A DNA stretch of 64,000 nt from Nereocystis luetkeana (taxonomy: Eukaryota; Sar; Phaeophyceae; Laminariales; Laminariaceae): NCBI GenBank assembly GCA_031213475.1, contig JARUPZ010000004.1:7286000-7349999 (forward strand), read 5' to 3'. How positions within the stretch are numbered: the first letter of the stretch is position 1; each line of letters begins with the position of its first letter. The notes beneath the pieces were generated by a model. That model was not told the DNA's origin, searched no databases, and was given only the letters and a program-made list of their open reading frames with translations. Shown one piece after another: positions 1 to 64,000 of this stretch. The position numbers and the translations under genes were made by a program.

Positions 1-142
1 TTTTCTTCTTTCGATATACTCTTATGTCTGTACTCGTATGTAGGAAGAAGGCGAAAGCACAGCACGGCACAGCAGCAAAAAAAATGAAACCGAAACCTCG
101 GAAAGGGAAAAAAATCCCCGTCCCCTCTCGTGTAATAATTTT

Positions 143-1383
143 CTGCCTGATTGGAACACCTTGCACCCGGTCAAAAAGAATAAACGAAAAAAACCGCACA
201 GAAGAGCTTCTCTCTCAGCCTTGTACGCCGTCTACCCCTCTCGCGACCACCTCGGTACCGATTCGGTCCGGGTAAAGCTTTTATCACTCTCTGCCACAAT
301 CAGCCCCGTCGCCTGCCTCGCGTGAATCCCGGTGCTCACCGTGGCCGTCGTTGGCCAGCTCGATAACGTTGGTGTTCAAACTGCACACCTACCTCTTTCA
401 ACTTCGGCGTGGTCGCAAAAAAAAGCACCGCTTGATTAGTGTCTTGCCCTTCTGAACGACCTTTATAAACTCGTACGTACTCTATCAACAATCATAAATC
501 GAAGCCGGACAAAGCCCGTTCATGCACCCCCCGTATCTCGAGGCACACGCGACGCCTAGGCACCAAAGCGGCGACCGCGCTCCTTGCAACCTCCCCTCTA
601 TCCGCCAGCACCCGCTGACACCCGCGACGGCGCCGGGCTCTCCGACCGTGCCGTGCTCGGAGTACACGCACGCACCCGAAACGAAAGACGAAAAAAGAAA
701 GAAAGAACGTGTCAAGAGAAATGGAGAAAACCAAGAACTGCTGGAAAGGTCCGGCAAGTAGTAATGAAAAGCTGCCTGATTGGAACACCTTGCACCCGGT
801 CGAAAAGAAGAAATGAAAACAATCACACAGAAGAGCTTCTCTCTGAACCTCGTACGCCGCCCGCCCCTCTCGCGACCATCTCGCCACCGATTCGGTCCGG
901 GTAAAGCTTATATCACTCTCTGCCACAATCAACCCCGTCGCCCGCCCCGCGTGAAGCCCGGTGCTCACCGTGGCCGTCGTTCGCCAGGTCTATAACGTTG
1001 GTGTTCAAACTGCACACCTACCTCTTTCAACTCCAGCGTGGTCGCAAAAATAAGCACCGCTTGAATGGTATTTTGCCCTCCTGAACGACCTTTATAAACT
1101 TGTGCATACTCTATCAACAATCATAAATCGAAGCCTGACAAAGCCCGTTCATGCATCCCTCGTGTCTCGAGGCACACGCGACGCCTAGGCATGAAAGCGG
1201 CGACCGCGCTCCTTGCAACCCCCCCTCTACCCGCCAGCACCCGCTGACACCCGCGACGGTGCCGGGTCCTCCCGCGATGCCGTGCTCGGAGAACACGCAC
1301 GTACACGAAACGAAAGAAGAATAAAAGAAGAAATGGCCGACAAAACAAAGAACTGCTGGAAAGGTCCGGCAAGTAATGAAAGG
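143..1383. repeat. Tandem duplication, two units of about 629 and 612 bp
   Basis: Two adjacent units (143-771 and 772-1383) align along their whole length with scattered substitutions and small indels. Each carries a TATA-like TTTATAAA (462-469 and about 1091-1097) and, on the minus strand, a pyrimidine tract ending in CAG that resembles a splice acceptor. The first 142 bases of the window show nothing recognisable. Nature unknown: either a plain duplication or part of the 3' side of the minus-strand BED gene that starts at 2088. Confidence 0.8.
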
Positions 1384-1512
1384 AGGCGGTTTGGAAGTGG
1401 GAGCTCTGAGAGGCCAGGGATGCACCAACCGAGCACGCTCAGGGGTTGTGATCTAAGTATGTAGTTCTATTATACCAGCTATTATGTGCCAGGTACTTTT
1501 ACAAAAACTCAC

Positions 1513-2088
1513 CGAAAAAGCCTGGTAGCTGCCGACGATGAACCGGGTCGTAAGCATCGTGAACGGTCGAACACCGTCCATGTAAGCAACGATCGTGCCC
1601 TGGCCCTGACCCTCCCCGCTAGCGGCCCCACCCTCCACGGCGCCTGTTCCGCTTTGGCTTCCGCTGCCGCGGTCCCGGCCGCCTTTCAAAGCCTCTCTGT
1701 GCCCTTTCCGCTTTGTCTCGAGGTGTTGCTTCAGGTGCGTCGGGGAGGTGTACCTTATTTCTGCGTCGTCGTGGTCGCCGTTAGCCTCGCAAATGCGGCA
1801 AACGGCGATGTTGACTAGTGCTTCCTTCGCGTACACCATAAAGAACTTCCACACCCAGTGCTGGGATTTGAGGGGCTTGGAAAGCCGGCGCTCCTTCTGT
1901 ACGCGGTAGCGAACCGCTGCCTTGTCGCGTGCACTCGATTTCGGAGGAGCGCCCGGTACAGCAGTCACTTCTTCGTCTGACGCTCCATCACCGCCATGGT
2001 CCGTCGACAGGCCAGGCTCAGCGGTGCCGGCACCCTCGGCTCTGCCATCGGCACCGGCACCGTCGATGGCGAGGGGTTGATGCGCCAT
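1513..2088 (-). CDS. First exon of a BED-type zinc-finger protein (hAT transposase-like)
   Basis: This exon encodes 192 residues from the ATG at 2088. Residues 1-65 are a low-complexity, Gly/Ala/Asp-rich leader. Residues 73-130 fit a BED zinc finger: aromatic residues W78, W80, F82, F83, then C97-x2-C100 and H118, H122, H130 as ligands. BED fingers are DNA-binding domains typical of the N-terminus of hAT transposases and of host genes derived from them. A short RPF motif near residues 174-176 resembles the segment that follows the finger in hAT proteins. Reading continues to a stop at 1453, but a consensus donor GTGAGT lies right after the Ser codon at 1513, so I end the exon there. The catalytic hAT core is not visible; it would lie toward or beyond position 1. 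It could be a truncated transposon or a domesticated gene. Confidence 0.6.
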
Positions 2089-2810
2089 GAGTTGTTGTGG
2101 AAGACCTTTCTCTGTGCGTGCTGGTACGCTGGTACTGCTTGGGGACGCCGAGAACTACGCACCCCGTACCAAACAAGCCTTCCTACAAGCAAGGAAACCC
2201 AAAACCCGAAAATAGTTGGATAGTTGGCACCGCCGCAACTAACTAACTAAACTAGCCAGCTAATAACTAGCTGGCAACTAATATTCAGCCAAGTCACAGC
2301 CCTAATTTTTACTCATGCTCGATCTACTGATATATGGCAGTATGCCGCCTGACGCGTTTAACTATCTGGAACAGAGCAGTTTGAGGACATTTTCTGATTC
2401 GCTTTGGCAGTTCCGCACCCAGTTCTGAATCATTGATTGGCCTGTGTACTCGCAGACGAGTGCACACCACCACAAACCCAAACAACGTAGCGCGTGATAA
2501 TTCGTACCTGGTAATTTTGTTTTAGACTCCGTAGGCCTTGTGAATGGGAGTGATGATAACCAAGTTATACTTGGTTGGTGGGAGCAATGCACTTCGTGGA
2601 TATTTAATATCAGGTAATAATGGCCCCGTTTTCTTCGGGTAAATCGATGAAGACGACAATTTGCTCTTAGTGAGTATTTTGGCGATGAGGGCCCGGTACC
2701 ATCTGTAGGTCGCTTTTGTGCCCCGTGCTCCCCCTTGCCTCTTGACGTACTACGTCTAAATCGGGGTTACCGCGTCTGCTCCACCTTCCACCTCTACACT
2801 CCCTGCTCAA
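2089..2810. other. Intergenic stretch, no gene seen
   Basis: Mixed-composition DNA upstream of the BED exon. It holds a short run of CTAA/CTAG-type repeats near 2235-2280 and one ACCTGGTA motif near 2507. A minus-strand promoter for the BED gene is expected near 2090-2250 but no clear TATA element was recognised. Confidence 0.5.
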
Positions 2811-2989
2811 GTTTCATCCACGCCCCCGTCTCCCGTACACGCCCTGCACACGGGACCTCCACTTACACCTCCATTGCCAGGCACGGGCACCCCCTTTTTC
2901 GTAAGTAGTGTTTTTCTTGTTTTGTTGTTTTTCCTCCTCCCCCTCCGAGTTCGATCCCTCTACGACTACAGCACCAGCTCGTGACGTGC

Positions 2990-3640
2990 ATGGGCCTTCG
3001 ACGACAGCTTCTGCCCCAGGCCACCAGGGGAGTGTCTCCACACTTCCAGGCTTCGTCGCGGCCATCACAAGACTACTCCGATTTTTTCCTCGGGCCACCA
3101 GGAGAGCGTCTCTACTCTCCCCTCTGCTGCGAGCGTCTATCCGCAGGAGTTTCCACCGGTCGTAAAACGAACAGTATCTCAACACTTTCAGGTGTTACTA
3201 CCGGTCATCCGAGGCGTGCTCTTCTCTTCCTGGAGCCACCAAGGGACAGTCTCTACTCTCCCCCCTTCTACGAGCGTCTGCACGCAGGTGCTACTACAGG
3301 CCAACAGAGGCGTGCTCTTCTCTGCCTCGGGCCGCCAAGGGACAGTCTCTACTCTCCCCTCTGCTGCGATCGTCTGCACTCAGGTGCTACCACCGGGTCG
3401 TCAAAGGAACAGTGCCCCAACATTTTCAGGTGGTCCTATCGGTCATCAGAGGAGTGATCACCTCTTGCTCGGACCACCAGAGGAGACTCCCCACCCTCGC
3501 CACTGCTGCGAGCACCTACACTACGGGGTATTCCCACGGCTCATCAGAGGAGTACTCGTCTTCTCTTCCTCGCATCCACAGGGCAGAGTCTCTACTCTAC
3601 CCTGTCCTGCGAACCGCCGGGGTTCTGCCAGGGTCACAGG
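2990..3640 (+). repeat. Imperfect tandem repeat of about 96 bp in gag region
   Basis: A core containing CTCTACTCTCC and a CTGC-rich segment recurs five or more times; the best two units are exactly 96 bp apart (3216/3312 and 3244/3340), which is 32 codons, so the repeats stay in one frame. Translations give a 32-residue repeat in every forward frame and I could not tell which frame was once used. It lies directly upstream of the gag zinc-knuckle relic and probably belongs to the same retroelement. Confidence 0.6.
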
Positions 3641-3699
3641 AGGAGAGCGTGGCATCGATCGATACTGCAACCGCTACTGCTTCAATGGGCGCCGCCATC

Positions 3700-4216
3700 T
3701 CTGTTGCACCACTACCTCTCCATCGCCCCCTTTTCCGATCTCCCCCCGCTTGGAGCCCCCTCTTCACTTCTTTCGCGCTAGCGATCGCCCTTTGCCCTTA
3801 TACCGGATAATGCCTCAACTACGGTGGACGGAGTCACTACGTACAAACGTACCAAGGCCCCTTTATTTACCCCGCCGGTGTTCTGGGTGAGCCCAACTCG
3901 AGGCGACACAACTCTGCCGGCAATTCCAGTAACAACCGCCGGCACAACTCCCATTCTAAGAACGAGCGCCCCCACGGCAACTCCGGCCGTGCTGCAGGCT
4001 CGCAGTGGACGAACTACTCTCCCAACAACCAACACTCGGGATAATTCCGCACCGCAGCTCACTCCCCCCTCCCCTCAAGGACCTCCCTCATCTGCCCTCA
4101 CCGTAACCGATCCCACAACCAAGACCCCCACTACCCCAGCGAACATGCGCCTCGGCCCTTCACAACACGGAGGTAACCAAAACTCCCGGCAACCGGGTAC
4201 CTTCCGTACTATCTAA
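3700..4216 (+). pseudogene. Ty3/gypsy gag relic with degenerate zinc knuckle
   Basis: At 3811-3852 one frame has the exact spacing of a retroviral-type CCHC zinc knuckle (C-x2-C-x4-H-x4-C), but the second and fourth ligands read Tyr (TAC) instead of Cys. Both losses are explained by single G-to-A changes from TGC. The following residues are rich in Asn, Arg, Ser and His, as expected for a nucleocapsid tail that binds RNA. The frame is interrupted soon after. Its place just before the NADAR, protease and reverse transcriptase segments on the same strand supports the call as gag. The capsid part further upstream is not recognisable. Confidence 0.55.
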
Positions 4217-4226
4217 CCAGCCGAGG

Positions 4227-5138
4227 GTGAAGAACCGCTCGCGACTTCACCAGCGGCACTACACGCGACCGTGCAGGGTACCTCTCTGGACCCTCGGAGA
4301 GAGTACTTTTCAGGAGCCGCCGGGTCTACTTACTCTCCCGACCCCTCCCCCTCTTTTCTCCCCGCTTCTAACCTATCTTCAATATCAACCCCTCTCCCTT
4401 CTTCAAGCGGTTGGTTTGAGGTGTGGGCAGGAGGACGTGGGCAAACCGAGCACTCCCTCAACGCTCCCCCCGGTGCCCCCAGCCGATGCGCGACGCCGCG
4501 CCTTACCTAACATTGCCGAAATGTCTACGGATCTTGCCAATCTTGTGGGCGACACGACAACCACGGCCAACAGCGGTATCCACTCCCTCTCAGGATCTTC
4601 TCCCCCAGGGGCATCCACTTTCAACTCATTTACGTCCTCTGATGAACGATGTTATCGGCGCACGTCAACCGGCGTCCGTCAAACCCGGACAGTACACACT
4701 TCGACCTCCGTTGATTCTGTAGGATCCCCTGGACTTGTAGCTGCCCGCCCCCTGCTGACCACACCACTCTCCCTGGGCCCAACGGACGGTTTTCCCGTGG
4801 ACTCATCCGCGGAAGACTCAATCAAGTCACCAAGATTATGCCAGGAGCCGCCTGTACCGACACCCACACCACGGTCACGGCCTACTACAGGTACCGCATG
4901 TTCTTCCGAGTTTCTCCCTCCTCCGCGTATGTTAAATGCTGTTGGCAGGGATTCCCAGGGTACCTCGTCACGAGCGTCTTGCCGTCACGTACATCCTCCC
5001 GGGGCCTCGTCACAATCGACCTTACCCCACACGTTTTCGGGGAGCGAAGCCGTCTCACCCACGTCTTCCCCGATAACGTCCCACAACAAATCCCCCTCTC
5101 CACTCCCCTCGACTTTGAGCCCCTCCCAAATCCTATTT
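4227..5138 (+). pseudogene. Pro/Ser/Thr-rich linker between gag and NADAR
   Basis: A frame open from 4227 to 5378 encodes mostly Pro, Ser and Thr with no domain I recognise until about 5130, where NADAR-like sequence begins in the same frame. Such low-complexity stretches commonly separate gag and pol in gypsy elements. I see no transmembrane segment and no cysteine pattern. Function unknown; it may be part of the original polyprotein or an open frame by composition, since the region has few A/T-rich codons and so few stops. Confidence 0.4.
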
Positions 5139-5580
5139 TTCTGGGATTATTCCTCGGTCTTTTCCCAGAGGTGTCCTTCGACGCCCACCGTAGACAACAA
5201 GCACTACAACTGTTCGGAACAAAACATGATGTCGGAAAAGGCCAAGCTTTTCATCGAAACAGCAACTCGCCGAAGATCATGTCCTCTCCGAATCCCGAAC
5301 TACAAAAACGCCTCGGCCGCTCCGTTTCCAATTTTACCCAAGAACGTTAGGTACAGCATCGGTACGACATCGTTTTAAAGGCCAACCACGCCAAGTGTTC
5401 GGCTCCCCCTTCACTACAACAACTCGTAGACACCGGCGACAAGTTCTTCGCCGAAGAAAGTCCTTACGACCTCGTCTGGGGCATCGGCTTCACGTGTGAC
5501 GATAGGCGAGCCTTACAACCTCCACTCTGGCCGGGACTCAACCTGTTGGGCGATATCCTGATGATGATCCGCCACCAGCT
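5139..5580 (+). pseudogene. NADAR (YbiA/DUF1768-type) domain inside gypsy polyprotein, broken
   Basis: NADAR domains are small alpha-helical enzymes of the YbiA family linked to ADP-ribose/NAD or riboflavin-intermediate metabolism, acting as N-glycosidases. The N-terminal half (5139-5255) shows FW...SVFSQ, then YNCSEQ followed by EKAKLF, matching the family core with its conserved Glu in SEQ. After a frameshift between about 5250 and 5275 the second half continues: KIM, a KRLGR motif, a position where the family has Trp but here TAG (5348-5350), then TGDKFF, SPYDLVWGIG and WPGLNLLG...IR. The order and spacing match a whole NADAR domain of about 145 residues. The C-terminal half is in the same uninterrupted frame as the downstream protease (open from 5351 to 6724), so it was part of the polyprotein. 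One frameshift and one nonsense codon make this copy inactive. Confidence 0.75.
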
Positions 5581-6724
5581 TGCCTTCCCCCCTCCACTCC
5601 CGCCCCCCCTTCGCGCCTCTCGCGTCTTACCCTCCAAAAAGGGGATTCACGAGTTCAGCGCAACCGTCCCAGCTCCTACACCGCACTCCACGCTGGACCA
5701 CCTACTGCCGCCTTTCCTTCCTGAAGCCACTCCTCCGCACGCATTGGTCTGTGCCATTTCGTCCGGAGCTGCTCTCCCTTCTGCGATCCCCTCCCTGATT
5801 GCCAAACACGGACCGGACCTCTCGAGCGGTATAGTTACCGTCGACGACGCCTCCTTTACGACCAGGATCAAGGTACACAGTGGACCCTCCGCATCCAACC
5901 GCTACGGCCTAGTAGCTCTCCTGGATACCGGCTCTCCCCAGACCTTCATCTCCGCTGAAGCTTGGGCCTGTATGAAGCGCCGCAACACCGCGTCGGACGC
6001 CTGTGAACGACACGCTTCCCTTCGTTCCTGGGGTGGTTTTTGTAACTCCGCTCCGTTTCTAACTTCGATTTCCGTCCGACTCAGCATCCAGTTCTTACAT
6101 AACAGCACTCCCTCCGCCGAACTCGCCGTATGGGCGTGCATCGTGCCACATGGGACTATGCAACATCCCGTTCCACTGGGACGTGACAGCTGGTTGCGGT
6201 TCGAACACCGCACGTACACCACCCTGCCTCGCCTCCCTTCGCGACCACTCTTTGGCGAGCTCTCCCTAGACACCCCTTACAAGGATGGCCTCTCCACGTT
6301 CGTTCACGACAACCACCTCGAGTTCGCCGGCGTTCACGCCGTCTCCCTTTCGGCTACCGTGTCCCTCGTTCCGTTAACTTCGTGCGGTCCTCCGGCCTTC
6401 CGGCACCCACCGGCCATTACCTCGTCGGCATGCTTCCCCGCGACGGTCTCTCCTCCGAAACAGAAATCTTCGTCGCCAACGGACACCAGAATATCCCGTT
6501 CTCGGGTTTCACCGATCTTGAACGAGGCGACCTTTTGGGGACCTCCCCTACTCCCCTCATACAAATTCCGGTCTCAGCACCGCAAGTTCTCCCCACGACG
6601 TCACCTCCAGCCTCCGCTGTTATCGACGTCCACTCCCTGCACGACAACATCCCCTTACATGACGACGATACACCTCCGGCTGACCCCCCCAAGACCCCTT
6701 GTGACCAACTCTTGGGACGTCTGA
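5581..6724 (+). pseudogene. Ty3/gypsy retropepsin-like aspartic protease
   Basis: The reading frame continues without a stop from the NADAR half. The hallmark LLDTGS motif is at about 5915-5935, with the catalytic Asp codon at 5924, followed by PQTFIS as in gypsy proteases. A VPLGRDSWL segment near 6172-6195 matches the conserved Gly-Arg-Asp flap/helix region near the end of the domain. Such proteases cut the gag-pol polyprotein as dimers inside virus-like particles. Frame is lost around 6380-6600, after which pol continues in another forward frame. With no intact gag or reverse transcriptase the element here is dead. Confidence 0.8.
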
Positions 6725-7035
6725 CTGTTGACCAACGAACCTGCTTTCTCCTCGTCTGGGACCAACTCCCGCTGCACCTTCGTGACGTCTCTTTTAACCA
6801 CCGCGGCTCTGGTTGGTTTCCTTCGGTCATCACGGCGCTAGGGAAAATTTCTTTGCGAGTTCCCCGACGTTGCGAGTTCCCCGACGTTTTCTCCACGTCC
6901 AAAACCGACTTCGGCTCGTGCCCCCTTATTCCGTTCAAGATTTCCATCCCCCCGGATAGTGCCCCCGTATGTTCCCGCCCTTACCGCATCAACCCTATCC
7001 TCGCCAAAAAGGCCGACGCTGTTGATTCCATCTAG
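6382..7035 (+). pseudogene. Ty3/gypsy reverse transcriptase, N-terminal piece only
   Basis: The frame encodes an Asp/Pro-rich spacer followed by the classic entry to the gypsy RT domain: FPDVFSTSK, DFGSC, a Pro-rich turn with PVCSRPYRINPIL, then KKADAV. These residues normally precede the palm motifs of reverse transcriptase. The domain stops abruptly at the TAG of 7033-7035, before any catalytic motif (no YxDD). A short direct duplication of GTTCCCCGACGTT (6857-6890) has doubled a few residues just before the FPDVF motif. From about 7024 the sequence switches to a repeat also present at 43.7-44.9 kb, so the element carries a large internal deletion or was joined to an LTR. Confidence 0.8.
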
Positions 7036-8100
7036 CACCTCACGTTACGCTTGTTTCACTAGGACACAATTCGCAACAACAAGTGTTATTGTACCTATCT
7101 TGCTGTTGCACCTCCTCCTTGCCTTTCCTTAGGGGTGGTCTTGGGTATTTGGGTCCTTCGGTATTTCGGTCTTTCGGTATTGCGATCTTTCTTCTTGTCT
7201 CTCTTTTTTTTTTTTTTTTCGTTTCCTACGTTTTCCTTCTCTAGCTCAACCGCTATCCCTACCAGAGACATCTCAGCCTCATTTACGAGGTGTGGAGGGG
7301 TCTATGATCTCATTTGGATGTTGGTTTTGAATAGCAGTATCTTCGACCCCCTATTTCGATTTTCGGATGTCTTAAATAGCCATCTCTGTATCGTCGTGGG
7401 ATCTGCATCTACGGCTATTCAGGGTGGGCTAATGTGATAGAGTACCTTGGTTTATAGTACACCAGATAGAGACCAACCATCAGTACGTATATAGACCAAC
7501 CGTCCGCAAATAAGATAGTTGTAATCGCAGAATGGATACGTACGTCTAGTATCGAAGTAGCCGAGGAGATAGAAATATACGTACGTACTATGATCATACG
7601 GAAGTCATGGGGTATCTCGCTACATAGCATCTTCAGAAAAGGATACTATGTTCAAATATAATTCCCGGGGTGTAACTACATAGCATCCATAGTGAGCCCA
7701 TACAGGATTCTCCGGGTGCTGCTCTATATAGTATCCTCATACAGGACTCATGGGGTGTTGCGCTACAAATGTAACTTCATACTTGAGGTTGTACGGGATG
7801 TCACGCTTGAAGTTGAGGGTGGCGCGTGCCCCCAGATGAGGGTGACGCGTGCCTCGTTGCCAGTAGATTATAGCCGGTTGAAGACAGATCATATTTCTGT
7901 CTTCAAAACCAGTAGCGTCCCACCCCCCCTCTATGCTCACTCGTCTCTTGCCCCCTTCGAGCAAGCCGCACACTCGTAATAAAAGAGAACATATCACGAA
8001 CTGCGTCTGAGTTAGACCAAGCACAGACACCTGAGTCACACTTCTTCTGCGGATGGATCATCATCACTGGTACCCTTGCCCCTGCCCTTCTCTCCTACAT
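7024..8100 (+). repeat. About 1.1-kb dispersed repeat, probable LTR, inverted partner at 43.7-44.9 kb
   Basis: This region aligns as the reverse complement of about 43,665-44,860, beginning at GTTGATTCCATCTAG and ending near 8100. It includes a poly-T stretch (7206-7220), a cluster of degenerate short tandem units that mention CTACATAGCATC (about 7590-7780), and a conserved stretch near 7815-7920. At the other locus the repeat directly follows a gypsy integrase and chromodomain, which suggests it is the 3' LTR of the same retroelement family. No open frame of note. Confidence 0.65.
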
Positions 8101-8318
8101 CACAATACATAATATCAAGATAAGCTATGCTGATGAGATTAACAGGAGAACATCAGAACCGTGAGTGTTTCGTTTGCTGGAATTAACGGATAACACGCCG
8201 TCCTTCTCAAGCAAGAAACACAACATGGGGAAAAGTTTCTTGCTTCTTGGTATATGTGTCCTGCCGATACTGTACGCCTTGAAGCTGGTGATTTACTGAT
8301 CACCGTCTGTTTGTTGTT
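8101..8318. other. Short spacer, nothing recognised
   Basis: Unique-looking sequence between the probable LTR and a SINE. No coding or structural signal was seen. Confidence 0.4.
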
Positions 8319-8654
8319 CTTTTTTTTTTAATCATCACTTCCACTTTCCGGCCTACTTTCCAGCCTAACTCGTAGGAGGTTTTACCCTCGACGACCTTCT
8401 GGACAAGCCGTGGTCACAGGTGTCTACCCTTCTCCCCCCCGGTGCGTGCCTTTATTTTTTTGTCGCGCTTGGGGTTCAGCATTCCCACTGCTCGTCGATT
8501 GTCATCGAGTGTACCTAACTCACGCTCTCGCGCTTTCCGCTAATCAACTTACTTCACGCAAAAAAAAGCCCTTGCGAGCATGCGCTCGGTGGGACTTGAA
8601 CCCACGAAATTGATCTTGATAGGCACGGGGACCACCTACCAAGCCACCGGGGAC
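8319..8654 (-). mobile_element. tRNA-derived SINE, family 2, copy 1
   Basis: Read on the minus strand, the element starts at about 8654 with a tRNA-like head: an A box around GGCTTGGTAGGTGG and a B box GGGTTCAAGTCCC about 45 bp further on, matching an RNA polymerase III promoter. A unique body of about 230 bp follows, ending near an A-rich tail (poly-T on the plus strand at 8319-8329). Three more copies occur at 27.5, 31.5 and 32.3 kb, all on the minus strand. Confidence 0.8.
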
Positions 8655-8699
8655 TTGTATGTAGGTTCGGTTGTATATACGTACAGTAGTATATACATA

Positions 8700-8890
8700 C
8701 GTCGTAGTAGGAGTATAGCAGTGCAGGATGTCAAATAAAGAAAACGAGCACACGAATGGCAGACTGAGAACACATAAAATTTGGGGTTCTTTACTGTATC
8801 CCTGGTAAATACTGAAACGAGGGCATAAGGCACCCATTTTCGAATAGGAAATCCATCCTGGGCCCGATTTCCTGCTTTTTATCGAGTGAT
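8700..8890 (+). repeat. Dispersed repeat of about 170 bp, partner at 46.86-47.02 kb
   Basis: The segment with GAAAACGAGCAC, a GAGA-containing middle and AATCCA(T/G)CCTGGGCC shares order and spacing with 46,860-47,020. A further piece of the same unit may lie at 62,180-62,260 on the opposite strand. No coding potential; class unknown. Confidence 0.45.
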
Positions 8891-9590
8891 TGCACTTCTG
8901 TATACCACTGAAATATAACAATATTTCGACGAGTGGATAGCTGCAGTGTCATCATGTGTATGTGCAGCAAGGTACACGGTGTGGTGCGGAACGGGAATAC
9001 CGGTCGGTGTACCGAGGAAGGAGGAAGATGAGGGGAGACAGACCTCCTAGGTATTACGACCTCAGGCAGATGATCAGCTGCACCGCACAACCTTCTGCGC
9101 GTTGCAGGCATATCCCGGCTATTCCTTAGAACAACAGCGGACTCTCGTTTGACGCATGTTTTCAACAACTACTTGAGGGGAGAGAACTTACTTGGTTCTT
9201 GCAGCAGCAGGAGCCAGGGTAGTATAGGCGCAGGGGGGGGTACAGGGGAACTACTGCTGTAGGAAAGTAGGAGTATAGAAGTGATTGCAGTAGATACATT
9301 TGTAGGGCAAGGGGGTTTTCGTTCGTTTCTTGACGAGTTTCGTCAAAAGTATTCAGATTTGCTTGTTCAATGCTGATTTCATTGGATTCTGGATTCTCCC
9401 ATTTATATGTGGATATACATGGCGATTGGAATGAGCACTAAACACTGTCAAAGATGGCAGATATTGTCATACTTGCTAAATGTGCTACACGGCACCTGGT
9501 GCCGCAATTAAAACGGCAGCGCCGACGTTTTATGCCAGTACCGCCTTAGCTAGTAGAGAAGTAGGAGCGTGTGTTTGTTCTATGTTTCTA
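8891..9590. other. Intergenic stretch, no gene seen
   Basis: Mixed sequence with a short G tract near 9230-9240 and repeated CTGC/GCAG trinucleotides. I see no domain-bearing reading frame and no repeat shared with the rest of the window. Confidence 0.4.
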
Positions 9591-9593
9591 TTC

Positions 9594-9694
9594 AGGGGGA
9601 ACATAGTTAATAGGACCTACGGTACACACAAAAACCTGTATATTTACCTATATTTACTACTAATGTTTGGTCCTGTCAACTATGTGGTCCCCCG
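9594..9694. mobile_element. TA-flanked mini-MITE (family M1)
   Basis: About 100 bp with terminal inverted repeats related to CGGGGGACCATAGTTAATAGG at one end and its complement at the other. The interior holds ACACAAAAACCT and ATTTACTA as in the copies at 41,988 and 12,294. The flanks are a little diverged here; the TA target site is clearest in the 29,538 and 41,988 copies. There is no coding capacity. Confidence 0.75.
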
Positions 9695-9699
9695 TAAAT

Positions 9700-10145
9700 A
9701 GTGATGTTTGTTTACCTTCCATTGACCCTGTGAAGGGTAGTGCCGTGATATAAGCTGGCGACAGACATATAGGGATGTCGATGCAGGTTGGGGCACGCTG
9801 TGCTTGTAGTCCACGACCTTATCATCACTGCTCACAATTGGGCACAAACAAAACGGCCGCAGGACCTATTCAACTCGCGGTGAAGGAGACGCTGCGGGGC
9901 TTGAGATGCGAATCATCCAGGGTCTCTCGCGTGGATCACGCCATACGAAGAAAAAACGAAATGGCCGAGTGGATTTCGGCTTTGTGCGCCGGTGTTCCTC
10001 TCCATTTTTTTCAATATCGTTGTCGACGTTTTTGGGGTTTTCATTTCGGTACTGATATCTATCGTCATCGCTATCGTTGTCGAAGTTATATTGGCCTTTT
10101 CGGACCGAAACGTTATTGGTTTTGATATTCAAACAACCGGGGTAT
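9700..10145. other. Intergenic stretch, no gene seen
   Basis: Short open frames on both strands lack domains. Several TATCG-type motifs at 10,020-10,090 are similar to the dispersed repeat that follows. Confidence 0.4.
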
Positions 10146-10365
10146 AGTGCTGGTTGTTGTCGTGTCCCCTATTATCCCCCTAGGAGGCGTTCGGCCTCGA
10201 TATTTCTATCGTATCCTTATAAAATAATATTTAAAAAAAAATGGTATCGTTATCGTTTGTCGAACCACCCAAGCTATTTTCGAAGTACCTAACCTTTTTC
10301 GGTTTGATAATTTTGTTGTTTTATCGAAAGATAATCGAAAGTTTCGGTACGATATCCAGGACTAC
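10146..10365 (+). repeat. Dispersed repeat R3 (CCTAGGAGGCGTTCGGC family)
   Basis: Shares GTGTCCCCTA, GGAGGCGTTCGGC, blocks of TTATCG, CCTTTTTCGG and TTTCGG(T/C)ACGATA in the same order with 62,345-62,560; a minus-strand relative is at 46,530-46,760 and a shorter partial copy follows at about 62,600-62,740. AT-rich, no coding capacity. Type unresolved: possibly a MITE or a decayed LTR. Confidence 0.55.
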
Positions 10366-10377
10366 TACGTGTTATAT

Positions 10378-10942
10378 GTGTGTGTGTTCTTCACATTAAA
10401 CCGTTCTTTCTACCCGTCGACATCCAGCACAACCAGTGTCCGTGCCGATTCTTCAATCCTAGAAGAGATACAAGTTCTGTGGTCACAAAGCTACGCCACA
10501 GAGATACTACGTTGCCACGTGTGGAGTGTGCACTGCAGTGGGCAATGCAAAGCCATGTCATCATACTATATACGACAGGCACGACATACGCAATCTATGA
10601 AATAGTGAAACGAAAAGAAACAATCAAAGAGAAAACAAAAACAAGGTAGACAAATCGAAAGAGAAAAAGAAAAAAATGAAAGCAAAATCTAGGAGAAACA
10701 ATCTGTCGTGCCCCCCCCCCGCAGGCGAGGTGGCCAACACTTGAATAAGAACGAGCTGGAAAAAAAAAGAAGAAAAATATTAAGAAAAAACACCACCACT
10801 GCTCGTATACAGAGTAAGACAAAGAACCAAGGAAAAAAGTAACAAGGAAAAATAACAAGGAAAAATGACACTTGGTAGTGGTTATGCTGGATGCCAAGGG
10901 GTAGAAAGAACAGCGGAATGTGAAGACGACAGACACAACACA
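10378..10942 (+). mobile_element. MITE-like element with about 57-bp inverted ends (family M2), full length
   Basis: The left end (GTTCTTCACATT, then TTCTTTCTACCC and CATCCAGCA) recurs in inverted form at the right end (about 10,885-10,942), giving terminal inverted repeats of about 57 bp with a few mismatches. The interior is A-rich and has no transposase. Partial copies lie at 13.1, 17.0, 33.9, 47.3, 51.7-52.2, 52.5, 53.0 and 53.3 kb. A non-autonomous DNA transposon is the best reading. Confidence 0.75.
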
Positions 10943-12293
10943 TCTACCTGTAGGAAAAAAAACCACGTATTAGCATGTACGTATGCATGGCCACTCGCCT
11001 TAAAGAGTCAAACATATCGGGCTATATTTACTACTTGAAGTCTTGATATTTTTCGAGCCACATCGCTGCACCTCTCCTCCCGCCCCTCGCGCATGCGCAC
11101 CCGCTCACAACTCACGAACCCCGCACCCAACTCACCAAGAAGAGCAACCACGACAACCGTCACTATCGCCGTCGCCCAACAATCTTGGTGCAAGAAGCGT
11201 CGCGAGGTCGAGGGGTTCATAAGACCACCCAAGGTGAGCACTCCCCTTTTTAGTTTGGATCGTGCGATGTTCATCATCACCGTCAACATGTATTGCGTGC
11301 AAGCATTTTCATTGCGCGCACTGATGTAGAGTTGTATTGTTATATTCCCTTTGAGGAGCAAGTGTAACGACGTGAAAAACGGCAAGTGTGCCGTAGTCGA
11401 GCTCCCTGGGAGAGCATGCGTGCGGCATCACGGGTAGAGCCACCATGATTCGTGTGCGCCTTGACAGCTCCTTACACTCATTTTCGCCATTTTTTCACGT
11501 ATCGTCATGTATCCCCGAAGTGCAGTCGTATAGGGTAGCTTCGGGTGGCACAATGTCATGCCCAAATCGTCCTCAGATTTTCCCCTTAAACTTGGTTTTC
11601 CCATGTGACGTCTGAAAAGAGTTACGGATAGCCCGAACCTTTTTTGATCCCGAGAGGACGACACGATGAACAACTCCTTGCATTGCTGCGCGGACGCGAA
11701 ATCTGCCACCACCCCCCCCCCCTCCCTCCGCCTGCCCCGACCAAGCCTAACGCCTTGAAACCCGTCCTCCGATTCTGGTGGCACACTGCTTGGAATAGTA
11801 CTTTTAAAGGTTAAACGAGAGGATGAAAATTATCTCACAAGATTGCAATAGTTTTTCACGGATCGATCTTCGAGAATGTTGCCAATACGGAACGAGTTGC
11901 TGCTTTCGAAAAGACCTTGTCAAAAGCCGAGAGCCATGCGGGGACATAAATATTCGACTTTTATTCAGCACTGACTGATGATACCTCATACCGTTGCCGA
12001 GAAAACGAACGCATCACACTCTCCTGCTGTAAGACAACCAGAAGAAGCTTGAATCTACAAGTTGGTTTCCGTGAAGCGCGGTGACGTTCTAGACAGATTG
12101 AGGAGTGTTCGGCGTTGGGTTTCCCCCCTGTAGCCCCGAGGCTACAGCTACTTGCTGTAATTGTAGCAATGTTGTCACCAATGAAACTATACGGTCGATT
12201 ATTTTAGATGATTTGAATATTATTTTTTTTCGTTGCACGCGTCGCCGATAATATATATATATGTATAATTCCAGGTACGTACTCGTACTATTT
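10943..12293. other. Intergenic stretch with a GC-rich patch, no assigned gene
   Basis: 11,080-11,235 is GC-rich and could encode an exon on either strand: the plus strand ends in a donor-like AAG|GTGAGC at 11,234, and the minus strand also contains a GTGAGT. A 118-residue minus-strand frame at 11,428-11,784 matches nothing I know. A C10-type tract lies at 11,709. An AT repeat is at 12,250-12,262. I assign no gene. Confidence 0.4.
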
Positions 12294-12392
12294 CGGGGGG
12301 GCATATTAAATACCCTGGTAGGGCCTAAAGGATACACAAAAACCTATATATCGCTACCTTTCATAGATTCGAGAAGTATTTGGTCCTACTTA
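12294..12392. mobile_element. TA mini-MITE (family M1), degenerate copy
   Basis: Starts with a C followed by seven G and ends with TTTGGTCCTACTTACTACG; the interior has ACACAAAAACCTATATAT as in the other copies. Both inverted ends carry several mismatches. Confidence 0.55.
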
Positions 12393-13084
12393 CTACGACG
12401 ACTCCTGAAATGAGTATATATTCGAATTCCAGTAAGCACGACGAGCTACAGCAACTGGTACCAGTCTCACGCGTGCAAACCATCCAGTTCACAGCACCCG
12501 GGTCGCAGAAACCCCACGCTGAGAGCACTGCCTGTGGATGTGCAAACAGTAGTGGGTGTATGGACGTACGTGCTAGGCTTGCAAGGACCTGCTAGGCATG
12601 CAAGTCAGCTAACACCAGGGGCTACTGCTGTATACCCGGTGGTAGTAGGTGTTTGTAACTGAGGGGCCCCGATTTGGCAACGAGGGGAAACCTTACATGA
12701 ATCCCAAATGTTTTGTGTACAATAATTTTCATGTATCTGTATTATTAATTTTGATAAGTAAGTGCTTGTAATAATCGCTGTTACCACCGCATGGACGATC
12801 ATGATTACGACCTGGTTCAGGGATTCTGTTCGACCTGTCTTCGACACCATAACCTCTCGCCGTTACATCGCACAAGCCTTCCGTGCCCTTGCGCCGTGGG
12901 ATGAGGGGGATCAAGCAAGTTCGATTTCTGAGGTATTCGTGATTGTGTGAGGTTGGCCTTTCTTGGACCCTACATGCTTACCGAAAACGAAACAGATGCC
13001 CCCCCCCCCGTCTATGCAGCACTCCTCGGGCAAATGGCACCGAAAGGATGTGCCATTTTTCAGGTTTTCTACTGGATAAGAGCG
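12393..13084. other. Intergenic stretch, no gene seen
   Basis: Contains a 9-C tract at about 13,000-13,009. Only short frames without domains are present. Confidence 0.4.
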
Positions 13085-13215
13085 CGTGGTGAACAATGTA
13101 GTAACACTGTTGTGCTGTGACGTAGTTTTGTGACCACAGACCTGGTATCTGCCTCTCCAGAACTAAATAATAGGAAGGGCCACTGGCTCTGCTGGATGCC
13201 GCCGGGTCTGATACA
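13085..13215 (-). mobile_element. M2 MITE relic
   Basis: Retains GACGTAG, TTTTGTGACCACAGA, a GCTGGATGCCG core and the order seen in the M2 end at 53,030-53,152, with many substitutions. An old truncated copy. Confidence 0.45.
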
Positions 13216-13795
13216 CAACGGTGTAGGGTGAAGACCTCCCTTCCGTATACTTTGTCTGCTATTAATAGTCTCCTTTTTGCTTCCCTGGTGTCCTTAGTGG
13301 TGGAATGCGTATAATACTATGCTTGTTTTTTGTGTTTTGCCTCTGTTTTACTACCGAGGTATTTCTTCCACTCCAGAGTTATTGGGGCCTGTCCTGCGAC
13401 CACGGACTGCATTGTATTGTGTCGATGAGCTAATAATGTGAGAACAACAACAACAGCAACAACAACAACTACCACTCTGTCAAGGCCGTGAAAGGGGAAG
13501 AGCCGTATTGCCTCGACCTTCGTGAAGGGTTTGCCCGATCTGCCACTAGACCTGACTCGTGACTATGCTTACATGACATATGGAATGTACAGAAGTACAG
13601 CACAGAGAACCGCCGTAAAACTATACTTTTCATTTGTCTGGTCGTGCCCCTTCAGGTTTCAATACGCCGTAAATAATTGTTGCTAAACTGGTCGCCTCGG
13701 TGATCTTGCGATTACCCTCGAACGCTGCAGAGGATGATAGTGTATTTCTTGATTCCGAACCCCACCGTGCGTTGTGAATTGTGAACGAAATTGCA
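13216..13795. other. Intergenic stretch with a short CAA repeat
   Basis: A (CAA)n tract with interruptions is at about 13,442-13,472. Nothing else was recognised. Confidence 0.4.
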
Positions 13796-14010
13796 AAAAC
13801 TAAAAACGGGTCAACTGCTAAGAGCGCTTGTTAGTAGCAGCGTGGGTCGGAGCATTCCGACGCGTGTCGACGTAAGAGGAAGCCGGGCTTCGATAAAATT
13901 TGCTCGTACGAGAGGTACGAAAACCGTACAAGCTGGGGTCGGAAAAGGAGAGCTTGCTATTTTATCGTGCCCCATAATAAATGACCCCGGGCGGACTTTA
14001 CCATTATTTT
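13796..14010 (+). mobile_element. SINE family 1, old degenerate copy
   Basis: Matches the body of SINE family 1: GAGCGC, GCAGCGTGGGT, a TTCGA/TTCCGA(C/T)G(C) block followed by GTCGACG, then later GAGCTTGCTAT and CCCC in the same order as 16,060-16,200. The tRNA head and tail are missing or unrecognisable. A frame of about 80 codons crosses it but its content is explained by the SINE. Confidence 0.5.
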
Positions 14011-15936
14011 GCATCTTCCCAAGACAGGTGTTATAGGATGGCTATCATTGCAATGTCTTCGGCTTTCTATCGAACCTACCCATATGTGTATAAAGTCCCT
14101 CTGATGTGTGCCTGTGTGATAAAACAAAAAGTGCACATGCAAATACGCTCCGTCTTAAAAAGCGGGAATTATTTGGTCGAGATCGTAACGAGGAGTTCTT
14201 TCTGATTTTTTAGTATTTATTTACCGAAATTTCGGTAATTTCCTCTTGGAAAAAAAAACAAAGAAACACCGATAATTTCCTCTAGGAAAAAAAAAATATA
14301 TATATATTTATATATACCGAGATCGGGAGAATACCGAAAAAAAGCTTAAAAACAGCCCTCGTTATAAGATCAACCCTAAAAACATTACATTACGCAAAAG
14401 GACAAAAAACTGACGCTGTTTTGAGGGGTTATTCACTATGGGCCACTTCTGGGGTATGACAACGTATCACAAAAGGAGAGAAAAAAATCGGGCGAAAGCA
14501 TACCCTCTACAAGAGAAAACTAAACACTCGTAATACGTAACAAAGAAGGCTTGTGAAAATAGCCGCACTAGTAATACTGAGGCCCTTAGCATCTATCTAG
14601 GCTACGCGTATCATTGTTTTCGTTTTAGAATTATTGATTTTGCTTATTCCTCCCTTTTTTCTGGGGACTTATGTATGTGGGGACTGATCAGCTGCCACAC
14701 AGTCTAGCAGCAACACACTGTAGACTCGTGGTTATATAAAGCCTGCGTGAAGCCGAAGATCTCAGCTTTCCAATGCTACTTGAAGCAGGAAGTACGAGGT
14801 ATGTCGTTAAAGTGAGATCAGAGGAGGTGATAAATAATAGGTCATCCGAACATACTTTATTTTGAGGGGCGACATGATTCACCCTCACTCAGATCTCGTC
14901 GGAATTTAAGGCACTACTATGAATATCAATGATAGTAAGCATCTATGGGCAGCTTGGAGTGTGGCCCGTAGTATTGAGACACCTTCTTTGCGAGCATCTC
15001 CCTGCTCGTTCTTGAGATACGTGCGTCTACAAATTGACAGATTTATTTGCTCACCTTCCCACCTCTCTCTGTCTCCTCATGATCGGCAACCTCATACGTT
15101 TGGCTGCACGGAGCATCGTTGTTCTCAAGCCTTCGGCTTCCGTCGCTTTGTAGTGCTCTCGTACGATGCCATATACCTGGTAGTTGAAAGTTAGTGACAG
15201 ATAGAAGATGCAGATATTAATGGTACCTGGCAGTTTCTTCTGTCTTTGTAAAAATACTAAAAATGTCCTCGAAAACAATTGTTTCGAGAAGGTTCATGCT
15301 AAACAGTAGATCCGCTGGGCCTAGATAGAACCCTCCAGACAGCAGGCGCTGTAGTCAGCAACCACAAGTTGGTTAGTGGTGGGAACGGGGGAACTCAATA
15401 TTGTTGAAAGGATATACCCGCGGCCATGTTACTGCTGTATTTAATAGTTCAGTTTGCACATTGATTTTATCTTGTGTGCGCTTTCTCCGTCTCGTGAATT
15501 TTTAGGCAGCTGTTTTTTTATTGTTTGTCGGATCTTCCTAGGGTTCCAGCACATTTTTGTGTGACCACGGCCCTTTTCGTTTGACAAAAACAACAAACAA
15601 CAACTCAGGTTACCGCAACACTAGAGAAGGGCGGAGAAAATTCTTTGCGCACCGATTCACTCCACTCGAACTTCGGAAGTTAGTTGTTTGGGCAGGTGCT
15701 GCTGTGACAAGATCTGTGACTAAAACGTATTTGTTTTTAATGAAACGAATTGTGAGAAGAAATTCTGCATTTTCGCTATTAATAGTGTTCCGTATCGTAT
15801 CTGTTAATAAATGTCTGGATAAAATTTGTGATATTTTTGGGATATATATACAAGGTTCCCCTTCGGGGTGTAGGTATCTTGTAATCCCGGGGGCGTCGCA
15901 AGGCGAAAAGGGAGTCAGTCACAGGTAACACAAGAG
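14011..15936. other. Long intergenic stretch, no gene seen
   Basis: Holds A-rich runs with alternating AT at 14,290-14,315, two short repeats of CC(G/A)..AATTTCCTCT (14,230-14,290), and two ACCTGGTA/GGTACCTGG motifs near 15,175 and 15,222. The longest frame (15,557-15,928) lacks domains. I find nothing to annotate. Confidence 0.4.
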
Positions 15937-16283
15937 CCGGTCGCCCCGGTGGTTCAAGTGGTTAACCTCGAATTCTACTTGTTTGAGTCCTGGGTTCGAG
16001 CCCCAGGAGGGTCGGACTTTGACTTTATTTGCAAAAAAAAAAAAAGCATTCAATTGTTGAGAGCGCCTTGCAGCGTGGGTAGGCACAATTCGATGCGAGT
16101 CGACGAGGGAAGAAAAGGCTGAAATATTCTCGCGGTAAAAAAGTGAATGCACGTACCGTAGCGGGAAGGGAGGAGAAGAGCCTGCTATGTGACCCCGGAT
16201 CTGAGTTACGAGTTGGAAGGAGAGATAGAAGAAGATGTGCGAAGATAATTAATAGGATGAGATAAAAAACAAAAAAAAAACAC
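15937..16283 (+). mobile_element. tRNA-derived SINE, family 1, plus-strand copy
   Basis: The head is tRNA-like, with an A box TGGTTCAAGTGG at about 15,949 and a B box GGTTCGAGCCC at 15,993-16,003, spaced as in a polymerase III promoter. A family-specific body follows (GCAGCGTGGGTAGGC, AGTCGACGAGGGAAG, GTACCGTAGCGGGAAGG) and an A-rich 3' end at 16,262-16,283. It lies tail to tail with a minus-strand copy only about 25 bp away. Confidence 0.9.
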
Positions 16284-16308
16284 ACGTATATAGCTGAAAC
16301 CTGAGACT

Positions 16309-16664
16309 TTTTTTTTTTTGTTTTTTTTTTGTTTGTTTTTTTTTCCATCCCATTCATTATCTTCGCACATCTTCTTCTCTTTCTCCTTCCAACTCGTAAC
16401 TCAGATCCGGGGTCACATAGCAGGCTCTTCTCCCCCCTTCCCGCTACGGTACGTGCCTTCATTTTTATCGCGAGAAGATTTCAGCCTTTTCTTCCCTCGT
16501 CGACTCGCATCGAATTGTGCCTACCCACGCTGCAAGGCGCTCTCAACAATTGAATCCCTTTTATTTTTGCAAATAAGTCAAAGTCCGACCCTCCTAGGGC
16601 TCGAACCCAGGACTCAAACAAGTAGAATTCGAGGTTAACCACTTGAACCACCGGGGCGACCGGC
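16309..16664 (-). mobile_element. tRNA-derived SINE, family 1, minus-strand copy
   Basis: Read from 16,664 downward it has the same tRNA-like head, body and A-rich tail (long T runs on the plus strand at 16,309-16,345) as the neighbouring plus-strand copy. Together the two form an inverted repeat of about 730 bp. Confidence 0.9.
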
Positions 16665-17036
16665 TACATGGGTTAGCGTATTGCTCGAAGGAAAGAGTAC
16701 TTGATTAATATCGTAGCAGTCAGCAGGAACCGAGTACTACTCTTTCTGTGGAAATCGCTACATAGCATGCACGCGGTATACCATGGGTTGTGGGTTGACT
16801 ACTAGATACTGCTTGCTGTTACCATTCACCACTACCACCACTACGCAGATAGATGTATTATTACCGGTTTAGAAGGAGCATGCACTTTCCAAAATACTAC
16901 CTGGTACACTACTGCTGCTGTATAACTATACTAAGTACTACTGCTAGAGAATGACCAATCGATCATACAACGATACAGGCAATCTCATGTCATAGACAGA
17001 GAGGTCAAGTACCCATGTGGTACCATGGATGGGTTG
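16665..17036. other. Intergenic stretch, no gene seen
   Basis: Rich in CTGCTG and TAC trinucleotides; one ACCTGGTA motif near 16,900. No gene signal. Confidence 0.4.
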
Positions 17037-17113
17037 GGGCATGACTTGCATTGCCCACTGCTCTGCTTACTGCATCCGTGGCAACGTAGTATCTCTGTGG
17101 CGTAGCTTTTGTG
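17037..17113 (-). mobile_element. M2 MITE fragment
   Basis: The block GCCCACTGC...GTGGCAACGTAGTATCTCTG and GGCGTAGCTTT matches the interior of M2 (complement of 10,490-10,555). It is followed by an AT-rich stretch with two inverted ACCAGGT/ACCTGGT motifs (17,125-17,170). Confidence 0.6.
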
Positions 17114-17177
17114 ACCAATATATATATACCAGGTACGGAGTATATAATATATACCTGGTATATATATATTTATATAT

Positions 17178-17324
17178 TTGCTCATCCCATTTATTATCTT
17201 CGCACATCTTCTTCTCTATCTCCTTCGAACTCATAACTCAGATCCAGGGTCACATAACAGGCTCTTCTACCCCCTTCCCGCTACGGTACGTGCCTTCATT
17301 TTTATCGGGAGAAGATTTCAGCCT
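17178..17324 (-). mobile_element. SINE family 1, truncated copy
   Basis: Retains the 3' half of the SINE body (complement of the CATCCCATTTATTATCTTCGC block and the GTACCGTAGCGGG block). The tRNA head is absent; the copy ends at AGCCT. Confidence 0.8.
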
Positions 17325-17384
17325 AGATATATACCACTGCCAGAAATGCACGTACTGTAAATAAATGCAGTATCCATGTAGAAA

Positions 17385-17824
17385 TGTTACGGTTCGGTTG
17401 ACCGTCTCAGGAGTTATGATGACATAGAGGCGTTTTCATATTGTAGCTCCGCTCCGGACGGAAGGTTTCATCCCCCTTCCGTCTCACTCAGTTCCCGCGA
17501 CCATCACCACGGTCACGGAACAAGCAATCACTTACCATCTAGCCATCTCCAGTTGGAGCCTCTTCACAGAAGAACCACAAGCTCGCCCTACTCTCCTGGA
17601 GACCTAGGAGCGCACCTCTCGACTCGGTCGGACTCAAGCTCTGCTCTGTCACTGAGGTTGGTCATTGATGTCTCGTCTTTGTGTTCTCCTTTTGGGTTAT
17701 GCATCTCTGAGTGGCAACCTGTGGTCCACAGATGCCACTCCTGCCAACTATTACAGAACCCTACATGTGTTGCCTTGTGACAATGACTTAAGACCTCAGC
17801 CCAGGTAGCCAGCTTTCCGTTTCA
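17385..17824 (+). repeat. 5' LTR (440 bp)
   Basis: Starts TGTTACGG, ends CCGTTTCA, and matches 26,770-27,209 base for base as far as I can see. A 75-codon frame occurs in both copies but is only a by-product of the repeat. Confidence 0.95.
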
Positions 17825-17842
17825 TGGTGTTCAGTCCCTGTA
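17825..17842 (+). promoter_or_regulatory. Candidate primer-binding site
   Basis: Directly abuts the 5' LTR and begins TGG, the complement of a tRNA CCA end, as primer-binding sites do. I cannot name the tRNA. Confidence 0.45.
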
Positions 17843-18950
17843 CATGCTGCGCGCTTACTGCACGGGTTTGCATTTCCCGTGCCGGAACGAGCGGCGGCCT
17901 TCGCGCCTCCGACCTGTTCCTTTCGATTTTATTTTTTATCTTGAGTAACTTTTTTGGTAGCTGCGGGTGGCAGCGTTTTATTGTTTTTTTTTGTGTGTTG
18001 CACCTCGCCTTTCCTTTGCCTCTACGGGGGGTACACGCGCTGATAGCGCTCTTCCTGCAAGCAACTCTGACCCACCGCTGACCACATGCAACCATGGACC
18101 ACGTGGAAACTCAACCCCACTGGTACCTACTACGGGGTAGGCTGTATCACGGATACAGCAGCAGCAGTACTGCGCGTCCCGCGCGTACGATAACACCCAT
18201 GACTCTGAACGGGTGCTCATTATTTAGGGGGTCTGTACTCAATTAATTATTTTATTTCGGTGGGGAATGCCTGAGTACCTGGTATAATTCATGATGCATG
18301 ACACAACCAGGAAGCGACTTGCTCCCTGGCGCGTGTCCACATCGTTGATTCTCACTCTGGTACCCTGAGTTTGCGTGCTTGGCTCGACGTGTATTGAACA
18401 AATGGCGCAGGTGGGAGCCGGCAGCGCACTTGTCAGACCCCCATCACCTTTTCCACACAGCAGCCAAAATAAAGAATGAATGAAAAATAAGCGTAAGCCT
18501 GACGATGATGCGGGGTTTGAGAGCGCGAGTGTCCAAGTGCGCTCGCTGAGACTCTCAGGCTCGTGTTCCACAAGCCAGCTGCTGTCACGTACGTCGTTAC
18601 TGCCGTCGCTTGCCGTCACGTGCTTGTGTGCTGCCCTTACCACGTGCGTGTATGTTGCCGCTGCCGTCGCCGCCTCGCCACGTTTCGTTGCTGCTGTTAT
18701 CTGTGAAATAAAAATGCCTCACGGCTAACGCAACATACTAATTTAACGCACGTCCTTTTCCATCCCCCTTTCTTAGTTATTGTTCTGGCAAGTTAGAGGT
18801 CGATAAGCATCCCTGCAAACCTTGCAAGCCACGTTTTTCATTTTTATGTGTCTTGGTAATAACGTTATAACTGTGAGTCAGATCATTTTTAATAGACTAC
18901 AGCAGTAGGCAAAATTACGTACGTACGAGTATACACTGTGGTATTGCATG
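17843..18950 (+). other. Element leader, no coding domain seen
   Basis: Position corresponds to the leader/gag region of an LTR element, but no gag motif was found. There are T-rich stretches at 17,925-17,995 and a GC-rich stretch of TGCCGTCGC-type repeats at 18,590-18,700. Confidence 0.4.
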
Positions 18951-18959
18951 TCGACCCCT

Positions 18960-20400
18960 CTATCTCTCTCTTCAGTAGGTTCACGGTACCGGCCTACCGC
19001 TGTTGTACGGCGATGTTACTGCTGTACTGCGTTTTGGCCACCACAACCGCGGCTGTACTGCGATTTTGCGGCTGTACGGCGATTTTGCTTTTTCGTTTGC
19101 CGCCGTTGTTATTTTTTTTTTTTTTACTCTGATCATTATTTTTTTTTGTTCACTTTTGCTATTCATTTTAATTGTCTTAACAAAACCGTGTGCGCTGCTG
19201 TACTGCGATTTTGCTGATGTACTGCGATTTTGCTACCGCCCGACTGACTACTGCTGTGCCGTGATTTCGCGCCACTGCCTTGGTACGGTTATGCGTGGTT
19301 TTCTCGCTGATCCTATGCTAATTTCCTGTACTGCTGTACTGCGGCGTGTCTGTTAACGTTATGTTCTTTCGTCTTCTGCACGTTTTGCCGCTGTTGTTAT
19401 TTTTTTTACTCTGATCATTATTTATTTTTGTTCACTTTTGCTATTCATTTTAATGTCTTAACAAAACCGTGTGCGCTGCTGTACTGCGATTTTGCTGCTG
19501 TACTGCGATTTTGCTACCGCCCGACTGACTACTGCTGTGCCGTGATTTCGCGCCACTGCCTTACCTTAGTACGGTTATGCGTGGTTTTCTCGCTGATCCT
19601 ATGCTAATTTCCTGTTCTGCTGTACTGCGGCGTGTCTGTGAACGGTATTTTCTTTCGTCTTCTGCACGTTTTGCCGCTGTTGTTATTTTTTTTTACTCTG
19701 ATCATTATTTATTTTTGTTCACTTTTGCTATTCATTTTAATGTCTTAACAAAACCGTGTGCGCTGCTGTACTGCGATTTTGCTGCTGTACTGCGATTTTG
19801 CTACCGCCCGACTGACTACTGCTGTGCCGTGATTTCGCGCCACTGCCTTGGTACGGTTATGCGTGGTTTTCTCGCTGATCCTATGCTAATTTCCTGTACT
19901 GCTGTACTGCGGTGTGTCTGTTAATGGTATGTTCTTTCGTCTTCTGCACGTTTTGCCGCTGTTGTTAATTTTTTACTCAGATCATTATTTATTTTTGTTC
20001 ACTTTTGCTATTCATTTTAATGTCTTGACAACACCGTGTGCGCTGCTGTACTGCGATTTTGCTGCTGTACTGCGATTTTGCTACCGCCCGACTGACTACT
20101 GCTGTGCCGTGATTTCGCGCCACTGCCTTATGCGTGGTTTTCTCGCTGATCCTATGCTAATTCCCTGTACTGCTGTACTGCGGTGTGTCTGTTAACGGTA
20201 TGTTCTTTCGTCTTCTGCACGTTTTGCCGCTGTTGTTATTTTTTTACTCTGATCATTATTATTTTTTGTTCACTTTTATTATTTTTTCACTTTTGATTTT
20301 TCGCCACTGTACTACTGTGCCGTGATTTCACGCCACGGTAGTACGGTTATGCGGAGATTTCTCGCTGATCCTATGCTAATTTCCTCACTCTTGTCGTAAT
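18960..20400 (+). repeat. Tandem array, about 280 bp x 5
   Basis: The landmark ATGCGTGGTTTTCTCGCTGA recurs at about 19,291, 19,578, 19,859 and 20,130, with a diverged copy near 20,349; spacing 287, 281, 271 and 219 bp. Within a unit TACTGCGATTTTGC is itself doubled. A TTTTTTACTC(T/A)GATCATTA block ends each unit. Late units are shorter and more diverged. Confidence 0.85.
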
Positions 20401-21632
20401 AAATGGGTCTGCACTTGAACGACCTCCAAGTCTATTGAGTCTGCGCCTGTCCTGGTTACATTACTGTACTACTGTGCCGTGATTTTACGCCACTGTCGTA
20501 ATAACCGGATGGTCTGCGGTCGAAGGACGACCACGTCTTTTGAGTCTGCGCCTTTCCCGGATGCATTACGTTACTGCTGTGCCGTTATGGTCTTGAACCG
20601 AGCCTTCACAAGGTCTGCCCCTATCCTACCTACTACCTAGCATGCGTTCTGTTTTATTGGAGATGGGTCTGTGCCTTGTGGGGACGTGGTTACGGTCTCT
20701 GATCCGAGCCTCCATAGGGTCTGTGCCTCCCCTACCTGTATTTGTCAAATATAGTATAGAAGAGATAGATATGTGCCTCGTGGGAGCGGTGTTGTCTCTT
20801 CACCCGTCGTGGAAGACAGAGACGAAGTTCCACGAGGTCTGTGCCTGTCCTACCTACACGGTCTGTTAGTATGCTGACTACAATTTTACTTCGTTTATTT
20901 TGTGGGCGTACAGCTGCTGAGCGTATCCAGTGTATGCACTTGCCACCTGGAATACAATTCGTTGTCGATCCGCTTATTCATTACAGGTGTGAGTCGCACT
21001 CAACATCTTACTCTGCTTCAGTTGGCTTATACTGATTTTCACGCTTGTATCGGTGCTGATATCTGCGCTTATCTCATTATGCTGCTCTGCTGCTGGTTGT
21101 ACTGATTTTCCCGCTTTTATTGGAGTTGATATTTGTACTATTTTCTATGCTCCGTCATCGCAACATGTTCCTGCAACGAAGGGCGAGCGGGAGACAGAAA
21201 CGGCCGGATGCATTATGATTTTCCTATCTCACCTTGTTGGCGCATGCATAACATATATATGGGTTTGTCTGAGCCTGAGAGGACCATTGTTGCCGTCTCC
21301 ATCCGGCAGAGAGATAACAACGAGGTCTCTCTGGAATACTAATATGTTCGGCTGATCTGTACCGCCGATTTCAACACGCTGTGCGGGCAGCAGGAGATTA
21401 ACACACTCTCGTATACCGCGTACATGTATATATGTGCTTACCGGCAGCTATTCTGCTGACGTCCCGTGTTCCACTGCTGCTGTACTCGTCCTATATCTTA
21501 TCTTGACATTCGCTTATCATTTGCCTGTCTGCGTATCGGCTGCCCTCGCCGTACGCCGCTCGTCAAACCCGCGACGCTTTGCTCCGCGTCGCTGGGAACG
21601 CAGCACATCTTGTTGTATGTTTTGTGTTCGTT
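20401..21632 (+). other. Element interior with recurring GTCTG(C/T)GCCT motifs
   Basis: No domain-bearing frame. GGTCTG(C/T)(G/A)CCT-type motifs recur near 20,408, 20,440, 20,513, 20,543, 20,612, 20,666, 20,718 and 20,837, usually near a C-rich/G-rich pair, and look like older relatives of the hairpin repeats that follow at 21.7-22.4 kb. Confidence 0.45.
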
Positions 21633-22800
21633 GTGTTCGCTTCATTTCTCGGATAGAGAGTGGATGCCCAGATTGGTTGGGTCTGCGCCTATTGGGACCG
21701 TTGTTGCTGCCTCCCATGCTGAAGGGAGACGGCAACCAGGCCCCTCTAGGCCTGTGCCTTAGCCACGAGGCTTATACCTGTTTTCTTTTCTTTTGGTTTC
21801 TTTTTATCCGCCTTCTTTTGTTTGTCCGCTCGTTGTTTGTTTATTTAGACGGGGTGAATGAACAGAATGGTCGGGTCTGTACCTATTGGGACCTTTGTTG
21901 CTGTCGCCCATGCTGAAGGGAGACAGCAACCAGGCCCCTCTAGGTCCGAGCCTTGCCACGGGGCTTGCTGCCTGTTTTTATTGACACCCGTACTCTGTCG
22001 CATGTGTCCAGCAGTTTACCTGCGTCCCGTGTTCGCTGTGTATGTTCGTGTTCATCGTAGTTGCTTTGTTCCTTACCGCTTTGTTGTTTTCTCTTTAAAT
22101 GTTGGCCGTGAAAAGGACACATCAAGGAGGATGTGTTCGCTTCATTTCTCGGATAGAGAGTGGATGCCCAGATTGGTTGGGTCTGCGCCTATTGGGACCG
22201 TTGTTGCTGCCTCCCATGCTGAAGGGAGACGGCAACCAGGCCCCTCTAGGCCTGTGCCTTAGCCACGAGGCTTATACCTGTTTTCTTTTCTTTTGATTTC
22301 TTTTTATCCGCCTTCTTTTGTTTGTCCGCTCGTTGTTTGTTTATTTAGACGGGGTGAATGAACAGAATGGTCGGGTCTGTACCTATTGGGACCTTTGTTG
22401 CTGTCGCCCATGCTGAAGGGAGACAGCAACCAGGCCCCTCTAGGTCCGAGCCTTACCACGGGGCTTGCTGCCTGTTTTTATTTAGTCCTTTGTCGTTCGT
22501 CCGTTTTGTGGCTGTCATGTTTGATCTTGTTGTTTATTCTGTTCGCTAAAGTGGATAGTTCGGTCGTTTGTTTGCTGGTGTGTTTGTTGCAAACCCGCAT
22601 GCCCGTGCACCCGACTGCGCTGGCTATGACCTTTACTGACACCCGTACTCTGTCGCATGTGTCCAGCAGTTTACCTGCGTCCCGTGTTCGCTGTGTATGT
22701 TCGTGTTCATCGTAGTTACTTTGTTCCTTACCGCTTTGTTGTTTTCTCTTTAAATGTTGGCCGTGAAAAGGACACATCAAGGAGGATCTTGCACTGACAT
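21633..22800 (+). repeat. Large duplication (500 and about 650 bp) with four hairpin repeats
   Basis: GTGTTCGCTTCATTTCTCGG at 21,633 recurs at 22,133, 500 bp on. The second unit carries an extra block of about 150 bp (about 22,478-22,630) before rejoining the shared end (AAGGAGGAT). Each unit contains two related segments of about 195 bp spacing; each has a 13-bp near-perfect stem with loop ATGCTGAA (21,703-21,736; 21,897-21,930; 22,203-22,236; 22,397-22,430). Confidence 0.85.
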
Positions 22801-22939
22801 GTATGTGTCTTTTTGCCTTTGCTTGACTGTTAGGCTCTCCAGTTCTCTTCCTCCCCTTCGCCTCGTTTTTCGCTTCCATTCTCGTTGACGGGGGGAGGGC
22901 GACGCGTTCGTCGGAAGCCTGCGACGGCATGACATCTCC

Positions 22940-23190
22940 CATGTCCCGGTGTCTTGCTCGTCCACAGCTTGCTGCACCGCTCCCTTGCTCCGACGCGGTG
23001 CGTTCCCTCGCTCCGGTGTCTTGCCTGTCCGCCGCTCGCTGCGCCGCTCCCTCGCTCCGACGCCGTGCGTTAGCCCGTTCCAGTGTCTTGTTCGCCCGCC
23101 GCCCGCGGTGTCGTTCCCCCGCTACGACGCCGTGCATTTCCTCGCTCCGGCGTCTTGCTCGTCCGTCGTTTGCTCGCTCGGAAGCCGTGT
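22940..23190 (+). repeat. Minisatellite, about 67 bp x 4
   Basis: G(T/C)GTCTTG(C/T) recurs at about 22,949, 23,015, 23,082 and 23,149. The units are GC-rich with CGCTCCGACGCCGTGCG blocks. The array runs in frame into the integrase region but looks like non-coding repeat. Confidence 0.75.
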
Positions 23191-23219
23191 CCGTGCTCTG
23201 CTCTATCGCCCCGATGCCT

Positions 23220-24275
23220 TGATCGTACTGCCCAACGACCAGATCTTGAAGGAGTCGACCAGCCGCTATATGGAGCTGTTGAAAGAGGTGCTTTCAGCAG
23301 GGGGGCAGGTTCCGCTGTCGTCGGGTAGGAGGACGCCGGTCATCCACCGGGCGGTCGAGGTACTCACCAATCCGGCATCCCTCGCGAGAAGGCAACGGAA
23401 CGACGCTCATCTGGGTCAGGAGTCGACCAGCCGCTATATGGAGCTGTTGAAAGAGGTGCTTTCAGCAGGGGGGCAGGTTCCGCTGTCGTCGGGTAGGAGG
23501 ACGCCGGTCATCCATCGGGCGGTCGAGGTACTCACCAATCCGGCATCCCTCGCGAGAAGGCAACGGAACGACGCTCATCTGGGTCAGGTTAGCAAGCGTC
23601 TGCGGGAGGATAGCAATGCGAACGCCGCGGAAGTAGATGAGACTGGGTATAGTCTAGACGAGAACGATGTAATCAGGTTTGCCGACGGAAAAGGTAGGAA
23701 CCTGCCAGCCATACCCGAATCCATGGTTGCCGATGTACTCGCGTTGGTACACACTCTGCATGGTCACTCTGGAGTAGGAGCCACGTTAGCGCTAGTCTTA
23801 AGAGCACTTTCACTGGCCTTCAGTCATTCGCGACACGCGACAATACGTGTTGTCATGCGGGTGCAGGAGACGTAAACGACCCAACAGCAGACGCGTCGCA
23901 ATGTTTCCCGGACGCGCACTAGAACCGTGGGATGAACTACAGATGGATATCCCGAAAATAGACACGCCTTCCCTTTCAGGTAACAAGTACGTTCTGCTGG
24001 TAGTAGATCGAGCCTCCAAGTTCCCTTTCGGTATCCCTCTAGAAACTAAGCAAGCAATAGGCGTAGCACGAGCGCTTACCAAGCTGTGCCTAACGTTCGG
24101 TGTACCCAAGACAGTACGTTGCGACGGCGGCAGAGAGTTCAGAGCAGAAGTAGTGACACACTTATGCCGTTGGATGAATGCGGACATAAAGTTCGGCCCA
24201 GCCGACCACACGCGAGGACAGGGTTCTGTAGAGAGACTAGGAGGTTGGTTGCAGGAGCTATGCAGAGCTATGTAG
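23220..24275 (+). pseudogene. LTR-element integrase, N-terminal and catalytic part, frameshifted
   Basis: Integrases insert retroelement cDNA into the genome. The first part carries an exact in-frame 168-bp (56-codon) duplication, 23,252-23,419 and 23,420-23,587. A zinc-binding HHCC domain follows: HGHSG near 23,757, then, after a frameshift between about 23,798 and 23,808, FHWPSV and a Cys pair near 23,853-23,862 (C-x-C rather than the usual C-x2-C). The rve core (from 23,847) shows a D,D-35-E arrangement: Asp codons at 23,946 and 24,123 and Glu at 24,231, with 35 residues between the last two, all present. The motifs GNKYVLLVVDRASKF and VPKTVRCDGGREF are typical of gypsy-type integrases. 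A second frameshift near 24,272 moves the frame on again. Confidence 0.85.
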
Positions 24276-25311
24276 ATCGTGGCCCGAGAGGTGGGACGAG
24301 TACGTATCACCGGCAATATGGATCAAACGCACTCTACCAGACGTGTCACTGCCTTCTAACATGACACCTTTCGAGTTGTTGTTCGGTCGCAAGCCTCGCA
24401 CGTCTTTAGACTCTTTGGTACCCCTGTCAGAAGAGACAGATCAGAGCGGCGGCCTGGACAACTTCGTGGAGCGCCGCAGACAGAACCTCCGAGAAGTCCG
24501 CCTGGCGCTCGAGAAGCGCGACAGCCAAAGAGTAACGGCGCGGGCCCGAGCCAACGCTGCCATCTCGAGACCATCAGCCGGAGTTATCGCTGAGAAGGGT
24601 AGCCTCGTGCTGGTGCGCGAGTCCGATAGCAGCAAACACCGCGACAGCAGAGGGAAGAAGCTGCAGCACGACCACTACACAGGCCCTTGGAGGGTCACGG
24701 AAGTATTACAGACAGGCCTATGCGTACAAGTAACGATGCGAGGCAGAAAACAACGTACCCGAAATGTATCCACCGCAGATGTGAAGCCGTACCACCTCTG
24801 ACCTCTGACACTAAGACACTCGATAGCAGACGAGTTTGCACAGTATGCGTGGGGCGCGGATTTCAAACTGCCAGTTGAAGGAGTCAATTCGCCAGTGTTA
24901 GACTCGCTCGTGACCTGCCGCAGATCGACCACTGCCTCCGGCACCACTAGATGGGAGTACAAGGGGAGATCGAGAGAGGGAGTAGAGACAGGATGGCGAA
25001 CTGGGAATGACGTGTTACAGAGTTTTACACCCTTGCAGTTGGACGGTTTCATCGCACTCTGGCACTTGTACAACCCCGACCCTACTAAAGACACGACCCC
25101 AGTCTCAGTCACCCCTCGTACACCCGCCCTTCGTCGTCGCGAAGCCTTGACGCTGTTTCCGATAGGGTTTACCATCTGGAAGGACTTTGGCGGTGGGTTG
25201 CGACTGCAGGGGCAAGTGTACGATTACAGAGACCGCTACTGGCGAGTGCGCTACACCGATAACAACTGGGAAGAACTGACCCGTCGCGAGATGGAACGGC
25301 TGCAGGACTGA
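24276..25311 (+). pseudogene. Integrase C-terminal region and Tudor-like tail, split by UGA
   Basis: In the third forward frame the sequence continues with WPERWDEYV, then MTPFELLFGRKPRTSLDSL, the usual end of the gypsy integrase core, a basic Arg/Ala-rich helix, and a GPWRV...VQVTMR SH3-like C-terminal domain ending VKPYHL. A single UGA (24,799-24,801) interrupts the frame, but it stays open beyond it to 25,311. That tail ends with a segment YWRVRYTDNNWEELTRRE, which resembles Tudor/chromo-like modules that tether some integrases to chromatin. If the UGA is ignored the protein tail extends by about 170 residues. Whether this UGA is a mutation or the true end cannot be told from one copy. Confidence 0.75.
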
Positions 25312-25459
25312 AACGATCCACGCTCTGCATGGACGAAGATCTGCTCCTTCATCCGGCAATTCCGGCGAGGATCCTCCCCTGCGAAGACCTTCCCCTGCGA
25401 AGATCTTCCCCTGCAAACATCTCTCTAATTCATCTAGTGTTTCTGCTTGCTTTTGGTGT

Positions 25460-26380
25460 GTCGTGTTTCAACCGAAGAGGCCGTGTTGGTTCTTTTCCGT
25501 TTAATTCTCGTGGTTTTCGATTTTATTTATCCAGTGTTTCAACCGAAGAGGCCGTGTTGGTTCTTTTCCGTTTTGTTCTCGTGGTTTTCGATTTTATTTA
25601 TCCAGTGTTTCAACCGAAGAGGCCGTGTTGGTTCTTTTCCGTTTTGTTCTCGTGGTTTTCGATTTTATTTATCCAGTGTTTCAACCGAAGAGGCCGTGTT
25701 GGTTCTTTTCCGTTTTGTTCTCGTGGTTTTCGATTTTATTTATCCAGTGTTTCAACCGAAGAGGCCGTGTTGGTTCTTTTCCGTTTTGTTCTCGTGGTTT
25801 TCGATTTTATTTATCCAGTGTTTCAACCGAAGAGGCCGTGTTGGTTCTTTTCCGTTTTGTTCTCGTGGTTTTCGATTTTATTTATCCAGTGTTTCAACCG
25901 AAGAGGCCGTGTTGGTTCTTTTCCGTTTTGTTCTCGTGGTTTTCGATTTTATTTATCCAGTGTTTCAACCGAAGAGGCCGTGTTGGTTCTTTTCCGTTTT
26001 GTTCTCGTGGTTTTCGATTTTATTTATCCAGTGTTTCAACCGAAGAGGCCGTGTTGGTTCTTTTCCGTTTTGTTCTCGTGGTTTTCGATTTTATTTATCC
26101 AGTGTTTCAACCGAAGAGGCCGTGTTGGTTCTTTTCCGTTTTGTTCTCGTGGTTTTCGATTTTATTTATCCAGTGTTTCAACCGAAGAGGCCGTGTTGGT
26201 TCTTTTCCGTTTTGTTCTCGTGGTTTTCGATTTTATTTATCCAGTGTTTCAACCGAAGAGGCCGTGTTGGTTCTTTTCCGTTTTGTTCTCGTGGTTTTCG
26301 ATTTTATTTATCCAGTGTTTCAACCGAAGAGGCCGTGTTGGTTCTTTTCCGTTTTGTTCTCGTGGTTTTCGATTTAGTCT
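25460..26380 (+). repeat. Minisatellite, 71 bp x about 13, nearly identical units
   Basis: CCAGTGTTTCAACCGAAGAG recurs every 71 bp from 25,531 to 26,312 (12 sites), with one more partial unit in front. Units are identical or nearly so. Because 71 is not a multiple of 3, a reading frame cycles through all three phases, and the unit has no stop in any forward phase; three long overlapping frames (up to 353 codons) result. I regard these as artefacts unless expression is shown. Confidence 0.95.
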
Positions 26381-26769
26381 TGCCGTGTAGGCTAGCCTAC
26401 AGTTTTAACCGAGGAGGCGGAGTTGCCTTCTCTGTTGTGTTCGATTTTCGTTGAATTGTTGAGGACGCAATAGAAGCGATTTATATGCTTAGGCGTTAGG
26501 GGACACTGCGCTTATTTCATCGCTGAATGAGCGTGGGGGGACTTTAGCCATGGAATAGTGGTCGGGCAACCAAACACGCAGTGAAAAAGCAAGGGTAGGG
26601 GTTTTTCTCGGGGATTTCCCTTTGATGGCCTTTGCGATTTCGGTTTGGTTGTTTATCCCTGAGGCCGTTATTTGTGTTAAAGGGCTTTGCGGCTCTTTAA
26701 ACTTGGTTATAGTCACAAGATTGCGATAGCATAATGCTTATTCCGTCATTCGCATTATGCTAGGGGGCA
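26381..26769 (+). other. 3' leader of the LTR element with hairpin and polypurine tract
   Basis: A perfect 9-bp inverted repeat GCATAATGC / GCATTATGC (26,729-26,737 and 26,752-26,760) ends one base before the purine tract AGGGGGCA (26,762-26,769) that adjoins the right LTR and would prime plus-strand DNA synthesis. No coding domain. Confidence 0.7.
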
Positions 26770-27209
26770 TGTTACGGTTCGGTTGACCGTCTCAGGAGTT
26801 ATGATGACATAGAGGCGTTTTCATATTGTAGCTCCGCTCCGGACGGAAGGTTTCATCCCCCTTCCGTCTCACTCAGTTCCCGCGACCATCACCACGGTCA
26901 CGGAACAAGCAATCACTTACCATCTAGCCATCTCCAGTTGGAGCCTCTTCACAGAAGAACCACAAGCTCGCCCTACTCTCCTGGAGACCTAGGAGCGCAC
27001 CTCTCGACTCGGTCGGACTCAAGCTCTGCTCTGTCACTGAGGTTGGTCATTGATGTCTCGTCTTTGTGTTCTCCTTTTGGGTTATGCATCTCTGAGTGGC
27101 AACCTGTGGTCCACAGATGCCACTCCTGCCAACTATTACAGAACCCTACATGTGTTGCCTTGTGACAATGACTTAAGACCTCAGCCCAGGTAGCCAGCTT
27201 TCCGTTTCA
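26770..27209 (+). repeat. 3' LTR (440 bp)
   Basis: Same sequence as 17,385-17,824; followed by GAAA, the right copy of the target duplication. Confidence 0.95.
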
Positions 27210-27455
27210 GAAACAACATTATACCATCTTACACTACAGAGTACTGTAGCAGTACCTACTACTACGACTATACTTTGGATATTTGTCATGTACAGAGGCT
27301 ACCGGTTGAGAGCATCTACAACTGCGATTGCCCAGGACCTGGTGGAAGAACAGCATGCAGACGGCAACAACAGCAATAATATCGGACACCACAACGACTA
27401 CGACTATTGCCGCTACTTATAGCACAAGGGGGTACTACACTGCTATTTACCTGTT
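27210..27455. other. Spacer, nothing recognised
   Basis: TAC/ACA-rich unique-looking sequence without features. Confidence 0.4.
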
Positions 27456-27769
27456 ATTTTTTCTAATTACTTTAACTTTCCAGGCTAACTCGTAGGGCGT
27501 TTTACCCTCGACGGCCATCTGCACAAGCCGTGGTCACAGGTGTCTACCCTCTTCCCCCCCGGCACGTGCCTGTATTTTTTGTGGAGCATAGATAGGGTTC
27601 AGCATTCCCACTGCTCGTCGACTTTCATCGAGTGTAGCTAATTCGCGCTTTCCGCTAATCAATTCCTTTCATTCAAGCAAAAGTCCTTACGAGCATGCAC
27701 TTGGTGGGACTTGAACCCACGAGATCGATCTTGATAGGGACGCGGACCACCTACCAAGCCACCGGGGAC
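27456..27769 (-). mobile_element. tRNA-derived SINE, family 2, copy 2
   Basis: Same order of blocks as 8,319-8,654: tRNA-like head at the right end (B box complement GGGACTTGAACCC, A box complement CCACCTACCAAGCC), body with GTGGTCACAGGTGTCTACCC and CTGCTCGTCGA, and a T-rich left end. Confidence 0.85.
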
Positions 27770-27984
27770 GCCGCCTTTGGGCAGACATCAATAAGAATAG
27801 AGAAGCAGCAGCGCTCGGTACCATGGGCTAGAGTATTAATATAAATACAACTATTAATAAAACAAACTACTATTAATATATACTCTACTACTATTAATAC
27901 AGAACTTTACGTCATGCGTGACAAATACAGCGTCATTAAAAAACGCAGAAAGGCCGAATAACAAAAAAACATCACTGTGGGGAG
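27770..27984. other. AT-rich spacer
   Basis: Contains repeated ATTAATA units (27,833-27,900). No gene. Confidence 0.4.
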
Positions 27985-28305
27985 GACCCCCACGCCAGGT
28001 TTTGGTATAGGATCGGTACGGACGATCCCATGAAACAACCATCAACGATCATGGAGAGGAAGAGTGTGTGAGCAAGGCACGGGCCTTGCATTCCAATCTG
28101 CAGTGACTACTTGTCACGGGACAATGCCACTTCTGACGACCTATCTGCTGACAACAAAAAATAGTCCAGGAATGGAATATGGGTGACCACAGTCGTACAA
28201 TAATTTACGGATATCCACGACCTCGGCGAATGGTGGGACCTCCGCGGGACAATACCCATGCGACGGCCTGGTCGAGAACCTGGAACCTACATCACTATTC
28301 ATAGT
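27985..28305 (-). repeat. Dispersed repeat, about 320 bp, inverted partner at 30.58-30.90 kb
   Basis: Aligns end to end with the reverse complement of 30,580-30,905 at high identity with scattered changes. The pair shares a protein-like frame on the sense strand of the 30.6-kb copy, interrupted by one stop in this copy. I recognise no domain. Confidence 0.75.
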
Positions 28306-28434
28306 ATTAAGAGTAGGAAACAGTTTACCTGTGTGCATTTTTTTGTATGCAGGCATACGTACGGTTGACGCACGATAAAAAAGTTATCCGCATTTAATAG
28401 TCCTAGGACCTGAAAAAAAAGTCTCAAATAATGA

Positions 28435-28622
28435 GGTTCATTCTTTATCGGAGAGCGTTTTTGCCAACATTTCTAGAGTTGTTTGGAAATAATCGGAGAT
28501 ATTATGTATCAATATACGGAGGCGTTCTGTCACTATTCGTGAAATTCTTCAGAACCAAAATTATCAAGTTCGTTAAGAATCCAATATTATTGGGAAAAAA
28601 ATAACCGGAAAATATGGAAGAT
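28435..28622 (-). mobile_element. M3 MITE, partial copy (minus orientation)
   Basis: Begins with TTCATTCTTTATCGGAGAGCG and matches the complement of the right three quarters of the M3 element at 34,601-34,840. The far end is missing at the point where SINE-3-like sequence begins. Confidence 0.65.
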
Positions 28623-28992
28623 GTTATAAGGATTACCTTGGGCTGGGTAATCGATCGGTCTTCTACCCCTATATGGATCAGTAGGTAACACTTCTTTTGA
28701 CGCCGTCCAGGCCACGGGTTCGAACCTCACTTCGAACGTTTTCTGTTACAGAAACGCTTGCGCGTGCACACAAAAACACACACACACACACACTCCCTGG
28801 ATCCCCAGGAAATGAAACGAAGCGGGTAGGTCAGCGTACGGACGTACCTCGTATACGGTTCCGACGCCCCAAAGACCCCGACGTTCAGAGGGGGGGGAAA
28901 TGTTATACCCTGGTAAGTTCTAAGGATCACCTTGGGCTGGGTAATCGATCGATATTTTACCCCTATAGCTCAGTAGGTAACACCTTCACAAA
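28623..28992 (+). mobile_element. Third tRNA-derived SINE-like unit (family 3)
   Basis: A polymerase III-type A box (ATCAGTAGGTAAC near 28,679) and a B box GGTTCGAACCT (28,718-28,728) lie about 45 bp apart as in tRNA genes. A (CA)n run and a short body follow. A second head with a canonical TAGCTCAGTAGGTAAC A box is at about 28,966-28,981, preceded by the same GGGCTGGGTAATCGATCG block as the first (28,635 and 28,928). The tRNA likeness is partial, so it is a SINE rather than a tRNA gene. Confidence 0.55.
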
Positions 28993-29090
28993 GGGTCATT
29001 CTTATCGGAGAGCTTTTTTGCCAATTTTTCGACATTTTTTTCGCGCAATTTTTCAATCTTCCATATTTTCCCGTTTTTTTTTTAGGAATT
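28993..29090 (+). mobile_element. M3 MITE, partial copy (plus orientation)
   Basis: Starts GGGTCATTCTTATCGGAGAGC and follows M3 for about 100 bp to the T-rich centre. It is inverted relative to the 28,435-28,622 piece. Confidence 0.65.
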
Positions 29091-29349
29091 ATCCTATAAG
29101 TACTCACGGCAACAGCGCAGCCGACTCGTGGCAAAAGCAGTAGAACTCTACAGCAGCACCATCACAATTAAGAACAATCGTATAGGCAGCAACAACAGGC
29201 TTACAAACGATTGAGGGCACCATGAAAACTGTATCTGCGCGTGTCTTGAAATGTTTCTCTCCGCGTTTAAATTTAAACTAATGGCTGCCAAAGGCAGTAT
29301 AATCTGTACTCATCATGGTTACAGCAGCAGACTCGTGGCAACGGCATAC
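29091..29349. other. Spacer, nothing recognised
   Basis: Unique-looking sequence leading into the TAC repeat. Confidence 0.35.
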
Positions 29350-29370
29350 CCCAGTACTACTTACTACCAA

Positions 29371-29417
<47 letters not shown>

Positions 29418-29535
29418 CTGCCACTACTACAGCTACTACTACTACAGCTACTACTACTACCACTACTACCACTACTGCTGCTACTACTACTGCTACTACT
29501 ACTGCTACTACTACTACTACTACTACTACTACTAT
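29350..29535. repeat. (TAC)n microsatellite
   Basis: A long run of TAC units with interruptions by TGC and CAC. Low-complexity frames on both strands (poly-Tyr, poly-Thr, poly-Ser, poly-Val) come only from the repeat. Confidence 0.95.
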
Positions 29536-29537
29536 TA

Positions 29538-29636
29538 CGGGGGACCATAGTTAATAGGAATAAATATTGCTAGTAAAAATGGTTAAATAGGTAGGTTTTT
29601 ATGTCTACCATAGGTCCTATTAACTATGGTCCCCCG
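29538..29636. mobile_element. TA mini-MITE (family M1), best-preserved copy
   Basis: About 99 bp with near-perfect 23-bp inverted ends (CGGGGGACCATAGTTAATAG and its complement), flanked on both sides by TA (29,536-29,537 and 29,637-29,638). TA duplication is typical of Tc1/mariner-type elements. It sits inside the TAC microsatellite. Confidence 0.9.
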
Positions 29637-29638
29637 TA

Positions 29639-29955
29639 ATATTAATACTACTACTACTACTAATACTTAGTCTACTATTAATACTATTAATACTACTAAT
29701 ACTACTACTACTATTAATGCTACTGCTACTGCCAGTACTGCTACTACTACTACTGCTGCTGCGCTACTATTAATAATACTACTCTGCCACTGCTACTATA
29801 CTACTGCTGCTATTATACTAATAATACTAATATTATACCATCGCGATAGTAATAATACTACTCTCCTACTCCTCGTACTACAATAGTTTTACTACTACTA
29901 TTAATACCATCGAATACTACTACTTTATTACTACAACAACCACTACTCGTACTAC
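29639..29955. repeat. TAC/ATT-rich microsatellite continuation
   Basis: Interrupted TAC and TAA/ATT trinucleotides continue to about 29,950; the mini-MITE insertion divides the original tract. Confidence 0.85.
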
Positions 29956-30120
29956 CAGGTCAGATGCACAGGGGGTACACGGAGACGGGCGGCAGAATGA
30001 ACCTAGCTCTGTGGCTCTTGCCCGGTACAATTCCCTGCTGCTGAGAGCGTGCGACAGGACAACTCATTTTTAATATCAATAGTATGATACCTACATACAC
30101 ATACATACATGCAGTTATTA

Positions 30121-30230
30121 CGCGGGACCATCATAGTAAATAATACCCGGTTCAAAATATTGTTAGAAAAAACACCCGATTTATTTAGGTTTTCGTGTGT
30201 GCTGTAGGTCCTATTCAACATGTTCCCCCG
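30121..30230. mobile_element. TA mini-MITE (family M1)
   Basis: Inverted ends CGCGGGACCAT and its partner ATGTTCCCCCG flanked by TA on both sides; interior diverged and slightly longer than in other copies. Confidence 0.75.
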
Positions 30231-30579
30231 TAAGAGTAGATACCTTCTACCAATTTCTGCCAGGTGCGAAGACGGACCGAGCGAGCAAGGTTTGTCCTCA
30301 CGTGCACGTGCGTGCTCGGTGTGAGGTGCGTGGTGCACATTAGAGGGCTAGCGACAATAGTGTAGGAGTCTTCCTGCTTTCTCGTCAACTGCGTTTCCCT
30401 CTACGACCGTTGCCCCCCTCTCCTCCCCGACCCCCGACCCCCTTCGACGCCGCCGATATTATCGATGTGTGCGTGTCGCACTTCCTACTCACATTCTTGC
30501 CTCGTGCTCGCGCCGAACTAAGGGAACAAGGAACGAAAGAAAGGGGTGCGGAAGGAAGTATATGAACTATTGCGATGTA
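30231..30579. other. Intergenic stretch, no gene seen
   Basis: Mixed composition; a C-rich patch at 30,415-30,445. No gene signal. Confidence 0.35.
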
Positions 30580-30905
30580 TGTGGGTTCCAGGTTCTCGAC
30601 CAGGCCGACGCATGGGTATTGTCCCGCGGAGGTCCCACCATTAGCCGAGGTCGTGGATATCCGTATCTTATTGTTCGGCTGTGGCTACCCATATTCCATT
30701 CCTGGACTATTTGTTGTTGTCAGCAGATAGGTCGTCAGAAGTGGCATTGTCCCGTGACAAGCAGTCACTGCAGATTGGAATGCAAGGCTCGTGCCTTGCA
30801 CACACACTCTTCCTCTCCATCATCGTTGATGGTCGTTTCGTGGGATCGTCCGTACCGATCCTATACCAAAACCTGGCGTGTCCTACACGCTACCCTCTCA
30901 AGAAA
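30580..30905 (+). repeat. Dispersed repeat, partner of 27.985-28.305 kb
   Basis: Inverted copy of the earlier repeat. A frame through it (about 30,681-30,965) contains a hydrophobic and a polar segment with no known domain. Confidence 0.75.
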
Positions 30906-31497
30906 GGGGAAGTAAGTGCCATATATGTCGAGTCGAACCTGGGGGTTCTCCCCACATGTACATGAATATATATGTACCGTACTGGGCCGCAGCCGACACA
31001 CGGATAGACCGCCAAAGGTTGATCTGGGCCAGCGGACAACCAGATAAAATCATCTGAAGATCGTATCTATCTCCTGAACTCTAAAGCACCACCGTGAATT
31101 TTAGGGCTTTGAGTTTAGAGGCAATACCCCGACACAACCGTGCATGTGCCATACAAACAGAAAACTCAAACAAATATTACATTAATATAATTTAGCTTGA
31201 CCTCGACGAGATATCGGCGGAAAATTGAGAACAAATTTTCAAGCCACAAGTCGCAATAAAATCCTCGTTAACGACCTCGCGCAAATTGGCGATAACTCAG
31301 CTGAAGACCCTACCGCGAGAAGAAGACCGATATTGGTTTCAGTGCCCAATTCCCCACACGTCAAGAGATTTCCCACAACACGAAATCCATACATCAAACA
31401 AGTAATTGCAAAAAAGGTTGTTATTTCTGCGAGGCCCCGCTCAACTTTGCTAGTTTCGATATATATATATATCATATATATGCACCTATTTTGTATC
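30906..31497. other. Intergenic stretch with a possible LINE ORF1-like scrap
   Basis: At 31,225-31,440 one plus-strand frame reads RRRPILVSVPNS followed by basic residues, a pattern seen in LINE ORF1/endonuclease-linked proteins. The match is short and I give it low weight. No other feature. Confidence 0.3.
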
Positions 31498-31848
31498 TTG
31501 AATCATCACTTTCACTTTCCAGCTTCACTCGTGGAAGTTTTCCCCTCAGCGGTCTTCTTCTTCTGGACAAGCCTTGGTAACAGGTAGGTGCCGTCCCTTT
31601 TCTCCCCTCCGGTACGTGCATCATTTATCTGTTGTACATATAGGGTTCCGCATTCTCACTGCTCGACGATTTCCATCGAATGTAACTATTATTAGTAACT
31701 CACGCTATCGTCGCGCTTTCCGCCAATCATTTTTTTTCATTCAAGACAACGTCCAAGCGAGTATGCACTCGGTGAAACTTGGAACCCCCGAAATTGATGT
31801 TTGTACGAGTAGGCACGCGGACTAAAAACCTATACTATGTCGCCGGTA
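31498..31848 (-). mobile_element. tRNA-derived SINE, family 2, copy 3 (diverged)
   Basis: Retains the body order (TTTCACTTTCCAGC, GGACAAGCC, CTGCTCGACGA, CGCGCTTTCCGCCAATCA) and a damaged tRNA head at the right end, with substitutions in both A and B boxes. Confidence 0.75.
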
Positions 31849-31885
31849 GAATATAGCCTCGTATACGTACGGCATTTCATAGTTA

Positions 31886-32195
31886 ATCTATGTACGAGTA
31901 TCTTCAATGTCTACTTCCTACCAGGTATGCTTTATCTACGATACTCTGTGTGTCTTTGCTCTCCCTCCTACATGTTCAATGTTGAATACTCTGTGTGTCT
32001 TTGCTCTCCCTCCTACATACATAACATGTTGAAAGTTATCTAAACAATTAACATGCAGGAGGAGAGCAAAGACACACAGAGTATCGTAGATAAAGAACAC
32101 TTAATATGTAGGAGGGAGAGCAAAGACACATAGAGTATCGTAGATAAAAGCATAAAAAAAGAGGAAGTAGACATTGAAGGTACTCGTACATAGAT
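31886..32195. repeat. Inverted repeat (palindrome), arms about 140 bp
   Basis: The left arm (31,886 to about 32,025) contains ATCTATGTACGAGTA, AATGTCTACTTCCT and TTTATCTACGATACTCTG plus GTGTCTTTGCTCTCCCTCC twice; the right arm (about 32,053-32,195) is its near-exact complement in reverse order, also with the last block doubled. The centre is near 32,040. RNA or single-stranded DNA from here would fold into a long hairpin. Confidence 0.9.
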
Positions 32196-32329
32196 CTTGT
32201 GCGTAGGTGTAGGTTTCTTTGTATACGAACGGGTTTTTCTTTTTTCAGGAATGGTTTGATTGATCAATAACGTGGAAGCTCATAATGCTGCGCATTGTCG
32301 GATGGTGAGCCTAATAATAAAATATATGT

Positions 32330-32647
32330 TCACTTTTACCTTATCTCCAGCTTAATTCCTTCGAGGGTTTAACCTCGGCTATATTCTGGACAAGCCGTGG
32401 TCAACGATGTCATCCGTCCTTCCCCCCCGGCACGTGCCTTCATTTTTATCGCGCATGGGGCCAAGCAATCCCACTGCTCGTCGATTCTCACGTATTGATA
32501 GTGTTGGTGACTCACGCCCTCGCGCTATCCGCTGATCACTTTTATGCTAAACATTAGTCGTAGGAGTAGGCACTCGAGGAGACTCGAACCTACCAAAAAA
32601 AAGTGGTTTTGATACGCACGCGGACCACCTACCAAGCCACCGGGGAC
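32330..32647 (-). mobile_element. tRNA-derived SINE, family 2, copy 4
   Basis: Same structure as the other family 2 copies, with an A-box complement CCACCTACCAAGCC preserved near 32,624-32,638 and a damaged B box (CTCGAACCTACC). Confidence 0.8.
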
Positions 32648-33879
32648 GCGAGCTGGATGTAGACGACGAACGAAAAGCGAGCCTTTTCATTCTGACTCGA
32701 TACGGTCGCTCTCGGTGTTTCAGGATATTTGTATCGGTCACGTCGCTCGAACGAAACAAAACAAACGGGGCTCGCTATGCATTTATTTGTGGGTTCGTGC
32801 ATGATTATTAACACGATGTAACGAAAAACGAATCCAAATAAATGCGTATAATATTGAGCGGGGGGCGTGGCCATCCTATGACTGCTGTGGCAGTACCTCG
32901 GTTGGCCCGTAACTGAAACAAATATACTACGAAAGGACTGTGGATCACAACCAGAGGAGCAGACCCGATTTTATCAATCGGCCAGTTGGAATGCTAGTAG
33001 TAGTGGGGTATTCGCGGCTTTGGGTCTGTGCCACGGTTGAGTTTAGGGCAATAACCAAAACCGTTGTACCCCGTCAAATTTCTTTCAAATGCGGGTAACT
33101 CTAAAATCCTTCATCAGACGATGGGTTGGGCAAACACATCGCATTAATTTCTTAGGTATGATCATCCACACACAAATACTGAAGCCGGCGTCCAGTTGCA
33201 AAGTTGGATGTATCAAGGGTCAGACTGCGCGAGGGCTCAGCTACAGAGGGAGGAATCAAATCTGGTGGGACCAGTATGCCAAGCAAGTAAGTGTGTCCAA
33301 AGTGTGTTCAAAAGCAAACAAAGTTCTGGTGATCAGCGTGTATGTTTTACTCGGTTTCAGTGTTTACGCTCGTTCAGTACCCCATATACGACTCCCATCA
33401 ATAGTATGATACCAGTCGTAATTGATACGCGTATAGTACATAAGGGCATGGTCTGTACGTATGGTACAACCGTGTGTCGGATACACGTGTACCAGAAGTA
33501 TAGATGATATGATACGCATGTACGACTACTGGTCGAAAAGAGTGAAACGCCAGTGAGTGGCAAACGTTTACGAGCTTGGAAGGAAACGGAAGTGCCAAAC
33601 AGAAGAGCCAGCAGCAGCAGTGACACATTATTTAGCACACCAAACACAAGGCTCATTTCACATTTCACGTACAGGTCTTTTTTGCTTTCTTGCGCTGATC
33701 GTTTTGGAGGTTATTTCCCTAATCCGAGACAGCAGTAGTTATCACTCGGGTTAGGAAGAAGTGGTTGCATTTTTCCTCAGCTTGTTCTGGACCGACTGAC
33801 AGATGCTGCCCTAGGCGGGTTCACGGCACTTCATACTTCCTTCACATTTTTTATTTTTTTTTGGAAAAGTGTATGTGGT
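32648..33879. other. Intergenic stretch, no gene seen
   Basis: Several frames of 60-106 codons lack domains. No repeat shared with the rest of the window was noticed. Confidence 0.35.
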
Positions 33880-34075
33880 GTCTGTCGTACCCAGTAGGGT
33901 GACATGAAGGGCACTCCATGACTTGTCTACTCTGCTTACTGGTGAACAATGGAGTATCTCTGTGCGGTAGCTTTGTTACGGCAGAGCTTGTATCCCTTTA
34001 TTATAGGATTAACACGGACACTGACTGTGCGGGATGCCGACGGGCTGAAGAAATGGATCAATGTGTTCGATGTGA
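33880..34075 (-). mobile_element. M2 MITE, degenerate fragment
   Basis: GTCTGTCGTAC, GGAGTATCTCTG, GGTAGCTTTGTTAC, CTTGTATC, CACGGACACTG and GATGCCGACGGG occur in the order of the M2 end, with many substitutions. Confidence 0.55.
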
Positions 34076-34600
34076 AGAAGACAGTCCCGTTGTAAGACGA
34101 TCCACTCGCAAATTCGAGGTATTTAGTCCCTAAAACGGGACTAACTGCAGCCTTAAACGATTGAGAAAATGTTCAAAAAAACAATAACGGTTGGAGCATA
34201 ATACCTGGTACATTATCTTGATGGGTGCGTATGCGTGTAGTATATACCCGGGTCACCTCCCCGCAGAGACGCGTACGACTACTAAATTTTTTTTACCAAT
34301 GGCATGGTTATAGGTATTGCAATCGTACGTGAACATGTTTCTTTGGCGATCTCCTGGCCATCATTCCCTCTTTGACCCCGTTCGTTTTTGTCCGACTTTG
34401 TGGAACAGCAGTAGTCGTGGTTTCATGTAGAGCGGATGCTCTGTGGGTGCTCGCAAGAAGTACCATGACGATGCTAAACCCTGAAACTCTCTGGAATCTT
34501 AAAAACAAACACCTGTATTGCGTGGAATACACGACGAGAGCACAATTAATTGCTGTTGTAATCATATTTCCGTGCGTACAAGGTGCGTTTGTCCTTTGAA
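34076..34600. other. Intergenic stretch, no gene seen
   Basis: One ACCTGGTA motif near 34,203. No gene signal. Confidence 0.35.
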
Positions 34601-34840
34601 GGGTCATTCGTATCAGAGAGTTTATTTCCCATATTTTTTAGATTGTTTCGCGCGCATTTTTCAATGTTCCAAATTTCGCAGTTTTTTTTTCGAAATATAT
34701 GTGTGAAAGTTAGCGAACTTGTTTTTTTTGCTTCTGGAGAATTTCACGAATAATAGTGGCAGAACGCATTCGTATATTGATTCGTGTCTCCATTATTTCC
34801 AAATTTTATGGAAAAAAACGCTCTCCGATAAGAATGAGCC
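34601..34840 (+). mobile_element. M3 MITE, full-length copy (about 240 bp)
   Basis: Terminal inverted repeats: GGGTCATTCGTATCAGAGAG at the left and the complement of GGCTCATTCTTATCGGAGAG at the right. The interior is T-rich with CGCGCGCATTTTTCAATGTTCC. No coding capacity. Partial copies lie at 28.4-29.1 kb. Confidence 0.8.
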
Positions 34841-35718
34841 TAACAGCCTTGCCTGGCGATGGGGTAACGGTAGAAAGAGGTCGTTTCAGCAGAGGAAAAC
34901 CAGTAACACATTGCCCATGTCCAATAAGGGGTGTACTTGGGATGTATGTATGTAATATCCCTCGTTACCATGGATACGGCATCCTATCAATAAGCTGCCA
35001 CATTGTGACGTATTTGTTACCCATTTTTTTGGGTACCCGATATTGCATAAGCGTTCGGTACGCCCACTGAAAGACACCCTGGGTAACAGTATACCCTTTA
35101 GCCAAATACTGGGGGGGGGGGGTATTTGTTCGGTACACACTCAACACCTTATCGATCAGACCGGTATGCTTCGGCGCGCACGTAATATCGGTGCCTGACC
35201 ACTCGGTGAGTTCGTAACGACGTCAATACTCGGTACCCGACACTTCGGTTAGTCCGATAGGCACACCGAAAATACCTTGAGTACCGGTATAACCTTACCG
35301 AACATACGAACATTCCCTCTATAACGATATTGGCTTCGCATATACACCGACGACGTGCAGGTTCCAGGCTTGGTCTCCCAAACTTATGGTTGTTTGTTTC
35401 GCCCCTACTCCTCATTGGTCTAGGCATAGTTCAAGCCGGGTGTACCGATACTACCCCCCCACAATCTGCGTGTGTTACGCTGAGGTGTTCTACGATAGAA
35501 GTTCGTCCTATGTTTCCTGGGGCGTCTATGTCCCCCCAAGGTGTCATGCGGAATTAGACGGGTATAACATACAAACGTATAACCCCTGATGCTTGAGGTG
35601 CGTGGGGCGCCCACCATGAATAATTACAGATTCCTCCACAGAAACTGTGGTACTGTACTGTACCTCCTTCAATTGGGTCCCGGCAAGAACGCTGCGGTGG
35701 TGGCTCCTAAACTGTCTT
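34841..35718. other. Intergenic stretch upstream of the secreted-protein gene
   Basis: A G10 tract is at about 35,111. CGGTAC and ACACTTCGG-type motifs recur at 35,040-35,300. No gene signal was recognised. Confidence 0.35.
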
Positions 35719-35720
35719 AT

Positions 35721-35728
35721 TTATAAAA
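35721..35728 (+). promoter_or_regulatory. TATA-like box for the secreted-protein gene
   Basis: TTATAAAA lies about 265 bp upstream of the proposed ATG at 35,992. A long leader or an unseen upstream exon would be needed, so the assignment is tentative. Confidence 0.35.
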
Positions 35729-35991
35729 GTTGGCAGAGCTGGCATCCGCTCCGCCTCTTTCCAGTATTTGTTACGCCGTGGCAGAAGTCTTCTGTAGCTT
35801 GTCGTTCATCGCGGGAAGAGTTTCGTCTCTTCTTTCCATCGTTAACTTGCGTCGACGTAGGAATCAACCAAACAAATACCATACATCGCGTGTCGGCACT
35901 TGCCAGTACGGTTACCTCGCCCCCCACCCCCCAACTCGGGCACCACCCTCTGCTGTGCCCCCTGCGCTCAATTTACGCGCAGGGCACCATC

Positions 35992-36089
35992 ATGAGAGGG
36001 TTTACGCCGTTTTTTATTCTACTTGCCGCGTTTGTGGGCATCATCAGCGGCCATATGGTTCATGTGAACCAGCACCAACACCATGAAAG
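35992..36089 (+). CDS. Secreted protein gene, exon 1 (signal peptide)
   Basis: The ATG at 35,992 (context CACCATC-ATG) opens a clear signal peptide: Arg2, then a hydrophobic core FFILLAAFVGII, then SGH as a likely cleavage site after about residue 20. It is followed by a His/Gln-rich stretch. The exon ends at 36,089 in front of a good donor (AAAG|GTGATG), leaving two bases of a codon. Without splicing the frame stops at TGA 36,091-36,093, giving a 33-residue peptide. The phase fits exon 2 at 36,612. The protein should enter the secretory pathway and be exported or placed in the cell wall. Confidence 0.6.
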
Positions 36090-36611
36090 GTGATGTTGAA
36101 CGGTCGTTCGTGTTTTATATGTCGCGCTCACCGTGCCACATTCGCAGGAGGCATTTTTTGTGCGTACGAGTTGTTTATGTTCGCCTTGTCCATTTTTTGT
36201 TTCCAAGTACGTGAAGTTCAACTTTCATATATTTTGCTCTTTGTTAATTTTTACAAGACACGTTCCGTGTAGGAGTTTTTTATCTTCACGTTATCCCCTT
36301 TTTTCCTAAATACGTGAAGATCATCATTCTGATATCGTGCTCTTTGTTCATTTTCACATGTGGTGGCAGAACGCCTTCGTGTCTTATTACGCGTTTCCAA
36401 CAGGTCCCACCATTCTGAAAATTCCGGAAAACGATGAATATGGCTCTCAAGTCAGTATTCACTACGAGCACCATTAGAAGGAGATATCGTCTCACGAAGG
36501 CAGAGCAGCATTTATTTGGTCTGACAACACATAATAAGCCATTTTTCAATGCTCATTTGTGTTCCCAATGCCCACTTGTAAATTTTCTCGTTGCGTTGTA
36601 CTGTACTACAG

Positions 36612-36708
36612 CCGCGCTCTTTCGGCACCAAACGAGGCCAACGGAGTGGATATGTTCTATCGCCGGCTAGACCCGACGAACAATACGTGCTGCGGGATGT
36701 GCACGCAG
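36612..36708 (+). CDS. Secreted protein gene, exon 2
   Basis: Between a pyrimidine-containing acceptor (ACTACAG, ending 36,611) and a consensus donor (CAG|GTAGGA, 36,709) lies a 97-bp open segment. Joined to exon 1 it restores a Ser codon and adds 32 residues ending with a Cys-rich NNTCCGMCTQ, in phase 0, exactly the phase needed by exon 3. The matching phases on both sides and the quality of the splice sites support it; the segment is too short to be significant alone. Intron 1 would be 522 bp and contains a short tandem repeat (ACGTGAAG...GCTCTTTGTT, about 36,208 and 36,314). Confidence 0.5.
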
Positions 36709-37689
36709 GTAGGAGACTTGTGACTGTGTTTTTGCGCGTTATATACGATGCAACTAGACCCGCTTCCTCCTTGAGCGACCTGCATTAATTACTTGTGTGC
36801 CGCGTAGTGTAAAGGTTTTACGTCATTATGCTATCACAAGGAACGCGTTCTCCGATGGGGGAGGTAGCACTTTTTTGGCCCGAAACAAAACACTGACTGA
36901 CGGGGCTTCTTAACCCAATGGCGTTGGGACACCTTTAGTTTTCTCATACTATTGTTTTGTAGAAATACCTGCTACGGAGGGAGGTGGATCGTCGTTTTAT
37001 ACCTTTTCACAGCAGTCCGTAGCTTTAACCACAATCAGCCTTTTTGGGTGGCATACTTACTGCACTATTCGTGTACAGCTCCTTGAGTGAGGGTAGGAGC
37101 CGTAGGGAAATTACAGTAGGGTCTGCTCCTATCTTTCTCTGTCGTTTTACCTTCTAGATTTCATTTCTCGAGCGCCTTCTTGAGAGTCGATAGGTTTCCA
37201 CCAACCTAATAGGCATTTATGTATAGGCCTAAACGCGACTACGGCGCGTGACCCTGGATTGGTTACGGACGATATTACGTTTACTCCGTTTGTACACAAT
37301 GACATATGACGCCTACAGTAGGAAGCATCAAGGAAACTGTACCCACGCGATACCTCAATACACGGTACTCTTCGTGCGTACTGGGAGTACAAGCAGCGCC
37401 GAAGGCCCAAAATCTGCCAGTACGGAGCGTACTATCAAATAAAAATACGTAACCGCAAGGAAGTACAGAAATATCAGCGGTACAATCATCCGAAATACTG
37501 CAGAGTATTGAATCCAGAGATATTTCGAGTACTCGCAGAGTCTAATTTTTGAAATATATCCGAAACTCGAGAATTCCAGTTGCCCTCCCTCCCCTCCCCC
37601 TATTTATGTAGCTTGGGTTGGCGTCGGTTGGCAACGACACTGTAAAACATGCCGCTCTCTACGTGAGCTACTAGACAACCAGGATACCG
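36709..37689 (+). other. First part of proposed intron 2, unique sequence
   Basis: Begins with donor GTAGGA. No coding domain or shared repeat recognised; a C-rich patch is at about 37,584-37,600. Confidence 0.4.
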
Positions 37690-39245
37690 TTTTTTTGTTT
37701 TTGGCGGTCGCCTACAGCTGGGTGCCGAGTTAGATCATTTGTGCGAGGTAAAGAATCTTGACTCCGCAAGGCAGGGAGTCACGGTAGGGGAAGATACGGT
37801 GTCGGGATCGATGTTTGCGGACGTGGGGATATCACAAACACCCGAAAGATTGCAGAAAAAATAGAGAAGGCTTTAGAATACAGTACCAAATGGAGGGTGA
37901 CTGCGAACGTCAAGAAATGAGCAGTAGTTGCTTGCAACGAAGATAAGGTGAACCCGATACATTTCAGTTGGAAGTGGGGAGAAGATTAATTGCCGATAGT
38001 AGACTGGAATACGTACCTTAGCGTAGAGATACGTACCTTAGCGTAGAGATATCAAACGACCGCTGTTGGGATACGCATAGCAAAAGTAATAGGAACGGGT
38101 AAAGCCCACGTAGGCAAGATGGATGCAATCCTAACAAGACTCGCACCTGGACACCAGGGCTAAGAGATGTATCCTGATAAATGTGATAGCACCAAAGCTA
38201 GAATATGCACGAGATGTATGGGAAGGGAATGAGAAGCTCGTAAAACAGTTGGAAACAGTACAGATGACAGCAGCTAAAAAAACTCCTAAGAAACTCAGGT
38301 ACGACTAGTAATACAGTATTAAGAACAGAACTGGGAATGCACCCACTCAAGACAAATAGAGATAAATATGAGAAATAAATGAGAAATGGCAATATAAAAT
38401 AAGGAGCATGCTGAAAAGGAGGTTTCCAGACATCATTGATAATATCTATGTATGGGAGAAAGTATCTAAAGGGTGAGCTGGAATAAGGTGAGATAGCGTA
38501 GAGGATACATTATGGAAGCATAAAGGGGGGGGGCCAAAAAGAGGTGATGCCCGCTGGGATCTCTGGGAAGTACAAGGCTGAAGTAGAAGTAGAAAGAAGG
38601 GAAAGGCTAGCGCTACGAAACAAGGTAGAATCGGAAAAACACCTACAAAATATACGGAGGATTTTGAGGGAAGGAATAGGAATGAAAACTTATCTGCACG
38701 GCCCCATGGACTTACTTCGCGAAAACGCTGAAACTGCGCTTTAGTGTAGGCGACCTGGACCTGCCAGAAAGAAGAGTTTACCAGTAGCCGGAAGGAGGAG
38801 GAAATAGATGCACGTATGTGCCCGTATGGCAAAGCAAATAGAGTAGAACTCACATAGTAGGAGAGAATGTGAAATATGCAAGACGGAAAGGGATGTGTTA
38901 CAAGCGGTGAGGGAAATAGACGAATGAGACGCAGAGGAGATTGGTCCACTAGATAGCAGCGAGAAAATGATCGCTATCCTAGGAGATGATGGTGGCCACA
39001 GGCGCCCAAACAGGAAGGAGATAACATTAGTAAAAAGTTTCTATGTATTGTCTGGAATTTATTTAATGAGCGCTCAATTGTTGAAGGTGTCTCTATTAGG
39101 AGTAGGAACAGTGCTTCGTCTCGAAGGGGATGCGTGGTCAATTGTCAAAATATATAGCAAGCAAAAAATGAGTACCCCCCCCCCCCCCCCCGTCTTGAAA
39201 GGGATGCGTGATATATGGTCAAATAACTAAAGGCAAGCAACAAAT
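37690..39245 (+). pseudogene. LINE (non-LTR retrotransposon) ORF2 C-terminal remnant
   Basis: Translations in shifting plus-strand frames give the end of a LINE reverse transcriptase. The palm motif reads FAD at about 37,813-37,821, with the second Asp of the usual FADD lost to a small deletion. Downstream come EKALEYSTKWRVTANVKK (about 37,860-37,917), thumb-type segments, then a cleaner frame (38,544-38,744) with REGIGMKTYLHGPMD, characteristic of the C-terminal region. Later fragments match the tail (ILGD...W, KQEGD, IRSRN). Multiple stops and frameshifts show it is dead. It is 5'-truncated, as usual for LINEs, and ends in two units that each finish with a long C tract (39,110-39,190 and 39,195-39,275). 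It lies in the sense direction inside intron 2 of the secreted-protein gene. Confidence 0.8.
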
Positions 39246-39275
39246 GAGTACACCCCCCCCCCCCCGCCCCCCCCA

Positions 39276-39480
39276 TTTTTTTTTTTGTTTTTTTTTTTGT
39301 TTTTTTTCCATCCCATTTATTATCTTCGCACATCTTCTTCTCTCTCTCCTTCCAACTCGAAACTCAGATCCGGGGTCACATAGCAGGCTCTTCTCCCCCC
39401 TTCCCGCTACGGTACGTGCCTTCATTTTTATCGCGAGAAGATTTCAGCCTTTTCTTCCCTCGTCGACTCGCATCGAATTG
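39276..39480 (-). mobile_element. SINE family 1, truncated copy
   Basis: A long T tract on the plus strand (A-rich tail), then the complement of the SINE body up to GACTCGCATCGAATTGT, where it stops before the tRNA head. It abuts the C tract that ends the LINE. Confidence 0.85.
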
Positions 39481-40266
39481 TCCCATAGCCATCTCCAAAG
39501 CCCGCTCCTCGGGTTATACAAAAATATTTCCTGCAACACGATGTATTTGAAACCGTGAAAGAGGAACACAAATGCCCTGAGGTAGACGAGTGTCCTGCGC
39601 ATCGTTTGAGTATTGGTACTAGCTGTCGAACAGCTAGTAATACTAGAAGTACCGCGGTGCAGAGCCCTGAAATGTGTTTTCAAGTGTAAGCACTATCTAG
39701 AGTATTGAACCCGAAAAACGTATCCGCAGCACCGAACCTCGAAAAATAACTAGCACTCGCCGTATCTGAGGTACAGAAAGCCTGGAATACCATGCGGGAG
39801 CACTCGATCTGCCTCCTGCATTTTCTGTCGAAAACACTTTACTATACCCCCAGAGTATTGGAAGCATGTGTGTAACCTATCATACAACCTAGAGCACTCA
39901 CCCTACACATGTCATTAAAGGTGCGGCGCTATTGAGCTCACCTTTGGACGACAGACAGGTATCGTTCAGCTGACGGATTCCATTTTTAAGACACCCGGTG
40001 GCGGTTTTGTTTGGGTGATCCTTCGAATTTTAGATATAACCCATAAGAAGATAGTTCATGAAAGATACACGCCGAGCAACGTTTTAAGAAGGTGGATATG
40101 ATATTCTGGTACGACGGCACTTTATAACCGCAACGACCCATTCCAACGTAAAACTTGGGTACTCTATGTGACAACGTTACCCGACAATCAAATTGATGAC
40201 GTTAACATGTGGTGAATCTCAAACGCGTGTGTCGCTTGACCCTCCAATCCCTCAATCTCCGTTCAG
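39481..40266 (+). other. Last part of proposed intron 2
   Basis: No gene domain. It ends in a pyrimidine-rich stretch and CAG (CCTCCAATCCCTCAATCTCCGTTCAG at 40,241-40,266 in outline), a strong splice-acceptor candidate. Confidence 0.5.
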
Positions 40267-41715
40267 ATCATGCTGAGCGCCGCTGTTGTGCAGCTTCTCG
40301 TGTCTTTCAACTCTGCGAACGGTGGTCGGCTCAACCCGTTCGTTGAAGGAAATGGACGTGTCGCAATCATCATCCGCATCACTCTTATTTACACCGACAA
40401 CAACGCTACGGTCCCGACCGCGCAACAGACACTCGCGTTCGACGTGGGTGTTCAGCCTGGCAACTGGACTGCAACGCCGTGCAGCTACCTTCAAGAGGAC
40501 TGCGTAGTTTTCCAAAACGACGAAATTCTAATGTTCGCTCCGGATATAGTCGGTGGGTTCGCAGTTGTCAGTCTGGACGCCTTGACTCAATTCACAGCCG
40601 CATCGGACGTGAACGTTATCAGCACCGCCTGCGACGTCCGCTGCGAGACGAACAGTACTGAGTGCACTGACGCCCAGACAGCAGTCTCAGGCGCTAATCT
40701 TGCTCCGGAGGGCCCTGGCACCAGTTTCGGAAGCCCCATCCAAAACACGTTCAACAACGGTTTCTGCAACCCTTCTATATTCCTAGACCCGCACGTTAGC
40801 GGCCTCCGCGGCCAGCGCTACGACTGGAGCGGTGAGGACGGCGGCTGGTACGCCTTCCTGTCCACCCAAGACCAACTCCAGATGAACCTTCGGGTCACCT
40901 CCCACCTGCCCACGACGTTTCCCGAACGCCAACTGGTGACCGGCGTTGCAATGGTGACAGAAGGCGGCCATACGATCACGGTGGACATCTTGGACCCCCT
41001 CGATCTCGCACCCACTTGCCGGAACACCGCCGACGCTGCAAGGTCTGGAACTACCTCGGCGCCTTGTTTGGTCAACGGAGGTCTGCGTGTGACTGTGAAT
41101 GGGCGCGATGAGATGCCAGGCGCCGGTGAGTACCACTTCGACGGCGGAATCCACATCACCGCAGTCAACCTTCCCCTCGAGTGCCAGCGGTTCGGCGACT
41201 ACCTCATGTGGGGGGACCTCGGCGAGGAGCAGAAGCTCATCCAGGCGAAACGTAATCTGCGGTCCGCTGGGTCAGTTACCCCCATCTTCGAATGGCTGCT
41301 GGCGGACTCCGTGATGATCGCCCCGCCGTGGTGCGTGAAGTACCTCGAGGAGCTCAACGGCGATGTGACCGCCCTCGCTGGGGTTCAGTCTAACCACGCC
41401 GTCCTACGAATCGAGTCGCCTAACCTGTCCCTCCGTGTGAACGTGGGCATCAACAGCGAGGAGGAGCAGACCCTGCAGGACGGCCGTGTTGTCCCCACCG
41501 CCACCTTTTGGCAGATGGACGTGCGCGTCGAGGATGCCGAAGGGATTGCTACCGCCAAAGGAATGCTCGGTGAGACTGCCCGTCCCGTCCACGACAAGCA
41601 GACCGGAAAAGCTGTGATGTCCGGTCTCGGTGTGCTTCGTGGCGATGTGGAGGACTACAGGGTCATGCACCCCCTCGGAACCGAGTTCAAGCAGATGTTC
41701 GTCCCGGAGGAGTAA
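40267..41715 (+). CDS. Secreted protein gene, main exon (482 codons), vWF-D/root-cap-like region
   Basis: A long, uninterrupted, GC3-rich frame unlike anything around it. With exons 1 and 2 the product is 547 residues. The ATG at 40,270 could start translation, but it directly follows a good acceptor and an in-frame stop lies at 40,237, so I prefer splicing. Eleven or more Cys and several N-glycosylation sequons (NNAT, NWTA, NSTE) fit an extracellular protein. From about residue 174 of this exon a segment with DPHVSGLRGQRYDW and later GHTITVDI resembles the pattern in von Willebrand D-type and plant root-cap/LEA-type domains (DPxxxGxxG..F.F..); this is a weak, memory-based resemblance. There is no transmembrane segment near the C-terminus. 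Function unknown, probably cell wall or extracellular matrix. Confidence 0.75.
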   Translation: MMLSAAVVQLLVSFNSANGGRLNPFVEGNGRVAIIIRITLIYTDNNATVPTAQQTLAFDVGVQPGNWTATPCSYLQEDCVVFQNDEILMFAPDIVGGFAVVSLDALTQFTAASDVNVISTACDVRCETNSTECTDAQTAVSGANLAPEGPGTSFGSPIQNTFNNGFCNPSIFLDPHVSGLRGQRYDWSGEDGGWYAFLSTQDQLQMNLRVTSHLPTTFPERQLVTGVAMVTEGGHTITVDILDPLDLAPTCRNTADAARSGTTSAPCLVNGGLRVTVNGRDEMPGAGEYHFDGGIHITAVNLPLECQRFGDYLMWGDLGEEQKLIQAKRNLRSAGSVTPIFEWLLADSVMIAPPWCVKYLEELNGDVTALAGVQSNHAVLRIESPNLSLRVNVGINSEEEQTLQDGRVVPTATFWQMDVRVEDAEGIATAKGMLGETARPVHDKQTGKAVMSGLGVLRGDVEDYRVMHPLGTEFKQMFVPEE

Positions 41716-41987
41716 CTTCCGTAGGTGGCAGCACCATAGTTGGGAAGCGCTTTCAATGGCGGCACTTTACATGTAGCTGGTATGTTGCTATACTTTCACC
41801 CCTGGTCGGTGGGGGCAGGGCAATGGTTGTCGTCGACTTCTTTTGTTGCCCTATTCCAAGATATTGGCTGATTCGGCACCACACCCGGACGGCGCATACA
41901 CTTGACAAACGTTGCTGCTGATCTGAGACTCGTCCCGGATGATACTTGGGTACGCAACAAACGGGAAGGCGGTCCGAACAGCTACTA
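41716..41987. other. 3' flank of the secreted-protein gene
   Basis: Probably contains the 3' untranslated region; no clear AATAAA signal. A mini-MITE begins 270 bp after the stop codon. Confidence 0.4.
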
Positions 41988-42086
41988 CGGGGGACCATAT
42001 AAAATAGCACCTACGGTACACACAAAAACCTATAAATTTCGCTATTTTTACTAGCGATATTTGGTCCTATTTAGTATGGCCCCCCG
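41988..42086. mobile_element. TA mini-MITE (family M1)
   Basis: 99 bp with inverted ends CGGGGGACCATA and its complement, flanked by TA at 41,986-41,987 and 42,087-42,088. Interior ACACAAAAACCTATAAATTT matches 9,594-9,694. Confidence 0.85.
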
Positions 42087-42088
42087 TA

Positions 42089-43664
42089 GCCCGTGGACGA
42101 GCAAACCAATGAGGGGAGGGGGGTGGAGAGGCGACAGCACGGAGGTTTGCCACGGTGAATGAGTGTGTAGCTACAGCAGTATGTCGAGCTCAATTCCGGA
42201 CTGGTGGAGGCAGCGCAACTAACTGCTGTCGACGACCCTTGACGTTACTAAATGCCGATACTCGAGTACACTCATACCGGGACAGCAAATGCACAAACAA
42301 ATACTGGGGATCTCAGAAAGCAATCCATCGACAATACGGCGAGGGTAGATGAACGATAGCAAGGGGGTGTTGGACGTGGGGAAGCGGATTACGCTTGTGA
42401 TGAGACAGCTAGATGTGCGATAGCCCACCGCAGAGCAGGCTGAGGGGCGAGGCCTTTGGTTTTTCGTGCTGCTTGATTGGGGCGAGAACGGGATGCTAAA
42501 TCGGCTCAACAACTCTTTAGGGCGTTACTGTAGGTAGCAATCGAGTCTTCCGCCGCACCACTGGCTCCGATGCCTAAGTTGGCTTGCTGAGCTGCGTTCT
42601 ACCAGGCATTTCGATTTTGTTTGTAGTTTATAATATTTATATGGTATCATACATACCTGGTATATATTGTATGTATACTATCATCTATATTCTACGAAGT
42701 ACATGTTTGCACGTTGCCTCCAGGGTATTTATGATGTAATGTAGATTTCATGATATTACCGTGTTTCGGCGATGGCGTGCAATCTATCGAAGCTCCCCGC
42801 GAGCTGCGATATACTAGGTTTCCCATTTACACGGCCAAGCCATAGGGAGCTCGCCGGCATAGCGATACGTTCGTGTGCATTTAGTGCGGACGTCGGGGGT
42901 CGCCGGTTCCTTGAACCCAACGGTGATCGCTGTCTCTGCGACCCACGGTAAACGTGAATCGTGGGCACACGGTTTATGTGTTACACTAAAGCGGATATCG
43001 ACGGCGAGGAGAAAGTAAGCAGCACAGCTGGCAATTTGAAACGCGTAGACGGCTAAGGATTATAACCGTAATGGAGTTGGTCATTATATACGCTAAGGAT
43101 TTCAGTTGTCTTGTGTACATCATCGTAAAAAAGCATCTTGCTGCTTACGAAGATGTGTCGTCACTGATTGATCTCTGTTTCGACGGACTTACATAAACGA
43201 AGGCACGCCGCTCGGTCGAGGTTTTGTACCGTTGTGTTTCACCGGGCAGGGTATTTGCTGATGTGACGCCTCGCATCGCCCGGAGTAGGGGCTTTCATAC
43301 ACGTCTTAGAATGGATGTGTTCGAATACATACCGGTACGTATTATTGCTTGATATCAGCCAAGCACAAAACGTGGCTAGGCTTGTTATTACGAGTACTTG
43401 CATTTAAATGACACAATAAATATCCATCAAGGTTTATTTTTGGTAAAGAGTGCGTGGCGAAGCACATGGGGTGCCACTTGCCGAAAGAATCGAGCCAGGT
43501 ACAATACACCCTACTCGGTTTCACTCCTGGAACTCCTGGAGCGTCCGCTCTGTCCTACGTGAAAAGCCGGGGGCGTCCTCTATATTGCAATATGTTTTAC
43601 GAATATCATACAAGTAACCTATCTATCTTCCGAGTTGGCATCATACTTATCGAGGATGGTGGTG
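42089..43664. other. Long intergenic stretch, no gene seen
   Basis: Contains AT-rich sequence with an ACCTGGTA motif at about 42,655 and several frames below 100 codons without domains. Confidence 0.35.
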
Positions 43665-44860
43665 TTATGTGATGTGGGCTAGAGAAGGCACGGGCAAGGG
43701 TACCAGTGATGATGATCCACAGAAGAAGTGTGACACAGGTGTCTGTGCTTGGCCAAACTCTGACGCAGTTCGTGAGATATTCTCTTTTAATATGAGTGTG
43801 CGGCTTGCTCGAAGGGGGCAATAGACGAGTGAGCAAGGAGCGGGGGTGGGACGCTGCTGGGTTTTGAAGACAGAAATATGATCTGTCTTCCACCGGCTAT
43901 AATCTACTGGCAAGGAGGCACGCGTCACCCTCATCTGGGGGCACGCGCCACCCTTCAATCGTGCCATCCCGTAAAACCTCAAGTAGGAAGGTACTACTAT
44001 GTAGTGAAACACCCGGTGAGTCCTGTATGAGGATAATATATAGAGCAGCACCCGGAGAATCCTGTATGGGCTCACTTTGAATGCTATGTAGTTACACCCC
44101 GGGAATTCTGTATGAACATAGCATCCTTTTCTGAAGATGCTATGTAGCGAGATACTCCATGACTTCCGTATGAGCATAGCACCCTATATGAAGATACTCT
44201 TCAGCGCAACATCCCGTGAGTTCTGTATGAGCATAATATCCTGTATGAAGATACTATGCAGCGCAGCACCCCGTAAGTTCTGTATGAACATAGTACGTAT
44301 ATTTCTATCTCCTCGGCTACTTCGATATTTGACGTACGTATCCATTCTGCGATTACAACTATCTCATTTGCTGACGGTTGGTCTGTATATATACTGATGG
44401 TTGGTCTATATACGTACTGATGGTTCGTCTCTACCTGGTGTACTATGCACCAAGGTACTCTATCACATTAGCCCCCCCTGAATAGCCGTAGATGAAGATC
44501 CCACGACGATACAGAGATGGCTACTTAGACATCCGAAAATCAAAAGAGGGGGTCGAAGATACTGCTATTCAAAACCAACAGCCAAATAAGACCATAGACC
44601 AACCCACACCTCGTAAATGAGGCTGAGATGTCTCTGGTAGGGATAGCGGTTGAGCTAGAGAAGGAAAACATAGGAAACGAAAGACAAGAAGAAAACGAGA
44701 GACAAGAAGAAAGACCAAAAGACCCAAATACCAAAAGACCACCCCTAAGGAAAGGCAAAAAGGAGGTGCAACAGCAAGATAGGTACAATCACACTTTTTG
44801 TGCGAATTGTGTCCTAGTGAAACAAGCGGAACGTGAGGTTCTAGATGGAATCAACCCACA
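43665..44860 (-). repeat. Probable LTR of gypsy family, inverted partner of 7.0-8.1 kb
   Basis: Reverse complement aligns with 7,024-8,100. It contains a local tandem array of about 60-bp units (GAATTCTGTATGAACATAGCAT and variants, about 44,100-44,300), partly lost in the other copy. In minus orientation it directly follows the integrase/chromodomain remnant at 44,938-46,345, so a 3' LTR is the natural reading; its precise ends are not resolved. A C-to-G-rich purine tract (complement of TCCCCCGACC near 44,936) may be the polypurine tract. Confidence 0.65.
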
Positions 44861-44937
44861 AGGCGAATGCGTGTCCCAGACAGCGACACAGAGAGTATCC
44901 CGTCCCGAAACTAGTATACGGCAATCTAACGCATCCC

Positions 44938-46345
44938 CCGACCATCAGCTACTGTTAACTGATCGGGCGGATAAGTGGTGATGGGGGGGTGCATTGGCAT
45001 TACGCAGTACACCGCGGGCAAGTCCTCCGGCCTGATGACGCTGAAGGCACCAGGATCCGTGGGTCACTCTCCGTGAAGTGGTGTAAAGGGACGGAAGTAG
45101 AGTAATCTTGATGGGGCCCGGGTTGTCTAGGAAGCGGACCAAGTAGGAGTTAGTGGAGGAGATGTCGGTCGAGGCGCGGGGGGCAACTTTGCCCAACCAC
45201 CAAAGGCCATCGCGGGCCTTGTATCAGAGGTGCGCCCCGGCGGGTAGAGGTGAAGAGCTGAAGCGGCGAAGCCACAGAGTGCGCGGTACGTGGCGGTACC
45301 CGGGGGTGAGGAAGATGTCGCCCCGGGACCGCGGTAGTTCGCGGTGAGCGGCCCCGATGCGGATCTGGCGGTATAGCCGGTTGGTTTGAGGATGCTGGGA
45401 AGGGGTGCCCGATCAATAGCGAAGGATGTGGGGTCGGTGAAGCTGCAGGTCTCGTTCGTGTTCCCAAGAAGGACTAAGGAGTCCGGACAAATGTGTTTTG
45501 TACATTTCGGCGAGGACGCCTCCCCGGCCACGAGCGAGTTGGTTTCCCGATATCTGATCGACCTCGAGGCGTTCGGGCGGTTGGGGGATGTCGTCGAAGG
45601 TGACGTGGAAGGGCGGGGACTTAGTGGAGAAGGGGCTGACCACGTACTTAGTGGGGTCGGTCGGTAGGTGTTTGGGGAGATCGTCGATGTCGTCGGGGTT
45701 CCGGCAGGGCTTGCAGCGGAGAAACGGAGACGCGGTGCTTGGAGTCCCGCCCAGGCATGTCCGAGAGAAGGTCGAAGTACAGGAGCTTATCGTGAAGGGG
45801 CCGTCCATCCGGAACGGCAGAGGCTGGTGCTGAGCCCACGGCAAAAATCTTGAACGGGCCAATCCAGTTGAAGGAGAGTTTGATCTTGAAAACGGTGGCG
45901 TCGGTGCCTTTCTTGGCGCATTGGCGAATAGTAGCTGCGGTGTTGTAGATCCATGCCCATCCGCCGACATAGAACAGAGGGGAAAGGCGGAGGGCGTCGA
46001 TGATGGGGGCGTTGCGGCGGTCGAGTCGTGAGACGTAGACCGCGTGGAGTTCCCGTACGGCGCGGTAGGCGCGTTGCTGGCGAGCAAGGGCGAGGTCAAT
46101 GTAAGCGAGCTGGTCCCGGTTGAAGCTTTAATATCCGCCGATGTTGGGAGAGTCGAACACGGTGAGGGGGAGGCGAGGTAGCCGGCCAATGTGTACTTCG
46201 TTGGGGGCCAGCCCGGTCGCGGCGCTGACGGAGTTATTGTAGGCGCTTTCGACGTGAGGAAGATGCAGGTCCCAATCGTTTTGCAGTTCGTTGCCGACCA
46301 TGGCGAGCATCAGGGCTATGGTGTGGTTAACGCGGTTATCGTTTA
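44938..46345 (-). pseudogene. Ty3/gypsy integrase end with chromodomain-like tail (broken)
   Basis: Read from 46,345 down: VNHT, LAMVGNELQNDW, AYNNSVSAATGLAPNE and RLPRLPLTVFD, the usual end of the gypsy integrase core. A long frame (46,189-45,413) follows in another phase and ends with LEVDQISGNQL, RGRGG, YKTHLSGLLSPSWEHE, which has the layout of a chromodomain (beta strands, then aromatic W-E). A further conserved segment with a DNPGPIK motif comes after it (45,135-45,110). Integrases with such tails target chromatin marks. The catalytic D,D,E region is missing: the piece is truncated at about 46,345. Frameshifts make it inactive. Same family as 56.9-59.3 kb. Confidence 0.8.
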
Positions 46346-46529
46346 CTTTCTGATTTTCCTATTTTTTCCGGAAAAGGGAATTTGAAGTGTTCGCATTTTA
46401 TATCCCTGTTGATTTTCCTGATTTGAGCTTTTCTTGCTGTTTGCGTCTTGTGTCTTAATGTTTGGCTCCAAAACATGGACCAAAAACCACAACCATGTAA
46501 CGTCTCAAGAAATCTTTACAAAAGTGTTG
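46346..46529. other. Spacer, nothing recognised
   Basis: Unique-looking sequence with short ATTTTCCTGATTT-type repeats (46,349 and 46,412). Confidence 0.35.
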
Positions 46530-46760
46530 GATATCGTATCGGAACTCGATGTATCGTTAGAAGAAAACAAAAATCGAACCGAAGCGAACCGAACCGAACC
46601 GAAACGAACCGAGCCGAACCGAAACAAGTTGGGTATTTGGCTAAACGTTTCGATAATTCGATAAACGATAGCGATACGATAAAAGGCTGAACGCGTCCGA
46701 TACGACAAAATGCAGAGGGATATGGGACACGGCAACGAAGAGCAGTATACCCTCCGGTCT
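46530..46760 (-). repeat. Dispersed repeat R3, minus-strand copy
   Basis: Complement carries the TATCG/TTTCG blocks and the GTGTCCC...TTCGGC(C) order of R3. It contains a local GAACC(G)A repeat at 46,577-46,625 in which the unit CGAACCGAAAC is repeated several times. Confidence 0.5.
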
Positions 46761-46859
46761 ACTACTACGGTAGATCAGATCTTATGCGTATAGCACAATC
46801 GAATTGCTTCGTTGAGATAATTTAGTGCCAGGTGTGTTCACATACGTTACGTACGTGTG

Positions 46860-47020
46860 GTACGTATGCGGCAGCGCAGGGTACCAAATATGAAAACGAG
46901 CACTACGAAAGGCTGAGATTAGCGGGAAAATCACAAATTCGAGTCGGTGTACCGGAATTAGTGGGTGACACCCGGTTTCATCAGTAAGAAATCCAGCCTG
47001 GGCCAGGTTTCTTGTTTATC
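46860..47020 (+). repeat. Dispersed repeat, partner of 8.70-8.89 kb
   Basis: Shares GAAAACGAGCAC, a GAGATTAGC/GAGAACAC middle and AAATCCAGCCTGGGCC with the earlier copy. Confidence 0.45.
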
Positions 47021-47283
47021 CTGCCTACATACTACCTATGGTGTACGTTGGTTCTGGTATGCCCTACTCCTGATGTTGTATTTACCGGCATACATGCACG
47101 AGTATGTTTTGTTGTACAATACGAGTGCGATACACAGCTAGTTGACCTATACCTACTATATAAACGAACATCAGAGAAATAGTACAGCAATACAGAATGC
47201 CTATTAAGCCTAAGAAAACGACCAATAAGAATGTGGGGCTGAGATAAATAGGAAAAAATTGATATTTTGGGATTCGTCACGAC
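47021..47283. other. Spacer, nothing recognised
   Basis: No gene or repeat signal. Confidence 0.3.
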
Positions 47284-47750
47284 ACTCAAATGAGTGTGTG
47301 TTTTTCACGTTAACCCGATATTTCTACCCGTCGGCATCCAGCACGACCAGCGTCCGTGCAGATTCTTCAATCCTGAAGAGTTACAGGTTATGTAGTCAAA
47401 AAACTACGCCGCAGAGATACCGCTTTATTGTTATGAAGTAAGCAGAGTAAACAACGCAATGCCATGTCATCATACTACAGTTGATACGACAGGCACGACA
47501 TAGGACACATTCTTCAAATTAAAGATAACAGAAAAAACAGAGAGCAAAGAAACGAATCAAACAGAAAAAGGAAAACGAAAACGAACGGGAATAGAAAAAA
47601 CTGTCGTGCCTCTCTCAGGAGATGTGGCAAGCAATTCAAAAGAACGAGGCAAAAAAACAGCACCATCGCATGCTACATACTGTACAAGCCGAGTAATAAG
47701 ACCACAAAAAACAACGGAAACGACAAGCATGCCAAGGAACAAAGCACCCT
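47284..47750 (+). mobile_element. M2 MITE, nearly full-length copy
   Basis: Left inverted end GTGTGTTTTTCACGTTAACCC with TTTCTACCCGTCGGCATCCAG; the middle follows 10,378-10,942 (GGTTATGTAGTCA, ACTACGCCGCAGAGATAC, ACGACAGGCACGACATA). The right end is damaged (AAGCATGCCAAGGAACAAAG). Confidence 0.7.
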
Positions 47751-48484
47751 TCAGGTAGCCGCAGCGGTTTGTGGTACGAGTAGTATAGCCCCGGGTTCAC
47801 CCTACTAGGCGGTCTGGTACCTTACTACCTTGTGAAGCGTTTCCGTCCTGCGTTCGTCAACTATGCCCCACCCCTGGAGAGGATGCGTCAGACAATACGG
47901 CACAAGCAAGGCAGGCTCGTCATCTTCCCACGTCAGACGACTCATTTCGTCACAAGAGGCAAGAAAGAAGAAGTAAAACAATGAAAATCACAGAGTATCA
48001 AGGGCAAAACGAGAAATGAAGACAAACGAAGACCACGCTCGACCTGGTGCCTTGCTACCCTGTATTCCATCTCCTTCCTACTTTCGTCCACCGCGGCTTC
48101 CCCTCCTACCCCTCATGCCCCCCCCCTCCCCGCATTCTCTTGGTCGGGTGTCCATCCACTCCTCCTCCTGTTGCCCCCCCTCCCCCCATTCACTTCGACA
48201 CCACCCACGGCGGATACGCGGCGCTGCCTACTCAGCTGTGCCTCGTCCTCGTGCCACCTCACCATGGACCGTTGGGCTTCTTCGAGGACCACCCGGTACC
48301 ACTTCCCCGACGTTTCTGCTGCAGTGGTCCACAACGCGGTCTCAACTCCAAACACGAAGGGGTAAGTTCTGTCGACCCTACGGTGGCTCAGAACTCCCTA
48401 AGGGCATCGACTATAAATCTATGCCGAGTCTTAAACTGTGTTGCAGCGAAACGGGCTCTAGAAGTCCCCAGTCGCCCAGGAGGG
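47751..48484 (+). other. Pro/Ser-rich open region upstream of an LTR-like repeat, no gene assigned
   Basis: Frames open for 150-166 codons at 48,016-48,516 are Pro/Ser/Arg-rich without domains. The last 60 bp before 48,485 (GTTGCAGCG, CGGGCTC, AGGAGGG) resemble the sequence in front of the repeat copy at 56,403, so this may be the 3' end of a retroelement interior. Confidence 0.4.
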
Positions 48485-49006
48485 CGACAGGGTATTCTGT
48501 AATGTACGTCGACTGACCTGACCAGTGACGTATGGTGGGTGCATCGTGTAAGACAGCAATAAGGCCGTAGGATGGTTCGCTGTCATATCGATGTAGGTAT
48601 ACAATGAAGTGTCCCCGGCGGGGGAGGCCATTGTCTGGGTCATGGATTCACCGTATCGGCTGTAGTGGTCGATACGGGTGCTCTGTGGCGCTACCTGGGG
48701 TTAGTCAATCCCACCCAAGTGAAGAAAGAAACAAGTCAAACCACATACCGTTCACACACCGTGCGTGAGTTGCCATCACGTCCATGTCAGTTGCCCATCA
48801 CGTGCATGTCAGTTTACCCCACGTCGCATTCGATGAGCAATACCAACACTTAACTCCGTGGCGTCTGGCCACCCCGTGGCCAGAGAGGATTTAGGAGCGA
48901 GGTATGGAGGAATCCCCCACAAGGACTCTCTCAACAAGCGACAACAGATGGCTATTGAGGTGAGACCGAGCCGATAGTGGCACACAAGAAGAGTTCAGCT
49001 GTAACA
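48485..49006 (+). repeat. LTR-like repeat, about 522 bp, copy A
   Basis: Aligns with 56,403-56,886. It starts at GACAGGGTATTC (TG of the other copy is CG here) behind a purine-rich AGGAGGG and ends AGCTGTAACA. The TG...CA ends and the purine tract in front suggest a solo or 3' LTR. It has no open frame. Confidence 0.65.
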
Positions 49007-50845
49007 TGATGAACCCAGGAAGATGACAGAGAGAGGGGGAGATTGGAGCACAAGGGCATGAGCTCTGGCGGGGACACGAGAGATCGGTACCCAGGGAATT
49101 TGTTTGGCCCCGAGCACCTGGGCCCGAGTTTTCTCCCGGGCGAAATGAGGCCCAAGCATCGGGGCCCGAGTTTTTCCCTGGTTGGGATCAGTGTCTCTGC
49201 CCGAGCTTCTCCTTGATGGAATATGATGGGTGGCCAAATATCGAGCCCCGAGTCCTGTCCGGGATGATGGAGTCTGATGGGTGCCAACAGCGAGGGATAT
49301 ACGTAGAAACTACGATAGAGTACATATATTCGGGTAGCACTACTGCTGTTTATAGCTGTGACCATGCATAACGTATCAGGAAACAGTAGTCACGGCAGGT
49401 AGCCACCATCACAGACTCGCGACAAGGCAGAACCAGAAAATAAAAGAAGGCCACGAATCTCTCCGTCCTCACCCTCGATTTGTGTTTCGTTCTCGCGCAC
49501 GCCTTGACGATTGTTTGCGGCCGGCCTTCGCCTCAGGTGTAACTCTCGTTTGTTTGCGGCCGTTCTTCGCCTCAGGCGTGACTCTCGAAATTTTATATTT
49601 TCGGCCCCGCACATCTCGTCTGTGTTGTTTTGTGCGGCCGGTATTTTTCTTGCTGTCCGTTACTCCTCGAGCAAACAAATGGGGGGGGTAGGCTGGGTCG
49701 CCCTGATGGACTTCTAATTTAAGTCGCACACGACAACGATAGAAAACTCGCGCAGCGCATGCCGTAATAGGGTGGACTACCGATGTAGGAACTTGGGCAT
49801 GGACGCAGCGAACTACCGGTAGCACGTGTAACAAGACACATACCAGCGACGAGCTGCCCGGGGCGTTCGGAAAGACATGGAATCTGATTATTAAAAGTGT
49901 GCATAGCAAATTGTGGGCTCGGCTGTATTCATTTAGACTACCATGGCAATACGTATGTGTACGACTCAAATAATCAGCCCAACCTGAGCGGCAGCAGTAT
50001 TTTCGTGGTCACATGTCACATGTAACTGCTGTTGTTGAACTATACCTCGCTGCGGGTATCGAACCAGGGAGTACCTTTGAATATCGTTGCGGGAGGAGCA
50101 CCTTCCGTAGATGGTTGTAAGTTTGAAGTTGTCCGTAGGAACCGATAACCTACCATGCCCCGAGCACTGAGTAATAGCTGCCTGGAGCAAAGGTGCCTCA
50201 ACTTGAAAATTACACAGAAAAGACGTATCCCCGTCTACAATACCATCAGTAGTCTATACACTACGCAGTTTCACACGATGCTCAAAAAGATGAGAAGATG
50301 GCATATATTATACGACGACTTGCATTGCCGTACGTACACGACTAAGAATATGTATATTAACGATAGTACATGTAATGTGGAAAAAAGACAGGGAATCATA
50401 CTGCTACTACTACTGCTGTACTCTGTACCTGCAGTTTCTAATTGTTTTCTTCCCCGAACGGGGTGAGCTCTTGATACACGGTTAAGCATACAGGGGGGGT
50501 GGCTCGCAGTATGTATGATTTTGACAACATCAACAAAGGGCGTGTATTGGCTATCTATAATACTACACACTCCCGTACAACTGTAGGCCGTATGGCAAAA
50601 TCCCTAGGTACCATTTCGTCCACCTCTCTTTCCATCTTTTCGAGTCATGTAAACGAGTTAAAAAGTGACATATCAGGATATACCACACACGCCGTATGTA
50701 CAGGAGTATCTGGTATTGATACGGGGCATACTACGGTGAGGAAGCTGGGTAGAAATTACGATTTTTAGTCGAAGGCCACATATCATACGTGGAGGATGTA
50801 TCCACAGTAGATACAGTATTCATACCACTATCAATATAACTGTTC
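49007..50845. other. Long intergenic stretch, no gene seen
   Basis: 49,110-49,250 has a repeated GGGCCCGAGTTTT(C/T)(T/C)C motif (three units of about 55 bp). A short repeat with GCGGCCG.CTTCGCCTCAGG(C/T)GT is at 49,515-49,580. Remaining frames carry no domain. Confidence 0.4.
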
Positions 50846-51189
50846 ATTTTTTTTTTTTTTTTCTCATCCCATTTATTATCTTCGCATATCTTCTTCTCTC
50901 TCTCCTTCCAACTCGTAACTCAGATCCGGGGTCACATAGTAGTAGGCTCTTCTCCCCCCTTCCCGCTACGGTACGTGCCTTCATTTTTTATCGCGAGAAG
51001 ATTTCAGCATTTTCTTCCCTCGTCGACTCGCATCGAATTGTGCCTACCCACGCTGCAAGGCGCTCTCAACAATTGAATCCTTTCTTCTTTTTGCAAATAA
51101 AGTCAAAGTCCGACCCACCTGGGGCTCGAACCCAGGACTCAAACAAGTAGAATTCGAGGTTAACCACTTGAACCACCGGGGCGACCGGC
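50846..51189 (-). mobile_element. tRNA-derived SINE, family 1, full-length copy
   Basis: T tract at 50,846-50,862 (A-rich tail), complete body, and tRNA head at 51,100-51,189 with an intact B box complement GGGGCTCGAACCC and A box complement CCACTTGAACCA. Confidence 0.9.
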
Positions 51190-51725
51190 TACTATGGTCC
51201 CAGAATGCTACATGGGACTGAAGGTCGCACGACAAAAGCTCTCTAGATCCTTGGGTCCATCGTTCCTCTTGCTTTCACAAGCGTGGAGACGTTTAACTTT
51301 GGCCCCACACACCCCTACACCCGTACGGGATGAGTGTCCCCTACTATCGGAGCAAAGTACTGTTGTGGGGAAGCCGTTCAGCTGTGCAGTGTACGGCAGG
51401 TTACGATTCGGGGTTAAATGAAAGCTTTGTTGAAACAACTGAGGGCACGCAACGAGAGTCATAGCGGGTTGTTATGGTCTCGAAGTACCCGATACGTTGG
51501 AATTCCACTTGTTTCACCCGTTCGGGTCTTCTCACCCGGTACGTTGTCATTTCCCTGGCTTTCCCTCTGGTCTTTGTCTGACGCCAAGGGGCTGGGCATA
51601 GTTGACGAAAGCAGGGCGGAGACGGCAGTCTGGGTAGCAAGGTACCAGGCGGATTAGCAGGGAGAACCTGGCTATACTACTCGTACCACAAGCTGCTGCC
51701 GCCACCTGGAAGGTGCTTTGGGCTT
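51190..51725. other. Intergenic stretch, no gene assigned
   Basis: Two frames of 75-84 codons at 51,194-51,657 read rather protein-like but match nothing known to me. Confidence 0.35.
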
Positions 51726-52235
51726 TGGTCTGCCTGTTATTTCCCCTTCGTTATTTTTCCTTGTTACTTTTTTCCTTGGTTCTTTGTCTTACTCTGTTTA
51801 CAAGCAGTGGTGTTTTTTTCATATATATATATATTTTATTTTATTTTCTCCAGCTCGTTCTCTTTCAAGTGTTGGCCACCTCGCCTGCGGGGGGGGGGCA
51901 CGACAGATTGTTTCTTTTAGATTTTGCTTTCATTTTTCTTCTTTTTCTCTTTCGATTTGTCTACCTTGTTTTTGTTTTCTCTTTGATTGTTTCTTTTCGT
52001 TTCACTATTTCATAGATTGCGTATGTCGTGCCTGTCGTATCTAGTATGATGACATGGCTTAGCCTTGCCCACTGCAGTCCACACTGCACACGTGGCAACG
52101 TAGTATCTCAGCGGCGTAGCTTTGTGACCACATAACTTGTATCTCTTCTAGGATTGAAGAATCGGCACGGACACTGGTTGTGCTGGATGTCGACGGGTAG
52201 AAAGGACGGTTTAATGTGAAGAACACACGCACACA
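51726..52235 (-). mobile_element. M2 MITE, long copy missing one end
   Basis: Complement follows 10,378-10,860 almost throughout, including the interior T-rich blocks and GGTGGCC. The inverted end is at 52,150-52,235 with GATGTCGACGGGTAGAAAG. Confidence 0.85.
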
Positions 52236-52475
52236 CCCGGTACGTGGCCAAAGGAAACAACCATACTCATTAGCTTCCGCGCACATAATTAGTCCGTCAA
52301 TTATAAGAAATAAGAACAGATAACCCAGGCGATGGTATGTTTGCAAAACTGTGATATGAGGTGATCGTGTTCTTTCTATTATCCTACGTTCCATCTTGCA
52401 TACCTGATACTATGTTATGGGATACTCGTTATATGCATACATCCACATGTTTTCGGTGTTGCCTGCCTTGTGTGT

Positions 52476-52640
52476 GTGTTCTTCACATTACTGTAAACCT
52501 TTCTTTCTACCCGTCGACATCCAGCACAACCAGTGTCCGTGCCGATTCTTCAATCTTAGAAGAGATACAAGTTATGTGGTCACAAAGCTACGCCACAGAG
52601 ATACTACGTTGCCACGTACGTACCTGGTATGCAGTAAGCA
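52476..52640 (+). mobile_element. M2 MITE, left-end fragment
   Basis: GTGTGTGTTCTTCACATTA through GATACTACGTTGCCACGT matches the first 165 bp of M2, then stops at GTACGTACCTGGTA. Confidence 0.85.
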
Positions 52641-53029
52641 CTGCAGTGGCCTTGTAGGAGGGTGATTCGGGTGATATTATGCTGTTATGTATTCACGCTG
52701 CCGATGGTGCTCTGCCTGTCTGTTTAGTAAGAATTCGAAGGTTGTCTGGTCAATGCATGCAGGCATACTCGTTGCTCGTGCTCCGTTTGCCTGTTGCTCG
52801 TGCTCGTATGTTCACTCGTTTTTCATGATCGCACACACATGCATGTTCGTTAATAAATGTCTGCATGCGATTGACCACATAATGTCTCCAAAACCAAATG
52901 CAACCGACAGGTGTCGATACAAGCCAAAGGTGCCGTACGTACTAATACACGCCTGCTCTCGTGGACCGTTTGCTGGGTTAGGTGATAACGGAAACTAACA
53001 ATGTCGAGCCTTACGCCGTTTGGGCGTAC
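52641..53029. other. Spacer between M2 copies, no gene seen
   Basis: No domain; frames are short. Confidence 0.35.
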
Positions 53030-53152
53030 ATTTGTGACCACAGAACTTGTATCTCTTCTAGGATGGAAGAATCGGCACGGACACTGGTTGTGCTGGATGT
53101 CGACGGGTAGAAAGAACGGTTTAATGTGAAGAACACACACACACACACACAT
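53030..53152 (-). mobile_element. M2 MITE, end fragment
   Basis: Complement of the M2 left end, including CACGGACACTGGTTGTGCTGG and a (CA)n run at the tip. Confidence 0.85.
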
Positions 53153-53249
53153 AAACACCCTTTAGAACGATGAACCCCTGGACAACAACGTGCATTGTCT
53201 GCTGGAAAGCATGGAACTTTCCAGAAATCCACGTATATTGTGATGATGA

Positions 53250-53395
53250 CTGTGGTGTAGTTTGTGACCACAGGAAAAATCTCTCTCTAGGATAAAAAAA
53301 AAGGCACGGACACTGGTTGTGCGGGATGTCGACGGGTAGAAAGAACGATTCAAGTTTTTGTTTTCTTTTTTCTTTTTTTTGAACACACACCCAAT
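53250..53395 (-). mobile_element. M2 MITE, end fragment with T-rich insertion
   Basis: Same end as above with a poly-T/C-rich insertion between AAAGAACG and GAACACACACCC. Confidence 0.75.
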
Positions 53396-54147
53396 ACGTG
53401 CAGAGTACGAGTGGAACACATTCGACCGCAATATCTTATTCATCCCGACTGCTGTAAAGGGTGTATACTATCTTCAGCATACCGAGCTGGTATCACATCA
53501 CACTGGATACGGCAGGCACGACGCACGCATTCCGTCCAAGAGCAGAGAGAGATAGCAATGCGACACCAACGAAGAAATAAAACCTATCAACCTAGTGGCA
53601 CCGGGCATATTAGTAGTGGTAGTTACAAACCCCCCGGCACTAGATTATCGACTACCAGGATGTCAACACAACAGTTTGTATAACAGAATCGGGGATCACA
53701 CACATAAATAGTTGCAATCCCGTGATCACAGCGCCCGAACACTGGGGGATGCGTGAACAGTTACTTAATAGTATCATACATATGCACGAATATTGGAAAA
53801 CCGTGAAAACAGGCGCTTTTTTACATTTGTGCCGAAAGGACCTCGGAGCGTTGGCCTCTATCCGGAGCGCTTTACCTGTAGCAAGGGTGACTGCTCTTCC
53901 AGAGCAAATACATGCATCCTAAGCGGTGGATACGAGATACACAATGCAAATCAAACTGAGAGGAGAAAACCTGGTAGTTTCCGATAGGAAAACGAAGCCC
54001 CTCCCCAGCGCGCATACTCATGCGCCGTCTTAGTCGCTGACGCAGTGAACGGAGAATCAAGCGAGCTTGACTTTTTGTTCAAGTATCTGACACGGTTCCC
54101 AATGACGACTGGGCATCTTCACCGTTTGAGTACTGCACTGCTGTACA
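53396..54147. other. Intergenic stretch, no gene seen
   Basis: Short frames without domains. Confidence 0.35.
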
Positions 54148-54442
54148 TGTTTGTTTTTTTTTGTTTTTTTTCTCATCCCATTTATTATCTTCGCCCGTCT
54201 TCTTCTCTCTCTCCTTCCAACTCGTAACTCAGATCCGGGGTCACATAGCAGGCGCTTCTCCCCCCTTCCCGCTGACGGTACGTGCCTTCATTTTTATCGC
54301 GAGAATATTGCAACCTTTTCTTCCCTCGTCGACTCGCATCGAATTGTGCCTACCCACGCAGCAAGGCGCTCTCAACAATTGAATCCTTTTTTTATTTTTA
54401 TTTTTGCAAATAAAGTCAAAGTCCGACCCCCCTGGGGCTCGA
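54148..54442 (-). mobile_element. SINE family 1, head-truncated copy
   Basis: T tract then complete body; the sequence stops inside the B box complement (GGGGCTCGAAC), so the first 45 bp of the tRNA head are missing. Confidence 0.85.
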
Positions 54443-54980
54443 ACACATGTACATAAGGTTGACCCTAATTTCCATGTGCTTCGTCCCCGCATTGGGAGGG
54501 CAGTTCTATATTGGCCACATATTATGCCCATTGCCGAAACTAAAGGTTCCCTTCATTCGCGAACGCGATCGTGAAGTTGTTGAGCGTACCACGCACCTGT
54601 TGTGTCGTCCGTCTCCAAGCATCGGGTGATCCGCCTGATCGGAGAAGAACGGTTGTAGGAATTCTAGATTGCACGACAAGTGCTGGAAAACATGCTGTAG
54701 GCATGGTGTAACTGAACAGGATACCTTCCTGTTTGACTCTCCAAGATTAGTGGTCCAGTGTTGGAGACACGAATCGAAAGGTGGAATTGGGATGCCAATA
54801 CACAGTAGGTAGATTCCGTGCTGGGGGGGTGTTTGTCACCACCTTTCTACAACTACTTTCACGAAAACCGTTATACAAGGGGTGCGATCTGGAAGTGGTG
54901 GTGGATGAATGACGTTTGAGGACTCATGATTTAGTTTTAGCACGAAAAGGTCTCACCAGTGGACACTGTTCGGGCTGGGG
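54443..54980. other. Intergenic stretch, no gene seen
   Basis: Only frames below about 60 codons; no repeat recognised. Confidence 0.35.
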
Positions 54981-55265
54981 GGATAGCGTGAACGTCAGTG
55001 CCTTCAAACGGCTGACTTACGCGGAGTCACGTCAGTCCTTGTTGGGGTGGCGTTAAGGTGGCGTGAACGTCAGTGCCTTCAAACGGCTTACTTACTCGGA
55101 GTCACGTCAGTACTTAAGGGGGTGGCGTGAACGTCTGAACAGTCAAACGACTTCAACGTGGCGTGAACGTCTGAACCTTCAAACGACTTAAACGTGGCGT
55201 GAACGTCAGTTCCTTCAAACGACTTACTTACTCGGAGTCACGTCAGTAACTTCAAACGACCACAG
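54981..55265 (+). repeat. Minisatellite with GGCGTGAACGTC units
   Basis: GGCGTGAACGTC(A/T)G recurs at about 54,986, 55,060, 55,125, 55,157 and 55,195, followed each time by a CTTCAAACG(G/A)CT block; longer units add CTCGGAGTCACGTCAGT. Unit length varies (32-75 bp). Confidence 0.75.
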
Positions 55266-56402
55266 TAGGGGTGCACCAAACGTTCCTGAGCGAAGTTTCA
55301 CACAGAGCTTGCAAAGACGAGTTTCAACGAAATCCTCGATTCCACAGCTGGTGTTGGGGTATTGGCATCCAAACTCAAGATCTTCCATGCGCGGCCAGAG
55401 CACATGAGGCGTGAATTCAAGATCTTCCATGAGCGGCCGAACCACATGAGGCGCGAATTCGTCCAATTTCGTGGTGGAGAGGCAGATGATGTTCTGATAG
55501 CTGAGAGGCATACTCAAGAGACAGCAGGGGGAAAAGAGCCCCAGAAGGGCGCGGCACGACGCGGCAACTCAGAGGAGTTCCTCGGGTGAGCAGACGCTGG
55601 GGGGTAACAGGGTCTTGATCAAGGAGGCGGCCAGCAAACGCGTAAGGGAAGGCATCCACGCGAATCGCGAGACCGAGCATTGGACCGGAGCGTAGCGAAT
55701 CACTTCTGCCGAGCATCCTAGTCTGAACTATGAAGCGTCTATGAGAGGACGCCGGATCAGGGGTCGGGTAGGTTTGTGTGTACCCCGTTACATAAGCGGG
55801 ATAGGATGCTAAAGGATAGTACCATTTTCAAGTTAGATGCACGAAGCCGCAGTCGCAGTCGTGACCGCCGTAGCAGCCACCACCGCCGTAGCAGGAGTGC
55901 CACGCGGGAAAGCGAACCGTAGTAGCAGCGACCGAGCACGGCAACGGTAACCCGCAGGACGGGGGGGCAATCAAGGCCACCGCCTCCGCCGCCGCGGAGG
56001 GAGCGCAAACAGCCGGCCCAGCAGGAGAAGAAGGAGGAAGAAGTGGAACAGCATCAGGCGCAGCAACTGTGTCATCAGCAGCAGCAGCAACAGCAACGGA
56101 AGCAATAGCAGGTACAGCAGCCGTCGCAGAAGCCGAAACAGCAGCAGCGCTCGGCAGAAGAAGAAGCGGAAGGCGTAGGAGTCGCGTCACGAGAACCAGG
56201 GATGTCCGTACGTGGCCGAAGCTCGTTAAGCGTCGAACGGATAAGGAGGGACGCGGCAGCGGGTTGGTCGGGGAAGTGGAGGAGGAGTTGCCCACGCTGT
56301 TACCGGGTAGGGGCCGGGAGACCCGCCGTGCACCGACGATAGTTATGCGTCGGGCAGGGGGGGTGTTGCAGCGCTACGGGCTCCAAACGTCGCCGAGGAG
56401 GG
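55266..56402. other. Intergenic or retroelement-interior sequence, no gene assigned
   Basis: A short direct duplication with AAGATCTTCCATG(C/A)GCGGCC is at 55,378-55,437. 56,045-56,170 is GCA/GCAG-rich low complexity giving poly-Ala and poly-Gln-like frames. The last 60 bp before the repeat at 56,403 resemble those before 48,485. Confidence 0.4.
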
Positions 56403-56886
56403 TGACAGGGTATTCTGTGATGTACGTCGACTGACCTGACCAGTGACGTATGGAGGGTGCATCGTGTAAGACAGCGATAAAGCCGTAGGATGGTTCGCTG
56501 TCATATCGATGTAGGTATACAATGGGGTGTCCCCGGCGGGGGAGGCCATTGCCTGGGTCATGGAAACCCAGTATCGACTGTAGTGGTCGATACGGGTGCT
56601 CTCTGGCCCTACCTGGGGTTAGTCAATCCCACCAAAGAACGAACCACCAAATAACGAAATAAACAAGTAAAACCATATCCTGTGCACACACCGTGCATGA
56701 GTATTGTCTATCACGTGCCTGTCTGTTAATCACACGTTTAATCACACATCGGGGTGGCCAGAGAGGATTCAGGAGCGAGGTACGGAGGAAATCCCCATAA
56801 GACTTCTCTCAACGAACGACAACAGCTGGCTATCGAGGTGACACCGAGCGACGATAGCGGCACACAAGAGGAGGTCAGCTGTAACA
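56403..56886 (+). repeat. LTR-like repeat, about 484 bp, copy B
   Basis: Starts TGACAGGGTATTC behind a purine-rich GAGGAGGG and ends AGCTGTAACA; aligned with 48,485-49,006 over most of its length with an internal deletion of about 40 bp near 56,715. Best read as an LTR. Confidence 0.7.
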
Positions 56887-59325
56887 TATGGCTTCGGGTC
56901 CGGCGGGACCCCTAGACCATCCGCCCGGCGTGCTAACACCCCACCGCGAGTTCCACGGTTGCAACCGCCCGCACCCGTTGTTATGGCCTCGGCTCCTGCT
57001 TCCTCGTCGATTCCGACCGTACCCATCCCGTCCGACCGCGACCGCGCCGAGCTGGCGGGAACTCCTTTCGTACGGCTTCCGCCACTAACTGACGCACTGC
57101 CCTTCACCACGGTCGACTTGAACGCCATCGACGCAGCTGCCGAGTTCCAGTTCGGTGATTCCGCAGCGTGGTATTCGCACACCGACTTGGCTCGGAAAGA
57201 ACAGGCCGAGCCGGTGAGCAACGCCACCATGGGCTACCCTGTACTTGATCGACCGGAATTTTCACCACCCGACCTTTTGTCGTGTTTCCCTTCCCACTAG
57301 CGCCCTCCCTTTTGAAGGTTCAAGAGCTGGTTAAGGAAGGCCACTTGCACACCACCGACGCGTGCATCGGTCTACTAGTCCGATAACTCTTCCCCATTTT
57401 CGTGTCGAACACGCAACGTCCGGTGGGTCGAGCGGCCTGTTTATTGAACGCCGAGGCAATTGTTATTTATGTTCCGCTGTTCATGCACCCCTGGATCATG
57501 CAGGCTTGCCATTCCACAGCTTCCTGCCACCTAGGAACCACGCGCACATTGCGTATGCTCGAACGTGTATACAGGTAGATCAGTATACGCATCTGCGCCC
57601 AGCGGGTGATTACGCAACTGCTTGGAGTGCCAGGAACGGAAAACGTCACGGCAGACGGTCTGGTGGCCACCATCACGTTGCCCTAGCCAGAAGGGCCCGG
57701 CAATGCCGTCATCGACTATTTCGGCCCTCTGCCGGTGACGCCTCGAGGAAACATCTACATCTTGCTTTTCGCGGATCGTTGCAGCCGCCGTCACAGAGGA
57801 AGAATTCACCCCTGAAGGAACGGCTAACATTCTCATCAACCCTTATACTCCCCTCTGGGGGTGCCCGCGCGGCAGCCACGAGGCCCTCCAGTTCTGCTCC
57901 AAGCTCTCGCACGCCGTTTACCAACTTCTCGGGGTTCGGCAAATTGTCACCAGCTCCTATTGCCATAACAGCAACGGTAGGGTGGAACGTGTAAGCCACA
58001 CTAAATCGCAGATGCTGGCAATGGTCGTCAACGAGCCCCGAACCAACTAGGAAGAACAGCTCCCTACGGTCTGATTTGCGTACAACAATTCCGTCAACGC
58101 CGCTACGGGTTTAACTCCCCACGAGGCCCGTATGGGTCGGCCCCCACGCCTCCCTCTCACGATTTTCGGGCGTGCGGAAGTCTTCGGAAACCAGAGCTTG
58201 ATCCGCGACCACCTCGCCTGCTGTTGTTGGCGACGGACTGCCAGCAGCGCGCGTACGACATCGCTCCCGAACACCACACCGTCACTGTAGCTTGTGTGAA
58301 CCGCCGCATATCCGCCCTCTCCGACGCCCTGCGTCCAGTTCCCAAATTCAACGTTGGCGGCTGGACGTGGGTGTACAATACGGAGGAAACCCTCCACCAG
58401 GGTGCGAAGCTCGACACGGACGACAAAGTCATCAAGGCCAAACTCTCACTCCACTGGACGAGCCCCTGCAAAGTTCTCGCAGTTCGCCCCTGCTCCTCAG
58501 CGGGCACCCCGGACGGATCTCCTCTCGGTGCAAAGCTCCTGTATTCGGATCTTCCTTCCGATATACCCCGGCGCTGATGCTTGCCGGCGCGTATCAGTTC
58601 AACGCTGTAAGCCCTGTGCGAACCCCCACGACCGTTACGACATGTCGACGTATCTGCCAGTGGGGCTGCCGCAATACGTGCTCCACACCTTCTCCAAGAA
58701 ATCCCCTCTGTACCACGCCACCCCGGACGATGTTTCGACCCCTTTCCAACGACTCGAAGTGGAAAAGATAACCGGATATCAATCGGTTAGAAGTCGCGGT
58801 GGCGCCATCGCGGTGATGTACCAGACGCACTGGACAGGACTACTCCGTCCATCATGGGAACGGGAAAGGGCCTTCAGTTTTCTCGCTACGCAATTTTGCG
58901 CTACTGGGCTAGCACCCCGAATCAGCACCGCCAACGTGACCGCCTGCCCCGCCGAATGAGAATCGGCGCGACACAACGGGAGCTTTCTCGAGGTAACGGC
59001 GAGGGGTTTCTGGCACTCGTCTATGTCTGCGTATCGCACGCCGACTGGTGTTGCCGATACGGCAACACCGTGGCCCACGTTTTGTACAAGAGCGACGACG
59101 GTCTGTGGTGGGGAAAATCGACGCGCCTACACCAACGGATGGAGTTTATTTGTGTCGAGTTTGGACGACCCGGGACCGATCAAGCAGTCTCTTTCTCCGG
59201 CGCGCTACTTGACTTTGACGAGAGCTGTACGAAGTTCTTGGTGCCATCAAATGAACTTGGCTAGCGTCTTTGGACGGGGGGTCCAGCGTAACGTAGATGA
59301 GTATCGAGGCGCCGCCGTGGATAGC
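56887..59325 (+). pseudogene. Decayed Ty3/gypsy pol: integrase, chromodomain and tail
   Basis: Multiple frames are needed. An N-terminal part (56,959-57,300) is Pro/Asp-rich. Further on: an HHCC-like segment near 57,480-57,580, then VIDYFGPLPVTPRGN and YILLFADRCSRR (about 57,700-57,770), which holds the first catalytic Asp region; VERV (about 57,975) marks the place of the catalytic Glu; AYNNSVNAATGLTPHEA and RPPRLPLTIFGR (58,080-58,165) end the core. A chromodomain-like tail (LEVEKITGY, SRGGAI, YQTHWTGLLRPSWERE) is at 58,756-58,870, and a conserved DDPGPIK segment at about 59,165-59,185. Many stops and frameshifts; no reverse transcriptase. It is the same family as 44.9-46.3 kb. Confidence 0.75.
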
Positions 59326-59375
59326 TGACTTTCGCTTCTCGACTGCCCTTGATGCTATTTTTCCGGTCCTTCTTC

Positions 59376-59500
59376 TGGACTTTAGGGGGTGATTGTTCCC
59401 CTCGGAGTGTTTAATTGTTTTTCTGTTTTTAGGCCGGTGTAGGGATGCCCTTTGGGTATTTCGCCCTGTCTACCCCCCCGCTCAGTGTCGGGCTGGTCTG
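59376..59500 (+). repeat. Polypurine tract and start of a 3' LTR
   Basis: CTTTAGGGGG (59,378-59,387) followed by TGATTGTTCCCC has the form of a polypurine tract and LTR start directly after the pol remnant. The end of the LTR was not located. It is not the same sequence as the repeat at 56,403, so the locus is a mosaic. Confidence 0.45.
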
Positions 59501-59639
59501 GGTAATCGGGTAACTCATTTGTGGCACAAGACGCTTTTCCAAAGCTGTGGACTGGGTTTATTTAGGACGTTCGTGGCGTATTTCGTGCTATTGTTATTAG
59601 CAATCTTGCCTAATACTTTCGGGTTTGCACCCATCAGTG

Positions 59640-59920
59640 TATACCAGCGCAGTCCCACCAACCAATGATTCCCGAGACTGAATTGGAGTGTTAGCGACCC
59701 ACCAATGTACTAGCGCAGTCCCACCAACCTATAATTCCCGAGATTGTTTTGGAGCGGTATATAGCGACCCATCAATACACCAGCGCAGTCCCACCAATCT
59801 ATGATTCCCGAGACTGATTTGGAGCGGTAGCGACCCACCAATATACCAGCGCAGTCCCACTAAACAATGATTCCCGAAACTGATTGGTAGCTGTAGCGAC
59901 CCACCAATTTACCAGCGTTT
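59640..59920 (+). repeat. Minisatellite, about 67 bp x 4
   Basis: CAGCGCAGTCCCAC recurs at about 59,645, 59,711, 59,780 and 59,846, with a fifth start at 59,911. Units contain ATTCCCGAGA(C/T)TG and AGCGACCCA. It probably lies within the LTR or just after it. Confidence 0.85.
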
Positions 59921-60177
59921 AGTGTGCTGCGTGCTATTTTCCGTGTTCTGTGTGCCTGCTGTGGTGTGTCCAGTGTGTTTCCCCTGTATTCTGTGTGTTC
60001 CGTGTGCTTCCTGTGTGTCATACGCTCTGGGTATTAGGTGCATGCGGTGTGTGTTTGCAGTGCGCTGTACACTGTATTGGGCTCCTTCTTTGCACCACAG
60101 TGTCACGCAGTCCCGTACCTGCTCTGCCTTCATTTCACACAGAAACTCTGTCCCCGGATGCGTATACAATACAATTT
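59921..60177. other. GT-rich stretch, no gene seen
   Basis: TGTG/TGCC-rich sequence with no domain. Confidence 0.35.
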
Positions 60178-61218
60178 CGTCTCGTTTTCGTCCCTTCCTT
60201 TTCCGGTACCCCGGGGCTGATTATACAGTGCCCCTCGCATTCCTGATTTATCTCGTTTATGGAAACCCCCGTCCAGGCGTATACGATACAATTATTTAAC
60301 CGGAACCATTCCATCACGCGAACACGGGCGTTGTAAATCCTGCGAGGGGATCCCTCTGGTTGAAGTTGGTTCTTAACCCTGGAAGCTCCAAGCCACGGTT
60401 GTTCTCGTTGCCCCCGACTCCCCACTCTCCCCACTCCCCACACAGCAGCACATCCCCATCCCCGCGCACACCACAACACGCCCGCACTCTGTCGGGAACG
60501 AACATCGGACAGATCTATCGGAGCCACAGCAGGGACCGACCGTCCTATCGACTGCTGCTACCTTCCTCATTCGTGCCTGTCGCCACATGCCACAAACATA
60601 CATGGTCTGTCCCGGTCCGTGTTTTGCCCAGACCTCGTGTTTTTCCTTCTCTCTCGTTACACGTCCTCCATGATGAGCAACTGGCAGCGCATAGTATAGT
60701 GAAGTGTGCGTCCTCCTCTAGCCGCATACAACCGACCTATTGCGACACGCTGCCGCTCGGTGCGGCTGAGGACCTGCTTCGCACTGTCCTTCCCAAGATT
60801 TGCGTGCGCACATGGCACTTCACATCGCATGTCGGGCGTGGCCCTCGTCCGCAACCAAAGTCGGCTGTCTACATTTTTTCCGGAGACTAAGCAACCCATT
60901 CTACGAAGAAGGCGTAGATTCAGCTTTGTGTACTGTCTCTTTTCAAATAATTTTCTCGGGAAAATCGTTGATTTTTTTCAGGTAAACTTCGGGCAAGACA
61001 ATATGTGGAAAATTCCTGGTCCATATTTTCTCGGAATTTATGTTGTATTTTCTCAATAATAGGGGTTTCCACAAATAATAGCAAAAACGTTTTCCCCATC
61101 CGACTTCGAAGGCGTTATCCACTCTCGATTTACTCTACAACCATTTCATTATTTTCGTCTCCTTTTCGTCCCTTTTATTGTACCCCGGGGCTGATTATAC
61201 AGTGCCCCTCGCACATCA
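60178..61218. repeat. Pair of about 62-bp direct repeats 980 bp apart
   Basis: CGTCTCGTTTTCGTCCCTT...TACCCCGGGGCTGATTATACAGTGCCCCTCGCA (60,178-60,240) recurs at 61,155-61,218 with few changes. The interval has frames up to 176 codons without domains. The layout could be the remains of a small LTR element or of a tandem duplication. Confidence 0.5.
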
Positions 61219-62344
61219 ACTTTACAACGTTTTACGAGGGAAAACCGGACGTCGTGTGAAAAATACAAATTTGATTAATTGTTATTCTCCATTTAGGTAT
61301 GCACTTTTCGTTTTTCCCTAGACACTTCCTCGCCCTCTTCCCGTCGCGGGTGGCATGGTGATAGCTGTGGTTGACGAGTTCTTGCGGTCCCTTACGGTTA
61401 GGGCTTATTTTTTCCTTTTTTGTATAGACTTACCTTGCCGGCTTCGTTGGCTCGCCATTTAGAGGTGCGAGAGTGGGTTTTGAAGAGGCGCATCTTCGAC
61501 TCATGTTCTAGTTCGTGGACTCGGAGTTTCCAAGAACTTCCCTCACTCATGCATGTATGGCTCATCAGAGTGGGGTAGTGTTATTTATTTTACTGCTTCA
61601 AATGAAACGCCAGTGATGACCTGGAATGAAGTGTCGGGATCGCATTTGTAGTACTTGGGAAGCGTGTGTTAGACGGAAAATCAGGGATTTTACCTGCTAG
61701 GCACGAGCTGGGCTCTCAGTCTCCGTGTGCACGAAAATTATGAGGCTGCTCTTATAGTATCTGTATGCAAACAACACACAAAGAGTACCGACTTCATGTA
61801 AGCAAACCTGTACAGGGATAAAAAGTGTCCCGACCCTTGACCTTAACATTGACATTTGTCACTGACTGGTATGCAAGTGAAGTACAAATACGAATTCCAA
61901 GCTTTCCTGCTAATCTCCGGTTGGTTGCCATTAATATGTTTGCTTGTTTTTTTAATTGGCCTCCTGTACTGCTGTACTCCTACTGCGTATGTATGTACAT
62001 ACCGTGGTAGGTATACCCCAGCTGTATATCGCAGTATATGTACATACAACAAAATGCACAAATATATATGCCGGCAAATACAACCAGGAGCTGTTTACCA
62101 GAATCAATGTATAGCAGATAGGCGGGAGATATAACAAGCAACAACAAACGCGGCCCAGACTGAATTCCAGTATCACGACTCCCAAATCAAATCACTGATT
62201 TTTTCCTGTCGATCTCAGCCTAACTTTCTTTGTTCTCGTTTTCGTACGAGTTAGGTAGACTGTACGGCTGCAAACGCACCACGTACATACACCTGGTACT
62301 GAAAAACTCAACCAAGCAATTTGATGGTTTTACACGCATGGCCT
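61219..62344. other. Intergenic stretch, no gene seen
   Basis: No domain-bearing frame; one ACCTGGTA motif at about 62,291. Confidence 0.35.
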
Positions 62345-62740
62345 GATATTATTGTACTCACTCGTATTCCAGGGTAAATAGCGCTGTTTGTTGCTGTGTC
62401 CCCTACCCCCTGGGAGGCGTTCGGCGTTTTATTTTCTTATCGTAAAGTTATCGTTTATCAAATTATCGAAGCTATCATCGAAGTTCGGAACCTTTTTCGG
62501 TTCGATAAATATATATATATTTTGTTCAAAAAAAAAAGTTTTATCGAACGTTTCGGCACGATACTCCAACACTAATGCCCAGACGTCGCATTAAATATAC
62601 GGTCAAAACGCCGTAGCTGCCATCGAACTTGGGGAACCTTTTCGGTTCGATATATATATATATATATATATATGTACAAATTTTTCATGTTTTATCGAAC
62701 GTTCGGGGCGATTCCCAACACTAATCCCCAGGTCGCATGA
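62345..62740 (+). repeat. Dispersed repeat R3, with a partial second unit
   Basis: 62,390-62,580 aligns with 10,165-10,360 (GTGTCCCCTA, GGGAGGCGTTCGGC, TATCG blocks, CCTTTTTCGGTTCGATA, TTTTATCGAACGTTTCGGCACGATA). A second partial unit follows at 62,610-62,735. Both contain long AT dinucleotide runs. Confidence 0.6.
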
Positions 62741-63183
62741 ACTACAAGGTCAAAACGTCGTGTTCCAGGTGACACTAGATTGCCCCATCCTGCCCCCATC
62801 ACGTTTTTCGTTCTCGGGGGCTCCGGCTCGAAGACGATATGTCGTCGTAGCGATCTATCCGCATACGTGATAGATTGATAATAGCAGCACCAGTACCCAG
62901 TACCCCACAATTAATTGTCAAGATGAGTATCGATCATTTACGATGCTATAAGCAGTATTAATACCAGCGCTACGACAACCCACCCATGTGGTGTTTTTTT
63001 GTTTGATAATCCAGCATGCCTAGCCCATTAGCCTATCTAATAGTATGCATGCAGCACACATATATAAATTTCCAATCATAGGAACAAAATGTGATGTTGA
63101 GGTGATATATTGGAAAGGTGTGGCGGCAGTGCCGGCAAACGTTCCATCTCGGCCACGTTTAGTCCCCAGAGAATGGACAAAGC
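62741..63183. other. Intergenic stretch, no gene seen
   Basis: No gene or repeat recognised. Confidence 0.35.
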
Positions 63184-63700
63184 CAGCCTGATGCCACCCA
63201 CGTAAAACGTATCATGTGCCTGGAGCCTGCAACAACACACGATACACCACTACGACAAACCATGCACCTCCTATTACTACCTGTATTCTCAAAAACGCGA
63301 TGTAAATCGAGCTATAGACGAGAAGATGTTGTTGTTGTTGTTCTTGCTGTCACATTAACTCTGTCTGACGAAGGAGTCCGTGGTCACACAAAGGTGCTGG
63401 AGCCCTAGGAAGATCCGAAAAACAACAAAAAAACGAAATTCGGCTGTCTAAAAATACACGAGACGAAGAAAGCGCACACTATACATACCTGTTACTATAA
63501 TCTGCGGCGACAGTGCCACTAAAAGTCCCCGCCTGATGCCGCTCACATAAAACGTATCGTGTGCCTGGAGCCTGCCACAACACACGATACACCAAAAATA
63601 CGACAAACCATGCACCTACGACCTGTCTTCTCAAAAACGCGATGTAAATCGAGCTACGTGTACGAAAATATACATACCTGTTACTACAATCTGCGGCGCC
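63184..63700 (+). repeat. Direct duplication, unit period about 345 bp
   Basis: GTGCCTGGAGCCTGC(A/C)ACAACACACGATACACCA begins at 63,214 and 63,559. Shared sequence runs from about 63,190-63,310 and 63,532-63,655, with CTGCGGCG(A/C)CAGTGCCA at 63,501 and 63,691 as a third element. Confidence 0.8.
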
Positions 63701-64000
63701 AGTGCCAAGGGCATCACACACCAATCAGGTGCACACCCACAGCGTTTTCACCCGGCCACCTCCCTCGAAAACGCGACCGCGAACGTAGGCTAAAAGCTGG
63801 TGCCGAGCACCAACACACCCATCATCGACTACGCGGCACGCAAAGCAACGCCCAAGTCCGCGTCGTGTAAAGTGTGGTACATCTACTTTACGATAAAACG
63901 AACACCTGGTATAGTAAGAGCGTAACCGCTGGCGACAGGGCCGGTACATGGTCGGTGTAGTGTAAAATAAAAAGACACATGCACGGGGTATGGCCTTCGC
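63701..64000. other. Window end, no gene seen
   Basis: Unremarkable sequence with an ACCTGGTA motif at 63,905. Confidence 0.35.

Follow-up and report, generated by a model that had tools for sequence, protein, structure and literature searches.

A Ty3/gypsy clade carrying a YbiA-family NADAR domain in Pol, with a candidate role in cleaning element RNA or cDNA

According to the accessible part of one report, NADAR enzymes, including one from an oomycete, remove ADP-ribose from guanine (PMC11543638). The same text gives E. coli YbiA, a NADAR relative, as acting on riboflavin intermediates, so that sequence does not fix the substrate of a family member (PMC11543638). Fusion of such a domain to a retroelement has a precedent in Ectocarpus, where a NADAR-Gypsy lineage (Gypsy-12_Ec32 and relatives) was described in 2025, as far as the available text of that paper goes (PMC12477816). 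A sequence-only reading of the locus studied here had raised the fusion as possibly undescribed, a view that this publication overtakes; our literature search gave, among the matches listed, no further report of a NADAR retroelement. The NADAR-Gypsy fusion is therefore known already, and what is new here, the supplements of that paper aside, is evidence on the active site and on selection, the scale of the phenomenon and a natural loss. By description in the available portions of two papers, NADAR domains are also carried by RNA-virus polyproteins and by ORF1 of Crassostrea Tx1 LINEs, which are unrelated elements (PMC12477816, PMC9503650).

The window analysed here is the whole 64,000-nucleotide stretch of Nereocystis luetkeana DNA at positions 7286000-7349999 of contig C4. 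It contains a dead, internally deleted Ty3/gypsy copy that belongs to a NADAR-carrying clade. Two relatives serve for comparison below, L003, which lacks NADAR, and L178, in which NADAR is open. The features, in window coordinates, are as follows.

3742..4216, plus strand: C-terminal remnant of gag, ending ...PGTFRTI-stop (tblastn of the L003 gag ORF onto 3742-4035, 31%, E 5e-5)
4217..5141, plus strand: low-complexity N-terminal portion of Pol, read in frame 3 from 4398 on (tblastn of L178 onto 4398-5276, 86%)
5142..5581, plus strand: NADAR domain of the YbiA family, split (PF08719 in three ORFs; L178 alignment at 82-86%)
5582..5803, plus strand: NADAR-protease linker, with little conservation among relatives (33 pairs; mean identity 0.26, NADAR 0.55)
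5804..6241, plus strand: retropepsin-like protease with a DTGS motif (64% over 150 of 150 residues to the L003 protease)
6373..7023, plus strand: part of Pol between protease and reverse transcriptase (RT), in a frame other than that of the protease (tblastn of L003 Pol 582-793, 60%, frame 1)
7021..7432, plus strand: internal 3′ tail, brought next to the Pol remnant by a deletion within the element (7021-7673 against 44855-44209 on the minus strand, 84%)
7433..8104, plus strand: probable 3′ LTR, starting TGTGATA (start motif as in the LTRs of a full copy; the repeat match stops at 8104)
43668..46337, minus strand: second partial copy, with the C-terminal part of integrase, the 3′ tail and a probable LTR starting at 44467 (repeat match and tblastn)
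57172..59310, plus strand: third partial copy, diverged, with integrase and C-terminal Pol (tblastn of L003 Pol 1454-2186, 39-44%)

The NADAR domain at 5142-5581 is whole, though split by one frameshift and one stop. Pfam NADAR (PF08719) matches a 5′ piece in ORF 4107-5378 (E 0.0025, profile positions 3-58), a middle piece in ORF 4715-5350 (E 0.084, profile 47-83) and a last piece in ORF 5351-6724 on the plus strand (E 7.1e-16, profile 87-162), the last alone passing the Pfam cut-off by itself. NCBIfam TIGR02464 matches the first and last pieces with E-values of 1.2e-4 and 4.1e-13, both under its cut-off. ORFs 4715-5350 and 5351-6724 have a common frame and are parted by the stop; ORF 4107-5378 lies in the other frame. 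Because the three overlapping pieces run in order over the stretch, and because L178 matches all of it at the identity given above, we regard the domain as complete. The pieces keep E43, K50, R93, E125, D130 and W133, and the ORF list shows R79 in the middle piece; the W89 column is left uncovered by the pieces.

These matches, found in both frame segments, confirm the motif order of a whole NADAR/YbiA domain upstream of a retropepsin that had been read from the letters alone. The accompanying count of one frameshift and one stop holds for the NADAR domain but not for the copy, which has a further frameshift after the protease, a mere remnant of gag, and a deletion from RT to integrase. Likewise, the open frame 5351-6724 does join the C-terminal half of NADAR to the protease, but it tracks relatives only to about 6400, the frame of the family resuming in another frame at 6373-7023. 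The proposed placement between gag and retropepsin is right as to the protease, which comes next, but gag is represented by its C-terminal remnant only.

The gag end of that remnant is common to L003 and to copies elsewhere in the window's genome, and the stretch that matches the L003 protease lies at 7291803-7292240 of the contig. Homology to Pol ends at 7023, and RT, RNase H and integrase are absent from the window copy; the Pfam RT match in L003 Pol starts at 817, past the window's Pol remnant. From 7021 onward the sequence is the 3′ tail common to 44855-43668 on the minus strand, at 84-90%. Position 8104 is the end of the repeat match, from which the true end of the probable 3′ LTR may differ, and no 5′ LTR matching it was found within the window. 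The same broken NADAR-protease locus occurs three times on the contig, near 7.21, 7.29 and 7.39 Mb, spaced about 80 and 99 kb. The sister loci near 7.21 and 7.39 Mb are 99.0% and 99.2% identical to the window copy over 1401 bases and have the same stop, and the locus was probably multiplied by segmental duplication after it had been broken.

Other repeats were observed in the window. Tandem-like repeats, 96-142 bases apart and 67-86% alike, lie at 3088-3612, just upstream of the gag remnant, and a tandem array with a period of 71 bases and nearly identical units occupies 25463-26375. Identical 441-base direct copies are found at 17384-17824 and 26769-27209, 9.4 kb apart. A dispersed repeat, about 89-96% identical, occurs at 15935-16671, 39276-39484, 50841-51197 and 54144-54447, and forms an inverted pair at 15935-16277 and 16329-16671.

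A search of the genome (465 Mb, 1987 contigs) revealed the scale of the fusion. It returned 778 NADAR candidates, and all of the best 150, which were scored, exceeded the Pfam cut-off; 48 of these lay in frames of at least 2000 aa, with a stop inside the match in 1 of the 48. The corresponding protease search returned 977 candidates, and among the 150 scored, 98 had a listed NADAR 400-1500 nt upstream on the same strand, the span asked for in pairing. Spacing was 711, 714, 720 or 723 nt start to start in at least 83 of the 98 pairs, and NADAR and protease had equal open-frame length in 78. For proteases in frames of at least 2000 aa, 48 of 50 had a listed NADAR upstream, 46 with equal frame length. 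The NADAR list holds the best 150 of 778 candidates, so the 52 proteases without a listed NADAR are no sign of its absence; indeed, inspection of 6 of the 8 such proteases in long frames (at least 1000 aa) revealed NADAR in all 6, whole in 3 and split between frames or in two parts in 3. We also inspected 90 of the 150 NADAR matches, namely the best 30 and 60 picked by hand. NADAR, linker and protease were open in a single frame at 45 of these loci; the protease was broken or in another frame at 29, a stop was present at 12, and 4 had no protease match on that strand, in 1 case because the extracted stretch ended too soon.

Domain order was examined in long polyproteins. Pfam places NADAR, RT, RNase H and integrase in that order in P0186, P0188 and P0201, the last from Ectocarpus, and a protease profile built here puts the protease after NADAR in P0186 and P0188. 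The order protease, RT, RNase H, integrase holds in the relatives L003, P0186 and P0188 (Pfam, with the protease by profile or tblastn). Eight of 10 proteins scanned have a NADAR match over profile 2-162 or 2-163, with E from 3.5e-47 to 2.8e-42; the other two, P0025 and P0043, have an RT match only. The fusion of NADAR and protease thus proved real, recurring in many genome copies and across the gypsy clade, and the intact copies whose existence the sequence-only reading had left to be checked are present in the numbers given above. Two other origins for the arrangement were considered and rejected: a chance or chimeric artefact is ruled out by the two sister copies on the contig and by the many relatives with the same fusion, and a stand-alone host gene beside a gypsy element by the equal open-frame lengths, taken as the same frame. 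A copy on contig C1 is bounded by LTRs of 488 bases with 99.0% identity (3 mismatches, 1 gap); GATG flanks it on both sides as read by eye, and a check for five-base repeats found none. The identity of these LTRs and the many near-identical copies suggest recent movement in this genome. In its position before the protease the domain resembles the dUTPase of betaretroviruses, a small nucleotide-related enzyme of a kind that has been lost in some lineages; fold and chemistry differ.

The active site of the oomycete NADAR is given, in the part of the report available, as E43, K50, R79, W89, R93, E125, D130 and W133 (PMC11543638). All eight residues are identical in 45 of 45 open copies, and each is kept in 93-96 of 96 rows comprising 90 loci and 6 proteins. 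Clustering at 90% DNA identity reduces the open copies to 4 clusters, one with 36 members, so they are not independent tests. Glutamate, rather than Asp or His, at position 125 assigns the domain to the YbiA family. The closest solved chain in a sequence search was PDB 8BAU, the YbiA-family NADAR of Phytophthora nicotianae (E 2.7e-17), whose eight named residues are those conserved here, and an AlphaFold2 model of an open-copy NADAR has a mean pLDDT of 95; the fold is accordingly a predicted one, assigned from this match and model. In contrast to the present domain, which is part of Pol, 8BAU has an N-terminal extension and an insertion and was solved alone, by the accessible account (PMC11543638).

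One explanation for a conserved domain of this kind is that NADAR persists for the sake of binding, to RNA or ADP-ribose, or of folding, its catalysis being irrelevant. Stramenopile gypsy elements have chromatin readers as other accessory domains, in the available text of the Ectocarpus paper (PMC12477816), which fits such a role, but retention of the eight residues, E125 included, in every open copy makes it improbable. The Ectocarpus paper, in the same portion, has putative chromodomains (PMC12477816), whereas none was found by Pfam at E 0.01 in the five polyproteins searched here (L003, P0186, P0188, P0201 and P0206), where a diverged one could escape the profile.

Selection on the domain was evaluated at several depths. 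The 6 pairs among the 4 clusters are mostly at synonymous saturation (pS 0.74-0.82). Where rates were not computable, pN is 0.29-0.40 in NADAR, 0.26-0.32 in the protease and 0.38-0.55 in the linker; where they were, dN/dS is 0.18 and 0.24 in NADAR, 0.14 and 0.18 in the protease and between 0.37 and 0.82 in the linker. In 86 pairs with dS of 1-3, NADAR has a dN/dS of 0.18 and the protease one of 0.16, the linker being saturated, and over 293 close pairs, which are not independent, dN/dS is 0.37, 0.85 and 0.76 for NADAR, linker and protease. Mean identity over 33 pairs of 9 long polyproteins, from which the linker value listed above is taken, is 0.55 for NADAR, 0.50 for the protease and 0.63 for RT. 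By these sequence comparisons NADAR appears about as conserved as the protease and far more so than the linker. Within the 36-copy cluster the signal is weak: the shared NADAR variants (n=17) comprise 9 nonsynonymous and 8 synonymous changes (pN/pS 0.33, Fisher p 0.036), shared variants in linker and protease give p 1, and private variants give p 0.19-0.29 (NADAR 0.29). Purifying selection on the NADAR part, which had been proposed as a check, is thus visible between clusters at a protease-like level and faint within the large one. A captured gene carried along without function would be compatible with the dead window copy and with the open Pol of NADAR-less L003; a near-constant position in many copies and in deep branches, protease-like conservation, the substitution rates between clusters and the 33-pair identities all speak against it, and we consider such a passenger very improbable indeed.

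Relatives beyond this genome place the fusion in a wider clade. The window ORF is matched by 63 proteins, one with the source label 'Undpi1', which we take to be Undaria, and a polyprotein search found 153 proteins, the best 120 of which were listed. Ectocarpus sp. CCAP 1310/34 is the named source of P0198, P0201, P0206 and P0209, with NADAR in P0201 and P0206. In an RT tree of 41 rows, 27 fall in one clade with support 100/100, P0201 and P0206 among them; the published Ectocarpus lineage is likened to ours through these two proteins and its description, rather than through the Gypsy-12_Ec32 sequence. The window copy is without RT, and its genome is represented in the tree by copy L182. The clade comprises 14 NADAR carriers, 12 rows scored unknown and 1 without NADAR. 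Most unknown rows start within or after the protease or contain no protease; P0211, with half a NADAR, and P0207, with a weak fragment, were scored the same way, as were P0198 and P0203, in which sequence other than NADAR precedes a cut protease (partial profile match). That their own protease is cut suggests that P0198 and P0203 are chimeric gene models; if they are truly NADAR-less, there were more losses. P0205, which lacks NADAR in the 264 residues ahead of its protease, branches outside the clade, as does P0200, scored unknown for NADAR, and the P0205/P0200 fork is weak (91/37). Members lacking the domain or carrying it elsewhere would speak against a family trait: the 6 of 6 long-frame loci checked have it, but L003 and P0205 do not, and P0198 and P0203 have none before the cut protease.

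L003 is the NADAR-less member inside the clade. Its Pol is open over 2196 aa, and a search at a threshold as loose as E 10 gave no NADAR match in it. On either side of the absent domain its sequence aligns with a copy in the window's genome, the proteases of the two being 82% identical. Judged from this alignment, L003 represents a secondary, clean loss, and its open Pol indicates that NADAR is dispensable at least there. The contig of L003 (JALZUV010000217.1) is filed under a Rickettsiales MAG, and its gypsy gag-pol probably reflects eukaryotic contamination. The simplest history of the clade would be one gain of NADAR at or before the base of the 27 rows, followed by at least one loss.

Bacteria supply the closest cellular NADARs, with identity reaching about 55% at most among the matches listed (P0142 aside). 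For stand-alone bacterial YbiA/NADAR proteins, one search gave 38-53% identity (80 of 93 loci kept, L003 aside) and a second gave 42-55%, among the matches listed (best 120 of 516; P0142 aside). They are free proteins in no retroelement; here the domain is fused in Pol. In the available text of the Ectocarpus paper, too, the outside NADARs nearest to its lineage are mostly bacterial (PMC12477816). Viral contigs yielded two NADAR loci, in ORFs of 215 and 260 aa, neither in a polyprotein. P0142, a 127-residue partial NADAR named Marinobacter alexandrii on a contig of 1985 bases, sits among the gypsy NADARs in a tree and is a likely contaminant of the bacterial entry under which it is filed.

Separate captures of NADAR by subfamilies were also considered. 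A first NADAR tree, which counted P0142 as cellular, rejected a single gypsy clade (p-AU 0.01), but a second (72 rows, P0142 and the long-branched L040 dropped, other sampling) did not (p-AU 0.755); the two sets differ in further rows, so the change is not attributable to P0142 and L040 alone. A FastTree of 160 rows gave support 0 on this question. Separate captures were set aside, the single origin resting on the RT tree. Across elements, NADAR distances track RT distances moderately (Spearman 0.55, against 0.64 for protease-RT and 0.39 for NADAR-protease).

How the domain is produced bears on what it may do. In L003 (5128-5136, CAR) and in 7 of 30 copies inspected in the window's genome (L083, L085, L089, L090, L096, L107 and L111), gag and pol share a frame, and one TGA with CA after it separates them; the nearest upstream stop is of another kind in the other 23, and the window copy has TAA at 4214-4216. 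From this shared frame and stop context, Pol is probably made by readthrough of the gag stop, in small amounts, and then packaged. We propose a single capture of NADAR from a YbiA gene of bacterial type, no later than the base of the NADAR-bearing branches. As a part of Pol, the domain would be produced at a low level along with RT and integrase and be packaged together with these, and so would meet the RNA template and the new cDNA. There it could strip ADP-ribose, or a similar ribosyl adduct, from guanine of the element's RNA or cDNA. Retroviral dUTPases are house-cleaning enzymes, and by analogy adduct removal would keep the template copyable; the adduct may be a host defence mark or ordinary damage, either being possible. 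We put a probability of about 0.5 on this reading, namely a gypsy clade with a once-captured YbiA-family NADAR in Pol that is packaged to clean element RNA or cDNA.

The domain might instead handle ribosyl or ADP-ribose products that arise as the RNA intermediate is processed, as proposed by the Ectocarpus authors (PMC12477816) and raised for RNA viruses (PMC9503650), each in the accessible text. With no partner (KptA, 2H enzyme or ligase) found by Pfam in L003 Pol and 4 other polyproteins, we regard such a processing role as unlikely. A possible but tentative alternative is counter-defence, in which NADAR would remove marks that host ADP-ribosyltransferases place on the RNA, cDNA or capsid proteins of retroelements. 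The available portions of two papers are in keeping with it: NADARs reverse guanine ADP-ribosylation, including an oomycete enzyme with the same active-site residues (PMC11543638), and RNA-virus NADAR and Macro domains have been proposed mainly to target host ADP-ribosylation (PMC9503650). The genome also has one exon-sized PARP match (33 bits, E 1.1e-5; the search control matched in 0 of 14 genomes). On the other side, no enzyme of the host is known here to modify retroelement nucleic acid, the Pol of L003 is open without NADAR, and DarT gave 0 matches in the genome, in a search that diverged or intron-split genes could escape (control matched in 1 of 14 genomes); neither the DarT nor the PARP result decides the matter. 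Still more specific, and doubtful on present evidence, is a reading in which the clade carries an active guanine de-ADP-ribosylase packaged with RT since hosts ADP-ribosylate retroelement nucleic acid as a defence, and L003 lost the enzyme once that defence was no longer met. If true, this would be a eukaryotic counterpart of the phage DarT/NADAR arms race.

Returning to the proposed cleaning role, the capture known from Ectocarpus emerges here as widespread, abundant and under selection, with its active site intact, and NADAR function is for these reasons directly testable; L003, a close relative that is naturally NADAR-less, provides the matched comparison. Should element RNA or cDNA prove to be its substrate, NADAR would represent a new type of accessory enzyme in retroelements and would indicate that nucleic-acid ADP-ribosylation is of importance in algae.
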